DNA of 64,000 bases, from NCBI GenBank assembly GCA_963920575.1, contig OY986967.1:7211166-7275165 (forward strand), read 5' to 3'. Numbering within the stretch: position 1 is the first letter of the stretch; the number at the start of each line of letters is the position of its first letter. This stretch comes from Narthecium ossifragum. Taxonomy: Eukaryota; Streptophyta; Magnoliopsida; Dioscoreales; Nartheciaceae. This document shows positions 1 to 64,000 of the stretch, piece by piece. The position numbers were made by a program, and so were the translations under genes. The notes under the pieces are model-generated. The model searched no databases and was not told the origin of the DNA. It was given only the letters and a program-made list of their open reading frames with translations.

Positions 1-407
1 TGCTTTAAGTGATCCTTTTATGGACGTTGAGCGAAAGACATAAAATTACGCGCTTCCTGCGAGGCAACCCAGTTTTATGAATTTGCTTACCTTTTTAGAA
101 TTGTGTTGATTTTTAGGAATTTTTTTTCATGACTTTTCTGATTTTTTTTTTCATTTTTTCATGATTTTCCGTGATTTTCCTTTAAAAATCATCATATTAT
201 TTAGAAAATCGAAATTCCTAGCTCACGGTCGACCGTTGCATCGACCGTCAGGCGCTGTTGCAAAAACAGCTTCTCAGGGTCGATGCAATGATCGCCCGTC
301 AGTGCCTAAACACCTATCCTATCAGTCACGGTCGATCGCCCGATCGACCGTCGGCTTCCTTTATCCTCTCACGGTCGACCGTCGCTATAGTATCCCTTGA
401 TCACCCA

Positions 408-429
408 ATCCCACGGTCGACCGTGGGAT
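408..429. repeat. 22-bp perfect palindrome around GGTCGACC
   Basis: Positions 408-429 read identically on both strands, centred on CACGGTCGACCGTG with an internal GTCGAC. Related but imperfect copies (CGGTCGACCGT, CGGTCGATCGCC, CGATCGACCGTCGG) occur at about 225-255, 328-353 and 370-383, so this is the best-preserved member of a small cluster. Confidence 0.7.
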
Positions 430-850
430 CGACCACCACTATTATTTTTTCTGCTCGAGCGGAACTTTACTCGGATTTCAATCCTACTCCTACTCGATTT
501 CGTACTCTAACTCAAATTGGAGTTTATCCTCCAAAAGGATGAAATTATGATATGATTTAACAAAGATTCAGGTTTTAGAAATTTATTTTATGGATTATTC
601 TGAGGCTTGTATGTCACATAAGGGATAGTAAATTTTGCTATGCATGACACTATTTCTATACTTTAACACTTTTACCATGATTTAAGAATAACTTGACATA
701 TCCTAATGCATATGTTCACTTCCACATGTTAAGGGGTTGATATTAAATTCTAAGCATGATACTAGGATAGATTTACAATTCTATGTCATGGCACAGAAAA
801 TACATAAACACAAGCAAGTATCTGAGTATGCGAAAAAAAAAAAAAAGATT

Positions 851-1015
851 TTCAACTTAGTAACCGGGCAGCGTGCCTAGCCAGCATGGTGTTCGCGTAA
901 AACGGTTGGATTTCTTGAAAAAAAAGAGAAAAGAAGGGTTTCATACTTAGTAACCGGGCAAGGTACCTAACAAGGTGGGTTGTTCGCGTAAAACAGTTGA
1001 AATTCCTGATGAAAA
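851..1015. repeat. Direct repeat of about 90 bp in retrotransposon 3' region
   Basis: Two diverged copies start at about 851 and 941. Both contain ACTTAGTAACCGGGCA, a variable CCTAGC/CCTAAC segment, GTTCGCGTAAAAC and an A-rich run. The same wording is familiar from the 3' untranslated part of plant Ty3 elements. No reading frame spans it. Confidence 0.6.
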
Positions 1016-1533
1016 AAAAATGAATAAAAACATATATTGCTATGTGATAAGTGGAAGATATGTGTTTGGATAGAAGTGTGATCTTGAATAGTTGAAGTGT
1101 TTAGATATAATTGATGCTCTGAAGCATGTGGAACCCCAATCACACACAGGAGTGTTAAAGTAATTTTTAATCATGATTAAATATATTGAAGTGTTGGAAA
1201 TATGTTATCACATGTTTTGATTTACCATATTTTTATGTGACTGTGAGTTGAAGGATGTATTTATGGATATTATTTCTATTTCATCCATTAGAGTTGATGA
1301 ATATCACAATTGATTTCTAATGATATATTCAAGGGAATGTATAGATGTTTGTGGGTGTCATCCCTTAAAACCCTCAGGAGACTATAACTCCTCCACTGGG
1401 GTAACCCAGGGGTTTAAAGGCTTGTTGCACATGCTAAGTGCAATCGTGAGACCTACGAAAGTGGCTAGTTAGATTTATTGCTTTCTTTTTATCTTTTCTT
1501 TGCTCGAGGACTAGCAAAGTGTAAGTTGAGGGG

Positions 1534-2950
1534 TGCGATAAGTCACTAAATGTTCATGAATCAACCCCTTAACTTAGCTTTGTTATACCTAGAGTAGTTG
1601 TATTTGATAGCTTGTTAGTTGATTTCAGGTTTAATCATGCTTTGAGAAGAAATGCAAGAAATTCGGTTAATATGCTGAAATACACTGCTATGTTGACTGT
1701 TAGCACAATATTCACCAGAAATTATTCTTATGTTCAAATATTTTGAAATTTGGATGACATCTAGTAAACATCAAGTCGTACAACTTTCATCTTGGACACT
1801 TTCAGAGATTCCTGATGGATGGATAGCAGTTTTGAAGAAGATGAAGATATTTAGCTGCTGGAAGATTGGTCCGTCGACGCCCGGGGGAATATTCGCCAAA
1901 TATCCTAGATAAGTCCAAATATTGTAAACTCTTCGGGATCTGACAGAAGACTTCCAAATCTACATCTTTCATGTTGGACTCGTTCTCAAATTCTGGACGG
2001 GTTGAACCCAGACGCGATTGGAAGAAGCTGTCAGGGTTGAATCAGGAAATCCGAGTTGCACTTGAGGTCTAACTCAACCCTAAAACCCTAATCCGGGAAT
2101 TAAGATATAAAAAGGGGCTTGTGGCTGGAAAACAGAGGCCTCCATAGAGAGAAAAAAGAGGGATGAAGGGTGCTGGAGAAGACGGAGATGCGGTGTGGAT
2201 CCCTAACCTTCTTCATCGAATACAAGGATCTCATCCAAAAGATGAGTGGCTAAACTCTTTACTTAGGGATCTCATGAAGCTTTAGTGTAGCTTCTTTGTA
2301 TTTTCTAGTTTGATTCTTGTTATCTTTTCAAAGACATGATCCTATGAATATGGTTTTATTTTATAAAGAGTTGAGGGAACAGAGTTCCTCGACGTACATT
2401 CAGACCTACTTGATTGCTGTGCTTGATGGTAGAGATTCCTAGGATTGTTTTTATGTTGCTTTTGTGTATGCCTTTGAGATAATCTATGCTAGATGAAGAT
2501 AGGTTGTACTCGGATTAAGATCGAAGACAATCTATGCTAAGTTTGGATAGGTTATGCCTTAGGGAAGCAATAGCATTATTTTAGAGATTCATATAAGCTT
2601 AAGAAGCTGTGAATCCATAATGTAGAGATAAGAAAACAAGAGGATAAGTAGAGAATACAGGAAGTGAAACTAAAGTGGATTGAGTAATCCCTAGGTTTTC
2701 TCTCATTGATCTATTTCAATTTCGTTAATTGCCTTCTTAATTAGTTTTAATTAATCAGTTCCTAAAACCCCAAATCAATCCTTCTTCGCTTTAGGACTAG
2801 AGTGTTGAGAGTTAATTTTGATGTTTCTTTGTTAGTCAAAGTTTTCCCTGAGGACCGACCCCGTATTTCACCATTATTCTATCTTATTAATTTAGTGTTG
2901 AAAGAAAGGTTTATAAATTTCTAAATTGCGTTTTGCATACGTTTTAATGA
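1534..2950 (+). mobile_element. LTR of a Ty3-type element (3' LTR, plus strand)
   Basis: The LTR is taken to begin with TGCGATAAGTCAC directly after a polypurine tract at 1522-1533. A TATA box (TATAAAAAGG, 2106-2115) with a following purine-rich leader lies in the middle, as expected for the U3/R junction. The right end is less certain: TTTTGCATACGTTTTAATGA at about 2931-2950 resembles the usual LTR-end context of Athila/Tat elements. To the right the sequence switches to a minus-strand gag-pol remnant, so flanks cannot be compared for a target duplication. Confidence 0.55.
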
Positions 2951-2982
2951 CGACGTTTGTGAGCAATCAATCGACCAGGAGA

Positions 2983-3498
2983 TCAACTACTTGAATTGGG
3001 TATTGATAGAACTTGAAACATCTCCAAAGGGTTGGAGTTCTCTACGGCTTCGATGTAGTTGGAGTGGACCATGAGTGGTTGCCGATCTGCATGCACAATT
3101 TTCAGACGGTTTTTATTCCATATTATTAATAGTTGATGGAGCGACGATGGGACGTAGGCATTGGCATGGAGCCAGTTGCGTCCGAGCAAAGCGTTGTATC
3201 TTGCCTTAGTGTTGACCACAAAGAAAGTTGTGGTGGACACTGCTCCTCCGACCATGACATTCATGGGGAGGACCCTAATGGCCATGGTCGATCGACCTGT
3301 AAAGCGATGGATTGTTGTTTCCGTGGGAAACAGGTCGGAGGATGTCTTACCGAGGGGTGCCAGCATGCCCTCGGGTAATAGGGTGATGACTGAGCCGTTA
3401 TCAATTAAGAATCGAGGTACCACGACTCCAGCGAGTCTTGCTCTGACATAAAGATATTTTAAGTGCTCCCTATCTGTGTCCTTGGGTTTCTTAAGCAA
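2983..3498 (-). pseudogene. Retropepsin-like protease fragment of Tat-type Ty3 element
   Basis: The 171-residue minus-strand frame resembles the protease segment of the Tat element at 61033-63267: LIDNGSVITLLP here against LIDTGAAVNVIPAKMM there, then LLGRNWLHA against LLGRDWIHA and a shared VPSSLHQ. The catalytic DTG is changed to DNG, so the enzyme would be inactive. The sequence stops being recognisable at about 2960, where it abuts the LTR on the left. RT, RNase H and integrase of this copy are missing. Confidence 0.75.
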
Positions 3499-3499
3499 G

Positions 3500-6147
3500 A
3501 AATCAAAGGAACTGGGGGTGAATTGCTACCGACTTTCGGAGTAGTGGTATCGTCGACCCCGAGGTCAACATTGGCGAGCTTTTGGCCTAGGACGTCATCC
3601 GAGACCATGATCTTCCCCATAGATTCGGTGTCCTCAACATCTCCTTCCAGGCGGTCGAATTGAACTCGTTTGTTGGCGAAGACTGCTGGCAGAGTGAGTG
3701 AAGGTCATGTTGTAGTCTACGATCTGGCAGTCGACCTCGCCGATGCTGATGGAGCTGGGCCTCGGATGGATTCTTTCTGACAACCTATCCCGGAAGTCTG
3801 AGCGCGAAGAAGACTCTGCATCACTGAATTCTGTCTCCCACTCCTTCTCTAGTGGGTGTTTTAGTGCTGAAGGGGCGGTGCCAGGGGAGGTGATTTAATA
3901 ACCTTGAGAGAGCTCGACCCTCTTCTTCATCGTGCAACGTTGGCTCTAAGATATCCTCACCGGCGGTTGCCGAGGAGCGTTACTTGGGCTAACGATAGGT
4001 TGGGCAGCAACTTTTGCCGACAGAGGTTGGTGAGTAGTAGCTCGTATCCTAGATGGGTACGCCTCTGGGAGTGGCAAGTTGGCTAGATTTGCGGGAACCT
4101 CAACTAGCCTGACCTCAAAGGTTCTTTGGAAGACTGGGTCATCGCCGAGCTCTTCATTGATTTGATCATGCTACACTACACCTTGGTTCACTAGCTCGAT
4201 GTGGAGGAGCATCGAGCAATGTGGGCACATAGCATCTCGAAGGGCTTCGAGATCGGAGGTCAGTAGTCCCATCAATGGTGCCTGCTTGGTCGAAGGTGGG
4301 AATACTTCATGAGGTGTGTCAAACATGGCCTATGGGCTGTCCCATACTAGAATCGGACAGGGAACCTTCAGATGCCTAGCCACTGGCTTCGAAGTTGACT
4401 TTGGGAGGATGTGCCTTGTCTTAGTGATGTGTAGGGCTCGACTTTGTTCATTGGTGAGAGTCAGCTTCTGTTCCGCCGTCATCTGTCCAACGAAGTTGCG
4501 GAATGCATGACTGGAGTCATTAGTTTGGATGTCCAACAGATGCCACATGCACTTGCCCCTGTACACTTCCTCGGAGAAGTACAGAGTGAGGAGCCATTTA
4601 GCCATCACAAGTTGTTTGAATAACTGGTTGGCTACCTGCCAGTAGCATGCGTGGCGGCATGCGTCCTGCACTGCCTGTAATTTTGAAGTCAGGTCAGATA
4701 TCTCAATAACATTAGTTTCAATATAAGATGCGCTAAACGGGTGACTATATACTTTAGTTTTAGGAGGTGGATCAGCAAACCTGAGTTCGCCGGCCTCTAT
4801 TCTATCTTGGATGGTATTGCGAAAAACAACGTAGTTGTTGGTGGAGTGAGTTAACACTCCGTGCCACTTGCAGAATTCCTTTCCCTTCAATTTTTCTGGA
4901 TCTGGAATATGATATCGGAGTTTGATGTGTTTGTTAGCCGCCAACCAATCAAAAATTTTATCGGCCTCGGCTATATCGAAGGAGTACTTGCGCGTTCCTC
5001 GTTGCATTGATTTGGGACCCTCGACGTTGTGTCGGGTTAACGGCTCACACGTCAATGGATTACCCTTTATGAACTCGGCTTGATCAACCTCTGGGTTGTC
5101 GAGCTCCTGGTGATAGGTACCATGCGAGGATCTCTTTCGAGAAGATTCTTCTCGGAGCATCTGTTCATACCTCGAGGCCCTCTCTGACAGCTCGAATAGA
5201 TCATTAAATACCATTCCCTCGAACTTCTTCTAAAGCTTGAAGTCGAGTCCGTCCTGGGCCAGTTTGACCAATTCGGACTTGGGGAGGGGAGTCTTGCACC
5301 TGATCTTGCCTTAGCGGAAATGGGAGATGAACTGCTCTGTCGTTTCCCCAGACTTTTGTTGAATTCGAGCAAGATCTGCCATGGAGATCCCCATGTCAGT
5401 CTTCGAGAAATAGGCCTGGAGCTGGCTTTGTAAGTCATCCCAGGTGAAGATGGAATTCTGGGGAAGATTGATATATCATGTGAAGGGCGACCCGGTGAGG
5501 GACGTATGGAAGATTCGGATCTTAAGGAAATCATTGTCCCCATACTCCCGACATTGGCAAGTGAACCTCGCCAGATGTTCTAGGGCCGACATGTCATTTT
5601 CCCATGAGAAAATGGTCAATTCCGGCATCCTAAAGTTGTGCGGGTAAGGGTGTTCCCTATCTATGTACTTCGGGTATGGCTTCGGGAGCGTGGATCGATC
5701 AACTCGAAAGATCCGAGGTCCATACAACTGCTCAACTACTTGAGTGATGTAATCCGCCTCGAGTCGAGGGAGTTCGGGACCAAATCTTTCCCAGTTGTGA
5801 CGCGTTGGTCTCAGAGGTGGGCCTCTCCAATCTTCATTACTCTAGTTATGGTATTGGGGTTGTTCGGGCTGCCCTCGAGCATAATATGATCCTGATTGGC
5901 CTCTAGAGGGAATCTGTTACCCCCCATGGTGTGTGAATGGGTCAGGTGGCATTCCCTGCTGCCCCCCATGTCCTGTGAAGTATGCGCCTTGATGGGGGTA
6001 ATTTCCCGCATAGCTAGCCTGGCCATTTTGCCCCCCGGGTTAACCTGTTTGGTGTTGTGGCCCTCTCGGGTGACCGGGTGGGATCTTATGCTCGTTTGGA
6101 ATTCCCCTCGGATCGGGTTGCCTCAGAGGGTAACCGGCTGGAGGGTC
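3500..6147 (-). pseudogene. Decayed gag of Tat-type Ty3 element (3' part)
   Basis: Read on the minus strand from 6147 this begins with a Pro/Gly/Gln-rich segment (GYPLRQPDPRGIPNEHK), then the gag core (5727-5200: YGPRIFRVDRSTLPKP, FTWYINLP, MSALEHL), and continues at 5214-4330 with SFDIAEADKIFDWL and EFCKWHGVLTHSTNN. The same blocks occur in order in the Tat element at 61033-64000 (SFDVSKADQIFDQL; RYCK-stop-HNAWSHHTN). Several frameshifts and stops, for example two within 5200-5330, break it. The region 3500-4330 between this and the protease is too decayed for a continuous translation. The 5' end of the gene lies beyond a solo LTR, at 8526-8638. Confidence 0.75.
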
Positions 6148-7465
6148 CATCGCGCCCCGGCCCAGGAAACCCATCTCGGACCGGGACACGAGAGGGGGAA
6201 ACCTACATCTACTGACGACCAACAGCGGAGACAGATAATAAACAAAAGGCGGAAGTAAAGTTTACGTCTACTAGAACAAAACGTTATATACAACAGTGTT
6301 ATACAAATTTACAACATTTACAATTATAAAAAAGGAGTAAATACATCGTCTGAGGTCTCCGCAAAAGCGCAACAAGAGCCCTACTGGCCCTCAAACATGG
6401 TCGGGTGGCGACGCGCTGTCACAGGACGAACACCGAGGGCCCACAAGAGGATCGCTGGTACCTGCACCTACAAACGACACGGTCCAGGTAGGAATGAGCC
6501 AAAGCTCAGCAGGGTTTTACTCTACGCCACTCACAAGGAAGGCGACTCCAACCGCACTAACTCTGTGCCAAGTGCTGAGGCCTGCCAGGGACCCCATAAA
6601 TCCCGTCAATAACCCGAAGGGCACCTGTCCAAAGTACGACCTCCGAAGGCCACTGCTCAGGGGTGGTCTTCCTCCGACAGTCCCTGACACAGGGTGGACC
6701 TGACGCTACCCGTAGGACACCCCTCTCCAAGCGGGACTTCCACACTTGGCGGAACAACCGTGGTTACGACAACCATCTCCCAACACTCAAAGCACAGAGT
6801 CAATACAACACCTAAACTCCAAATCAAGAGCTAAGTCCTACCAGGGTTCCCACACACCCCATCAATACCCCCAGGGTTCCTGTCCATAGTACATCATCCG
6901 ATGCCACTGTTCAAGGGTTGGGCTTTCTCCGATGATCCTATACACATGGTGGACAATGACGATACCAGTAGAACACCCATGTCGGGGTAACGACGGCCAA
7001 CCCTTAGCTATTGATACTGGAGTACTAGGGACAACCTCAAACCCACGCTCTAGCCTAACATACCTCTAATGCACGGGAAAGTAAAATAAACACAGCAATA
7101 GCAACAGGCAAAATATAAAACAGTAAAGCAGGCAAATATTAATATAACACTATCAACAAACATCACAACAATGGCACACCTTCGGCCCATTTATACTAAA
7201 CACTCCCGAGGGTCATGACTCCCTCGGTTCACCACAAAGTGGTAAAAGAGGCATTACATTTATACTACACAATCCCGGGAGTCACCACTCTCCCGGTTCA
7301 ACCACAAAGCTGTAAACACACGACAGTTTATAACTATATTACCAAACATGTCAGAAAGCTGTACACAAAACCACCATAGCAAGCCCCGCGGGCAAAACTG
7401 CTGAAATCTCATGCATACAAAGCCCCGCGGGCAAAACATCATCAAACAGGCGTTCTGGCACAAGT

Positions 7466-7822
7466 TGGATCGATCCAACATCTTTGGATCGATCCGACTT
7501 GCTCTCGGATCGATCCAACTTGCCCTTAGATAGATCCGGCCTGAAAGACCGAGAAAACATCCACAACCGATCGATCCAACAAGCTCGTGGATCGATCCGA
7601 CTAGCCTTGGGATCGATCCAACTCACCCTTGGATCAATCCGGCTAGGGAAAAACAGAGAAAGCATCCAGGGTCGATCGATCCAATTCGGCCTTCGAATCG
7701 ATCCGGCTCACCTTGGGATCGATCCAACTAGCCCTTGGATCGATCCGGCTAAGAAAGACCAAGGAAAGCTGCGCAGTGCCACTCCTGGGACAAGTTGGAT
7801 CGATCCAACTAACACTTTGGAT
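7466..7822. repeat. GGATCGATCC palindrome cluster (LTR copy 1, first cluster)
   Basis: About twelve copies of the 10-bp palindrome GGATCGATCC or one-base variants recur every 20-40 bp, alternately followed by AAC and CGGC/CGAC. The array has open reading frames on both strands (repeats of WIDP and DRS type), which is a by-product of the motif, not a gene. A second, smaller cluster lies at 8205-8320. Confidence 0.8.
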
Positions 7823-8204
7823 CTATCCCACCCGGCCCTCTGCCAGCTTCCGACGGCGATCACGGCCGGAAAGCTGAGCCAAACATCACCAAACTTGGTG
7901 AGTAGGAAGTGTCGAAGCTCACGAAGCTACTCATGGCTTCAAAACCGGAAAACACCGTTTATGCAAGAAGATCTACACAAAACACCTCGAAAATCCGGCG
8001 AGAACGACGATGAACAGGAAACCAATCCAGCGAATGCCGTAGGTAGGAACCCTACCTCACAAGAGCTGCTTCAATCCACGAAGCAGAGCCTTGGATCTTC
8101 CTATCCCCTTCCAAGAAATCGCCGGGAACGGGCTTGGACGCGGCGAGATCGGGAAAAGAGAAGAGAAGAAGCCCGGCGTCCGTTCTTATACAGACGCCTC
8201 AGTG

Positions 8205-8320
8205 CGATTCGGATCGATCCGAGCTCCACCTCGGATCGATCCAAACTCCACTGGCGGCAACTCTTCCCTAGTGCGAGTCGGATCGATCCGAAGTGGAGTT
8301 CGGATCGATCCAACCTGTGC
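8205..8320. repeat. GGATCGATCC palindrome cluster (LTR copy 1, second cluster)
   Basis: Four copies of CGGATCGATCC lie in two pairs separated by about 40 bp; the spacers carry AGCTCCACCTC and AAGTGGAGTT, partly complementary to each other. The position close to the TATA-like sequence near the LTR promoter is shared with the late clusters of copies 3 and 4. Confidence 0.7.
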
Positions 8321-8525
8321 TGGGAAGAGAAATTGGGCCCGGTTCAAGCCCAATTTCGAATCTCTCGATCCCGGGGTCCACCTAACCATCCTATTCAAAC
8401 ACATACACCAAAACAAGGCATGTGTGTGCACACGCGGATGAGAAACAAACCAACAAGGCGCAATTTTACCAAATTGCCCTTGCGGTCAACAACGAGCCAC
8501 ATGAATAGAGGAGCGGGTCCTCACA

Positions 8526-8638
8526 CAGTCGAATTTCTTCGTGAGCGCCACAAGCGGCCCCTTGATTTCCCACATGACCTTCCACAATTCATCATCGCCC
8601 TTTTGACTCAGCGGTTGCCGTGGACTGTCGCCAGGCAT
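8526..8638 (-). pseudogene. Start of Tat gag, cut off by a solo LTR
   Basis: The minus-strand ATG at 8638 opens a frame starting MPGDSPRQPLSQKGDDELWK and running 37 codons to the LTR boundary at 8525. It lies about 120 bp downstream of the LTR end and primer-site-like sequence of the same element. The frame is interpreted as the gag N-terminus because the coding sequence on the other side of the inserted LTR is gag and the context (LTR, primer site, ATG) fits. No homologous N-terminus is available in the window for comparison. Confidence 0.45.
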
Positions 8639-8727
8639 GTTCGGGGTCAAGGGTTCTGATGTTGTGGATCATTTGGATCATATCGATCCTGGGGATCGAC
8701 GATTGTAGACTTAAATGGCATTTTTGG

Positions 8728-8753
8728 CCTCCCGCTATGGTCGCCAAAAAGTG
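8728..8753 (-). other. Primer-binding-site-like sequence of Tat-type element
   Basis: On the minus strand, directly after the putative LTR end GAGCA, lies ACTTTTTGGCGACCATAGCG, resembling the TTTTTGGCGCCGTTGCCGGGG-like start of the internal region in many Ty3 elements. Its place between LTR end and gag ATG is as expected. Confidence 0.5.
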
Positions 8754-8756
8754 GGT

Positions 8757-10074
8757 TGCTCAAAAATAGTACCCGAGATGGATACGTGGTCGACAGGTAC
8801 GTGAGGTGTGCCAACTCTCGCGCAGGGATGATCAAAAGGGTTTGTGAGTTCAGCCTTGCCTCAATTAGGAGGACTTTGTGTAAAACATAAGTCTAGGGAA
8901 TGTGGATTTTTATAGGTTTTCGAGTAATTGTAGCTGGAGAAGAGGTAGATGACTATGAAAAATTACTCTACTCCTAGATCGGAAAGTACTCTACTCTTAA
9001 GTAAGGTCGTGCTACTCCTAGATTTGATTGAGCTACTCCTAAGAGGTAATCAAGCTACTCCTAAAGTAGAGATACTACTCCTAGGTAGAAGACAAAGCAA
9101 GTAAACAAAAACATATTGAACTAGTTACTTACTTTCGTTGAACAACAACTGACGGTTACAGCTCCGATGAAAGTCCTACAAACTAGAGGCTAGAAACTAG
9201 AAGATTACAGTAGCTATGCTAAGATAGTAATAGTAGCAAAGTTTGGATATGTTGGGCTTTCTTCCTTCGTCTTTAGAACTTTTATATCCCGATTTGCTGC
9301 CTCCGCATGGCCATTGCCCATGACTAGCGTCCCATGATCCCTTGTGGGTTCCCATCATGGGTCGCTTCTCGCTGCCCTATTGTCGCGTGTCTTTCGGAGA
9401 TAACCATTCCTCCATTTCCTTGCTCCGCTTTCCATGCCTTTGCTTTAGTAGATCAGTTTCATAGATCGTGGAACTGCATGTGTCTTAATGATTATCTTAT
9501 TGTCTTGACCCTATGTTTACATGAAACCTCGGCCTCGACTCCTTGACTATTCCATGCCTCGGCTCCAACTACTTTGAGACCTCCTATGTTACTTTACCCT
9601 CGAGATCTCCACCTCGACCTCGATATTCTCCTCGAGGCCGTTTGGGTCTTTCGCGTCTCGAGGCTTCATGTACTACTTCAACCTCGAGATCTCCACCTCG
9701 GCCTTGACACCCTCCTTGAGGTCGTTCGGGTGCAATACTTCTTCAATATCTATCGTAGATTGATAAGGCAACTAGGCGCCTCGGGTAATGCCCTGTTGAA
9801 TTGTATCGCCATAAATGTGAAGGCGGCGTGATGATGTAGTTTGAACTCGGGTGCCGAGCTACATTAAATGTGTGTTTCTCCCTATTGGTCGGTGCCTCTG
9901 TTCCCGGGCAGTCTCATATGCGATGGTTCTACTAACCTCGAACAAGATTTATTCGCATGTCATACCCGTACGGTGTTGTGGGTAAGATGATCGTAGCTTG
10001 CTGGATAGGTGCCACGTGTTCGCCTCGACGATGGATATCCGTCGGTCGATACTCGAGTATTTTCCTCGGTAACA
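8757..10074 (-). mobile_element. 5' LTR of the decayed Tat-type element
   Basis: Oriented minus, it runs from TGTTACCGAGG (plus-strand end GGTAACA at 10074) to TTTTGAGCA (plus-strand start TGCTCAAAA at 8757), about 1.3 kb. A minus-strand TATA box, GGGATATAAAAG, lies at about 9289-9300. Inside are repeated CTACTCCTA units (about 8970-9085) and an 84-bp near-duplicate starting CGAGATCTCCACCTCG (9601 and 9685). The similar length and placement of the LTR at 52175-53433 support the call; the exact right end is approximate. No second LTR of this element remains in the window. Confidence 0.5.
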
Positions 10075-11134
10075 ACATTAAAAGGAAAGATAGAACTTTC
10101 GAAATGCAAAACTACGAGAGTTAAATCACCCCACAATTATTTTCAGTTGAATCTGGAAACCTTCGTGCACAGCTATTTGCAGCAGTTACATAAACCTAGG
10201 ATACTTCAAAAAAAAATTGAAGGGGTGTTTTTTATTTTTCTATAAGTTATAATCTTAATTCGTCAACAATTAACCAATAAAATTAATTTCTTTTTTCTAT
10301 TTCTTTTTCTGTTTTTTTTTTTTTGCATTTTATAAGGAAATACATCTAAGGAGGTATAGATACAGTAAATAGTCAATTCTCCACTAAAATCAAATCGCCT
10401 AGGTACATGACAAGAACTTATAATGAGAATGGTTGCCAAAAGGTGAGACAGAGACGACCCATGGAACAAGGGACCATCACCTACACAATGGATGTATCAT
10501 CACATCTCCTTTCTTGGAAGATATGAATCAATCAACATCCAAAGAGTGGTAGAAAGACATGTCCATGAAGAACGAACGTACCTGCAAATGGTAGACAGCT
10601 GCTCTGTTTGTGATAGTTTGAAGATTTGATGCTGGATAAGGCTGGCAAATGCCCAAGCATGATTTTTCTTCTTAATCTTAATGAGGGAAAAATTTTAGAA
10701 AAAAATGAAGCAATGATGAGAACGTGATGGTAGGTGGATTTTCTTTTAATTTTTTGGATAAGAGAGGGATCGAATTGTAGTTTCTGAAAATATATTTAAT
10801 TTTACTAAAATGCAATGGTGTGAAAAGCTTTGCATATTAATCATTTTCTTCTCCATTTGAGTTAAACATATATGCCTCGTTACTCTCCAATTCCAACAGG
10901 AAAAAAATTCACTTCTTCCCCTCTTTCACTACTCTATTTGATTTCCTATCTAAGTTCCAAGAAGATCATGAAGAAAGGATGACGATCACGATCACTGCAT
11001 CTCCATCCCCGTTAGTTTTTATTACTTTTCCTTCTATATGATACTAAACTTAGGACTTTATGACTCGAGAGTTTTTTAGCAAGCTTAAATTTAACCAGGG
11101 TTAAATCGATTATAAGGCGATCTAGAATATTTTT
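10075..11134. other. Unassigned AT-rich stretch
   Basis: I recognise no gene or element here. Content: homopolymer T and A runs (10290-10325), no long open frame, no terminal repeats. It may include the unsequenced element's 3' side, since the adjoining retrotransposon runs into the gap on the right. Confidence 0.5.
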
Positions 11135-11334
11135 NNNNNNNNNNNNNNNNNNNNNNNNNNNNNNNNNNNNNNNNNNNNNNNNNNNNNNNNNNNNNNNNNN
11201 NNNNNNNNNNNNNNNNNNNNNNNNNNNNNNNNNNNNNNNNNNNNNNNNNNNNNNNNNNNNNNNNNNNNNNNNNNNNNNNNNNNNNNNNNNNNNNNNNNNN
11301 NNNNNNNNNNNNNNNNNNNNNNNNNNNNNNNNNN
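11135..11334. other. Assembly gap of 200 N
   Basis: Exactly 200 N. It cuts the integrase of the minus-strand Ty3 element at 11335-14952; frames reported through it are not meaningful. The round length suggests a placeholder, so true size is unknown. Confidence 0.99.
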
Positions 11335-12790
11335 GAAGCGATCCACCACCACAAGGATCGTCGATTTGTCATCCACCTTCGGAAGACCTACAATGAAATC
11401 CATAGAGAGGGATTACATAATACCTTCCGGAATAGGGAGTGGTTGAAGAAGTCCAGCTTGCTTCCTCCGCTCCGTCTTGTCTAGTTGGCACACTAGACAA
11501 GTCCTCACATGAAGCTCGATGTCCTCTTACATCTTTGGCCAATGGTAGCTTCGGCCAAGTAGACCGAAAGTCCGCTCCCATCCTGGATGACTTGCCCATC
11601 TAGAATCGTGGGTCTCTTTGATCAGATAGGCCCGGATTCCTCCCTTGGGAACATAGAGCCACCCGCCCTTTGCTCGTAACAAGTCATCCTCAAGCCAGTA
11701 CTGTCGCACGGTCCTGTCTTGGACCTCCTTTCACAAGCTTTTGATACTCAGAGTTGTCCTTCGCTTGGGCCTTAATCTTCTCGAACCAACCCTCCTCCAC
11801 CTGGACTAGGGCTGCAACATAGTCCATGACTTGTTGCCGGCTCAAAGAATCCGCCACCTGGTTGTGCCGCTCAGGTTTGTGCTGCCACTCCAAGTCGAAC
11901 TCCTGTAGGAACTCCTGCCACCTAGCTTGCTTAGGAGAGAGCTTTTTCTGTGTCTGGAAATAGGTGTTGGCAACGTTGTTCGTCTTGACCACGAACTTGG
12001 TACCGAGAAGGTACACCCGTCAGGTGCGAAGACAGTGCACCACGACCACCATCTCCTTCTCATGTGCTGAATAGCGCGTCTATGCATCGTTGAGCTTGCG
12101 GCTTTTAAACGCCACTGGGTGTCCCTCCTGGACCAACACCCCGCCAAGAGCTCGATCAGATGCGTCTGTGTGGACTTCGAAGGGGAGAGAGAAGTCCGGG
12201 AGCCTAAGAACTAGCTCGCTGGCGATGGCCTCCTTCAGCTTTTGAAAGGCCTCCGCGCATTGCCCTGTCCAACACCAAACTTGATCCTTCTTTAGTAAGT
12301 CAGTCAAGGGTGTTATCTTTTTGGAATAGCCTTTGATAAACCGGCGGTAGTAGTTGGCTAAACCAAGGAAGCTTCGAAGCTCAGGAACTTTTGTTGGCGC
12401 CGACCAATCCAAAATTGCTTCGATCTTCCGAGGATCCATCCTCACTGTGCCGCCCCTGATCTTGTGCCCCAAGAACGAAACCTCCTTGACCGCGAACTCA
12501 CACTTCTCCCTTCTGACATAGAGAGAGTGTTCCCGCAGCCTTTGTAGGATCTTGGTTAGATGCTCCACATGGGCCTCCAGGGAGTCACTGTACACCACTA
12601 TGTCATCAAGGTAGACAACCACGAACCGATCAAGGAAGTCGTAGAGCACATCGTTCATCAGATAACAGAAAGTGGCTAGGGCATTAGTCAGGCCGAACGG
12701 CATGACCAGGAACTCATATGCGCCGTACCGCGTCACGCACGTGGGCACGTGGTCTTGGCCTCGTCTCCTTCCACAATGCGCACCTGCCAA
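11335..12790 (-). pseudogene. Ty3-type pol: RT, RNase H, integrase start (broken)
   Basis: Minus-strand reading from 12790: RT palm with [10 protein letters not shown] and the catalytic [11 protein letters not shown], thumb ([23 protein letters not shown]), RNase H ([18 protein letters not shown]), then the integrase zinc region and VCQLDK, and the start of the catalytic core (SMDFIVGLPK, VVVDRF) up to the gap. At least four frame breaks separate these pieces (about 12780, 12080, 11700, 11530). Any C-terminal chromodomain would be in or beyond the gap, so chromovirus membership cannot be checked. Confidence 0.85.
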
Positions 12791-14247
12791 TAACCAGACC
12801 TCAAATCTAGTTTAGAGAATACCTGGGCCTTGGACAAGCGATCAAAGAGGTCATGCACCAACGGAACTGGATATTTGTCCCGCACGGTCAGCTTGTTCAG
12901 GGCGTGGTAGTCGATGCACATCCTCAATGTGTCGTCTTGCTTCCTTTGGAACAAGACCGGTGCGCCATAAGGAGAAGTAGAGGGGCGAATGAGTCCTGAC
13001 TTGAGCAACTCCTCTAGTTGCTTCTTGAGCTCCGCGAGCTCAGATGGTGCCATGCGGTATGGGGCTTGGGTTGGTGCGCGGGCGCCGGGTAGTAGCTCGA
13101 TGCGGTGGTCGATCGTGCGGCAGGGAGGCAACTGCTTGGGCAGCTGCGGTGGCATGACGTCGGTGTACTCCTGCAGCACGTCGAGAACTGCCGCTGGCAC
13201 GTGGGTTGCTGCGGACTCTGGCTTTGCAGACATAGTGCACAGATTCTGCTTACCTGATCCTGGCGCATCCTGCACCCTTGTTACTGGCCTAGTGCCTTGG
13301 ATCTGCCGCGTGCCACTGCTTCCTGCATCGTCTTTGCGATCGCGTACGAAACTGTTATCGCTCGCCTCACTGCTTTGGCTAGCGAAACTGCTGCTCGCCC
13401 ACTGGTTTGGCTGCACCTCAGCCAATGTCACCAGGAAGGTTGGATCACCCTTCCGCACACCGTCCTTCATTTGTATGGCTGACAGTAGCCCAGCTTTCGC
13501 TCCATGCTTGGTTGGTGTTGCGGCCCTTACAAAGTGAGGACTCCGCTCGTCCGGCAGCAACATGCCATTGAGGTATGGCATAACCATTGCCTTGCTGCTC
13601 CGAAAGAACTCGTTGCCCAAGATGACGTCGAAGTCATCCAATGGCACCACCAAGAAATCCATGGACGCCTTCCATGGACTGATCTCCACCGTCGCGACGC
13701 CCGTGACCGGCTTTGCATTAGAATTGACTGCCTTGATGCGATTGGAACTAGTGGTGATCTTGGTTTTGAGATGCTCGGCCGCATATTGGGCTAAGAAGTT
13801 GTGGGTGGCGCCGGTGTCGAGCATGGCCATCATCTTCACTCCTTGAAGGTTGATCTGGACATGCATGAGGCCGGTTGTAGGGGTAGCCCACAACGTGTTG
13901 AGGAGTTGTAGCGGATTGACCCTCGTTGGAGAATCCGAATCTCCATCTTCTTCTCCCACCAATGCGTTGAGCTTTTCTCTCTTAGGGCAATCTCGAGCCC
14001 TATGGAGTCCATTACATATGAAACACCCCATAAGAGACTTGATCGGCTCCTGCATCTTAGCCTTGCCTTTCTCCTGTGGCCGCCTCTTCCCCTTAGCTTT
14101 CTCTCCCTTGGACTTTGGCTTGTCCTTAGCTTTTGGGGCCCGGTTGTTGTTGCTCTCCACCGGCTTGGGCTGACGGAAGTCCACCAAGGCATCCGCCGCG
14201 GCCATGGCCGAGGGGAGGTCTTTCACTCCTTGTCTCCTCAGCTCCAA
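12733..14247 (-). pseudogene. Ty3-type gag C-terminus, protease and RT start
   Basis: A 504-residue minus-strand frame. After a basic linker ([20 protein letters not shown]) comes a gag zinc knuckle, [19 protein letters not shown], at about residues 75-95. The protease has an intact catalytic motif, [11 protein letters not shown], at about 140. The frame continues into RT with [37 protein letters not shown] and [12 protein letters not shown]. It ends in a frameshift just before the RT palm continues at 12790. It is preceded by gag separated only by one in-frame stop at about 14254. The zinc knuckle and protease look functional; the frame breaks do not. Confidence 0.85.
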
Positions 14248-14253
14248 CTGTGT

Positions 14254-14952
14254 CTATCCCTGAAGACCTGACAAAAAGTTAAATAACTTGTCAGACTCGG
14301 ACATGTCTTTAATGTCCAGCATGAGGCTACTGAACGCCTTCACATAGTCTCTGAGTAGTCCCTTCTGCTTCAGGTTCTTCAGAGCCTCCCTCGCGACCCA
14401 TGCCGTGTTGTTGGGGAGGAATTGATCCTTCAGCTCCTTGCTGAAGACGTCCCAAGTTGAAATCTTAGGGCGGTCGGCGGTTGCATCATCATCCAATCTG
14501 GTGCGCCATCAGAGTTTTGCATCGTGGGACAGGTACATCGCAGCAACTGACACCTTGTCGGCAGCCTCGAAATACTGCTCAAGGTCCAACAAGAAATTCT
14601 CGAGTTCCTTGGCTTTCCGCACACCTCCAAAGGACTTAGGCTCGAGCACTTTGAATTTGCCAGTGCCCTCCCGAGAATCGAACCTTGACACGGCCCGCTT
14701 GATGATGACCAGCTCACTGTCGATCCGGTCCACGAACTCCTCCAAGAGAATCTGGATCCGATTCAAGCCATTCTCAGAAGACGCCGCCCGTCCTTCTAGC
14801 TCGGCTCTCATCACGTCAGAGGAGTTCTTGAGATTGAAAATCTCCTCCTCGATTGCTGCCATGCGCGCATGAAGAGGTGGAATCTCTTGTGTCGGGGCTT
14901 CACCAAGATAGCCCTCGAGACGAGTAACGCGATCACGGAGCTCCAACGCCAT
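14254..14952 (-). pseudogene. Ty3-type gag, N-terminal and core part
   Basis: The minus-strand ATG at 14952 (MALELRDRVTRLEGYLG) opens 45 bp after the LTR end. A coiled-coil-like N-terminus (heptads around MAAIEEEIFNLKNSSDVMRA) is followed by the gag core: LENFLLDLEQYFEAADK, LWWRTRLDD, WDVFSKELKDQFLP, KNLKQKGLLRDYVKAFSSLM and LFNFLSGLQG. A frame change at about 14500 and a stop after LQG (about 14256, at a position where tryptophan is usual) separate it from the following gag-protease frame. Confidence 0.8.
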
Positions 14953-14976
14953 TGATCACGTTCTCAAGATGGTAAA

Positions 14977-14996
14977 AACCTAGCTCTGAGGCCAAA
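14977..14996 (-). other. Primer binding site, initiator-Met tRNA type
   Basis: The minus strand reads TTTGGCCTCAGAGCTAGG immediately after the LTR end. It matches the usual TGGTATCAGAGC plant tRNA-iMet site at 9 of 12 positions. Confidence 0.55.
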
Positions 14997-14997
14997 T

Positions 14998-16140
14998 TGT
15001 CACCGGGTTACGTAGCGGATAATTTTTCACAAGTTTAGAGTTACCCAATACCGGTGCCAAGAACCCTCCGCTCCTTGCTCCATGCGTTGGGCACTCCTTG
15101 CCCACTTCAAGAACCACGCCTTGAAGATGATTGGTGCAGCAAAGTCCGTCCTTGATCAGCCTTCTCCTGTGTCTTCTTCTCCTTCTTGCACAAAGGCACA
15201 CCAAGGATGAAGGACCTACGATTATGGCAAAAGGAATGACCCTCTTCGTTTATTGATCCAACGATCTTTACAAGAGAATCCCTCACAACTCTCTCTCCCT
15301 CCAAGGTACAAAGATCTCTCAATAAGGAACCTTCCAAACCCTAGCCAAGGCCTAGATGTCACAACACTACGTTTCCAAACATAGCTGGACTCTATCTTGA
15401 GTTTGCCTTGCTTAAGATGACCATGACCACAACTTGACTTAAAATAGGACTCCTTTCTATTCGTTCGCGCCAACAACAACTTTTCCTGTGTCAAACTTCA
15501 TATTCCCCAAGTCATCAACTATTCCAAGTCGAATGCACGCGAGACATTTGAATTTGCTCGACTGGATTGTCCTGTAAGGCCTATCTGCTCCGCCTGGCGC
15601 ACCGCCCCCTAGTCCGACTCGGAGTCGCGTGCCATTTTCAAATTCTTCCGTGTCAAAACCGTTTCTGATCGTGTCATCCGTCTTAGAGCTTCCATCCCAA
15701 GTGGAATTAGGTGATTAGCCCGCGTGGCTTGCTCTCTAACACTTATCGCATCAGCCTAGGCAAGCCAAGTCCTAGTCCAACTAGGACTGGGCATCCTGAG
15801 CGCGTCGCGCACGCGCTGAGCGCGCTCTCTCACGTGCTGCATGCGCGCTCGACCTATGAGCCCATCTTGGTCGCCTTGGCGCGTGTCCCGCTCGCCTGAC
15901 TTGCTCCTGCGTGCGTCATCCTCTGCTGGGCTCGCGCCGCACCGCGTCCTGGTGCGCCGTCTTCCTCCTTGGCCCAGTTCGTCGTGCCATGCTCAGAATT
16001 TGTCGTGTCATCTTTAGGGAAATGTCGTCTAGCCTCGTTCAATGACTTTTGCTCGTGCGATCATGGTGTTTCCTTGCTGTCCATGGCTTGATGTGCTGCA
16101 CCGTGCCATGGCCTAGGCCGTGGCCCGTGTCAACTCCGGT
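14998..16140 (-). mobile_element. 5' LTR of the Ty3 element (right end uncertain)
   Basis: The LTR ends on the minus strand with CCCGGTGACA (plus-strand start TGTCACCGGG at 14998), directly beside the primer site and gag. The region contains no gene and is rich in CGCG/GCGC-containing words from 15780 to 15960. I could not find a convincing inner start (TG on the minus strand); about 16140 is an estimate from the change in composition. Confidence 0.45.
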
Positions 16141-16149
16141 TGACGCGCG

Positions 16150-16745
16150 CCATGGCCTATGTCAAGACTCAAGGCCCTGATAGTTGGGATGCGGTGGGAT
16201 ATGGTGGTTGCGGCGCCCGCTTGGAGAGAGGAGCTCGGGATGAATTTCATCGGACGAAGGCCTCGTAAGGGTCAGAATGGAGGGAGGAGTGAGATAGGAT
16301 CGTCGAAGGCGTCGTGGTTTTGGAGTTGGGTTTGCAGGCGGAGTTGGGGCCGCCGCTGGCTGCTACGGGTTGGAGGAAGAGCTCGGGGATGGCGACGACA
16401 AGGGGAATGGAGGTGGTCGTTAGGGTTGCTGCCGGATTTAGAGGAGAAGGAGGAGGTCGTTGGGGTTGCTGTTGAAGTTAGAGGAGGAGTTCGGGGAATA
16501 CTGTGAGGCCGTTGGGACGGGGGAAGAAGATGGTGGTGGACACAGAAACGATAGGTGAAGACAACCATGTCGCGAGAAGAAAAAGGAAAGGGAGTAGATC
16601 ATGCTGCAATCAAATCTAAACCGATTTGAATGGATCACGTCAAAAAATGGAAATGAAACATCCCTTAACTGCCATAAATTGAATACAACTATATATAATG
16701 CCTCAAATATGCAATATATACGAAGTAGGGGTAAAAGTGTCATCC
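16150..16745. other. GC-rich purine/pyrimidine-skewed stretch, no gene assigned
   Basis: Open frames exist on both strands (115 residues on plus from 16159, 98 on minus from 16568) but both are low-complexity (Gly/Arg/Trp or Ser/Pro/His rich) and match nothing I know. Composition resembles the CT-rich 5' leaders at 37540-38650. Could be a decayed first exon. Confidence 0.3.
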
Positions 16746-17149
16746 AAAATACCTAACCTCCCATAACTGCCTTAAAATAGTGTTTATACATTAAACACCA
16801 GATGATGGTGTACCAGTTAATAAGTTTACTTGTTTTGGTGTAAACACTAATTATCTATATATTTTATGTGCATATAAATATAATGTGTGGCATAGGGGGC
16901 TCACTAGTAGATATATATGATTGAATATGCATATATTAAGTGTTGTAAGTGTTGTATATATCAAGGGCAGTATGATTATTTACACATTATTCTCATTCCA
17001 TTTCCATATTCATTAGTGCATACCAAACATATGAAACCATTATTCCAATTCCCACTCCTTGTTCAACCAAACATAATCATCATCATTCCATTCCTTGTAG
17101 ATCATTCTTCTTAATATCTATTCTCTCTTAATATATATATATATCTGTA

Positions 17150-17760
17150 TGTGTGTGTAATATAAAATACAAATATATTCATAACATACATATAATATAT
17201 AGTTCATGTATATGTATATGGTATGTATGTTATGAGTACATATTTAATAAAAATTTTATATGTGTTCTTCTATGTATTTATGTTTATTCTCTTTTTCTTA
17301 TATATATATACACGCGCGCACGAAAGAGGGTTTTATCAGAGAGGGTCCCGTAGATTTTTGAAGGGGGGCTACATGAGACAAAAGGAAATGTCTAATATTC
17401 CCTTTACTAATAAGCGTACTCTCTTAACCGCTTGAGCGTAGCGTATCCATCATATCATATCGTACTATACCGAAGTAAAGCCCTTCCATAACATACATAC
17501 ATTGCTAAATACATATCCATAATATACATATACACCCAAACACACATACATATATACAAATATATATATAATGAATAAATATGTGTGTGTTTGATGAATA
17601 TGTGTATTATACATTATACATAAACATATATACATAGAAGAACACACATAAGAAATTTATTAATTATATATTCATAACATACATATGATATACATATACA
17701 TAATCTATATCTTTATTATATATTATATAAATATATTTGAATATATAAATAAAAAAAAAG
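17150..17760. repeat. AT-rich foldback with ~110-bp inverted arms
   Basis: The plus-strand block at about 17185-17285 (…TATGTATGTTATGAG… TGTGTTCTTCTATGTA) reappears inverted at about 17625-17715 (…TACATAGAAGAACACACA… TTCATAACATACATA…). Identity is roughly 85% by eye. The middle holds CGCGCGC and a non-repetitive 150-bp core (17325-17480). No target duplication was identified. Confidence 0.55.
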
Positions 17761-18182
17761 AGATTGGGAGTGGGTGGGATCCACTTGTCGCCACCCGATT
17801 GGCCAAGCCTCAATGGTAGGCCTGACATGGCAAAGGCAAAGTCTCGCCACCAAATCCTTATTAAACCTAGCTTGTGTGTGGATCCGCGCCAGCTTTTCCA
17901 TTCCACATATGTTCCAACATTATTTCTCACATATAAGTTGCTCCACTAAGGCTCGAATTTGAGATCACGACGTTAGAGATGACAAGCTCTCATCACTGCA
18001 TCATTCATAAACATGCATGGTTCTAGGTTTTAGAACATGGTTTTTTTTTTCTAATTTTATGCAAAAATGATACCATTCTTGAATGTTTCATACCAAATTG
18101 ACAATCCATGTAAAATATATATAACGTGTCTTCTTTGATGCTTTAGATTTTTTTTCCAATTTGCTCGAGCGATTCTTACGAT

Positions 18183-18597
18183 GCGCTTGGTTGCGAGATA
18201 GTCTATTCCGGGATTAGAGGGGATGTGGATTGGTATTCTGGGATAAGTAGTGGGATATGTATAGTATTTTATTAAAAAGTATTCATAAATTAGTAATGTT
18301 TGGTTGAAAAAGTAGGGATAAAGTTGATGTGATTGGTTAAAAAATAGGGATGATGAAGTAATTATTGGTTGAAAAGTGAAAAGATATGGATAAAGTTGAT
18401 GCGATTGGTTGAAAAGAAGAGAAAATGTAGTAATGATTGGTTGACAAATAGGGATAAAGTAGGGATAAAGTGGGGATAGAAATGAGGATAAAAGTAGGGA
18501 TAAAAATGAGAATTAGATGGTGTTTAACTGCAATGCAGGAATAAAATGGGCTTAATCCGGGATAGGAATCCCTATCTCCTAACCAAACAAGCCCTTT
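18183..18597. mobile_element. MITE-like element with GGGCTTGTTTGGTT-type ends
   Basis: The left end GCGCTTGGTTGCGAGATAG and the inverted right end GGGCTTGTTTGGTTAGGAGATAG, each followed by a CCGGGATTA-type segment, form imperfect terminal inverted repeats. Such ends are common in hAT/PIF-type MITEs. The interior is built from repeats of AGGGATAAAGTTGATG and GATTGGTTGAAAA. No coding capacity. Confidence 0.6.
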
Positions 18598-18785
18598 GGA
18601 GTTTCAAGTTTCGAAAGTCAGTCCAGCTTTTGTTCTTTGGATAGCAAAAAATATGATGGAAAAGAATAACCTTTACTCCCTTTTCACACATCACACCCTA
18701 CCTTGGACGCAAACTTAAGTTTCTCTCTCTCCGTCTCTTCTCTCTCCCTCCCTCCCCTCTCCCATATATATTTAGTATATTACAT

Positions 18786-18841
18786 ATCAACCTTATAAGG
18801 AGCAAAAACGGTTATGCATAACCACCCCTTATAAGGTTGAT
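18786..18841. promoter_or_regulatory. Nested palindrome with two CArG boxes
   Basis: A 15-bp stem (ATCAACCTTATAAGG at 18786-18800) is perfectly complementary to 18827-18841. Each arm holds CCTTATAAGG, a perfect CC(A/T)6GG CArG box, itself palindromic. The 26-bp loop contains another perfect palindrome, GGTTATGCATAACC (18810-18823). It may be part of an unidentified MITE. MADS-factor binding is only a possibility; no gene lies adjacent. Confidence 0.5.
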
Positions 18842-19229
18842 TTAATTCATACATTTATATCTATTATATAGTTATAGTATATTAATCTAATACAATCAAC
18901 TTTATATAATACCCATACTAATTCATTAATCAAATTCGGTTTTATAACTGAATCATTCATTAACTTGATAGTTACCCTGCCAGGTGGCAGGGGCCCACCT
19001 AGTATATCTATAACGTATAATCCACTAGCAAACACCCGTGCCATTACTACAAAAAAATAAGGTACACATAGGAAAGGAAAATTCATCTATTTTTGGATGG
19101 TAAATTAACGTAGGGATCTTTTTGCAATTTCAATCATTAAATTAAACCACATAGGGAGAAAGTATAAATTATAAATAAACAATGCAGATTTGGCATTCTC
19201 ACCTCCTCTTGGTTTTCTTCAGAAGCAAA

Positions 19230-19570
19230 ACATCAAACACCAGTCTTCCTCCCCCCACCTCAATCACTCCATCGCACCAATCTAGACCGAATCCGAGTTC
19301 GAGAACCGTAGTAGAAAGGCATACGAGAAGGGACTTATAAGATAATTGAGATTAGCAGTTGACCTGAATCCGAAACACCGAGATGGTCCTGTGCGGAGGC
19401 CGGGAGCAACTGCTCAGCGGAATTGGTCGGAGGCAGAAGCGGCGGCGACGACGACTTGGCCGGCGGCGAACGCGCTCTCCGCACCGTCCCCGTCTCGGCG
19501 CAGTTGCCCTTTTCGTGACCTTCCCCACTCCGAGCGTTGACGATCTCCTAACGTAACTGTCCACCCCGAT
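19230..19570. other. GC-rich stretch with short frames, unassigned
   Basis: A GC-rich island in AT-rich surroundings. A plus-strand ATG at 19384 gives a 59-codon frame (MVLCGGREQLLSGIGRRQKR, Arg-rich, ending DDLLT); other frames on both strands are similar in length. No domain is recognised. It may be a decayed exon. Confidence 0.25.
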
Positions 19571-20054
19571 TATCTCCTAAAGTAATCAACCGCCCCCACA
19601 TGCTTAAGATTAAAATTAGATTTAATGATAGATAGATAAATTAAGATTATCATTACATTAGAAGATTAGGACATAGAAAGATAAACTCTCTGATAGATAG
19701 TTAACCTTATAATGGGAGAGAAATGAATTGCGGTTTTCACTATAAAGTTGATATATATAATTCCCGATTTAATTGCCTGGAGTCAATTTATGTCTTTTCA
19801 TCTCCACTGTGCCCTTATTTTTTTTAAAAATTAACAGATTGCATCAAAACACATGAATTACCCTGATAAAAAGATGGCAATGTTTAGAAAATCAATCCAA
19901 ACATGATATATGATGTTCAAATTTTATGTAGTAAGTAAAAAATTTTAAAATGATGAAATGTAGGTATAATAAAAAAATAGCATTATGAATGGATATATCA
20001 TACCCAGTCAAATGATTTTGCAAATAAAATATTTCTAGATAATAAAGAAGAATG

Positions 20055-20251
20055 CATTGCCTCCGCTGCCGCTTGAACTCCTCCTCTTTCAGCCGCCTCT
20101 CCCGCTCCTGGCAGCCCTCTCCCCCGTCCCATGGCGGCCACATACACTGCGGCACCACCGGCAGCCGCCACGACGTCACCCCGGCCTTCATCGCTTGATC
20201 CCGGATCCACGTCTCCACACGGCTCCGCAGCGACCCCATCCAGTTGCCCAT
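20055..20251 (-). pseudogene. Decayed first-exon fragment, possibly of a class-3 lipase-like gene
   Basis: From the minus-strand ATG at 20251: MGNWMGSLRSRVETWIRDQA, then a Pro/Trp-rich segment (CMWPPWDGG) and a charged helix (ERERRLKEEEFKRQRRQ), after which coding character ends at about 20055. The order (short N-terminus with WIRDQA, a WPPW segment, RRLKEE.KRQRRQ) resembles from memory the N-terminus of a plant lipase (class 3) alpha/beta-hydrolase family. The catalytic part is absent, so this is at most a fragment. Confidence 0.35.
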
Positions 20252-20449
20252 TGATCCATGATCTTTCATATACAAAACTCCCGAAACCATAATCTCACAG
20301 ACATTGGGCACCAAAAAATATTGTAGAGAAATGACCGGCAATTGAAATAGAAACAGACTTCTCAGTTGATTCCTTGCCATGTGCTCTTATGTGCTCTTAC
20401 AAACGATACTGTCACACAATTAATCTCTTAATTACAGACATACATAGCT

Positions 20450-20569
20450 CTACATGGCGGCCACCAATGAGACCTTGTCGATCACCGGGCTGCAGAGCGA
20501 GCTAAGGTCATCGCTCCTAGTGTGGTAGTAATTGCTGGTGAACAGCACTCGCGTGTGATCTTGAGGAGA
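20450..20569 (-). pseudogene. Short exon-like fragment, possibly nicastrin-like
   Basis: The minus strand encodes about 40 residues without a stop: ISPQDHTRVLFTSNYYHTRS then DDLSSL, VIDKVSLVAAM and a stop. The NYYHT..DDLS...VSLVAA pattern is reminiscent of the YYHS..DD.SNI...VVAAA segment of plant nicastrin, but the match is short. It lies 200 bp from the lipase-like fragment on the same strand; they are probably unrelated pieces. Confidence 0.3.
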
Positions 20570-20579
20570 AATGTATTTG

Positions 20580-20839
20580 TGCTCCAAATTGATGTAAGTT
20601 GATAAATATTGTTGTACTTAGAGGACTTGTATTATTATTATATCTGCTATTGAGGTTTGTAATAGTTAGTTTTTAGTATTATGACTTGATGATAGGATGG
20701 TATAATTTATTTGTGAATATTATAATTGTGCACCAAGTTTTAAAAGTGATATCCATAGGGGAGCCTCTCGCCATTTCTTTCTAAATTTTAGGACCCTCAC
20801 GTCCCGGACCGGATGGATTTTCTAGGTCGGGGTGTGACA
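20580..20839 (-). mobile_element. Terminus of another LTR (minus strand)
   Basis: The plus strand ends CGGACCGGATGG…GGTCGGGGTGTGACA at 20839; on the minus strand this starts TGTCACACCCCGACC, a frequent start of plant Ty3 LTRs. It is followed by AT-rich sequence with no second end found. It abuts solo LTR copy 2. Confidence 0.35.
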
Positions 20840-23537
20840 AAACATACACTATTTACATCTGATACGGCGCGACAAAACACAAAGCAGAAATAATCTGCAC
20901 TTAAAGACTTCCAAGGGTATGAAGGTGAAACTAAATATTACATTGTGGAATAGAACTCAATTAAAAGAGGGAACAAGAATTCATGTATTAAACGTTAAGT
21001 GCATCATCCTCAAAAGTAACCACAAACAAAAAGCTGTCAAAAATGTACATATGTCCCTCTAAGACTTCAAACGCCTCCGGAAGTCGACGCGCCGTCAAGA
21101 CCTGATCCAACTGGAACCATTAAGGAAGAGCCGATGCATGCACCTTCAAACGCAGTTCGGGTAGGAGTAAGCAACAAAGCTCAGTAGGGTTCCACTCTAC
21201 TCTATGTCGCAGAGGAAAAAGGGAAAACTACAAACTCCCGAGTCTAAGGGAAACTCACATTACGTCCACCGTCTACCCTAGGGCACACGGCCTGTGACCT
21301 ACACTATCAACAGTCGTCCCTCACAACAACCAAGAGCTCCAGCGCTGAAACAACATGGCGTAGGATACATGGTTGTACGTAACTTCCCTTAACACGGATA
21401 TTGAGCATGAGACTAGAACTCTGGGTGACCTGTACCCCTCAAACAACATATAGTAGCCAACTAGACCCATCCTAGAGAATACAGATTCAACAATACAATT
21501 GCCCTAGGAATAGCTACCCATCCATAGTCCTAGAGCTAGATCCGAGCTACCCAAGAGCCTCGGATCGGCGAAGACCTTATTCACCCATGCCCTAACCTTA
21601 TGCTCTAATGCAAAAAAGATGCATACAATGCTCAGGCACAAATAAAGAGATATAAGCATACAACAAGATGACATCAATTATGCAGGGTGTGCATAGCCTA
21701 AAGCTAGCCAAAGGGTGAGCATAGCAAGGGTCTAAAGCAACACAGATATGACTAACAAAGCAATGCTAAAGTATATATACAATAGCCTTCAGTGCACCCC
21801 GGCACCTGACAGGCTAAGGCTCCACAGTTACCCACGGGTAATTGGTCAACCAGCAACAGCAAGCAATAGAGCCAATTTCGGCATTACAATGACATCTACA
21901 GTCGTCAACCGGAATTGCTACAACGAGGATGCAACTCCGGAGAACCCCTAATAGTACAAGATATATCATTCTTTTTACACTACTACCCCCGGCGCACGCC
22001 AGCAATCAGTTGGGCTATATTAAAGCAGTAAAGCTATTCTAAGCATGCAGGGCACACCTTCGGCCCATTTATACTAAACATTCCCAGAAGTCATCACCCT
22101 CCCGGTTAACCATAAAGCAATAAAGCAAACGCAAAATATATTTATATTGGTATAACATGCTTTATCAGGAAACTTCTTGAAAACCGGTACAAATCGGTAA
22201 ACCGATGTGAAATACAAATTACAACGTAGTCCGAAGGAAGACCCGTCAAGATCCCGATTAAATTATTATAATAATCCTTACCTATCATTGGGAAAGCCAC
22301 ACAAGAAAATCAAATAAAAAAGAAACCGAAAACACCAAATTCGATTCAATTATAACAAATTAGCATATAAAAGATCGATCATCTTGGGTAAGATGATCGA
22401 TCATTCATATGGGTGCTCACTGTCTTAAGGATGAGATTAATCTTCATCCAAGGGAAGATCGATCTTCCTTAAGGGAGTCCTCTACCTAGGAAAGAAGAGA
22501 TCGATCTTCTTGCCATGAAGATCGATCCTTCCCAAACCAAGGTTCTGTTTGGGAAAGAAGAGATCCATCTTCATACCATGAAGTTCGATCTTCCTTAAGT
22601 GCTCCCTCTGTCAAAGGAAGAGACTGATAATCCCTTGTGATAAGGGAAGATCGATCCTTCAGAGTCGGTGACCGACGTGGCAATAAGAAAATCGATCTTC
22701 ATTCCCTTCTTGCGCTGACAACATATATGAATAGTGATTGGAATCCAATTTCTTGGATTCGATCAATCAAAACGTATCGACATCAAATCAAACTTGGCAT
22801 ATCAAACGGCGTTGGAATCCATTCAAACTTTGCAAGAAGGTCTATCTGGTCGTGGGGGATTCACTCATGCAATAAAAACCAAACTCATATCGTTAAAAAT
22901 CATATCTGAGTCCGAACTCGTTGAAAAATCAACAAAAATACGGAATCCATCCGAAAGAATACAGAAATCAAACCATGGCTAGCTTCTAAACATAGCAAGG
23001 AACTAGAATACAGAAAATAAAAGCATTTAAACAAACATAATAGCCACAAATCAAATAAAAGCGATCATAGGGTTACCAATTCAACAGAATTGGGTAGAAA
23101 CACCTACATGTAGCAACAAGTAGGCGATCTACGAATCCCTCGTCTCCGATCCATGCGGATCCGCACCAAAAAGCCGCAGCCCAAGCTCCAACCGGCAACC
23201 AAGGGGAGAGAGAAAGGAGAGAAGAGAAAAGAAAGAAAGAGAAAAGAAAGGGCTATTTATAGAGATCAGGACCGATCGCGACCATCCGATTTGATCTCTC
23301 CCAATCTCTCCTGATCGAGCTCCGATCTTCCGATCGAAAACACCCCTAAGGTCCTAATTAATCACACATATCAATCCAAGGCAGTGTGTGTAATGCAAGT
23401 GCAAAATCGACAGCCATGGAGCAATTTTATAAAAACTGCCATACGATCGTCTGATCATACTCGACGCAGAAGCAAACCAACAGGAAACGGCCCTCGACCT
23501 ATGCAGTCGAGCCAGGTTAGAGGAACGGGTCCTCACA
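20840..23537 (-). mobile_element. Solo LTR, family A copy 2
   Basis: The right end GGAACGGGTCCTCACA (to 23537) and the preceding GCAATTTTATAAAAACTGCC match copies 1, 3 and 4. Shared internal markers are GTAGGAGTAAGCAACAAAGCTCAGTAGGG (21163-21190; spelled GTAGGAGTGAGCACTAAGCTC in copy 3) and CCTTCGGCCCATTTATACTAAAC (22051-22073). A minus-strand TATA box, CTATAAATAG, lies at 23253-23262. The left boundary is diverged from TGTCGCGCCCC and is approximate. GATCGATC pairs occur at 22373-22700. Confidence 0.65.
22373..22700. repeat. GATCGATC cluster (LTR copy 2)
   Basis: About eight GATCGATC or near copies, flanked by A/T-side variants (AAGATCGATCTT) rather than G/C as in copy 1. One pair at 22373-22413 forms a perfect 13-bp stem: GATCGATCATCTT, loop GGGT, AAGATGATCGATC. 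Confidence 0.7.
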
Positions 23538-23580
23538 AGGTGTGCCTCCCGGATCCCGCAGTTCCTCCGATGAGGTACGC

Positions 23581-23602
23581 CTCTCTCTCTCTCTCTCTCT
23601 CA
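23581..23602 (+). repeat. (TC)n microsatellite
   Basis: An uninterrupted run of CT dinucleotides, about ten units, just right of solo LTR copy 2. Confidence 0.9.
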
Positions 23603-24120
23603 TGCGTGCCTTCTGGTTGATCTATGTGTAGCTTCTAGACTTTCTCGATGGATGGATCTCTCTATTTATGGTCGAATTTGTGAAGGCAAAGCCAACTTAA
23701 CAAATCATGCCCACAACAATGATCATTATAAACTTCTGGGCCATGGTTGCTGGGATATCTTCTGCTATGAATGGCGGTTATGGATCATGGGGCCCTTTAT
23801 TTGCTAAGTTGATTTTCTCTTTATGGGTGGTGATCCATCTCTATCCTTTCCTGAAGGGCTTGTTGGTTTGCCACATGATCCTTTTCTCGAAGCTTAATAT
23901 TTTATGTCACATTCGTTAACAATAAGTTTCTCGGGTGAAAGAAGTTTTGGTCTCCCTCATTGCACTTCTTGGACTGCTTTCTCGCCATTATGGGTTGCAA
24001 AAAATCTAGGTTCTTTATTCTAGCTCTATATCTGGAGCAACTGCATTGAAATTGTTGAATTCAACTGGGCTTATGAATTATGATGTTCTTCCAACTACTG
24101 TCATATTCAAATTTTAAGTA
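23603..24120. other. Unassigned stretch upstream of CACTA transposase
   Basis: No coding similarity seen. Expected position of the CACTA 5' terminus and transposase N-terminus, but I found no CACTACAA end here; it was probably lost or lies beyond the solo LTR. Confidence 0.4.
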
Positions 24121-25784
24121 GTTTTACTACTATGTGGTTGATAGATAGATATCATGGTGAAGCTTTTGTATCATAGGATCATATTGAAATAGAGGGATCA
24201 TATGGCATAGATGATACTGATCAATACTTGGATGAGGGCATTTCAAAGCTACTAGATGACGTACGTAGGGGACACTTATGCATTATACTGTCAAGGAAGC
24301 ATCTAGTAGTCATCCTACTTATTGTAGCTCAGAAGTAGAAATAGATAAGTTTGGCAAGTTGTTGAGGGATGCACAATGTGAGCTATCCTGGTTGTCATAA
24401 ATACTCTAGATTGTCTTTTATTGTAAAGATGCTTCATTTGAAGATAATCCACAACCATAGCAATAAATCATTCCATGCATATATAGAGTTGTTCAAGGAT
24501 GCCCTTCTTAGTGGTGAGACTCTTCCATCATATTTTTACGATGCAAAACAACTAATGTGTGATCTTGGTCTTGGTTACATATCCATACATGCATGTCCAA
24601 ATAACTGCTCATTATTTTGGAAAGAGTATGAAGATTTTCAGCAATGTCCAAATTGTAAAGCATGTAGATGGAAGTTTGACTCAGAAAAGCGTAAGAAGAT
24701 TCCTCAAAAGGTGGTTAGATAGTTTCCTATAAAACCTAGACTTCAAAGATTATTTATGTCGAATAAGACGGCGGAAGACATGAGATGGCATACGGAGAAG
24801 CGTGCTCATGAAGAAAATAAAATAAGGCATCCTACTGATGCTAAGGCATGGCATATGGAGAAGCGTGCTCATGAAGAAAATAAAATAAGGCATCCTACTG
24901 ATGCTAAGGCATGGCAAGAAATTGCAATATTCAGCTCGGGTTAGCAATGGCGACGGAGCAGGAAATTTGATGACAAACCAGATTTTCGGTCTAAACCAAA
25001 GGTACTATCAGGGAATGACATACTTGTGCAACTTACCCACATTTCTAGTGGCACCAACCTTGGCAATCCACCGAATAAGTGAAAGCGAAGGCATCCAGAT
25101 AATGAGCTGAATTTGGACCAAAAAAAGCATATTTTTTTAATTACCTTATTGGCATGCATTGAAATTGAGGCATAATCTGGATGTAATGCATATCGAGAAG
25201 AATATATGTGAAAATATATTAGGAACGTTGATGAATATTGAGGGTAAGACAAAGGATTCTGTGAAGGCTCAAATGGATTTGGAGGAATTGGGCATAAGAA
25301 AGTAACGACATATAAAGAGAGATGGCGGTAGATTTGTGATGCCACCTGCATGCTACACTTTGACATTGTCCGAAAGGAAGAGATTTTGTGCATGGCTAAA
25401 ATCTATCAAGCTTCCAGATGGTAATGCATCAACCCTAACTCGGTGTATCAACACTAGAGATTATAAAGTATCAGGAGTGAAAAGCCATGATTACAATGTA
25501 TTTCTTCAGTGTTTGCTTCCAATTGCTGCTCATGGTTTCTTGCGAAAAGATCTATATATTGTGCTATCCGAGCTCAACCAATTCTTTAGTCAATTGTGTT
25601 CAAAAACATTGGATAAAATAGTCTTGAGACAACTAAAGAAAAATATCACCTGGATATTATGCAAGCTTGAGATGATATACCCGCCATCTTTCTTTGTTGT
25701 TATGGTGCACTTAGCAAGTCACTTGTCACGTGAGGCGAAAATGGGTGGGCCAGTCCAATACCATTGGATGTACTCCATAGAAAG
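24121..25784 (+). pseudogene. CACTA (En/Spm) TNP2-type transposase, 5' exons
   Basis: Recognisable blocks in order: YGIDDTDQYLDEGISKLL; ELYPGCHKYSRLSFIVKMLH and NHSNKSFHAYIELFKDAL (24369-24520); the Cys-containing core HACPNNCSLFWKEYEDF and CPNCKACRW (24590-24680); HNLDVMHIEKNICENILGTL (25160-25230); LTLSERKRFCAWLKSIKLPDG and SHDYNVFLQCLLPIAAHGFL (25360-25545); and GGPVQYHWMYSIER (25747-25784). These are the standard order of plant TNP2-family transposases. Stops and frame changes at about 24355, 24720, 24945, 25110-25140 and 25300 make it non-functional. The donor AG|GTGATT at 25784/25785 ends the last exon before an intron holding a solo LTR. Confidence 0.85.
24789..24914 (+). repeat. 63-bp in-frame tandem duplication inside TNP2
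   Basis: Units 24789-24851 and 24852-24914 differ at one base (CATACGG / CATATGG). Each encodes 21 residues, EKRAHEENKIRHPTDAKAW plus two. The HP.DAKAW segment normally occurs once in TNP2 proteins. The near identity points to a recent event in an already decayed copy or shortly before decay. Confidence 0.95.
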
Positions 25785-25859
25785 GTGATTCTCATAATTT
25801 AAGTCTTGCTCTTTGCAGTTTTTAAACCATGACAATTGATGTTTTTTTGTTTTGATATA

Positions 25860-28137
25860 TGTCGCGCCCCGACCCGCGTAGGACCAACCGGGACGGGCGA
25901 CGCGAAGCGGAACCTAACCTACTGCAGAAAAATTTTGGTGAGATTTCCCTCTAATCGTAGTGACTACCCCAACAATTCTTAAACATCCTGTATTAACACA
26001 AATTACAAAACTCAAAGACTGAACTGACATATATTACAAAACCTCAAACAAGGAATTTATACATTTATCACTCCCGTAGGAGACTATCTATAACAAAAAG
26101 GTATAAAACTGTAAGATCGCCACCTCTCAAGCACCGCCAGACGCCGCCACGTCACCAAACATCGGCCCGGTAGGGGCGACCGAAGAAGAGCTAGCGCCAG
26201 CACCTGCAAAACGCAGCCCGGGTAGGAGTGAGCACTAAGCTCAGCAGGGACACTACACTACGACACTTACAAGGGAGGGAATACAACAGCGCCGCCCTCA
26301 AGCAAGACTTGGGTGTGCAGCAAGGGTCCCATAACCCTTTGCTGGTGTCCCTAGGTATACCCAGCCATGGTCACCCTAAAGAACTGGGCCCATCCTGAAT
26401 ACACCTAGTGTCACAGGGTTCCAGCTGTGGTCACCCTAACGAACTGGGCCCACACTGGTTGCCACTGCGGGCAACAGACACTGCTTGGGCTGGACTCACT
26501 CCGACGGCCCCCAAAGGACAAGAACTGGCACCGGTTGCACACACAACATCTCAGGTCAAACTAACCCTATCATCGAAAACGACTCAATACTACAAATCGA
26601 GTCCTGGACCAAGCTACCCGCAACGGTCCTAGAGCTAAATCCAGGCTACCAGAAAGCCCCGGATCGGCAACACCCTACACAGATGCAACTAATGCGCAAC
26701 ACAATGCATGTTATGGACATGCGCAGGATAAGACAGTTAAATATGCAACAATATGTGATGATATACAATAACATGGTCTGGGCACGGCACCCTGCCGGCC
26801 CGGGGTGGTGAACAGATAATTAATGTCTAAAGAGCTGCTGCAGTGGTACCACCACCAACTGCCAGCAGTCCACCACAACACCTGCATCGGGAAGCAGCCC
26901 CGCAAACAACAGCTCACATATATAACAGGTAAAGCCCTCGGCGCACGCCGACATGCGAGGCTAAGGAAAGCTGTAGGGCTACCCGCCCATTTATTCTAAA
27001 CATCCCGGGAGTCATCACTCCCTCCGGTTCACCATTGCCCTATTATAGGGCTAACATGCTTAAACATATGTACAAGGTATAAAGCGGTAAGAAAAATCGA
27101 CATACCAAGCCCCGCGGGCAAAAGCCAAGAAAAATCCTCTCTGCTACTAAAGGATCGATCTTTTTCTAAGAAAAAATCGATCTTTTAAGTAACAGTGAGC
27201 TTCCCTCATTGTCGAGCCAAAGAAGATCGATCCTTCCTCCCAGGAAGATCGATCTTTCTCGGGACAGAGGGCACCCTTCTTGTCGCGCCAAGAAAGATCG
27301 ATCCTTCCTCCCAGGAAGATCGATCTTCTTCGCGACGAAGGTTAACCTTGCTACCAAAGACCCAGGTTCGATCTTCTCCAAGCAGAGGATCGATCCTTCA
27401 TCGGGCGCAGCATGACCAACACAGAGGGATCGATCCTTCCTCAAGAAGGATCGATCCGGATGGGTTCTCCGGCGTACTTCCGACGCGAAATACTGTCGAA
27501 AAGTACATCCAAACTTAACCAAACTCTGGGATCTGATAGATCAAGATCCTACGAGTTCAAAACCGGTTAAAACTCAACAAACAAACAAGTATATAGAGAG
27601 ATCTAAGCAAAAGAACACAAACAAACCAGAAACTCTAAAAACCCGAAAAGATTGTAGGTAGGAATCCCTACCTAAGCAAAAGCAGCTTAATTCAAGCAGC
27701 AAGGCCTTGGATCGTCCTCAAATGCCTTCAAAAATCGTAAGATCTGAGCTCAGATCTCCGGATTTCAAAAGGGATTCTAGGAAGAAAGTCTCGTCTGCTT
27801 TATAGGCAAACGAACCGACTTATGAATGATCGATCTTCCCCTAGGCAAAGATCGATCTTTCATGACGATCGCACTTTGACTTTCTGGCACAAGAAGATCG
27901 ATCTCTTAGCTAGAGAAGATCGATCCTTTTTGTACTGAAAGCTAAACTTATGCAAGAACTCAAGTCTAAGTCCGGATCTTTCGATCTCAGGTCCCACTAA
28001 CCGTTCTAACCAAACATTACCACAAACACGGTCAGTGTGTGCACACGCGAGTGTGAAACAAGCTGACAAGGCGCAATTTACTAAATTGCCTTTGCGGTCA
28101 ACGACGAGCCACAGGAGTAGAGGGACGGGTCCTCACA
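25860..28137 (-). mobile_element. Solo LTR, family A copy 3, in a TNP2 intron
   Basis: Plus-strand ends are TGTCGCGCCCCGACCCGCG (25860) and GGGACGGGTCCTCACA (28137), so on the minus strand TGTGAGGACCCG…GGCGCGACA. A minus-strand TATA-like GCCTATAAAGC lies at 27797-27808. It sits within an intron whose donor is at 25785 and whose acceptor ATTAG ends at 28142. The flanks ATATA / ATTAG are not a clean target duplication. It contains two diverged copies of a GGTCACCCTAA.GAACTGGGCCCA block (26350, 26430) and GATCGATC clusters at 27150-27460 and 27826-27930. The ~100-residue frames inside are repeat artefacts. Confidence 0.85.
27150..27460. repeat. GATCGATC hairpin cluster (LTR copy 3)
   Basis: Ten GATCGATC motifs arranged largely as pairs. 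The clearest, AAGATCGATCCTTCC, loop TCCCA, GGAAGATCGATCTT, occurs twice almost identically (about 27232-27265 and 27294-27330). Flanking bases differ from copy 1 but keep the dyad. Confidence 0.75.
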
Positions 28138-28142
28138 ATTAG

Positions 28143-29537
28143 GTTCTTGTGTAAGCTTAAGCGTTATGTATGTAACAAAGCGCGTCCAGAAGGTTCAATT
28201 GCTGAAGCATATACTAACAATGAGTGCCTTACGTTTTGTTCATTGTACTTACATGGCGTTGAGGCAAGATTCAACCGAGAGAAAAGGAATTATGATGTAG
28301 ATAGAGTGGAGGTAGCATGTGGTGGGTTCTCTACTTTCACACATAAGGCAAGATCTTTAGGCGCTCCAACTTATGATATGCTATCCACGTTTGCTTTTGA
28401 GAAAGTTTAGTGGTATGTGCTTCATATAATTGTGTTGAAATAGAGGCATATCTAGAGTAAGTCAACTATCTAACTTTGACTAAACTTTTCTTTGCTTTTT
28501 TGTTACTGGAAAGATAGTCATTTTTCTTACTTTCTATGCCATGTTCTTGCGTATCTCTATATAGTAAACATCCAGAAGAACTACAAGCAGAAAGCACTAT
28601 TAATTTAGAACAAAGGCATGAAGCAAATTTTCTTTCTTGGTTTGTGAATCACGTAAGCATTTAAAAATAATTGTGTGATTATTATTCCTTCTTTTTTGAT
28701 GATGTATATATGCATAATGTTGAAATTTTTTTCTTGTGTTTAGGTAGCACATTTACATGGGAATGGCTCAATTGGATCCCTTGACCATCTTTATGTACTG
28801 GGGTCGGGATCTGATAAACGAGTCGTACGATATTATGGAATTATTGTTAATGGTGTTAGATTTCACACCAAAAACCGTGACAAATATGTTCGCACTCAAA
28901 ATAGTGGAGTTGTTGTTAAGACTTAAGGGTAAACACCAAGGAGAGGAAATTAATTTTTATGGTACATCACCAGATATCATTGAGCTTCAATACTATCATG
29001 GGAATCATGTTTTCTTATTCAAGTGTGATTGGTGGGATGTCGGTAATAAGAAGTATGGAATAAAGAAAGATGACCACCTCATTAGTGTCAACATCTCTCG
29101 CAAATGGTACACATAGGATCTGTTTATACTAGCTACTCAAGCATACCAAACCTTTTATGTGAATGATATAAAGAGTGGAGCTAGCTGGCAAATTGTACGG
29201 AAGACATGTCCAAGAAGCTTGTATGATGTCCCCGAGCAAGGAGTTATTCTTAATGATGAGCCATATCAGCAATATGAGGCAAATAATGTTAATGATGTTG
29301 ACCAATTTGATAATGGGAAGTATGACCTTATTGCACCGAACAGATGTCGACCTAGATTTTGTTTCTAATGATGCTATAATTTCAAGGGCGAATGTGGTTC
29401 CCCTCAGTGGTACTTTTATTGATGACCTAACTTGCGAGGAAGATGATACGATGATCGATTATATCGATGAGGACATCGACAAGGAGAAAAATGATAACGA
29501 TGACCAAGAGGAGAGTGACAGCAATTTTGATATGTAG
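28143..29537 (+). pseudogene. CACTA TNP2-type transposase, 3' exons
   Basis: After the acceptor ATTAG|G the frame joins in phase with the exon ending at 25784: LCKLKRYVCNKARPEGSIAE, ECLTFCSLYLHGVEARFN. Two further introns are suggested (donor near 28453, exon KHPEELQ…FLSWFVNH ending 28650, acceptor near 28743). Then come LYVLGSGSDKRVVRYYGIIV, NGVRFHTKNRDKYVRTQNSG, and, after a frameshift at about 28920, YGTSPDIIELQYYHGNHVFL and FKCDWWDVG, which is DUF4216-like. It ends with a stop after an acidic tail (DQEESDSNFDM, 29537). A TAG at 29114-29116 and several frameshifts break it. Confidence 0.85.
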
Positions 29538-29698
29538 TTTGCTTGACAATTGTAGAGATTTTTTCTTATTGGAAATAAGAGGTGAAAATATACAATGCTA
29601 TTTTATACTTGTAACTTTATATTATTAATTTTCTCATACTTCACATTCGGTTCTAATGATATGTTAACAATTGATTCGAATGTTACAGGCTTATTGTT

Positions 29699-31860
29699 AT
29701 GGCACCTGGTCGTCCCAAAAGATATAGAGTCCCTCCAATTTCAGAGGTCCAGTCTTATTCAATGCCTGCGCTAGTAGATTCTTCACCATCCAGATCAGTA
29801 GAGGATTCTCAATCATTTTCTACACCTATTGGTACTAATATTCAATTTCTGTTTGTGCTTATTAGTAGATTAACGCCACATATTTATGCTTCTATCTTTT
29901 GATGGATTATTTTAGAGGATTTGCTCCAATTTCTGTCTATAATGATTGTATCTAGCTTGAAAGTACTTTAAGATAGCCGTAAGTTCATGGTTGCTGGTAT
30001 ATCAGTCAAGATTTCCTATTTTGGTTCTTTTAATTCATTCCTTTTCTGTTGATTTATAGCAAATGCTGGTTCGAATAAGGCTGCTTCTAGTAGCGCACCG
30101 TTGAACACTAGACAACTTGATGAACAAGGTTGCTTCTGTCTATAATGCTTATCATAATATTCATTTTTACAATATTGACATTTTATATTTTCCATTTATG
30201 TCAAGACTTTAGGCATTTTGTAAATCATAAAGCATAAGAATAGTATGTTATTGCCATGTAGATTTCAAAGAGGCTATTGGAACAAGTTTAAAATGACTGA
30301 AGAGTGTATTGAGGAATATTTTGCTTTCATGCTTGACATTTAATTCCCTTTTACAGATCTTCGAACAATAAAAAGAGGCCGTGGTGTAGCACGAGGATTT
30401 GAGGTGAAGAGGAGGCTGAAACTAGGACTCAAGATACAAGGAGTACAATTTTTCGAAGACAAGTGGTTACCCGTAGGACCTGCGGAAAAGATATGCAAGA
30501 TGGAGTTGGGAGTAGTTACCCGCTTGATGGCCCCTCATGGGATCTTCTACTGGAAAAAAATGACTCCGGCAATGAAAGCACCTCTTTTTGCTCATCTCGA
30601 GGTGAAGTGTTTGAGAAAAGTTATACCGAATCCTATTTAACGTGTTTCAGTTTTGATATTCAAACCGGATGTCTTTTTACTATCCATTTTTGTTTCTTGT
30701 AGAGTGAGTTTGATATTAAGTTTGAAAATCAGCACATTAAAGAAGTAGTTGATACCATATTGACAAATCGGTTTCGACAATTCAAGTGTCATTGTCACTC
30801 ACACTACAAGAAATTTTATGCATTAGAGTCGCGTCAACACCCACCTGAGAATGTTGAACCAACTAATTGGATCCTTCTATATGACCATTTCGAGAGTGAG
30901 AAATTTAAGGTATTATAATTTACTTAAGTTCTTATAGTCCATATTGATTGGCTAATTGACCCAAAATAATTTTCAATAAAGTCAAGGAGTACAGTAAATA
31001 AGAAGAATCGGTCGATGCTTGAAGTAAATCACACCTCGGGTTGCAAGTCCTATGTCCACGGCTATATGAAATGGTATGATTGCTTAAGTCTTTGATATCG
31101 TTATTCATATTAGTTGAGTCTAATCATGCTATTTCTAGCATATTTGTTGGAAACTATGACATCAATAACTTTTGATACATGGCTGTAGGTAAAAGCAAAA
31201 AAAACCTTTGCTCTAATAACAACCACTTAGAATAGGTTGATTTTATCTATATGGGATGCCATCTTCTTGTGCTTTTATTAAGATCCACTCTGTGACTTAT
31301 GTAGAACAATTGGGGTCCTGCAGATATATAAATGCATGCATGGTGTTCAATATTCATGAGCCTACATGACTCTTTTCATAGGTACTTAATTTAGATTTTG
31401 ACTTGTCTCATAATAACCATTTACTTGTTTATGATGCAACAGGAAAACATGGAGATGCTTGATCAAGATCGTAGTCAACTTAATTTGTACCCATCACAAG
31501 AAGGATGGGTCATGGATTCACCCGCGAGCGAAAGAGAACTAAGTAAAAAAAATTAGTAGATAAATTTTATTGTCCACTATCAAATTCTCACTATATGTTA
31601 TTTTAAAATTCTCTTGACTTGATGGTTGTATGTAGATCCAAATGGAAGCACTTCGTCTGCAATCTTTGGAAGGGGATGTACAGCTATCAGGGGATCAAAT
31701 TCATGAGCAAGTGTTGGGAAAGAAATATGGATATGCTCGTGGACTCGAATATGGGGTGAAGTCAAAAGTATCTAATTCATTTGCAAGGATGTCATGTGAA
31801 AGAGATGATGAAAGAATCTCACGCTAATATTCAAGAAATGATGCGATCATTTCTTCTTCG
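29699..31860 (+). pseudogene. Second CACTA gene (Transposase_24 / TNPA-like), exons decayed
   Basis: An ATG at 29699 starts MAPGRPKRYRVPPISEVQSY with a Ser/Pro-rich N-terminus. Later pieces, separated by intron-like AT-rich DNA, are RTIKRGRGVARGFEVKRR (30360-30410), KFDIKFENQHIKEVVDTILT with RQFKCHCHSHYKKFYALE (30715-30830) and PTNWILLYDHFESEKFK (30865-30910), KNRSMLEVNHTSGCKSYV (31000-31060), DQDRSQLNLYPSQEGWVM (31460-31515) and a helical C-terminus (QMEALRLQSLEGDVQLSGDQ, GRGLEYG-like AYARGLEYG). This order matches the plant Transposase_24 (Ptta/En/Spm) family, the usual downstream partner gene of TNP2 in CACTA elements. Exon borders are not certain. Confidence 0.75.
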
Positions 31861-32555
31861 ACATGATGGATCAGGCACATCTGAATAGATTTGGAAATTA
31901 GTACCGAACTTCATTTCTTTATGCATCTTGCTTCAAATTAGCATTGTTGACACTAAAACACATTGCATTGCATTGTATAGGTTTAGCTCATTAGTCGGAA
32001 TAAGACAAAGCAAGACCGGTCGAAGCAACTAAAGGTAAGTTGAGAACCTTTTTATGTTTCTATAATAGGACAACTTAATCTATCAAATGTTGGGATGTCA
32101 TAGATATATGGTTTTTTTCTATTTGCTGAATGTATTTCTTTTCTTTGACCAGAATACTTATGGCAAATAATCATATATTAGATATATGGTTTTGTTTCTG
32201 CATATCTTTGCTCCTTGTTCTAATTTAATGAGTTCTCCATAATCTATTGTCTTTATTTTTGCTACCTGGTTCAATGTTTGTAGCCATTTTTGAGTGTTGT
32301 AGCCATCTTTGTTTATGGGAGTTGGTAGTCTGTCATTACTCTTTAGATTTATCAACTTTCATAACTCGGTTATCTCTTATAGCTGACTTGTTGATATTTT
32401 TTATATGTCTCTAAACAACTCATGCTCTTCATGGTCTCTAGGAATTGACCTGCTTGAACCTAATAGTGGTTCTCATTTGCTTAGAAGTTAATACAACTAT
32501 TCATGATTCAGCTCTACATATGCTGTGACGCTTGATGCTTCCCTTTTTTTCGGAC

Positions 32556-33250
32556 ATATTGATGCAGGACAAAATCCGGACCTGACCGAGTCCGATTCGG
32601 AGCAGCTCCTGAGGCGATTCGGACGCGTTCGGACTCCATTCGTCCGACTCAGATCTCCGGGCGACCCCAACCGTCGGAGGGGCATAACTTTCGATCTGGG
32701 TCTCCGATCGAGGCGTGCGACCAGTCGAAACGACCGGCTCGACGAGCCCATTAAGAATCATCGGAGATCGAAGATCTCTTCATGACTTTGACCTCCGAAT
32801 CTCCAAATTCCTTTTCGTTTGGCTTTAAATTTAATTTTTGTGAAAAACTTTTCTTTTTAGGCAGTTTGTTCGGGTCCTTTCTATTTTTGACAAATTTTCT
32901 AATTTTAGTAGGTTTTCTCCTATTTGAATTCCGGGTTTAGTACTTGGATTAGGATAATGATGTTTGAGTCCGTATTTGAGTTAGTCTGGTCTTTCCTTAA
33001 ACCTATAAAAGGAGGTCTTAGGGTTTGTAAAGCTAGTTTTTGGATGATGAATAAAAATTAGGGTTTTTTGGTTTCTCCCTGGCCCTTGAGAAATCTGGTT
33101 GTCTTTCCCATAGAGAGGTCCACGTTACCCTACGCCACATACTCAGCATGATCTTCTTGTTTCTCAAGGACACATTTACAGAGCACCCTTATAAAACAGT
33201 TTCAACTGACGCAAATTAGACCTTTCAAGTTTTCACCCTAGTATTGGAAG
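32556..33250 (+). mobile_element. LTR-like segment with promoter
   Basis: A GC-richer island within the CACTA 3' region. It carries GGCATAACTTTCGATCTGGG, typical of plant Ty3 LTRs, then 300 bp later a TATA box CCTATAAAAGGAGG (33002-33015) followed by GTCTTAGGGTTTG. I see no pol sequence. The ends are approximate and no target duplication was found. Confidence 0.4.
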
Positions 33251-34042
33251 CTTTATTCTCTGTGTGTATTGATTGCTAAGTATGATGTTCAGTTTTCCTT
33301 TTTTCCAACTGTGAATATTGAGTGCATGTATACTCGAGATCTAGTCATATTTCCACAGCACATTTTGTCAGTGCTGCTACTTGGTGTATATACAAAGATA
33401 CAACCCTTTGAGTAGTACTTTTTATCCCATGGCATATGCCTTTATCACATTGGTTACTGCTGGCCATATTTCCTCAGCATCATTTTCTCAATGATCTCTC
33501 GTGTATGCTTCCATTTTTACTATTCTGCCTCATGTAATACCTAGATCTTTTCTACAGGTGCTTGCAGACTTGTGTACTATATGGGACTAGATTTTGAGTT
33601 CCAAACTGCACATACATCAGGGATATAATTAAATTCGTACTCCGTGATTCTTGTTTTACCGGTCATTCGATAACCATGGTACTTTTTTGGTTTCTTCTTA
33701 TCTCTGCTAGAATACTTCGTAATATTATTCTTTCTTCTTCTGCTGAATGTAACTTATTGCATGATGTATACCTTATTAAATTTGTTTCTGCATTGTACGA
33801 TATATATATACACATGGTAATTTGTCTTCTGCTAGATGGATTTCGCTCATTGTCCTAGGCCTATTTCTATTTCTCTAAATAGCATCGAGCTTTTGCTGTT
33901 ATCCATCAAGTCTAGTTGGGTTGTATGCTGCCAACTTGCACTGATCTTTTATAGCTTGTGATCATATACAAATAAGAAGAGGAGCAACGTTAAATAAAAG
34001 GCAAATGAGTTTTTAAATGTGGTATGGGTGTTGATAAAAGTA

Positions 34043-34428
34043 GGGGAAATTACCTTTTTCGTCCCTCAAGTTTCATCGAAGTAACGTTTAAGTCCCTAAT
34101 CTTTTATAAGTTTCAATTGGGTCCCTACAGTCTCCTTTTCATCACAATGTGGGACATCTGCCTGACGCCGTCTATTTTCTTAACTGCTAGGGTGTCACGT
34201 GACCGCACGTGATGGATGCCGTGCAGATGAAAGTAACGTTTTAGTCCCTTAACTTCCATCACGTGCGGTCATGTGATACCCTAGCCGTTAAGTATAGAGA
34301 CGGCGTCAGGCAGATGTCCCACATTGTGACCAATAGGAGACTGTAGGGACCCAATTGAAACTTAAAAAAGATTAGGGACTTAAACGTTACTTTGATGAAA
34401 CTTGAGGGATGAAAAATGTAATTTACCC
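34043..34428. mobile_element. MULE-type MITE with perfect 9-bp target duplication
   Basis: A 386-bp foldback. Arms of about 175-180 bp (GGGGAAATTACCTTTTTCG… at left; inverted GGGTAAATTACATTTTTCA… at right) are around 90% identical, with a ~40-bp centre. The flanks 34034-34042 and 34429-34437 are both ATAAAAGTA, a perfect 9-bp duplication, the size made by Mutator-like transposases. No coding sequence. It is inserted inside the 3' region of the CACTA element. Confidence 0.95.
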
Positions 34429-35159
34429 ATAAAAGTATTAGTTGTTGAGAACCGAACTTCTTTGTATGCAGCGTGTCTGTCCAGAGTTCAAGATCTTTGC
34501 CCAGTTTTCAGCTGTGTTCTGTGGCTATACATACCAAGATCTATTGAACCCATTGACATTATCTCATGTATCACTCACAGAAACGAGGCATTAACTTGAT
34601 GCATATCTAATTTATATGCAGAATTGTGGATAAGTATTCCTTCATCTTGTTTTGATTTGATTAGTGATTAATTTGATGCATATCTAATTTATAATTTGGT
34701 ATTGTTTGATTTCTTTAATCAGCCTATTTGATATTTTGGGCATTAAATTTGTTGAGTAAAGAAAGTTATTGATGAGCATATATAAAGAAAATTATTTGGT
34801 ATTCTAGACATCAACTTATTTGTTATTTGATCTTATCTTTCTGTTCTCCTGTTATGATACTTTATAATTTTGATTCCTTCTATACTCGGGTTTGCAAATG
34901 CTCCTGAGTCAGCTTGAATGGATTAGTCATCTTCTAATAATAATAAAAATCTTTTATCAAGGGCTAGTTTCTTGAATCATGAGAGCTTAGTTGTGTTGCT
35001 ATTTGTAGATGCTAGTTTTTGTCCTCAAAAGATCGACCTTGACTGTGCTAATTGACCTGTCTATAACGATGTATACTTAATTGATACATACAGTTAATTG
35101 ATAGTGGTTATGTGCTTTGTAATTGTTGATATTTTTCAAAGATATTAAAACTATTTTTT

Positions 35160-35726
35160 AATTATTACAGGTACATATACATCTATTGCGACAAAATATG
35201 CCACAATTTTGGTGTCTTTTGTGACAAATTATTTTGTTGTTAGAAGTTAAATAGACATTGTAATGAAATTATTTTGTCACAATAGTTACATTTATTGCAA
35301 CAAAATATTTTGTCGCTATTTTTATGCTAGATTGTGACGAAATCATTTGTTGGAATAAATATGTTTATTGCGACAAAAATTTTGTTAAAAATTATAGTGA
35401 TAAAATATTTTGGTCGCAATATCCCCCATGTCGAACATGCCTATCACTACAAAAACATACATATGATCATGAAGTCTTTTATTTGTGATGACAAAATATT
35501 TTGTCACCGGTACTAGTGTTATGGTGACGAATTTTTGTTTGTCGTAACTTATATGCACCTATTGTAATAAATTGCTACATTTATCATAATAAAATTATTG
35601 CGACGGACTTGTTGTAACAAACTTGGTGATGAAATATATATATTCGTCACGACAAGTATACAGTGACAAATAGAAGACTTATTGCCACGAAAGTTTTTGT
35701 CACGAAGTCTCGATTTTGTTGTAGTG
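35160..35726 (+). mobile_element. CACTA subterminal repeats and 3' terminus
   Basis: Dense repeats of GCGACAAAAT / ATTTTGTC(G/A)C in both orientations fill 35175-35700, the usual subterminal binding-site region of CACTA elements. The last bases, CGATTTTGTTGTAGTG ending at 35726, are the inverse of a CACTACAACAAAA end. A candidate internal end, CACTACAAAAACATA, starts at 35445. The matching 5' end was not found in the window. Confidence 0.75.
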
Positions 35727-35819
35727 CAAGCACATGCTTCTAGCATGAAACTGTAATTGCGATGCATAAATACTATACACTAGTTTCATTCGTCATTTCC
35801 ATATGATACCCATTACGAC

Positions 35820-36380
35820 GTAAATCCTTAAAACTGAGGAGATTTCTTCCGGATTTAGTAGAGTATAATGCATCATCCGTAGATAGTGTTGTTTTTCAGC
35901 TCTTAGTAAGGCATCAATAAGTTCAGAATATTTCTTGAAATCACAATGCCTGTACCGTTGTTGTAGGATCAGATTGGAAGCATGGAAGGTGGAAAAAGTT
36001 TTCTCAAGTTTGTCATGGTCAGATATGGTTTGGTCACATAACTCTAATTGGAAAGTGATCTTATGAAGTGCAGAATTGTGCTCACTAAAGGTTTTAAAGT
36101 CTTGTATTGGGCAGTAGGAAGGAGGATAGTTCTCAAGTGTTAGAACATTTCATTTAAATTTCTCCATAAGTCTAATGGGTCCAACATAGTGAGGTATTTA
36201 TTTTTTAGATCATCATGTAGGTGACGGTGGAGAAAAATAAGGGCACCGTCCTTTTCAATTTGGGTGATTGTATTCCCTTCCTTATTTGTATTCCCCATAT
36301 TTGTGGCATTCAGATGGCGCTCAGCATTTGTAGCGCCCATGACAAGAAGTTACTTCTGGTAACTTGAAGGGGAAGGAACT
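35820..36380 (-). pseudogene. Ty1/copia gag fragment
   Basis: The minus strand encodes, with a few frame breaks, NTITQIEKDGALIFLHRHLH and DDLKNKYLTMLDPLDLWRNL (36340-36170), then KTFSTFHASNLILQQRYRH and KKYSELIDALLRAEKQ (about 35990-35870). This is a widespread plant copia gag. The upstream LTR lies at 37085-37319 in the right orientation. Protease, integrase and RT are absent: sequence to the left is the CACTA terminus at 35726. Confidence 0.8.
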
Positions 36381-36469
36381 CCAACTTAAGGTTAGACATG
36401 ATTAGACTGTACAAAAAAATGCTTGAAATTAAGCAAAAGAAATAGCAATAAAAAAAATATGTTTATTTT

Positions 36470-36592
36470 TTTTATGTTTTTTTTTGGCTCTGGGTTTTTG
36501 CGAACCGTAGGTCCGTGGATTTGAACCCGTGGCATCACTCTCATAAGTCCGAGCGGCCGTGCTGACCACTCGGGTGGCCCCGAAGGGCCGAT
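36470..36592 (-). mobile_element. tRNA-derived SINE-like element
   Basis: The minus strand shows an A-box-like GGCCACCCGAGTGGTCAGC (36562-36580), and about 45 bp on a B-box GGGTTCAAATCCAC (36516-36529), followed by GGTTCGCAAAAACCC and an A-rich tail. That is the RNA polymerase III promoter layout of tRNA-derived SINEs. It is not a functional tRNA: no acceptor stem closes. It lies between the copia leader and gag start. Confidence 0.55.
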
Positions 36593-36707
36593 AATATCTC
36601 ACATTAAAATGTACATGTAGTGAATGACTGAAATGAATTGCAAATATCAAAGCATTAAGCAAATATGTACTGAAGCATTATATTAACAATAATAAAAATT
36701 AATGCAT

Positions 36708-36969
36708 GTACTTCTGATACTGAAATCATTCGCACTTCAGGTACGAGATTATGTGCTTTAGGCACAATATAGTGATTTGCACTTCGGGTGCCAATTAAGT
36801 GCTTCAGTCACTAAGTTGTGTGCTTCAGGCACTCTCTTAATTTGTACTTCATGTACATAAAATTTTGTACCACTGGTACAATTATTTTACCTTGTGTGCT
36901 TCAGGCATCATAATGATATGTTTTTCATATATGGCTTGTACTTCAGATACAAGTATGTGCTTCAAACAC
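36708..36969. repeat. Array of 13-nt mini-hairpins in the copia leader
   Basis: Eleven units of a 4-bp dyad around a 5-nt loop: GTGC-TTCAG-GCAC, GTAC-TTCAT-GTAC, GCAC-TTCGG-GTGC, GTAC-CACTG-GTAC and close variants, every 20-30 bp. Arms vary while most keep pairing. It lies between LTR/primer site and gag of the minus-strand copia element. Confidence 0.8.
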
Positions 36970-37084
36970 TATATAACCTATGTTAGAATAAAAATATCTA
37001 GCGTAATTATAAAAAAATAGTCAGTAAGATATACCTGACTGATTCTCTCCTTTTCCTCTATATGGTAGCCTCGTTCTGATAACG

Positions 37085-37319
37085 TGTTAATGTGTTAAGA
37101 TCAACACACCTAATATATCAAAGAACTTGAGAAAGAGAGAGAGAAGCAAATAACAATGAGAAATTAAAACTCATTTTCTCTTTAGATGTCTCTCTCCAAT
37201 CACCTCGAATGCCTATTTATAGATAAATGCCCTTACAACCAGACAAATAAGGGTGAAAAATTTCCACCGTCATAAATGTTGTTATGTATTAGACAGTTAT
37301 TCACATGTGATTCACAACA
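37085..37319 (-). mobile_element. LTR of Ty1/copia element
   Basis: A 235-bp sequence with plus-strand ends TGTTAATGTG and GATTCACAACA (TGTT…AACA). Directly left, on the minus strand, CGTTATCAGAACGAGG is primer-site-like. A minus-strand TATA-like CTATAAATAG (37213-37222) fits the orientation. Only this LTR is present. Confidence 0.7.
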
Positions 37320-37539
37320 ATATATATATATATATCGATTATATAAGGAAGAGCGGTTTTTTGAAATGTCTCAACTATAAGGCATAAAAGAGTGGTCAGA
37401 ATTTATCAACAAACACATCCGACAGTTCAGATTCCATCATATAACAGCAAGATTCCCACCAAAAAATTTAATTCCCGCTCAAAATTTCCCTCCAACAAAC
37501 CATTTCACCAGTTTTTGAAAAAGAGAGCGATGGGATGGC

Positions 37540-38650
37540 TACAACCAGCCATTCCATCCATCTCTCATCTCCCATGCCCCATATCTCTCATCCCCCTCTC
37601 CCCTCTCTATTCCCCACGGCGATCACCCATCCCCCCCTCCCTCTTTCCCCACGCCGGCGATCCCCCATCCCCTTCTCTCCCTCTCTGTTCCCCAAGGTCC
37701 CACGTCATCGACCTCTCCCCCATCCCCCTCTCTCTTCCCCACACCATCGATCTTGCCCCACGCCGTCGACCTCTCCCCCATCCATCGCCCCACGCCGCTG
37801 ATGACCTCGCCCAACATGCCGTCGACATGATCCACGGCCTTACAGCGAGCTATCGCCCCACGCGGAGAGGAGCTGCTTGCCCAACCCGAGACCTCGCCCC
37901 ACACCCCACGCCACTGCCGACCACGCCCAACCCGCCGTCGACAAGATCCACGAATGGCTGATCATCGCCCTACGCCCAACCAGGCGGTCCTCAAGCTCCA
38001 TGCTGCGTCGCGTCGCACGCTCCACCTCACCCTCCTTCTCCCTTCGACGGCGAGTGGCCGCTGCCTCTCATCCCCCTCTTTTCCACAGCAACATCCCCAA
38101 TCTCTAGCATCCCGCGCGATCAACGACTCGACGAGATCTTCACTGGATCCTTTTGAACGGTGCTCCCCAATGGCCCGGTTAGATCTGCACCAGTCGTCCC
38201 TCACCGCCGTCCGTGGCCTCAAGCTTGCAGCATCAGCCCCACATCCGGCGAGATCTTCTCCAACGACATCCCTATCTCCGCGCGATCAACGCCAGATCTT
38301 GGTGAACGGTGCCTCCCGACGGTCATCCCCCTCTCCCCTCTCTGTTCCCCACGCTGGCGACCCCCCATCCCCCTATCTCCCTCTTTCCCCACACCGGCGA
38401 TTTCCCATCCCCCTCACTCCCTCTCTTTTCCTCGAGGTCCCACGCCGTCGACCCCACGCCATCGACCTCTCCCCCATCACCCTCTCTCATCCCCACGCCG
38501 TCGACCTCTCCCCCATCCCCCTCTCTCCTTCTCTGTTCCCCCACACCATCGACCTCGCCCAACCCATCGGCCACGCCGTCGAGAGGAGCTCCCCACGCCA
38601 TCAACTTCTATGTTCCCCCATGCTGTTGAGCGGAGCTCCCCACGCCGTCG
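37540..38650. repeat. CT-rich minisatellite with duplicated blocks
   Basis: Built from units like CCCCACGCCGTCGACCTCTC + CCCCATCCCCCTCTCTC. Two long similar blocks, about 37590-37800 and 38325-38560, repeat the same order of variants (tandem/segmental duplication). Frames of up to 332 residues on plus are Pro/Ser/His-rich repeat artefacts. It precedes the captured gene fragments, so may be their expanded leader. Confidence 0.75.
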
Positions 38651-38665
38651 ACCTCGTCCCACGTT

Positions 38666-38866
38666 GGGGACCGCTAGGGTCGCATCGCCATCTAGGACTT
38701 CCGATCCCGCAAGGTGGTCCGCTGGCTGGAGCTCAACCCATCCCCCAACTGCGACCGCGGCCGCCTCGGGATCCAGGACCTCTGCTGGATCCGCTCGGAA
38801 TCTTGGCTACTTGCCTCTATCCACGGGCCCTCCCTCTTGGTCCTCTGGGACGCCTCCGCTCTCATA
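38666..38866 (+). pseudogene. Fragment of a WDR11-like WD40-repeat gene
   Basis: In one frame: GDR-stop-GRIAI-stop-DFRSRKVVRWLELNPSPN, then RLGIQDLCWIRSE and SWLLASIHGPSLLVLWDAS. The two stops (TAG at 38675 and about 38693) fall at a polar residue and at the tryptophan of the WD-like IWD motif. The series matches my memory of plant WDR11 homologues (GRI.LWD…, GIQDLCW, WLLASI.GPSLL.LW). WDR11 is a large beta-propeller protein; only about 65 residues of one propeller are here. The match ends abruptly at 38866, where unrelated coding sequence follows. Confidence 0.65.
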
Positions 38867-38899
38867 GTAAGGAGAAGAAGCCAGCAACGGCCAAAAAGT

Positions 38900-39240
38900 T
38901 GAGGCGGCGATGCCCGACTCCCCAACCTCCTCGACACCAGGGCCAACATTAACGCTGGATCAATGCAACTCAGTGTCTCCACAGTGATCTACTACGTACA
39001 CCTGCCTCACCGACCACCTCGATGCCGCACGCACGCTCCTCGAGGCAGGCGTATCTGCTCCGAGCGCACCTTCGATGGCCGGTGCCACTATGCTGCTCTC
39101 AATTTGAAGGTGAGGAGGCTCTTGAGGGCTTTCAAGGCGTGCCCCCCGCCCTTTGGGGCTGTTGCGGGGGGCTTTGAGGGAGAAGTTTCTCGGTGTGAGG
39201 GGAACCGGAGAGCCTTCTTGGAGAAGAACGCTGGTGCCAC
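38900..39240 (+). pseudogene. Fragment of an ankyrin-BTB gene (At2g04740-like)
   Basis: With frameshifts, the plus strand encodes GGDARLPNLLDTRANINA (38908-38960), TDHLDAARTLLEA (39010-39050), then SERTFDGRCHYAALNLKVRR, LLRAFKACPPPFGAV and EGNRRAFLEK to about 39235. This order, ankyrin repeat then TFDG.RCHYAALN..VR.LL.AFEA.PPP, is that of the plant ankyrin/BTB protein family of Arabidopsis At2g04740. The BTB domain is absent. It follows the WDR11-like piece by about 35 bp in the same orientation. Confidence 0.65.
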
Positions 39241-39244
39241 AATG

Positions 39245-41630
39245 GCTACCACCGATGCACGTTAGGTGCTAGACGGAATGATTATTAATGTTCAATTTGG
39301 TGTTCTTGATTGTATTTAACTTTTTATTTGGGTACATGAGAATGCATGTAGGGTGTTGGGTTTCTAGATTTTAGTGGGTAGAAATTTGGTCTTGGATTCT
39401 TGAACTGCCAACTGCTGGCGAATGGTGCCAAGAGACATGTCTCACACCACTAAGATTCTAAGTGGATATGATATATGCATAACTGTGATGAGTGGTGATA
39501 CTGAGGTATTACAGGGTATATATCATTTGATTCGGTTTCGACTTTAAGTAATGATTCAAATCAAAAACTTCTATAATTAAGAATGAAACTTGATTTTCTG
39601 CTGACATGGGATCATTTGGTTTGGGTTTTGACTATAAAGTAAGAATTCATGACCAATATGTTTCCTAAGATTTGACAAAATTTGTTGAAGATCTGATAAC
39701 AGTCTTTGCACCTTCTTATTTCGATTTTATTGAAGAAAGCAATTGTTGTATCAGCGACAATAGGTAAGTCACATTCTCTTTTACTACTAAGGCCAGAACA
39801 CCTTATTATTTCGATTTTGCGTTAGTAGATGCTCTGTTATTCATTTTGTTGTCAACCTAAATCGACTTATTTTGATTTATTTTCCGTTCTATTTTAGATC
39901 TTTTTTTGATTGGTGTTGATATCAATTAGCTTTGGTCTTAGGATTGCATGTCAATATCTTGGTTTGAAGATGAGGTGTTGGAGCAACATGAGTCATATGA
40001 AGGGAAAACGTCTCCGACACTGTGCCATTGCCCGTCATCTTCATGCTATCGATTTCAGACAACCTCTTGACAAACATGTAACTTTCGGCATGAAGATTGG
40101 GTTGTTTTCTTCTTTTTTCATTTGATTTATGATTGAGATTTTTAATTGTAGTTTTCAGTAATGTATCATTAAATCTTGGTTTGAAGTCAACGTAGATTCA
40201 GTGACTTGATTTTAATTTGAACAGTATATTCGTAGCATCCGTGCAATCGAATTTAAAAAGTTAAAGTTTGGAGATTTAATCTTTGATATAAAGAAGGTAA
40301 GAAGGTTTTGTCGAAAATTTATAAAAGAAACTCTAATATCTGTGTCGTCGGCACATATATTCACCGGTAGATATATAAAGATAGAGAATCGGGTCCTTCA
40401 ACATACATGAGCACGTATGGTACATGAGCACGTATTACCATAGCACGTACTTCTCCACACGTTTGCCACCACCATCGTGCCTCTCGGGTGACGAGTTCTG
40501 GGTGGGGGTCTCGTCTTTAGATACGATCGAGTTCTTTGAGCTCCTATGGCGACTGGATTGAAATATATATATATCGCTGTCATCTGAACCCCTATTAAAT
40601 AGGAGTTAAGTCCATCACTCAATTCTCCATCGATCATATCATCTCTATCTCTATGGTCTCTACATTTATATATGTATGATACCATAAGGGGAATCATTTG
40701 TTCTAAATGTGAATGATCGCAGAGAAGTTAATTAAGTCCTCTTCTGTGGCACATTCTATCCCATGCATATATGGGATCTGTACGCAGGTAGACGTATAGA
40801 TGTGACGGCCGATACGTACTCAAAGGACGATTTTTTTTTTTGTTTACTTAACTAGTTTATATGGAGAAGATCGAACTACCCCAATGACAGTGATTAGTGA
40901 TCACTGTTGTTAGTTGGTCATTTTACATATGTTTGATTATATTCAACAATATTTATGTACGCTTTCAACATTTTACATATGTTTGTTATCTGATCGAATA
41001 TATGTACGCTTTCTCATCTAGGTTCTCATATAAGTCTCTCATTCAGTGTTTATAAATCATCAGGAACACATGCTAAAACATATTAATTTCTTATATTTCC
41101 ATTTATATACTAGATAAAATTATACAACCTAGAATCTCAGCATTCATGTGAGAAAGGTTAAAGATTTATGCAACTTAAAAACAATGCGCATTTTTTGTGA
41201 CAAAAACAACTGGAAATTTTTTAGCACTAGTGTATAAAACTTCTTCATAATACCATTAATTCTAGCTACACTAAACCTTATTTTCCTAATTCTTTTTCAC
41301 TGTAAAAGAGCAACATAAACACTAATAAGAAAGAATCAAACTAGCCCATGTGAGGAATTAAATTAAGCGTAGCTAAAATTTAAGCCCAAGAAAATTACGC
41401 ATCATTATAAGCACCATTTACTCAACTGTTCCTTGTCTATTAGTTTCCATGCAGGGCCCTTTCTTTCTTCTTCTTCACCATGCATGCATGCAGATGCAAA
41501 AACCAACTCCCACATCTGATCTATTTTCATGTACATCCTTCTCTTCACGTATCTCTATATATTCTCTACGCAAATTAACAAAAACAAGAAACTTACAATA
41601 TAATCCTTCAACTCTTATCTTCCAGAATAG
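39245..41630. other. Intergenic/intron-like DNA, nothing assigned
   Basis: AT-rich. A possible exon-like stretch at 39945-40075 (SISWFEDEVLEQHESYEGKT in one frame) is not recognised; it may be a third captured fragment. 40840-41630 is the 3' flank of the ERF gene with no element recognised. Confidence 0.4.
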
Positions 41631-41635
41631 TAGTC

Positions 41636-42199
41636 CTAGCTAGCAGCATCTCCTCTTCCTCCTCTAGGAAACAACTCCTTAAAAGAAGTCACCTTGGTGG
41701 TGGTGGTGCAACTCCTCTTCTCCTCCTCCACCACCCTTCCACCATTAATGCTATTACTAGAAGTAGGAGGAGGAGAGGAGGTGGAGGGGTTGGAGAAGAG
41801 CGGCGTGGGTACGTAAAGAGAAGATGGGAAGTTGGTGCGAGCCTTGGACCCCCTCAGGCGCCTCGCGGCGGCGTCGTAAGCCCGGGCGGCCTCCTCGGCC
41901 GTGTCGAAGGTGCCTAGCCAGTGGCGGCAACGGCCCACCCGGTCTCTTATCTCCGCCGACCATCGTCCCCATGGCCTCTTCCTCACCCCTCTGTACCCCT
42001 TCCCTCCCGCCGCGGTGACCTCACCGCCACTACTAATGTTTGCGTCGTCGCCGGAGGTGGACGGTGGGGGGTGCATGCCGAAGAGAACGTAGTAGCCCAC
42101 GACCGCCGCTATGCCTTCCAGCTCTACCGGACCGGCCGGGTCCGGGCGGTCCGGTTTGAGTTGGTGGCTGTGAACCGTGTCGGTGCTGGAAAGCTCCAT
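41636..42199 (-). CDS. AP2/ERF transcription factor
   Basis: A 187-residue, single-exon protein. One AP2/ERF domain lies at about residues 69-125: [51 protein letters not shown]. The Ala and Asp of SAEIRD are those typical of ERF rather than DREB proteins, so GCC-box-type DNA binding in the nucleus is expected. The domain wording and single domain resemble the small group VIII-like ERFs (Arabidopsis ERF084/ERF087 type); this subgroup call is from memory. The N-terminus ([19 protein letters not shown]) may be a subgroup motif; the C-terminus is Ser/Pro-rich with no EAR repression motif seen. The ATG has a strong plant context (ACAACAATGG). There is no frame damage and it is GC-rich, unlike its AT-rich neighbours. 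It is the only intact ordinary host gene in the window. Confidence 0.93.
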
Positions 42200-42230
42200 T
42201 GTTGTGGGAGTAGGGAGAGAAGTTCGTGTG

Positions 42231-42240
42231 TATTTATATA
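42231..42240 (-). promoter_or_regulatory. TATA box of the ERF gene
   Basis: The minus strand reads TATATAAATA, 31-41 bp upstream of the ERF start codon. If used at normal spacing, transcription would start within a few bases of the ATG, leaving almost no leader. Confidence 0.6.
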
Positions 42241-42254
42241 GGTGGGGTGTGGGA

Positions 42255-42262
42255 TGACGTCA
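42255..42262. promoter_or_regulatory. TGACGTCA palindrome (bZIP-type site)
   Basis: A perfect 8-bp TGACGTCA lies 15 bp upstream of the TATA box of the ERF gene. It is the core bound by TGA/CREB-type bZIP factors in general; its use here is inferred only from position. Confidence 0.45.
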
Positions 42263-42960
42263 CCGTGATGGTAAGGTTACCATTTTACATGGTTCCCATG
42301 AAAGGGCGATGGCATGCAAGTATAAGGACGTACCAACGAAGGTTGTGCAGCTTTTTTATTGAGAAGAAGACACTGAGAAGAGCTTTGGGTCGGGTGATGT
42401 CAGCTATTGTCACTGGAGGTGACGGCAGACAGCTCTGCATGCGTACAAATAGCTAGTGTCTCTTTTGTATGCGCGGGGATGAAATTTTTTGCATTTTAGT
42501 ACTCCTAAACTTTGCTTTTGCCGATTTAATACATTTGTCCTGTTTTTTTTGCATCTTAATACCCCTGGCCATGGAAAATCCGATCTTACCCCTCACTTAC
42601 CCATGCCCACATACATGCCATGCCCAGCCACATGACGTGGCTGGGCATGTATGTTATAATATGAACTTCCCGGTTAAACGGGTCTTGTCGCGTTCATCAC
42701 CCCCACACGTGACAAGACGCAATTAGCCACGAATACGGCGGTGGAAATTCCGAATTTTGGTTGTATCCGGAGCAGTACCAGTACGTCATGGAAATTCCGA
42801 ATTTTGGTTGCATGGGCCGACGTCATATATTCGCCGACGGCCTCCTGTATCTTATGCGCGAAGCACCGGCTTGAGAAGGGAGTGCGGCCGACCTCCAGTA
42901 AATTGTCGTCACCATTGCTTGTCTTTGCGGTTCACACGAGATAAGAGTTGGAGTTAAAAA

Positions 42961-43435
42961 GCGCAAATAAACACCAATGCATAGAATACACCATATCAAC
43001 GCGTAGAAACACCATATCAACGCGTAGAAACAACCAAAAGTAACGTATAAACAAGTAAATGTGGCAATCTACACAACGAAGTTAAATAGCGCATATAAAC
43101 CCATAAAATACGCGTAAAAACTACAAATAGTACGCGAAAAAACTGGTAAATGTGCCAACCTACAATAGCGCGTATAAAAGAGTAAATAGCGCGTATAAAA
43201 CACCTTAACAACGCGTATATAAAACCATAAGTACGCATATGAAAGAGACAAAGTACGCGTACAAACTAGTAAATCGCGCGTATAAAAGACCTTTAAAACG
43301 CGTCGAGATAATCATAAGTACGTGTAGAAACAACTATAAGTACGCGTATAAACAAGAGCGCATAGAAAACACCAAAAAGACACTTAGAAAGAACAAAATG
43401 TACGCGTATGAATGCTACATTTCTTAGCGCAAAAA
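42961..43435. repeat. Degenerate ACGCGTATAAA array inside the MULE
   Basis: About twenty units with a core (A/T)(A/G)CGCGTATAAA(A/C), spaced about 20-27 bp, drifting to GCGCATAGAAA or ACGCGTAGAAA. Phrases such as AACCATAAGTACGCGTA recur between units. It causes the repetitive minus-strand frames at 43017-43251, which are not genes. Confidence 0.8.
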
Positions 43436-43543
43436 ATTATGTAGGATACGGGGACGAAAATAATGGTACTTATTTTTTCCACAATAGATGAGGGGAGAAC
43501 AGACCGCATTGTGAAAAAAATTTAAAATTTAAAATTAAAAGGA

Positions 43544-43684
43544 TTAAGTAGGGATGAACAAGGGCTTACCGGAGTCCATGTCCGAAGATCCAGCGCCGGC
43601 ATCCACCTCCGCCTCTTCTTTCCTCCGCTTTGGTCTCTCGGCTTTTCTTGCTTTCCCCTTTGATTTGGTGGATTTTGCCTCCAT
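43544..43684 (-). CDS. Short lysine-rich first-exon-like frame in MULE
   Basis: The minus-strand ATG at 43684 reads MEAKSTKSKGKARKAERPKR, continuing RKEEAEVDAGAGSSDMDSG. At 43569 there is a good splice donor (GACTCCG|GTAAGCC); without splicing the frame stops at 43544 after 46 residues. The Lys/Arg-rich start resembles first exons of plant TE- or capture-derived genes, but no family is recognised and no second exon is seen left of it before the ACGCGT array. Confidence 0.3.
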   Translation of the reverse strand: MEAKSTKSKGKARKAERPKRRKEEAEVDAGAGSSDMDSGKPLFIPT

Positions 43685-45142
43685 CGATGGAAATGGAATG
43701 GGTGGTACTCGGAAAAAGGTCTAGGGTATGAGAAACTTTGGTCGCGATGGAATCGAACGCAATCTCTCGATCTCTCGATCTCCCGGTGAAGATTGGAAGG
43801 GTAAGCAGAAGATTTGTAAAGCCACATTCAAATCCCTTTTTTATGCGTATTTATCCGACGCGTCGCTTCATCTTCTCGTCGCCTGCAACCGCCGTATTCG
43901 TGGCTAATTGCGTCTTGCCACGTGTGGGGGTGATGAACGCGACAAGACCCGTTTAACCGGGAAGTTCATATTATAACATACATGTCCAGCCACGCTGGGC
44001 ATGGCATGTATGTGGGCATGGATAAGTGAGGGGTAAGATCGGGTTTTCCATGGCCAGGGGGTATTAAGATGCAAAAAAACAGGGCAAAGGTATTAAACCA
44101 CCAAAAGCAAAGTTTAGGGGTACTAAACTGCAAAAAATTCACGGGGATGAGGATATGCCTCCTTTAGCTATGCCATCTTGTCACCAATAAAAATATTATT
44201 AATATATATATGTGAAGAAAATATTGATGAGGATATGCCTCCTTTAGCTATGTCAGCGTCATACTGCTGTGACCTTTCATTTTTTAAATCCCGTCAATGG
44301 ATACGTAGCTCCAAGTTATGTGTTCATATTGAGGACATAACTTTGACTTACATCATAAACCTTTTGACCACCCCCCAATCGCAGGGAGGCGCAGTACTAA
44401 GAGATAATAGACCTAATAAGATGTGGGTTGGAGTTACGTCTAGATTAATGAAGACATAACTTCCACTTACGTCTCTGGTCCTTATCAAACCCCGCCGCTG
44501 GTCCTCCTCCTTCCCCACCCGACTTTCCACCCGACATTTCTCTGACGATTCTCCCCATTTTCCTTACTTGGATGACATTTCTCCGGCGAACTTCCTGACG
44601 TCGGATCTCCTCAGCGCGCGGCTCCGTGGCTCTGTGGCTCCACGGCTGCATGTCGCGCCCCGACCCGCGAAAGCCCAACCGGGCCGGGCGACGCGAACCG
44701 GAACCTAACCAACGCGGAAAAAGAACGACGAGGGTTCCCTCTAACCTATTGGTCTCCCTAGCAATTCACCAAAGCATCCTCAATTAAATCAACAATTAAC
44801 AACATCGAACCACAGATTAAAAACTCAAGTGTTAATATACATATCCTCGGAGAGGGGAAATTCGAATACAACATACTCCCGTAATAGACTATCTAACATA
44901 AGGGTAAAAACGGTAAAGGATCACCACCTCTCAAAAGCCGCCAGGCGCCGCCGCACCGCCGACCAACTGCCCGGTAGGGGCCAAAGAAGAAGAACCGTCG
45001 TCTTCACCTGCAAAACGCAGCCCCAGGTAGGTGTGAGCACTAAGCTCAGTAGGGATCTACACTACGACACACAGAAGAAAGAGGGGAACGCAACAGTGTC
45101 GCCCTCAAGTAGGATCTGGGTGTATACAGGGGTCCCATAACC

Positions 45143-45475
45143 CCACCGCGTGTGCCTGGTGCCCAGGAGCAGCACACAGTAAGCTCAACAAACACTGGCG
45201 ACACGAAAGGTCAGCACAGTGGGACAACCGCGTGTCCCTGGTGCCCAGGAGCAGCACACAGTAAGCTCAACAAACACTGGCGACACGAAAGGTCAGCACA
45301 GTGGGACAACCGCGTGTCCCTGGTGCCCAGGAGCAGCACACAGTAAGCTCAACAAACACTGGCGACACGAAAGGTCAGCACAGTGGGACAACCGCGTGTC
45401 CCTGGTGCCCAGGAGCAGCACACAGTAAGCTCAACAAACACTGGCGACACGAAAGGTCAGCACAGTGGGACACCG
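45143..45475 (+). repeat. 82-bp tandem repeat, four copies
   Basis: Near-identical copies start at about 45147, 45229, 45311 and 45393, each with CCTGGTGCCCAGGAGCAGCA, AAACACTGGCGACACGAAAG and GTGGGACA. The first copy has GTGTGCCTG instead of GTGTCCCTG. No equivalent array occurs in the other three LTRs. Frames through it are artefacts. Confidence 0.97.
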
Positions 45476-46892
45476 GCTACACTTCAGCCTCCGACTCGAG
45501 GCCGACACGACCTCTACAATCATCAAGCCACAAGTGTACCAGTCATCTAAGCCTATCATTGAATCGACTGGACACCACAATTCCAACCGGGTCCAAACTA
45601 CCCAACCCCGGTCCCACGGCTAAGTCCGAGCTTCCAGCCTCGGGACGGCGACCCAAAGATCACCCATGCCCTAACCAATGCAACTAATGCACAATCAACA
45701 ATGCATGCTATGACATACACAAACAGGAGATAGGCATGCAACAGTATGACAAACATCATATAAGTCAACCGGATCGCTGCAGCGGTACCACCGACCGCTG
45801 CCAGCCGATCCGCAGCGGGTCCCGGCATTACGACGGTACCGCAACCGTCAACCGCGAACTCCTGCAACGGGAAGCAACCCCGAAAACCGTTGATGAACAA
45901 AACACAATATAATATTATATTCCGAAATATAATATTATATTCAAAAACACCCAAAGCCTCTACTTAGGAGCTAATTGATCCCGTCGATCCGACATCCATA
46001 CTACGTCGGATTCAAGATCCAACTTATCCACCCGTAGGTGTACAAACCAGGATCATCATATCCAAAAATCATAAACATCCAACGGTTGGATTAATGGGAA
46101 AACGCTAATCAAAAACCGGTAATCAACTAACTTAACAATTAATTTCTGCAAGCAGCTCTCCAGCAAACAATTCATAATAAATCGTATAAAACTCGGAAAA
46201 ATATGAAACAAGATATAATGGAAAGCTAACGAATAGATCTACAACTCTTATGTTTGTGGAAAGCTAGGATCATGTACACGCCGGCCGGAAAAGTCGCCGC
46301 AAGCCGGCTGTTCTTCAAGAACAGCAGAAAACCAGAAATCCGAGACTAATCATGCATAAAACCTACTCAAATCTCAACTGATTAACATGAAACTTAAATC
46401 AATAACTCTGACATGTATAAGAAACCCAACAAAGTAAGGATCAACAAGATCCAACGGCTAGATCTCAAGAACACCCGAAATAAACATCAGTAGGTATAAC
46501 CCTACCTAGCTGCACTTTCCTCGGCTGATTCCCCGCGATTTGATCACCAACAAGCCTCCAAACCTCTTCAGGGATCTTCCTCTCGTTGTCACGAATCCAA
46601 CGAGCCAAAGAAGACCCAATTTGATGGTCGGAGGAGGGAGAACGGAAGAGGGGAAGGTGGCTGCCGGAAAAACAGGGGAAGAGCAGAGCTTCGGGGGAGA
46701 AGAGAAGAGAAGAAGAAGAAGAAAGGAGGAGGAGGAAGAGGAGAAGAAAAGGAGGAAAAAGGGGGGAGGGGACAGCAGGGAAAGAGGGGAAAAAGTGAAA
46801 GAAGGGGAGGGGAAGTCTTCCCCCTCTGACAGGAGAGAGTGACGGCCAACGGCGGCCATCCTCGCGAAGCAGAAAACCAACCGACTTATAAA

Positions 46893-47000
46893 TGATCGAT
46901 CCTTCCTCAACGAAGGATCGATCCTTCAAGACGATTCACAAGGCTTTCTGGCACGAAGAGGATCGATCCCTTAGCCATAGAGGATCGATCCTTTGTGTGC
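46893..47000. repeat. GATCGATCC hairpin pairs (LTR copy 4)
   Basis: Two pairs: GATCGATCCTTC, loop CTCAAC, GAAGGATCGATC (perfect 12-bp stem), and GAGGATCGATCCC … GAGGATCGATCC. Same location near the LTR right end as in copies 1 and 3. Confidence 0.8.
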
Positions 47001-47412
47001 TGAAAGCTAAATTTGGGCAAGAACTCAAGCCCAAGTCTGGATCTTTCAATCCCGGGTCCACCTAGCCATTCTAAACAAACACTAACACATACAAGGTCAG
47101 TGTGTGCACACGCGGGTGTGAAACAAACCAACAAGGTGCAATTTACCAAATTGCCCTTGCGGTCTACAACGAGCCACAGGGGTAAAGGGACAGGTCCTCA
47201 CACTGCAGGTCCCCTCCTCCTTCCCCATCTATCCACCCTCCACTCGACCTTGCATCCTCTCTGTTTCCTCACATTTCTCCGGCGATCTTGTGTCGAAATC
47301 CTCCAAGATCTTTTGGCCATTCTTCATATCTGGATGCCATTACATGCTACAAGTGATTTATCATTTATATATTATATATAGTTGCTTTAAATATTTTATA
47401 TTATACATAATA

Positions 47413-48665
47413 TGGAGTTGTTTTCACATGTATGGTCATGGGAGCACCTCCATATAGGGCGACCTGAACCAATTCCACGACGATCACTAGCTACCCAAGA
47501 GCAAACTGAGGAGCGTAATTTGCGTATCATTGAAGGCCCCTTGGCAATCCAGTATGAAGTCTTGATTTTTTCAAATATTTTTTAAAGTTTTGTTAGCATT
47601 AGCATCTAACTCTTTATGTGCAATGCAGGTGGGCAGCACCACACAATGGTAGAGGGAACCCGCATGGCCGTTAGTTAGCTTACTACTGAGAGCAGTTGGA
47701 TAGACAGTTGTCATCCCAGGTATTATTGCTCACAATCCAAGATTTTGTTACCTATTTTAATACTAACATGATCTAATCGAGTTCATATTTGAAACTTATA
47801 GGTTATATGGTATCCATATACACCGCAGCGTCTAGCACAATTACCGGCCCTTTGTACTATGGGATTTGTTGTCTAGATGAGTCATGTGCGCTCATCTGCT
47901 TTGATGTTGTGGAGGTGCACCATGCACTACGGGTGATGCGGTAGTTTGGCATTCGACAAGAGATATCACCCCTGGTGACAGAGACATTATCACGTGCAAG
48001 TCGTTGGGGCAATGTTACTGCAGACTGGGTCACTATGTATCACCAGTATATCACCCAATGGGAGGAGCGACACCAGAGGATCATTGACAGTGCAGTGGAC
48101 GACGGTGAGGATCATGCGTCATATTTGCAGTGACACTAGGGGATCACCAAGCGGTATGTTAGAAAGCCTAGATTGGAGGACAGGATGACCTATCAGCCGA
48201 AGATACACCTGCTACGGAAGCCGATAAATATAATTTGTTCATTAGTAATTAATTCTTATATTGTGTTAATCTAACCAAGCTTTCTTAATTTGCCACTAAC
48301 AGTATGACACCGTCGAAGAGAATTACGTGACATGTCGTGACCGTTCTGGAGAACAACTTCTCGATCGTTTTACACCGGTATTTTACTCTATGATGGAGGA
48401 TTTGTGGATTTGCAACGGAGCTTCTGTCATTTCATAGCAGTCGCAACAAACTACCGAGCAGAGTTCTTCCTATGGCATGCCGATATCTCAAGATATACCA
48501 TCATCATATCCAGTCATGGGCACGACAGTGGAGGATCCTGAGGATCCGGAGGGACATGTTGAGTATGATGTCGATGTCAGTACTACTATTTGGAGAGGGG
48601 AGGATGGACCGTCGTGGAGGAAGAAGATGGCACTGAAGAAGAAGCAAAAAACTTGGAAGTGGTGA
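47413..48665 (+). pseudogene. Plant mobile domain (MAIN-like) gene remnant
   Basis: An ATG at 47413 starts MELFSHVWSWEHLHIGRPEP. After an intron (about 47554-47629) comes WAAPHNGRGNPHGR, later VIWYPYTPQRLAQLPAL (47810-47850), ICFDVVEVHHALRVMR-stop-FGIRQEIS (47893-47970), WEERHQRIIDSAVD, YLQ-stop-H-stop-GITKRYVRK (to 48170), and a C-terminus ending with an acidic then Lys-rich tail at 48665. The order (WSWE.L..GRP, W.P(Y).. L..LP, ICF..VE.H.(L).V.RQFG, Y….R(Y)) is that of the PMD of MAIN/MAIL1-type plant proteins. At least four in-frame stops and some frame shifts disable it. Confidence 0.75.
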
Positions 48666-49770
48666 TAGTCTTTTATCGTAACTTTGGCTTTTTTTTGTTA
48701 ATGATTTGTGAACATTTAGAGATGTTAATGATGTTTAATGTAAACGGTTTTGATTTATATAAAAATTGTGTTTAAATGTAAATGGGGTGGGTGTAATGTA
48801 TTGGGTATGAACATTGAGGTGGATGTTTGGTTTGTGATCATTAATTGGTAAACATTGTCTTTGATTAAATGTTTGTACAAAGAGTGACAAAAAAAAAGTG
48901 TTTGTTTGCTATTGGTTCTATAGTAAGACGTAAGTAGGACGTAACTTGAAGTTACATTTTAGTATAGAAACCACTGGATAAAAATAACTTGGTTTTGTTG
49001 TTTCTACAGTGAAGACAGAAGTCATAAATTGGAACGACGTCTTAATAAGCCTCCCCATACTCTTCTCCATACTTGGTCACATGGCAGGGGATAAAGGTCA
49101 AAGATATAAGTCCAAGTTACGCCTTCCATATGAAAACGTAACTTAGAGTTACGTCTGACGACATTAAAAAAATCAAAGTCCACGCCAGCGTGGCACTGAC
49201 GTGGCCAAAGTAGGCATATCCCCATCAATATTTTCTCCACATGTATATATTAATAATATTTTTTATAAAAATAATACTATTTAAATAAATTTCCATATAT
49301 AAATAACATATATACATATGTTATTTATACACATATTTACATATATGTGCATGTTATTTTGTGTTATTTATAGATAAATATATGTGTTATTTATATTTCA
49401 ATTAACATGAAGGTATGTTTGTAAATATATATGTATATATACATATATACACATAAATAAATGTATACATAAATATATGTAATAGTATGTATTTATAAAT
49501 ATAATAGAGAGAGAATATGCGTGTGTGTGAGATAGAGAGGATGCGTACGTCCCACCTAAGGTGTGGAAATTCCACTCCCTACTGGGTGGGACGTATATCA
49601 TCACTCAAGATCCAGCATAAGAGAGAGAGAGATTAAGATTGAGATTGGACGAGGGAGGCTCATGTCACATGGTGCATATATGTTATTAGTGGACCACTAT
49701 GTATGGCACGGTTATAATCGACCCTTCTATCTATCTCTATTTTCCTGCCCGCCCCTCCCCCGCATCTATG

Positions 49771-50475
49771 TGTTGGGAAATCTGAGAGGTCCTGGCGATG
49801 TCGGAGATACGTCAGATAATGATGGGGGATGTCGCAGCAGAAGAGAAACAATCAAACCACAAAGAAAAGGAAAAAAGTGGAGACAATGATTTACGTGGAA
49901 AAACCTACCAGCAACAACTGGAAGGAAAAAAACCATGGGCAACAGAGGAAATCTTCACTATGAGAGAGAGATTACAAAGCCCAAACCCTAGCAGAGACAA
50001 ATAGATCTCTCTCTAGGGTTGTCTACTGATAGGACTCTGGAACCACCACACCAGCAGCCAAGGGAGATCTGAACGTACCATAGGAGGGAACGGCTACAGC
50101 TGGAGGAAGGAGATTCTGAGATCAATTTCACAACTGCCTTCACAGCTGCCAACAAGGATTCCAACCGTCCAAAGGAGGGAGATCAGTAGTAATCTATCTA
50201 CCAAAGATTACTGCTGCTTGAGGAAATAATCAGTTAAGGAATAACTTAGCTGCGTTTATTATTTAGTTGCCAAATGTAATCTTCTATCAGAATCCTTGAT
50301 TGAGGAAGTAGTTCTTTATAATTCAAAGATGTAGAAGTTACAGGGTATGAAAAAAAATACATCTTCTCTGTCTCTCATTCTTCCTGCATCTCTCTGCTCC
50401 CTCTTTCCTTGGTTCCACTCCTTCCTCCACGCATATCCGGTCTTGATAGGCTCTGTAGATAAGAAGACTCTATCA
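49771..50475. mobile_element. LTR-like sequence, orientation unclear
   Basis: It begins TGTTGGGAAATC and contains GATTTACGTGGAAAAACC and AAAAACCATGGGCAACAG, wording I associate with copia-type LTRs. At 50477 follows TTGGTATCAGAAGC, close to the iMet primer site, suggesting a plus-strand LTR. But a TATA box in the opposite direction (CTATAAATAG on minus, 50547-50556) argues for minus. No gag-pol adjoins. Confidence 0.4.
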
Positions 50476-50615
50476 GTTGGTATCAGAAGCGAGGTTCTAC
50501 CACACAATCCTCTCAACCACATCTCTACCACACAGAGAAACCCTAGAAGCACTCTATTTATAGCCTCCAATAAACACAAATCTGGATTAGATCTGAGCCA
50601 TCGGATTTGCCCATC

Positions 50616-50840
50616 CAATAGGAAAGGATCGATCCTACTCAAGAGAATGATCGATCCTTGTATGCACGAGATCAATGGATTCCAAAATCCCGAAGAAGAT
50701 GGATCCTACATTGACCTTTACAAAAGTGTGCTCTCTGTCTCTTTTGTTTACCAAGTAGGATCGATCCCTTGGAGAGAAGGATCGATCCTCTAATAAAGTG
50801 CAAAGAAAGATCGATCCTACATGGCTGGAAGGATCGATCA
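50616..50840. repeat. GGATCGATCC pair cluster outside the LTR family
   Basis: Six motifs in three pairs: AAGGATCGATC…GATCGATCCTT (14-nt spacer), AGGATCGATCC…GGATCGATCCT (11-nt spacer), and AGATCGATCC…GGATCGATCA. The surrounding sequence does not look like solo LTR family A. Confidence 0.7.
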
Positions 50841-50899
50841 TTTCCTTGATGCCGTCATCCTCATGGGAGGAAAAATCAACACTATGTACCGTGCTTTTA

Positions 50900-52174
50900 T
50901 AAGGTTGATTGTCACTACCATAAATAGACCGTGTCATGTGGCATATACCGGCTTCTGCCACATTATATAAGTAATTTACCTTAAACGGATATGCTCTCTA
51001 CCATGATTTTGTTGCCCAACTAGACGTGGAAGGAAGGACTTTGTTTTTATAAAAAGAGAATTGAGGGTATTTATGATATTAGAAAAAAATATCAGGGTAT
51101 TGTTGTAATTCAAACATTTTGAGGGGGTAGATGTGCAATTAACACAAATATATATACGTGTGTGTAAATATAAGTAAATACATATATACATATTTATTCA
51201 CTTATCATGTGAAAACATAAATTTGCATAAAATTATTTTTTGGTTCATATTCTGACAAACTTCTATATGACACTTCACTTCCCATGTACAAGGGAATGTT
51301 AGATGACATACGTTTGGTGTTTGGTAGTGTCATAAACTGACTCATCAGAATCACTTATATTTTTCACAGGAGCAAAGTAATAAATGTGTGTGAGAGAGAG
51401 AAGACAATTGATTGAGATGCCCCAAAGGATTTTCCCAATTTTTAACAACTACTAAATTTTTTTGAGTACTTTTCACAAGAACAATCTAATAAATGCTAGA
51501 TAGAGAATGAGAAGACAATTGATTGAGATGCCCCCAAATGTTACATAATTGCAGAACCAGGCCATCTAGTCTATGGATAGATATATAACAGCTATAGCAT
51601 AGGGGGATCTCACCGGCTGTTCCCGGTTAGGAGAAAACCTGACCAGGGATTCGGGTGACCGGCTACTGAGGGTGACTCGAGCTGCGTGACCTCTTAACAT
51701 ATAAACATAATCCATAATATCAGCATTTATGAATGAAAGACACATTTTTCTCATTGACAGAAATCCATGAGAATAAATCTTTTATTGAACGAGTTTATTT
51801 GATTTATCTATGTAAAAACTTATTTGCACAATTGGAAACAATGAAGATGGAATAAAGTTTGTATCGACTATTTACTTTTGAGTATTTCTTAAAGATTAAT
51901 ATCATATTTCACTCTTAAAATACGCTAAATATCACACATATTTCATCTTGTAATCATGATAGTATCATATCTCTGATTGAAAAATTCATTCTGCATGTCT
52001 TTTCTTTGGAAAACCGGCGCCAATTTAAATAGTTTTATTACTACAAAATCTTCTCGTCCTAATAAGTTGACTTATATATAGCGGCAAGAATGTTCGTAGG
52101 AATAGATAACTTTTAGGGGCTGTTTGATTTGCATGATCTGTTTGGTTTGCAGGGGGCATCGCGCGATGCACTCT
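50900..52174. other. AT-rich intergenic stretch
   Basis: No gene seen. It contains a ~110-bp direct repeat sharing GAAGACAATTGATTGAGATG (51411 and 51521) and, at 52126-52169, a GGGGCTGTTTGATT-type MITE end followed by the palindrome GCATCGCGCGATGC (52156-52169), cut by the LTR insertion at 52175. Confidence 0.5.
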
Positions 52175-53433
52175 TGTTAGAGAGGAAATTTAATCGTTGA
52201 CCGGTCAAATAGTGAAAGTCAAAATCCTATTCCACACTTAAGTATCAGATGATTGTAGTTGAGTTCTGCTCTTTCGAATTAACGAACCAAAGATGTCAAG
52301 TAATACGGAAATCTAGATTAGACCTAATTAAATAATCTAATTATCAAGATTAACTTAAATTAACCTAAGAAAAGCTTTAAATTGTCTAAGATTACGGAAT
52401 TAAATAAAGCATAAAGATCAACTTAAATTACTGAATCTAGAAAACGCAATTAAACCTATTAAATTAACTTAATCTAAGAAAGCAGTAACTTATTCTAATG
52501 GAAAACAGTAAAGAAAGCTTAAATAACAGAAAGCGTAAAAGAAGACTGATAAAACCTAAATTAATCTTAAAATACTCCTATGATCATAAAGAAAAGAAAC
52601 AGTAAACAGTAACTAATTTAACTTAATTAAACCATGAAAAAGAAACGAACAGAAAGCGGAAACGGAAAGAAATCCATTAATCTAGAACTATAAAACAGAA
52701 ACAAAAGGAAGAAAACGATTAAAACGACTACATTATCGAGATTACACTAAGAAAGCAATAAAAGACGCCATTAATCAAACTGAAAGCTTTATTAATCAAC
52801 TTACAGGTACAAAAGAAACGAAAGCCATGCTTAAGAACAGGTTACAAGTTGTCGGGGGGGTTTACAGTGGAGAAGAGAAGCTATTTATATTAAGAAACTG
52901 AATAACTGCTCCCGCCTTGAGGGTTGATGGCGTGGAAAGAGGAGATCATGTGCGAACTGCTCCGTAACAGCTTCTCTCACGTCTGTGTCTGATTTGGAGA
53001 GTACACGTGGTCGATTCTCGTTCATTGCATACGTCATGATTACGCTGGCTTACTTATCGTTTCTTGTCCACGTCATACCTGCATGTGTTTTTTAACCATA
53101 TTTGGCACACGTGTTAATTACTTTTGGACGATAAAATTGAGTAACATGTCCAATTGTGACTTTTGGGCGATGATCGTCCATAGTCCTTTAAATGATGGTG
53201 CCATATGGACGATATCGTCCATTTGGTTAAAATTCTATCGTCCATTTTGGTCGATAGATTTCATCGTTTCATTTGGTCGATATTTTATCGTCCATTTGGT
53301 CGATAGACTCTATCGTTCATTTGGTCGATAGGTTTCATCTGGTCGATAAGATTATGTAGTTATCGTCCATTTAGTAATTGCTTTTTGCTTACGTGTCCGT
53401 CATTTAATGATTTAGCCATTATTTTGGCTAACA
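52175..53433 (-). mobile_element. 3' LTR of the Tat-lineage Ty3 element
   Basis: 1259 bp with inverted ends TGTTAG…CTAACA. On the minus strand it starts TGTTAGCCAAAATAATGG directly after a polypurine tract, and has a TATA box ATATAAATAG at 52881-52890 (minus). Near its minus-strand start lies a run of TATCGTCCATTTGGTCGATA repeats (53200-53345). The left flank is ACTCT; the partner LTR would be right of 64000, so the duplication cannot be checked. Confidence 0.88.
53200..53380. repeat. TATCGTCC…GGTCGATA dyad repeats in Tat LTR
   Basis: Six to seven units of about 25-30 bp based on TATCGTCCATTTGGTCGATA, an imperfect inverted repeat. Related words (CTATCGTCCA, TAAGGACG) recur at 57501-57562 between the two convergent genes. 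Confidence 0.75.
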
Positions 53434-53450
53434 TTTTGCCCCCCATGCGG
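53434..53450 (-). other. Polypurine tract of the Tat element
   Basis: The minus strand reads CCGCATGGGGGGCAAAA immediately before the LTR start TGTTAG. This is the priming site for plus-strand synthesis and fixes the orientation of the element. Confidence 0.85.
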
Positions 53451-53831
53451 TAATCGAGGAGACACTTTAATGACGAGGTGACCGCATCATCCGGGATTTG
53501 ACCGTTTTGTCTAGGTTTTCAAATTTAATCATGGCGGATGTTTAGGAAAATGAACCGCTGCGCCGTTTCTTTTCTCTATCCAAATCTTTTGGGATCTGGC
53601 ATTTAAACTTTCTGGAAAGTAACGACAAAAAACCCTTTATTTAAATCCCTTCCTTCAGCCAGAAAAGAACTTTCTTCGCCTGTCTTCTTCTTCAAGTCTC
53701 CTAGGGTTTTATTGCTCTTCACCTACCTCCGCGGCGGTTCTTTGTTCTTTTCCTCTTAACTCCGGTGTCTACACTCGTTCGTCATCTTGGTGCGTGAGAT
53801 CAAAGCTGACAACGATGTGCAAAAAGAGGTG

Positions 53832-56800
53832 ATGTCCGCTGTGGGAGATTTCAATGAGAACATGAAGTCAGATGACATAAGGAGTGGTTATTTGGTCCGG
53901 GAAGGTGATCCTAATTCTCAGTTATGTATTTTGGGCCCTTGTTTCATTCCTGAAAGTATTCCTTCCCTTGGTGTTGAGGAGGCTTTTCTTGTACATTTTT
54001 TTCCTACTTCTGTCGATTTGCCCTTTTCTGGAACCCTAAATCTCTCTTCCCTTTCTTCAAAAAACCCCATCATCTCATGGCCATTGGTTGATGACACATT
54101 TGTCAAATGGTATAATAGGATGATTGGCCATTCTGAGACTAGGTCAATTTTTTCTAATGCGGGTATCTTAGATTTCCTTGAGTTGAGCACCAGGGTTCCT
54201 CTTCAAGACTCTAATTTGCTTATTTCGTCGCTCCTTTTTTGGTCGACAGAATATAACAATTTTGTCTTTCCCTTTGGTTCGCTCACCATTACTGTGTTGG
54301 ACATATCGCTATTGACTGGCTTAACTCCACTTGGTACTTCTGTATCGGCCAATATGGACGTGTCCATGAAAGAAATTGTTTTTGAGGCCGATAAGAACTA
54401 CAGCCTTTTCATTAGTTACTATGCCAAGTTGTCTGAGAGCGATGGCCCTCCAAACTCTCTTGAACGATTAGCGTTCATTTACTATTGGCTTTGTAAATAT
54501 GTCCTTTGCCTTCCTGCCAAAAAACCTGTTAAGGGGTATATCCCACTCGCTCGGGATCTTTCTTCAGGCAAACAAATTTTTTCTCTTGCTCCTTTTATTT
54601 TGTCGGCCATTTATCGAGGGATGTATCTCATCCTTGAGCAGTTGAGAGAAGGGGGTAGTTTGACGGGATTTGGTCCTTTATGGCTCGTCCAATTATGGCT
54701 TAGAGCTTACTTCCCTGATCTTCACATGCCGCCTTCATCGTCATCGGCCAGAACTCAAGGCCATTTGTATCTTTCTTCATCTTCTATTCCCAAATCCTTT
54801 AGACAGGCGTTCAATTATTTCTATACTTTGTCCAATTTTTCTTCTTATCGTCCATTCAATCCTGAATGTCACCCATCGTCCATTAAGCCTCTACTTGATC
54901 TTTCCTCAGAATTAGAGTCTGACGAGAAGATATTGGCTTGGGCCCGTTTTTTTATCGGCTGTGATCTTCATTTTGATACGGCTTGGGGCAAGGCAAACAA
55001 TAAATGTGGAGTAGAAGTGTATGCTCCCAATTTTGCTGCTCGCCAATTTGGCCTTAAACAATCTTGGCCTGTGCCACCATACTTTAGCTTTAATATCGTT
55101 GCTAGGTTGCGATGTGTCTTATCAGACATGGAGCGAGTAATATATGTGGACAAGAGAGAATTGCTCCTTATTAAGAGGTTTAGGCTTAGATCTTTTGAGC
55201 CTACTAGCAAGATTGAAGCTAGTATCACTGACAGCTGGAAAGAAATGGTCGATGAACGTCTTTTCTTTGCTGACAAGGACCTAGTTTTTGAAAAGTTCAT
55301 TCCTCCAAGGGAGAAGAAAAGACAAAAGCAATTGGCTGTTAGTCATCGACCAAGTAAACGAAAGACAAAAGGTATATCTTCATCGTTCTCCTTGAATTTT
55401 TGATATCCTTTCTTCATCTAATACAATATGATCGATAGGTTCAGACAATGAGGGCGATGCGCCGCGCAAAAAGAAACGTGGAAAAGGCAAAACTATCGTC
55501 CAACCTCAACCATCTTCTTCTCCAAAAGATAAATCGTCTCCTCAATCGATGAATTCTGAAGATGAGGATGATGAACCACTTACAAAGAGACGTAGTAAGG
55601 GAAAAACTATCGTCCAACCTCAACCATCTTCCTCTCAAAAAGATCAATCATCTTCTCGGCCAATTGCAGAGGAAAAGGTTGATTCTCCCAGCAATAGTCA
55701 TCAAAGCAGTCAATCTGCTCATGCCACGTGAGTATCATAACATTTTCTTTCTTGTTATGTTTGTCTTTTTCTTTTGATACTTAAACTTTTGCATCTTCAG
55801 GACTGCGGTAGAGGTGGGCTCTAGTACTCCGAGCTCTTTGTATTCTTTGTCTCCTTCTCGACCTACAACCAAAGTTCATGAAGTTATGGTTGTTACATCT
55901 CCATCACAAATGGTTGAGGAACATCCTCCAACTTCTCCTGGTCAAGCTGATAAAAGTGTGTCTCTAACTTCCTCGGCCAAATCTTCTTCAAAGGCAAAGG
56001 CGCATGTACGTTATGGTGTTAGAATCAAACGACTCGCCCAAAAGAATTTAAAAGTATAGATAATTTTATTTTATTGATGATCGATTCAATCGACCATTCT
56101 CTGACTTTTAACTCTTTTAGGAGTCGAGGAAGCCAAAATCTGGTGGTCACGACTCTGGTCAAGAAGAGGAGGATGAAGACGATAACAACATCTTTGACGT
56201 CTTAAATACAACTCCATCTAAACCAGGTTTGTCATTAACTGGTAGAAAACTCGTTCATGGTCCGTATAGTTTTCTACGAGACCTTGGTAATGCGAGTTTA
56301 TCTTCTGTATCAGCTTCTCCTAATATTCCAGCTGCTTCAACTCAAGTTGAAGATCTCTCACCCAAAACCGTTAAGCCGGGCATCGCTGCCTCTCCAGTTG
56401 TTTCATCAACAGAGGCAATAAATGCATCTCCAACACTCCGCCGCGGTGTCTTTGAACAAGTAATGGTCGATATTATATCACCAACTTCTCATGTTCCAAC
56501 ATCAACTACTGATGTTCAAACAAGGGCGACTACTAAAAGCCCTACAGCCGCTCCCTCTGCGATGAAGACTTCAACTCCATCATTTGTTACACCCACTGCT
56601 CATCCATCCAGTTCTACCTCTTCACAGGTATTCATCGTTCAATTTGATTCTATCGATCATTTAGTGTTAACTCTTACTGACTGCTGGTTCTTTTCAGGGC
56701 GATCTCGCCCACTTGATGGATGTTGTCCAGGCATTTTCGGATTCGTGGCATGCTATTGTTACTGCCAAGAAAACGGCTGTTGATTTTGAAGTTGCACAAG

Positions 56801-57414
56801 GGAGTCAACATGCAGAATTCAGGCGAGCCTTATCCCAATGCCTTGTAATTTTAGACAAACTACCTGAAGAGGACTTCACCAGATTAGATAGTGAAGCACT
56901 GGACAAAGCCATAACACCCTTTCTCTCCGTGGATCCTACAGTCTTAGGATTTTCGTCCAGTGATATGGACGATATTCATAACATTAAGATCAAGATTGAG
57001 AGTCTGACTGCTGAGAGAAACAACTTGATGAATGAGATAGTTCTTATAGGGGAACGTCAAGAGCGGCGTACCCATATCAAAGATGTCATCAGCAATCGTG
57101 TCAAACAACTTCAGAAAAACACTGATGATATTGGCGAAAAAGAATCAGAGATTCTTGGTTACCAAAACCAAATGAAAGAGTTAGAGGAAAAAATCGCCCA
57201 GTGCACCACTCAAAAGAACTATCTCCTTCGCGAGACTACTCAACTGGCTGAGGAGGGCAACCAAATGATGCAAGAGTACGTCGCTTTAGAGGCGAATTCC
57301 TCAAAAGATCGCCAAGTCGAGTTGAAGGGTGAACTTGTAAAGAACAAGCAACGCTTTAGAGCAATCCGTGAAAAAATTGCTCTTTTATCTCAAAATCTCT
57401 CTTTGAAGAGATAA
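53832..57414 (+). CDS. Intact five-exon plant mobile domain protein, antisense in Tat element
   Basis: Exons 53832-55371, 55439-55727, 55801-56053, 56121-56627 and 56698-57414. All four introns start GT and end AG and phases join, giving 1101 codons plus stop without a break. The ATG at 53832 (MSAVGDFNENMKSDD) is the first in frame. Exon 1 holds a PMD-type domain at about residues 100-400: LFWSTEYNNFVFPFGSLTIT, LLTGLTPLG, LAFIYYWLCKYVLC, LWLVQLWLRAYFP. The middle is Ser/Thr/Pro-rich with Lys/Arg clusters (RKKKRGKGKTIVQPQPSSS occurs twice in variant form), possible nuclear signals. The last exon encodes a long coiled coil (about residues 940-1095). Position between pol end and 3' LTR, opposite strand, matches extra antisense ORFs with PMD/Transposase_28 known from Tat-type plant elements. 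PMD function in transposons is unknown; host MAIN/MAIL1 relatives act in silencing. Confidence 0.88.
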
Positions 57415-57602
57415 ATTTTGCTTGTCTAATATGAGCGATGAAATTTGTAATGTAACACTTTTGGCCGATATATTTTGTAATGAACAAATTTTGTTAATTG
57501 CTATCGTCCAAATCTTAAGGACGTATTTTGTCAATTGCTATCGTCCATATTTTAAGGACGTTTTCCTTCTATGCCTTTTATTCCATTTATGGGTAGTATT
57601 TC
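57415..57602. other. 188-bp spacer between convergent aORF and pol
   Basis: Contains two ~40-bp copies of TTAATTGCTATCGTCC / TCAATTGCTATCGTCC followed by an A/T segment and AAGGACG, so each has a CGTCC…GGACG dyad. It might serve as 3' end region for both convergent transcripts. Confidence 0.6.
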
Positions 57603-60535
57603 TTAAGGTATCGACCATTGATCATTGATCGATGCAACCCACCATCAATAGTTCTCAATTGATATGATCCATTTGGAAACACTTGATCGACCAAGTATGG
57701 TCCTTCCCAGTTGGGCGATCACTTTCCATATTTGGAATCATTACGATCTATAGGTAGGATCGTTTTCCAAACTAGATCTCCTTCTTGAAATTCTTTTGAA
57801 ACTACCCTTTTATTATAGATATCGGCCATTTTCAACTTTTGTGCCTCAATATTTTCTAAGGAAATAGCTCGTTGCTCATCAAGCTGTAAAAGATTATACA
57901 TTAATGCATCTTCATATTCTTCACTAGTTGAGCGATCTTATTCCATAACTCTGGGCGATAGAACATTTATCTCAGCCGGTAGCAGCGCTTCTTGGCCATA
58001 AACCAATTGGTAAGGCGTAACCTTAGTACTAGACTTAGGTGTAGTTTTATGTGCCCATAACGCTCTTAGTAAACCTTCATACTATTGCCTTGGGTTATCG
58101 TCCATCATCTTTCTTATGATTGACTTGATGGTTTTATTGGACGCTTCAGCTTGTCCATTAGACTGGGCATAATAGGGTGTAGAATTAGCCATATTAATTT
58201 TATACTCAGCTAAAAATTTCTTTACCCTAGAACTTACAAACATTGTCCCTTGATCAGACACAATTGTTTGTGGAATGCCAAATCTACATATGATATTTTC
58301 CAAAATGAAATTTATCACTTGATCATCAGAAACATTTTTTAATGGAATCGCTTCCACCCATTTAGTAAAGTAATCTGTCGCCACAAGTACAAACTTGTGC
58401 AACATGGACGATGGAGGATAAATTTTCCCTATAATGTCTATCGCCCAACATCTGAATGGCCAAGGCTTAACAATGATCGATAATTCACTTGCTGGAGCTC
58501 GCTGTAATGGACCATGTCTTTGGCATGCCTCACATCCTTTGGCATATATAGCACACTCCTCCCCCATGCGCGGCCAATAAAAGCCACTGCGCATTATTAG
58601 CCAGCGCATTTTGATGCCAGACTGATGTGCTCCACAAACACCATTATGTATCTCGGCCATTGTCAATTTAGCCTCATCAGGGTGCAAACAGCGCAATAAA
58701 ACGCCATCTGGTCGACGTTTATACAAAACGTCGTTTTGTAGAAAATAATGTATCGCTTTAAGACGAATTTTTCTATCAACCTTAAGCGATGGGTCTTTCA
58801 AAAAATTGACGATTGGGGTTCGCCAATCCGGTTGGTTATCGATTTGACTTACCTCGTTTGGTCGATCATATCGCTCTAATGCAGATTGTATTATACCAGA
58901 ACGAAAATCGTTCATGCCCCCCAAGTGTTTTAACACTTTATAGCCTGATGCTATTTGGGCGAGGGTATTGGCCTCATCGTTCTGTAATCTTGGAACGAAT
59001 AATAGTTCAAAATCATTAAAACGATTTAACAACATTAGAGCGATTTGATGAAATGGAATTAAGATATCACTATGGTATTTATAATGTCCAAGTATATGAT
59101 TAATCACTAATTGTGAATCACCTTTGATTTGCACATTTGACACTCCTAAATCTAACAAAATTTCTAGGCCGATGATTAGAGCTTCATACTCAGCCTGATT
59201 GTTAGTACATAATTGCGATAGAGTGTATGCAAATTTATATTTGCGTCCAATGGGCGATAGGATCGTGATCCCAAGGCCAGCTCCATTGACAGTTTTAGAA
59301 CCATCAAAGTACATCGTCCATGGGGTGAGCGATATGTTATTAATCTCTCGCTCTAACTCCTTTGGTATATCTACGCAAGGATAGTCAGCTAAAAAATCGG
59401 CCAATGCCTGGCCCTTAACAGCCTTCTGAGATACAAATTGAATATCAAATTCAGCCAATGTTAAAACCCAATAACTAATACGTTGGTGCAAAATTGGCCG
59501 AGAAAACAAGAATTTCAATACATTGAACTTAGATATCAAGTAGACTGTTACAGGTTTTAAATAAGCTCGAAGCTTGGTACACATAAAATACAAGGCCAGG
59601 CACAACTTTTCTATGGCCAAGTACTTCTGTTCATAAGGTAACAACTGTCTACTTAGATAGTACACTGCTCTCTCAGCTCCATCTTTTCCTTCTTGCGCCA
59701 AGAGACCGCCTATTGATCGGTATGTGGCAGCGATGTAAAGTTTCATGGGTTGTTCCAACCTTGGTGGCGCCATAACTGGTGGCGTTGATAAACAGTGCTT
59801 CAAGCCCTCAAAGGCTTGTTGATGTCGCTCTTCCCAGACGAAGTCGTTTTCATTCTTTAATCTTAGGAGCGATGAAAACTCTTGAGTTTTACCTGCACAG
59901 TTAGCAATAAACATTCTCAAAAAATTTACTTGACCAAGGAACTTTTGCAGTTCTTTCTTAGTCTTTGGAGGACTAGCCTCAATTATAGACTTTGCTTTGT
60001 TTTGGTCAAGTTCTATTCCTCGCTGATGGACGAGAAAACCAAGAAAATTTCCTGCTTGTACCCCAAAGGCACATTTCAAGGGATTTAACTTTAAATTATA
60101 CTCTCGCATACGCTCAAAAGTTTTGATTAACTGTGAAAAGTGATCGGCCATAATTGGTGACTTTACTACTATGTCATCAACGTAAACTTCAACAAAGTGG
60201 CCAATCATATCATGAAAAATTAGATTCATCGCTCGCTGATAAGTTGCACCAGCATTTTTTAAACCAAAAGGCACAACAACCCATTCATAACTTCCAAGTG
60301 ATCCTGGACATCTAAACGCCGTTTTATGAACATCATTATCGGCGATATAAATTTGGTTATATCCAGAATACCCATCCATAAATGAGTATATTTCGTGCCC
60401 AGCGGTGGAATCAACCAAATTATCGATCGATGGCATAGGGTACTCATCTTTGGGTGTAGCCAAGTTTAAATTTCTAAAGTCTATACAAACTTTAAGTTTG
60501 CCATTTTTCTTCTTAACTGGCACTATATTAGAAAG
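57603..60535 (-). pseudogene. Tat-lineage pol: RT, two RNase H domains, integrase (stops at Trp codons)
   Basis: An 813-codon open stretch (60523-58082) and a tail to the stop at 57603. RT: VPVKKKNGKLKVCIDFRNLN and the catalytic YVDDIVVKSP. Then a degenerate RNase H (YIAATYRSIGGLLAQEG), followed by an archaeal-type RNase H with all acidic residues (MYFDGSKTVNG, NNQAEYEAL, KGDSQLV, NDEANTLA), hallmark of the Tat lineage. Integrase has an HHCC zinc site (CGAHQSGIKMRWL…CEACQRHG) and DDE core (WAIDIIG, IVSDQGTMF, NGQAEASNK). Tail GPYLVDQVFPNGSYQL. In-frame stops: TAG 58082, TAA 57938, TGA 57719. The enzyme motifs are intact but the polyprotein is interrupted. Confidence 0.93.
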
Positions 60536-61033
60536 TCACTTTACATACCTGGCCGTTCTAATAAAGTTAGCGTTCAACAATCGTTCAATTTCTTTCTTTA
60601 CTTCTGGGATTATGTTTGGAGCAAAGCGTCTAGGCGCTTGCTTATATGGTTTAAAATTTGGTCGAGTAGGAAGCTCGTGCTCTACAATATTCCTATCCAA
60701 ACCAGGCATTTTTTTATAATCCCATGCAAAGCAATCTTTATAGGAACGCAAAATAGCAATGAGTTTGTACCTTACATCTTGGTCGATAAGCTTGCTGATG
60801 AAGGTTGGACGATGCTCCTCGCCATCACCAAGGTTGATTTCTTCCAAAGGGTCTTGAGCTTGCATATTTCCACGTTTGCCATAAGGGACTTCTTCCTCTT
60901 CTTCTTGGGGGATCTCTTTTAGACAATCTAGGTCATTCTCTTCTTGTGCAGCGAATGCTTCCACTTGATAAGCCATTAGTTTGGCTTTTAAGGCCGTTAC
61001 AGCGGCCTGATTTCTTGCAGAGTCTGAACTCAT
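60536..61033 (-). pseudogene. Tat pol: linker and RT N-terminal segment
   Basis: The ATG at 61033 overlaps the stop of the gag-protease frame as TGATG. It encodes MSSDSARNQAAVTALKAKLM, an acidic linker (EIPQEEEEEVPYGKR) and the RT start (FISKLIDQDVRYKLIAILRS, FAWDYKKMPGLDRNIVEHEL, APRRFAPNIIPEVKKEIERL, ANFIRTARYVK). It ends at a TGA (60536-60538) where related elements have tryptophan before LSNIVPVKKK, so one G-to-A change separates it from the main pol frame. Confidence 0.9.
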
Positions 61034-63267
61034 CACTTCTGATTTGTGGCCGGTGATCGGCCAGTTTTGGGTGCAAAGACCACTGAGGTTGGTCTTGCTG
61101 GATCGAACAGCTCCGCTACACGCTCCCTTAGCATAACTCCATTCTCATAGACTACCTTGAGTGTGTTTTCAAACTGAAGGAATTGCAAAGGGCCATAATT
61201 GCAGTTATAGAAAGATGCCTCCAAGGCATGAGTGTCCATACTGTATGGCATGTTGTCGGCCATAACTGATTCCACGCTCCCCTGGTCGTTCCATAAAAAC
61301 AAGCATTGGTGAAGAGACGAAGGAACACATTGACTGGCATGAATCCAGTCTCGACCAAGCAGCACGTTATAGCTGGTCGATGAGTCCATGACAAAGAACG
61401 CTGTCGTTCTTGTGACACTTCCAACCTTAATATCCAAAGGAAGGATCCCCTTTGCTGGGCCTGGAACTCCACTGAATCCGGTTAGTGTGATATCCGTGGG
61501 GATAAGATCACTATCGGTTTTGTGCAGCTTCTTCATCATTTTTGCAGGGATGACGTTCACTGCGGCCCCGGTATCAATTAGGACTCTGCTTACTGGGACA
61601 CCATTGATCTCGGCCATGATATGAAGAGGCCGTAAATGGCGCGTCATTGCTGCTGGAGGTCGTTCGAACACTGCATTGTTCAAACCTTGATGGGCTTTCT
61701 TGTGTGAACTGGCCGATGACTGAGGTTGATGGCTGACTGCTTTCCCCTTGGCCCTAGCTGCCACCTGGACGACCTCTGGGTTCTCTTGACCATCCCATGA
61801 TGGCCACTGTTGATCCTTTTGGTGTTGTTCCTGCTGTATCTCTGTTTCTTCCATGTCCCAACCAGTTGGAACGATTGGCACTTCACTAGCTTGCGGAATG
61901 TACTTGGCCACCTCAGACTTGGGAACCCACTTCTTCACAATGGGATTGCCATAGCAAACCAAGTAATCAAATTTTCCACTTGGTTGGCCCTGAGTACTGA
62001 TAGCTGGATTACCTGCCTTGTAGAGATCCATCAATAGCTTCTTTTGGGAGATGTTTCTTCTCGCTGCTTCCTCATTAACTTTAATGGGTACTTCTATTTC
62101 CACCCATTCCACATCCTCGACCATGGGTTCTTGTTCTTCATCTCCCCAACCAGTCGGAACAATTGTTGTTGATGTTGATGGTATGATTTGGGCGACAACT
62201 TCCGTCTTTTTTACAAGACGCTTCACCTTGACGTCTCCATAAACCCGGAGATAATCATATCGGCCACTTGGCTGGCCACCTGGTCCAACTGCTGGATTTC
62301 CTTCTTCATACAACTGCCTCAACAGCTGTTCTGTAGATATATTCCTCCTCCAAGCTTCTTCACCAACGTCGATTTTTTCTTCTACCTCAATGTACTCATC
62401 CTCCTGGTCGAGCACTAAGTTCACTGACGGTGAATTTTCCATTTCATCGACCAAGGTAGCCGATACATCTCCATCTTCCTCGACCAGTGTGGCTGACGAT
62501 CCATCATCGGCCAAATCTGATATGTCTGAGTCACTTTTAGTTGGACATTGTTGTCCAAGGCGGCTCGGCAGGATGTAGTTGTTCATGATGACTGACGGGA
62601 GTGTTCCGAATCTGATCACCTGGTTTGCTCCAGCCTCATCATCATCATCCTTGTTTGGACGATGGAACTTGCTCTTTGAAGACTCTATTGCATTAGAGAC
62701 AACAACATCCTCTTCAATATCTTCAGCCTCCTCTTCCTGACTTGGGTTAGCTTCCTGGGCTTGCTTGGCCTTCATCATCTGGCCATACTTCTTCTGGTAG
62801 CGGCGGTACTGAGTCCTTGTCATCTCCTCCACAGGAACTGACCGACGAGTATAGCAGTTGTAGTTGTACCATCGCTCTGGCTTGTAAGGCTGAGGCATAA
62901 AGCTTTTTGGGTACACGTGAGGCTTAACTCTGTTCCACTGCCTTGGCTGTGAATGAGGAAACTTGGTCCCGGAGAAAGGTGTCATCGGGCGACTGAGATC
63001 CCAATGACATCTGGGGCAGACATGTGGAATGGCAGGTTCCTTCCCTTTGTCTTGGCTAAGTCTTGTGAACACATCTGGACGACTGTCGTCCTCAGTCTCG
63101 TCAATGACAATCTTGAATTTTGGCAATTTGAAGTTTGCCATATCTGTCAACACCATTCCCACTGGAGCAGCTTTGGGGAATGGATTTGCATCAACTCCCA
63201 TGTGCTTGGCTGGGAAACCAATCCTTCCGGAATCAATCGCATCCTGCAAAACATTACGGAAAGCCAA
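61033..63267 (-). pseudogene. Tat gag C-terminal half and protease
   Basis: A 744-codon frame open from 63267. It starts in gag (FRNVLQDAIDSGRIGFPAK), passes a CPRCHWDLSRP zinc-like site, and a long region with two related modules: EEAWRRNISTEQLLRQLYEEGNPAV… GQPSGRYDYLRVYGDVKVK and EEAARRNISQKKLLMDLYKAGNPAI… GQPSGKFDYLVCYGNPIVK, each about 60 residues, i.e. an internal duplication. The protease near residue 565 has an intact VLIDTGAAVNVIPAKM motif and VLLGRDWIHA. It ends TGRSPATNQK with TGA sharing a base with the next ATG. Upstream it is cut from the rest of gag by TAG at 63301. Confidence 0.9.
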
Positions 63268-63300
63268 ACATTGGTTAGTGTGATGTGACCAAGCATTATG

Positions 63301-64000
63301 CTACTTACAATATCTTTTGTCCTTGATCTCATCAAGGCTTGGCATAGCATGTCCATCTTTCAATTTAACTTGTTTATCTTTGGGTAATTGATCAAAGATT
63401 TGATCTGCCTTTGAAACATCAAAAGAAAACTTTCGCATTGGACGTTTACCGTCTCTAATTACTTCTTTACCCTTAAGTTCTCGCTCGAGTTTGGCAAGAG
63501 CTTTACATATATAAAGTTTTCCTTTAAGGAGCTCGGCCAAACAAACATCGTTCATGTTGTAGTTTTCTTCATCTACTTCACTAACTTGGTTTATTTCATA
63601 GTTAGTATCTCTATAGTAAGTTCATTTGGAAGATGATTTCATCTGATCTTCTTCTCTCAACAACTGTTCATAGCGTATAGCGCTAGTCTGCAGTTGAAAT
63701 AGGTCAATAAAATCCCTATCTTGGAACTTTTTCTTAAGTTCAAAGGCTAATCCACTTTGAGCGATTTTCACAAATTCCCTTTCAGGCAAGGGAATAAAAC
63801 ACCTACTTCTCGCTCTTTTAAATCTTTGTAAGAATGTCTCAGCATTCTCATCTGGCCGTTGTCTAAGCTGAGCTAAATCGGCCATTGTTATTTCTGATTC
63901 TGACTTATAAAATTGAGAATGGAACGCATGTTCCATTTGCTGCAAATTTTGAATAGAATTGGGCGATAGTTTAATGAACCATGAATAAGCTACCCCGGAC
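63301..64000 (-). pseudogene. Tat gag N-terminal part (runs off the window)
   Basis: Two open stretches: from the right edge to 63622 (HAFHSQFYKSESEITMADLA, ETFLQRFKRARSRCFIPLPE, FQLQTSAIRYEQLLREED) and 63555-63301 (KFSFDVSKADQIFDQLPKDK, DEIKDKRYCK). The first ends at TGA 63622-63624; the second at TAG 63301-63303, where WH-type sequence is expected. The translation continues open to base 64000, so gag begins outside the window together with the 5' LTR. Confidence 0.9.

Follow-up and report, generated by a model that had tools for sequence, protein, structure and literature searches.

Why would a retrotransposon carry, on the strand opposite to its own genes, a spliceable gene for a plant mobile domain (PMD) protein, and what might such a protein act on? 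The question is raised by a stretch of 64,000 nucleotides of the Narthecium ossifragum genome (hereafter the window), in which an earlier note had placed a five-exon antisense PMD gene inside a Tat retrotransposon.

The host element and its antisense gene

The element covered about 14.7 kb (14,675 bp), reaching beyond the window (Table 1). Domains in pol were ordered RVT_1 (7-167), RNaseH_2 (234-327), RVT_3 (410-527) and rve (693-789). This is the gypsy order of RT, RNase H and integrase, to which a second RNase H is added between RH and INT; in its available text, PMC6317226 describes the same arrangement in Ogre and Retand, two Tat elements of angiosperms. The protease was also encoded on the minus strand, opposite to the PMD gene. 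These minus-strand domains, together with the G-run, confirmed the position claimed for the gene, on the strand opposite to gag-pol and between the end of pol and the polypurine tract. A TATA-like box was located in the LTR at 52881 (minus strand). In-frame stops broke both gag and pol of the window copy. At a rate of 1.3e-8 per site and year, the 98.0% identity of the LTRs places the insertion somewhat under one million years ago.

Table 1. Coordinates of the element, its antisense PMD gene and the TCGNCCA sites in the window
Feature	Position	Strand	Remark
3' LTR (partner LTR outside the window, at L041 1756-3015)	52175..53433	-	98.0% identity over 1260 bp
14 TCGNCCA sites clustered over ~360 bp in the presumed U3 of the LTR, upstream of the TATA-like box	53008..53369		
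Dispersed TCGNCCA/TGGNCGA sites, n = 77	53008..64000	43 +, 34 -	
Polypurine-tract-like G-run adjoining the 3' LTR	53434..53446	-	read from sequence
Exon 1 as first drawn; holds the plant mobile domain (residues 111-415)	53832..55371	+	
Intron 1, GT-AG	55372..55438	+	
Exon 2; Lys/Ser-rich middle	55439..55727	+	
Intron 2, GT-AG	55728..55800	+	
Exon 3; middle	55801..56053	+	
Intron 3, GT-AG	56054..56120	+	
Exon 4; middle, low complexity	56121..56627	+	
Intron 4, GT-AG	56628..56697	+	
Exon 5; C-terminal, helical, coiled-coil-like	56698..57414	+	
pol (RT, RNase H, second RNase H (RVT_3), integrase)	57590..61144	-	in-frame stops
gag-protease, part inside the window (gag continues in L041)	61033..64000	-	in-frame stops

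The five plus-strand exons of the antisense gene totalled 3306 nt and 1101 stop-free codons in compatible phases, separated by four GT-AG introns of 67, 73, 67 and 70 nt (27-34% GC). A direct repeat of 113 nt (55431-55543 and 55545-55657, 79% alike) spanned much of exon 2. The PMD that the earlier note had read in exon 1 was recovered with Pfam (PF10536, E 2.2e-30, 106 bits against a curated cut-off of 34.9) and was the sole match of this exon at E up to 10, with no DUF1985. In a scan that covered exon 1 and the exon 4 and exon 5 frames, no match to Transposase_28 (PF04195) was obtained. Searches of protein databases yielded two and one relatives (three in all), while exon 1 had no relative among solved structures up to E = 1, and no relative was found among viral contigs.

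In the PMD protein, the PMD lies at the N-terminus and is followed by a basic middle of low complexity and, towards the C-terminus, by a long helix. A single-sequence model of exon 5 (mean pLDDT 86.2) predicted one helix of 112 residues and another of 35, as would fit a coiled coil; a prediction for exon 1 from a four-row alignment reached a mean pLDDT of 36.7 and was set aside. The coiled coil and the Lys-rich middle had been regarded as unusual additions to the PMD, a view that found no support: the C-terminal exon has a homologue (46% identity) in a sister subfamily, L042, and in the PMD proteins P0001 and P0002 from other plants the middle is likewise long and of low complexity and the C-terminus charged and heptad-like, as judged by eye.

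The gene had also been called fully open. Its frame was indeed free of stops, but the start codon of the family is altered in the window copy. This ATG lies 15 codons upstream, in frame, and is common to all 12 other copies compared, whereas the ATG at 53832 is a non-ATG codon in 11 of these 12. The frame is thus open, yet the normal start of this particular copy may be doubtful.

Copies of the gene and selection on the protein

A whole-gene DNA search of the same genome (379 Mb, 150 contigs) returned at least 43 rows, with 40 of 616 first-look candidates scored. The full-length span (base 1 or 3 to the end) was found in at least 34 rows including the window copy, the other copies (at least 33) being 88-95% identical. 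Seven of these 33 copies had a common span of about 3.6 kb and an identity of 92%; six of the seven lie on small contigs, and the group may represent duplicates of a single locus. When exon 1 was used as a protein query, at least 84 rows were obtained (84 of 1198 candidates scored), among which at least 35, window copy included, were stop-free. Recruitment by the host, which the earlier note had put forward as one option, found no support, since the gene multiplies with its element, as seen from the at least 33 other full-length matches and at least 84 exon-1 rows.

Twelve of the 33 full-length copies were fetched and compared with the window copy (13 copies in total). GT..AG ends were kept in 46 of 48 introns, intron lengths differed by 2 nt at most, and 55 of 60 exons had the same length; with the Pfam match to the PMD, this puts the claimed structure of five exons, four GT-AG introns, fitting phases and about 1101 open codons beyond chance. 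One of the 12 was open to the stop. The window copy is thus imperfect as a gene, yet open copies exist.

Over pairs of the 13 copies, dN/dS was 0.212 (ratio of means). Constraint was strongest in exon 5 (0.095), with 0.154 in exon 1, and weakest in the middle part (exons 2-4, 0.502). Changes present in two or more copies had a dN/dS of 0.182, against 0.521 for singletons. The earlier note had proposed to look among copies for a conserved frame and for dN/dS, and frame and introns were found to be kept with a dN/dS far below 1. This pattern is what a protein needed for multiplication would leave, followed by decay after insertion. A Tat-type Ty3/gypsy family carries the antisense gene as an accessory gene, which selection has retained as the family multiplies; the window copy, as a relic of that selected family, may well be inactive.

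A DNA word dispersed over the element

When the element was compared with the rest of the window, one word stood out, TCGNCCA. The whole element held 106 occurrences in its 14,675 bp (about 7 per kb), 52 on the plus and 54 on the minus strand, a balance that speaks for recognition of the word as double-stranded DNA. Between 52501 and 64000, 77 occurrences were counted against a mean of 3.7 in dinucleotide shuffles (n = 100; sd 1.9, max 8), while positions 1-52000 of the window held 15. Density was highest at 52600-53440 (16.7 per kb) and was similar in PMD exon 1 (5.8), exon 5 (5.6), pol (6.1) and gag-protease (6.5), compared with 0.29 per kb in the rest. The word was absent from 52175-53007 and from 53441-53831. 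Just outside the element, 2 occurrences were found in the next 3.5 kb, and each of 20 other 10-kb loci held between 1 and 7.

Codon usage did not account for the excess, as synonymous shuffles (n = 300) gave means of 3.5 for the PMD coding sequence (19 observed, max 9), 2.5 for pol (13 observed, max 6) and 2.7 for gag-protease (16 observed, max 7). Among 120 arrangements of the same letters in the internal part of the element within the window, TCGNCCA itself was counted 63 times and the runner-up 15 times. One-base variants were raised at most 1.7-fold, except TTGNCCA (2.8) and TCGNTCA (4.2). Bases flanking the word were preferentially A or T, most clearly an A before it, which makes long duplicated units an unlikely source of the sites.

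A scan for gapped words (3-1-3 words with all four letters present, found in at least 8 of 20 bins) was applied to 26 segments of 10 kb. The element reached a 19-fold enrichment in 19 bins, and the best of the 25 other segments 4.6-fold, these being a non-random set of 20 segments with PMD-profile matches and five from the window. Small clusters of similar words at 240-430 and at 37.7-38.6 kb of the window showed no significant similarity to the element. The idea that other PMD loci have dispersed words of their own was dropped in this form: the loci looked at more closely are, or adjoin, MULE DNA transposons, and their words were clustered and did not extend across genes. That the gene may help the element against its host, as the earlier note suggested, is still a conjecture, but the spread of TCGNCCA over the element raises the likelihood that the gene takes part in recognising it.

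Conservation of the word among copies and in a sister subfamily

In the 13 copies, compared over 4.6 kb, TCGNCCA occurred 21 to 38 times each. Where one copy had the word, a second copy had it as well in 3784 of 4819 comparisons; for other heptamers carrying CG at this position, the count was 25250 of 44758. The comparisons were pairwise and mutually dependent, and no P value is given for this reason. In exons, mismatch rates along T-C-G-N-C-C-A were.032,.051,.078,.084,.042,.028 and.011, with flanking rates of.112 and.122 for the two bases before and.117 and.065 for the two after, and background rates of.081 (A, T),.094-.095 (G, C) and.112 (CpG). The dip in exons was limited to the fixed letters of the word and one flanking base, leaving out the N and the three other flanking bases. 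In exons, TCGNCCA thus shows signs of selection. The word was below background in U3 as well (.06-.11 against.10-.17), but there the N (.057) and three flanking bases (.031,.056 and.058) were equally low, so that the U3 dip is no footprint of TCGNCCA. Among noncoding cases (n = 267), one C of the word was unprotected (.21).

The sister subfamily displayed the same antisense layout beside its integrase. Amino-acid identity with the window protein was 64.6% in exon 1 and 46.3% in exon 5, and third-position identity 0.48 and 0.37, respectively. Its 5.5 kb contained 27 TCGNCCA against a Markov mean of 1.8 (max 5 of 200), and its exon 1 contained 9, where synonymous shuffles (n = 300) averaged 1.9 and reached 6 at most. 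No excess was seen in exon 5 of L042 (2, with a mean of 0.7 and a maximum of 3 in synonymous shuffles). In the aligned exons of the two subfamilies, 12 of 23 TCGNCCA coincided (six places seen from both sides), the corresponding counts being 14 of 245 for other CG heptamers and 10 of 143 for permuted words. Where both subfamilies encode the same residue, third bases agreed slightly more often inside than outside the word, but not significantly so (10/16 against 214/417, p 0.27; 9/13 against 215/420, p 0.16), and part of the sharing may therefore stem from protein constraint. Between the window's subfamily and L042, the two compared, the density of TCGNCCA was kept over long divergence, and site-by-site conservation may partly reflect the protein.

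Possible roles of the gene and the word

At close to an even chance, in our estimate, gene and word form a system resembling VANC, in which the PMD protein, as an oligomer, reads TCGNCCA and marks or opens the chromatin of the element. The PMD protein would be the likely reader, alone or with partners, and its C-terminal helix would make oligomers bridging many sites. Once bound, the protein would mark or open the element's own chromatin, so opposing silencing and favouring transcription from the LTR, as VANC does for VANDAL DNA transposons. Introns would be tolerated in the antisense gene because they stay unspliced in the genomic RNA, a transcript of the opposite strand. So far, PMD protein and TCGNCCA are linked by inference and analogy. 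The selected, family-wide word is a candidate binding target for a PMD protein encoded by a transposable element (TE), and its reading by this protein would give the PMD a biochemical function.

It is also possible, although we would not expect it, that the PMD gene is conserved as an accessory gene of the ordinary sort and its protein acts independently of the word, which would be read instead by a host transcription or chromatin factor, or by another protein of the element such as integrase, for LTR activity or targeting. The densest cluster of TCGNCCA does lie in the LTR upstream of the TATA-like box, and host factors bind upstream of TATA in other LTRs. Nothing ties the PMD to the word, and papers on host PMD proteins leave open, in their available text, what reads the DOWN motif (PMC7156037, PMC9899485). 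A host enhancer site would, however, fail to explain why gag, pol and PMD exons have about six TCGNCCA per kb, more than codon choice accounts for. That the word has no function at all, and is a by-product of mutation, methylation context or codon usage (perhaps with its CG less methylated or better repaired), seems improbable. Both clearly raised variants, TTGNCCA and TCGNTCA, are C-to-T changes, which indicates that decay acts on TCGNCCA; the synonymous-only test between subfamilies was not significant, and the low mismatch in U3 was not limited to the word. Against a by-product stand the excess over both dinucleotide and synonymous shuffles, the lack of a like enrichment in other arrangements of the letters, and the constraint in exons on letters outside the CG (C.028 and A.011, against.095 and.081), with the N and three of four flanking bases unconstrained.

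Two further readings appear very unlikely. The antisense unit might work as an RNA that pairs with the genomic RNA and tunes copy number or siRNA production, the protein being secondary; the gene lies in antisense orientation over the 3' portion of the genomic RNA, and the available text of PMC7264820 discusses such a role for antisense ORFs, but a dN/dS of 0.21 together with intact introns and frames means selection on a spliced, protein-coding product. The window copy might equally be a gene recruited by the host or a mere relic, as stops in gag and pol and the absence of the family start codon would allow, although the many similar copies, the young LTRs (98.0%) and selection at the level of the family argue otherwise.

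Comparison with known systems

The reading of TCGNCCA by the PMD protein takes VANDAL and VANC as its model (PMC5735166, available text), with which the present element shares a TE-encoded gene with introns and a short DNA word enriched in the element. There, VANC21 binds the nonamer YAGTATTAY, enriched in its element, and the element loses methylation (PMC5735166). Differences are nevertheless apparent: VANDAL is a DNA transposon and the present element an LTR retrotransposon; VANC words form noncoding tandem arrays, the sites lying in noncoding repeats and being absent from the exons tested according to the same available text (PMC5735166), while TCGNCCA is also found in gag, pol and PMD exons; and VANC proteins carry DUF1985, which the window protein did not match.

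All four PMDs of one group (L011, L014, L020, L024) did match DUF1985 (E 2.6e-4 to 7.3e-4), and one DUF1985 protein of the same genome matched the PMD (E 0.004). No match to DUF1985 was obtained for the seven other PMD proteins (the window protein, L042, P0001, P0002, P0003, L001 and the L027 PMD), and hhalign of PMDs against a DUF1985 protein gave a probability of 1.6% (E 0.031). A distant kinship of PMD and DUF1985 is hinted at by these profile matches, as a lead. L014 and L024 also displayed a MULE transposase; L011 and L020 were scanned in the PMD frame only.

More broadly, LTR retrotransposons may have sequence-specific anti-silencing or self-recognition of their own, in which the antisense PMD reads TCGNCCA and PMD and DUF1985 are distant branches of one family of DNA-word readers; by analogy with VANC this is conceivable, and we propose it tentatively, rating it below probable. 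If true, sequence-specific anti-silencing would extend from DNA transposons to LTR retrotransposons. Related suggestions are in print: within the available text of these sources, counter-silencing by TE PMDs is suggested only, with VANC and TE PMDs named side by side (PMC8616336), it is suggested for MULE PMDs (PMC5418596), and a possible influence on methylation of the extra ORFs in sunflower LTR elements is raised as a question, with reference to VANC (PMC12844716). The terms "plant mobile domain" and "VANC" were encountered together in PMC8616336 and in a meeting report with separate talks, as far as the available text of both goes. In the open-access literature, we found no description of a DNA word both dispersed and under selection in an element of this kind, and DUF1985 and plant mobile domain occurred together in no paper among the matches listed.

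PMD extra ORFs of Tat/Ogre elements were reportedly described by Steinbauerova et al. in 2011. Among Tat/Ogre extra ORFs, PMD is present in 57% of Ogre elements (PMC6317226, available text), and the Gypsy-encoded PMD of clade PMD-A (PMC5418596, available text) is likewise a PMD extra ORF in a Tat-type Ty3/gypsy element. The antisense gene of Retand elements occupies the same place, and nuclear or regulatory roles have been proposed for it (PMC11963269); unlike the present gene, which has a PMD and no Transposase_28 match, 97% of the Retand clusters encode Transposase_28, with PMD unmentioned in the available text of that source. PMD genes and antisense genes in such elements being already in print, the gene alone is of a known kind. 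Compared with the published PMD extra ORFs, the present element adds the antisense structure with four introns, selection on the gene and the dispersed word.

The host proteins MAIN and MAIL1 are PMD proteins as well, and have been linked both to TE silencing and to a short DNA motif (PMC7156037, PMC9899485, available text). They differ in being host genes, and the DOWN motif (CATGCAGTTT in the MORC1 promoter) differs from TCGNCCA. Whether the PMD complex or another factor reads this motif is left open in the available text of both papers, direct reading being a hypothesis there (PMC7156037, PMC9899485). If PMD and DUF1985 do belong to one family of readers, this family would also explain the DOWN motif of MAIN and MAIL1 and the involvement of host PMDs in TE silencing, and would offer a route to how MAIN and MAIL1 find their targets.

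Other repeats and genes in the window

Two 10-kb stretches of the window, 3001-13000 and 26001-36000, were dense in ATCGATC words (32 and 26, respectively), with peak densities of up to 17 per 500 bp, and represent another repeat family. A tandem array, an inverted repeat and an AP2/ERF-type gene were also located in the window (table).

Features of the window and inverted pairs of plant mobile domain (PMD) loci on contigs (C) of the Narthecium ossifragum assembly
Feature	Location	Strand	Details
Tandem array	window 45063-45554		82-bp period; inner copies 99% alike
Inverted repeat	window 42636-42742 and 43888-43994		arms 107 nt, 98% complementary, 1145 nt apart
AP2/ERF-type gene	window 41636-42259	-	PF00847, E 1.8e-15
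Inverted PMD pair	C13:1059209-/1080572+	-/+	P0001 search
Inverted PMD pair	C4:10588148-/10613114+	-/+	P0001 search
Inverted PMD pair	C10:9390056-/9415114+	-/+	P0001 search
Inverted PMD pair	C13:14618644-/14645873+	-/+	P0001 search
Inverted PMD pair	C7:5927364-/5951232+	-/+	P0001 search

PMD loci elsewhere in the genome

The match table from searching the Narthecium genome with P0001, a PMD protein from another plant, displayed five pairs of PMD loci in inverted orientation, spaced 21-27 kb apart. Judging from the open frame, all ten loci seem to belong to the type of L042, the sister subfamily of the window element.

TACCGAT words were clustered at five other PMD loci (L011, L012, L014, L020 and L024), of which L014 and L024 also encoded a MULE transposase; the PMDs of L011, L014, L020 and L024 weakly matched DUF1985, a domain of VANC proteins from VANDAL DNA transposons. 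A MULE transposase was likewise present in loci L026 and L027, followed in the latter by a PMD frame. In each of these two loci, GTTACG-containing words were clustered at two ends, with about 6 kb between them, and L028 carried the same words. These three loci look like published MULE-PMD fusions.
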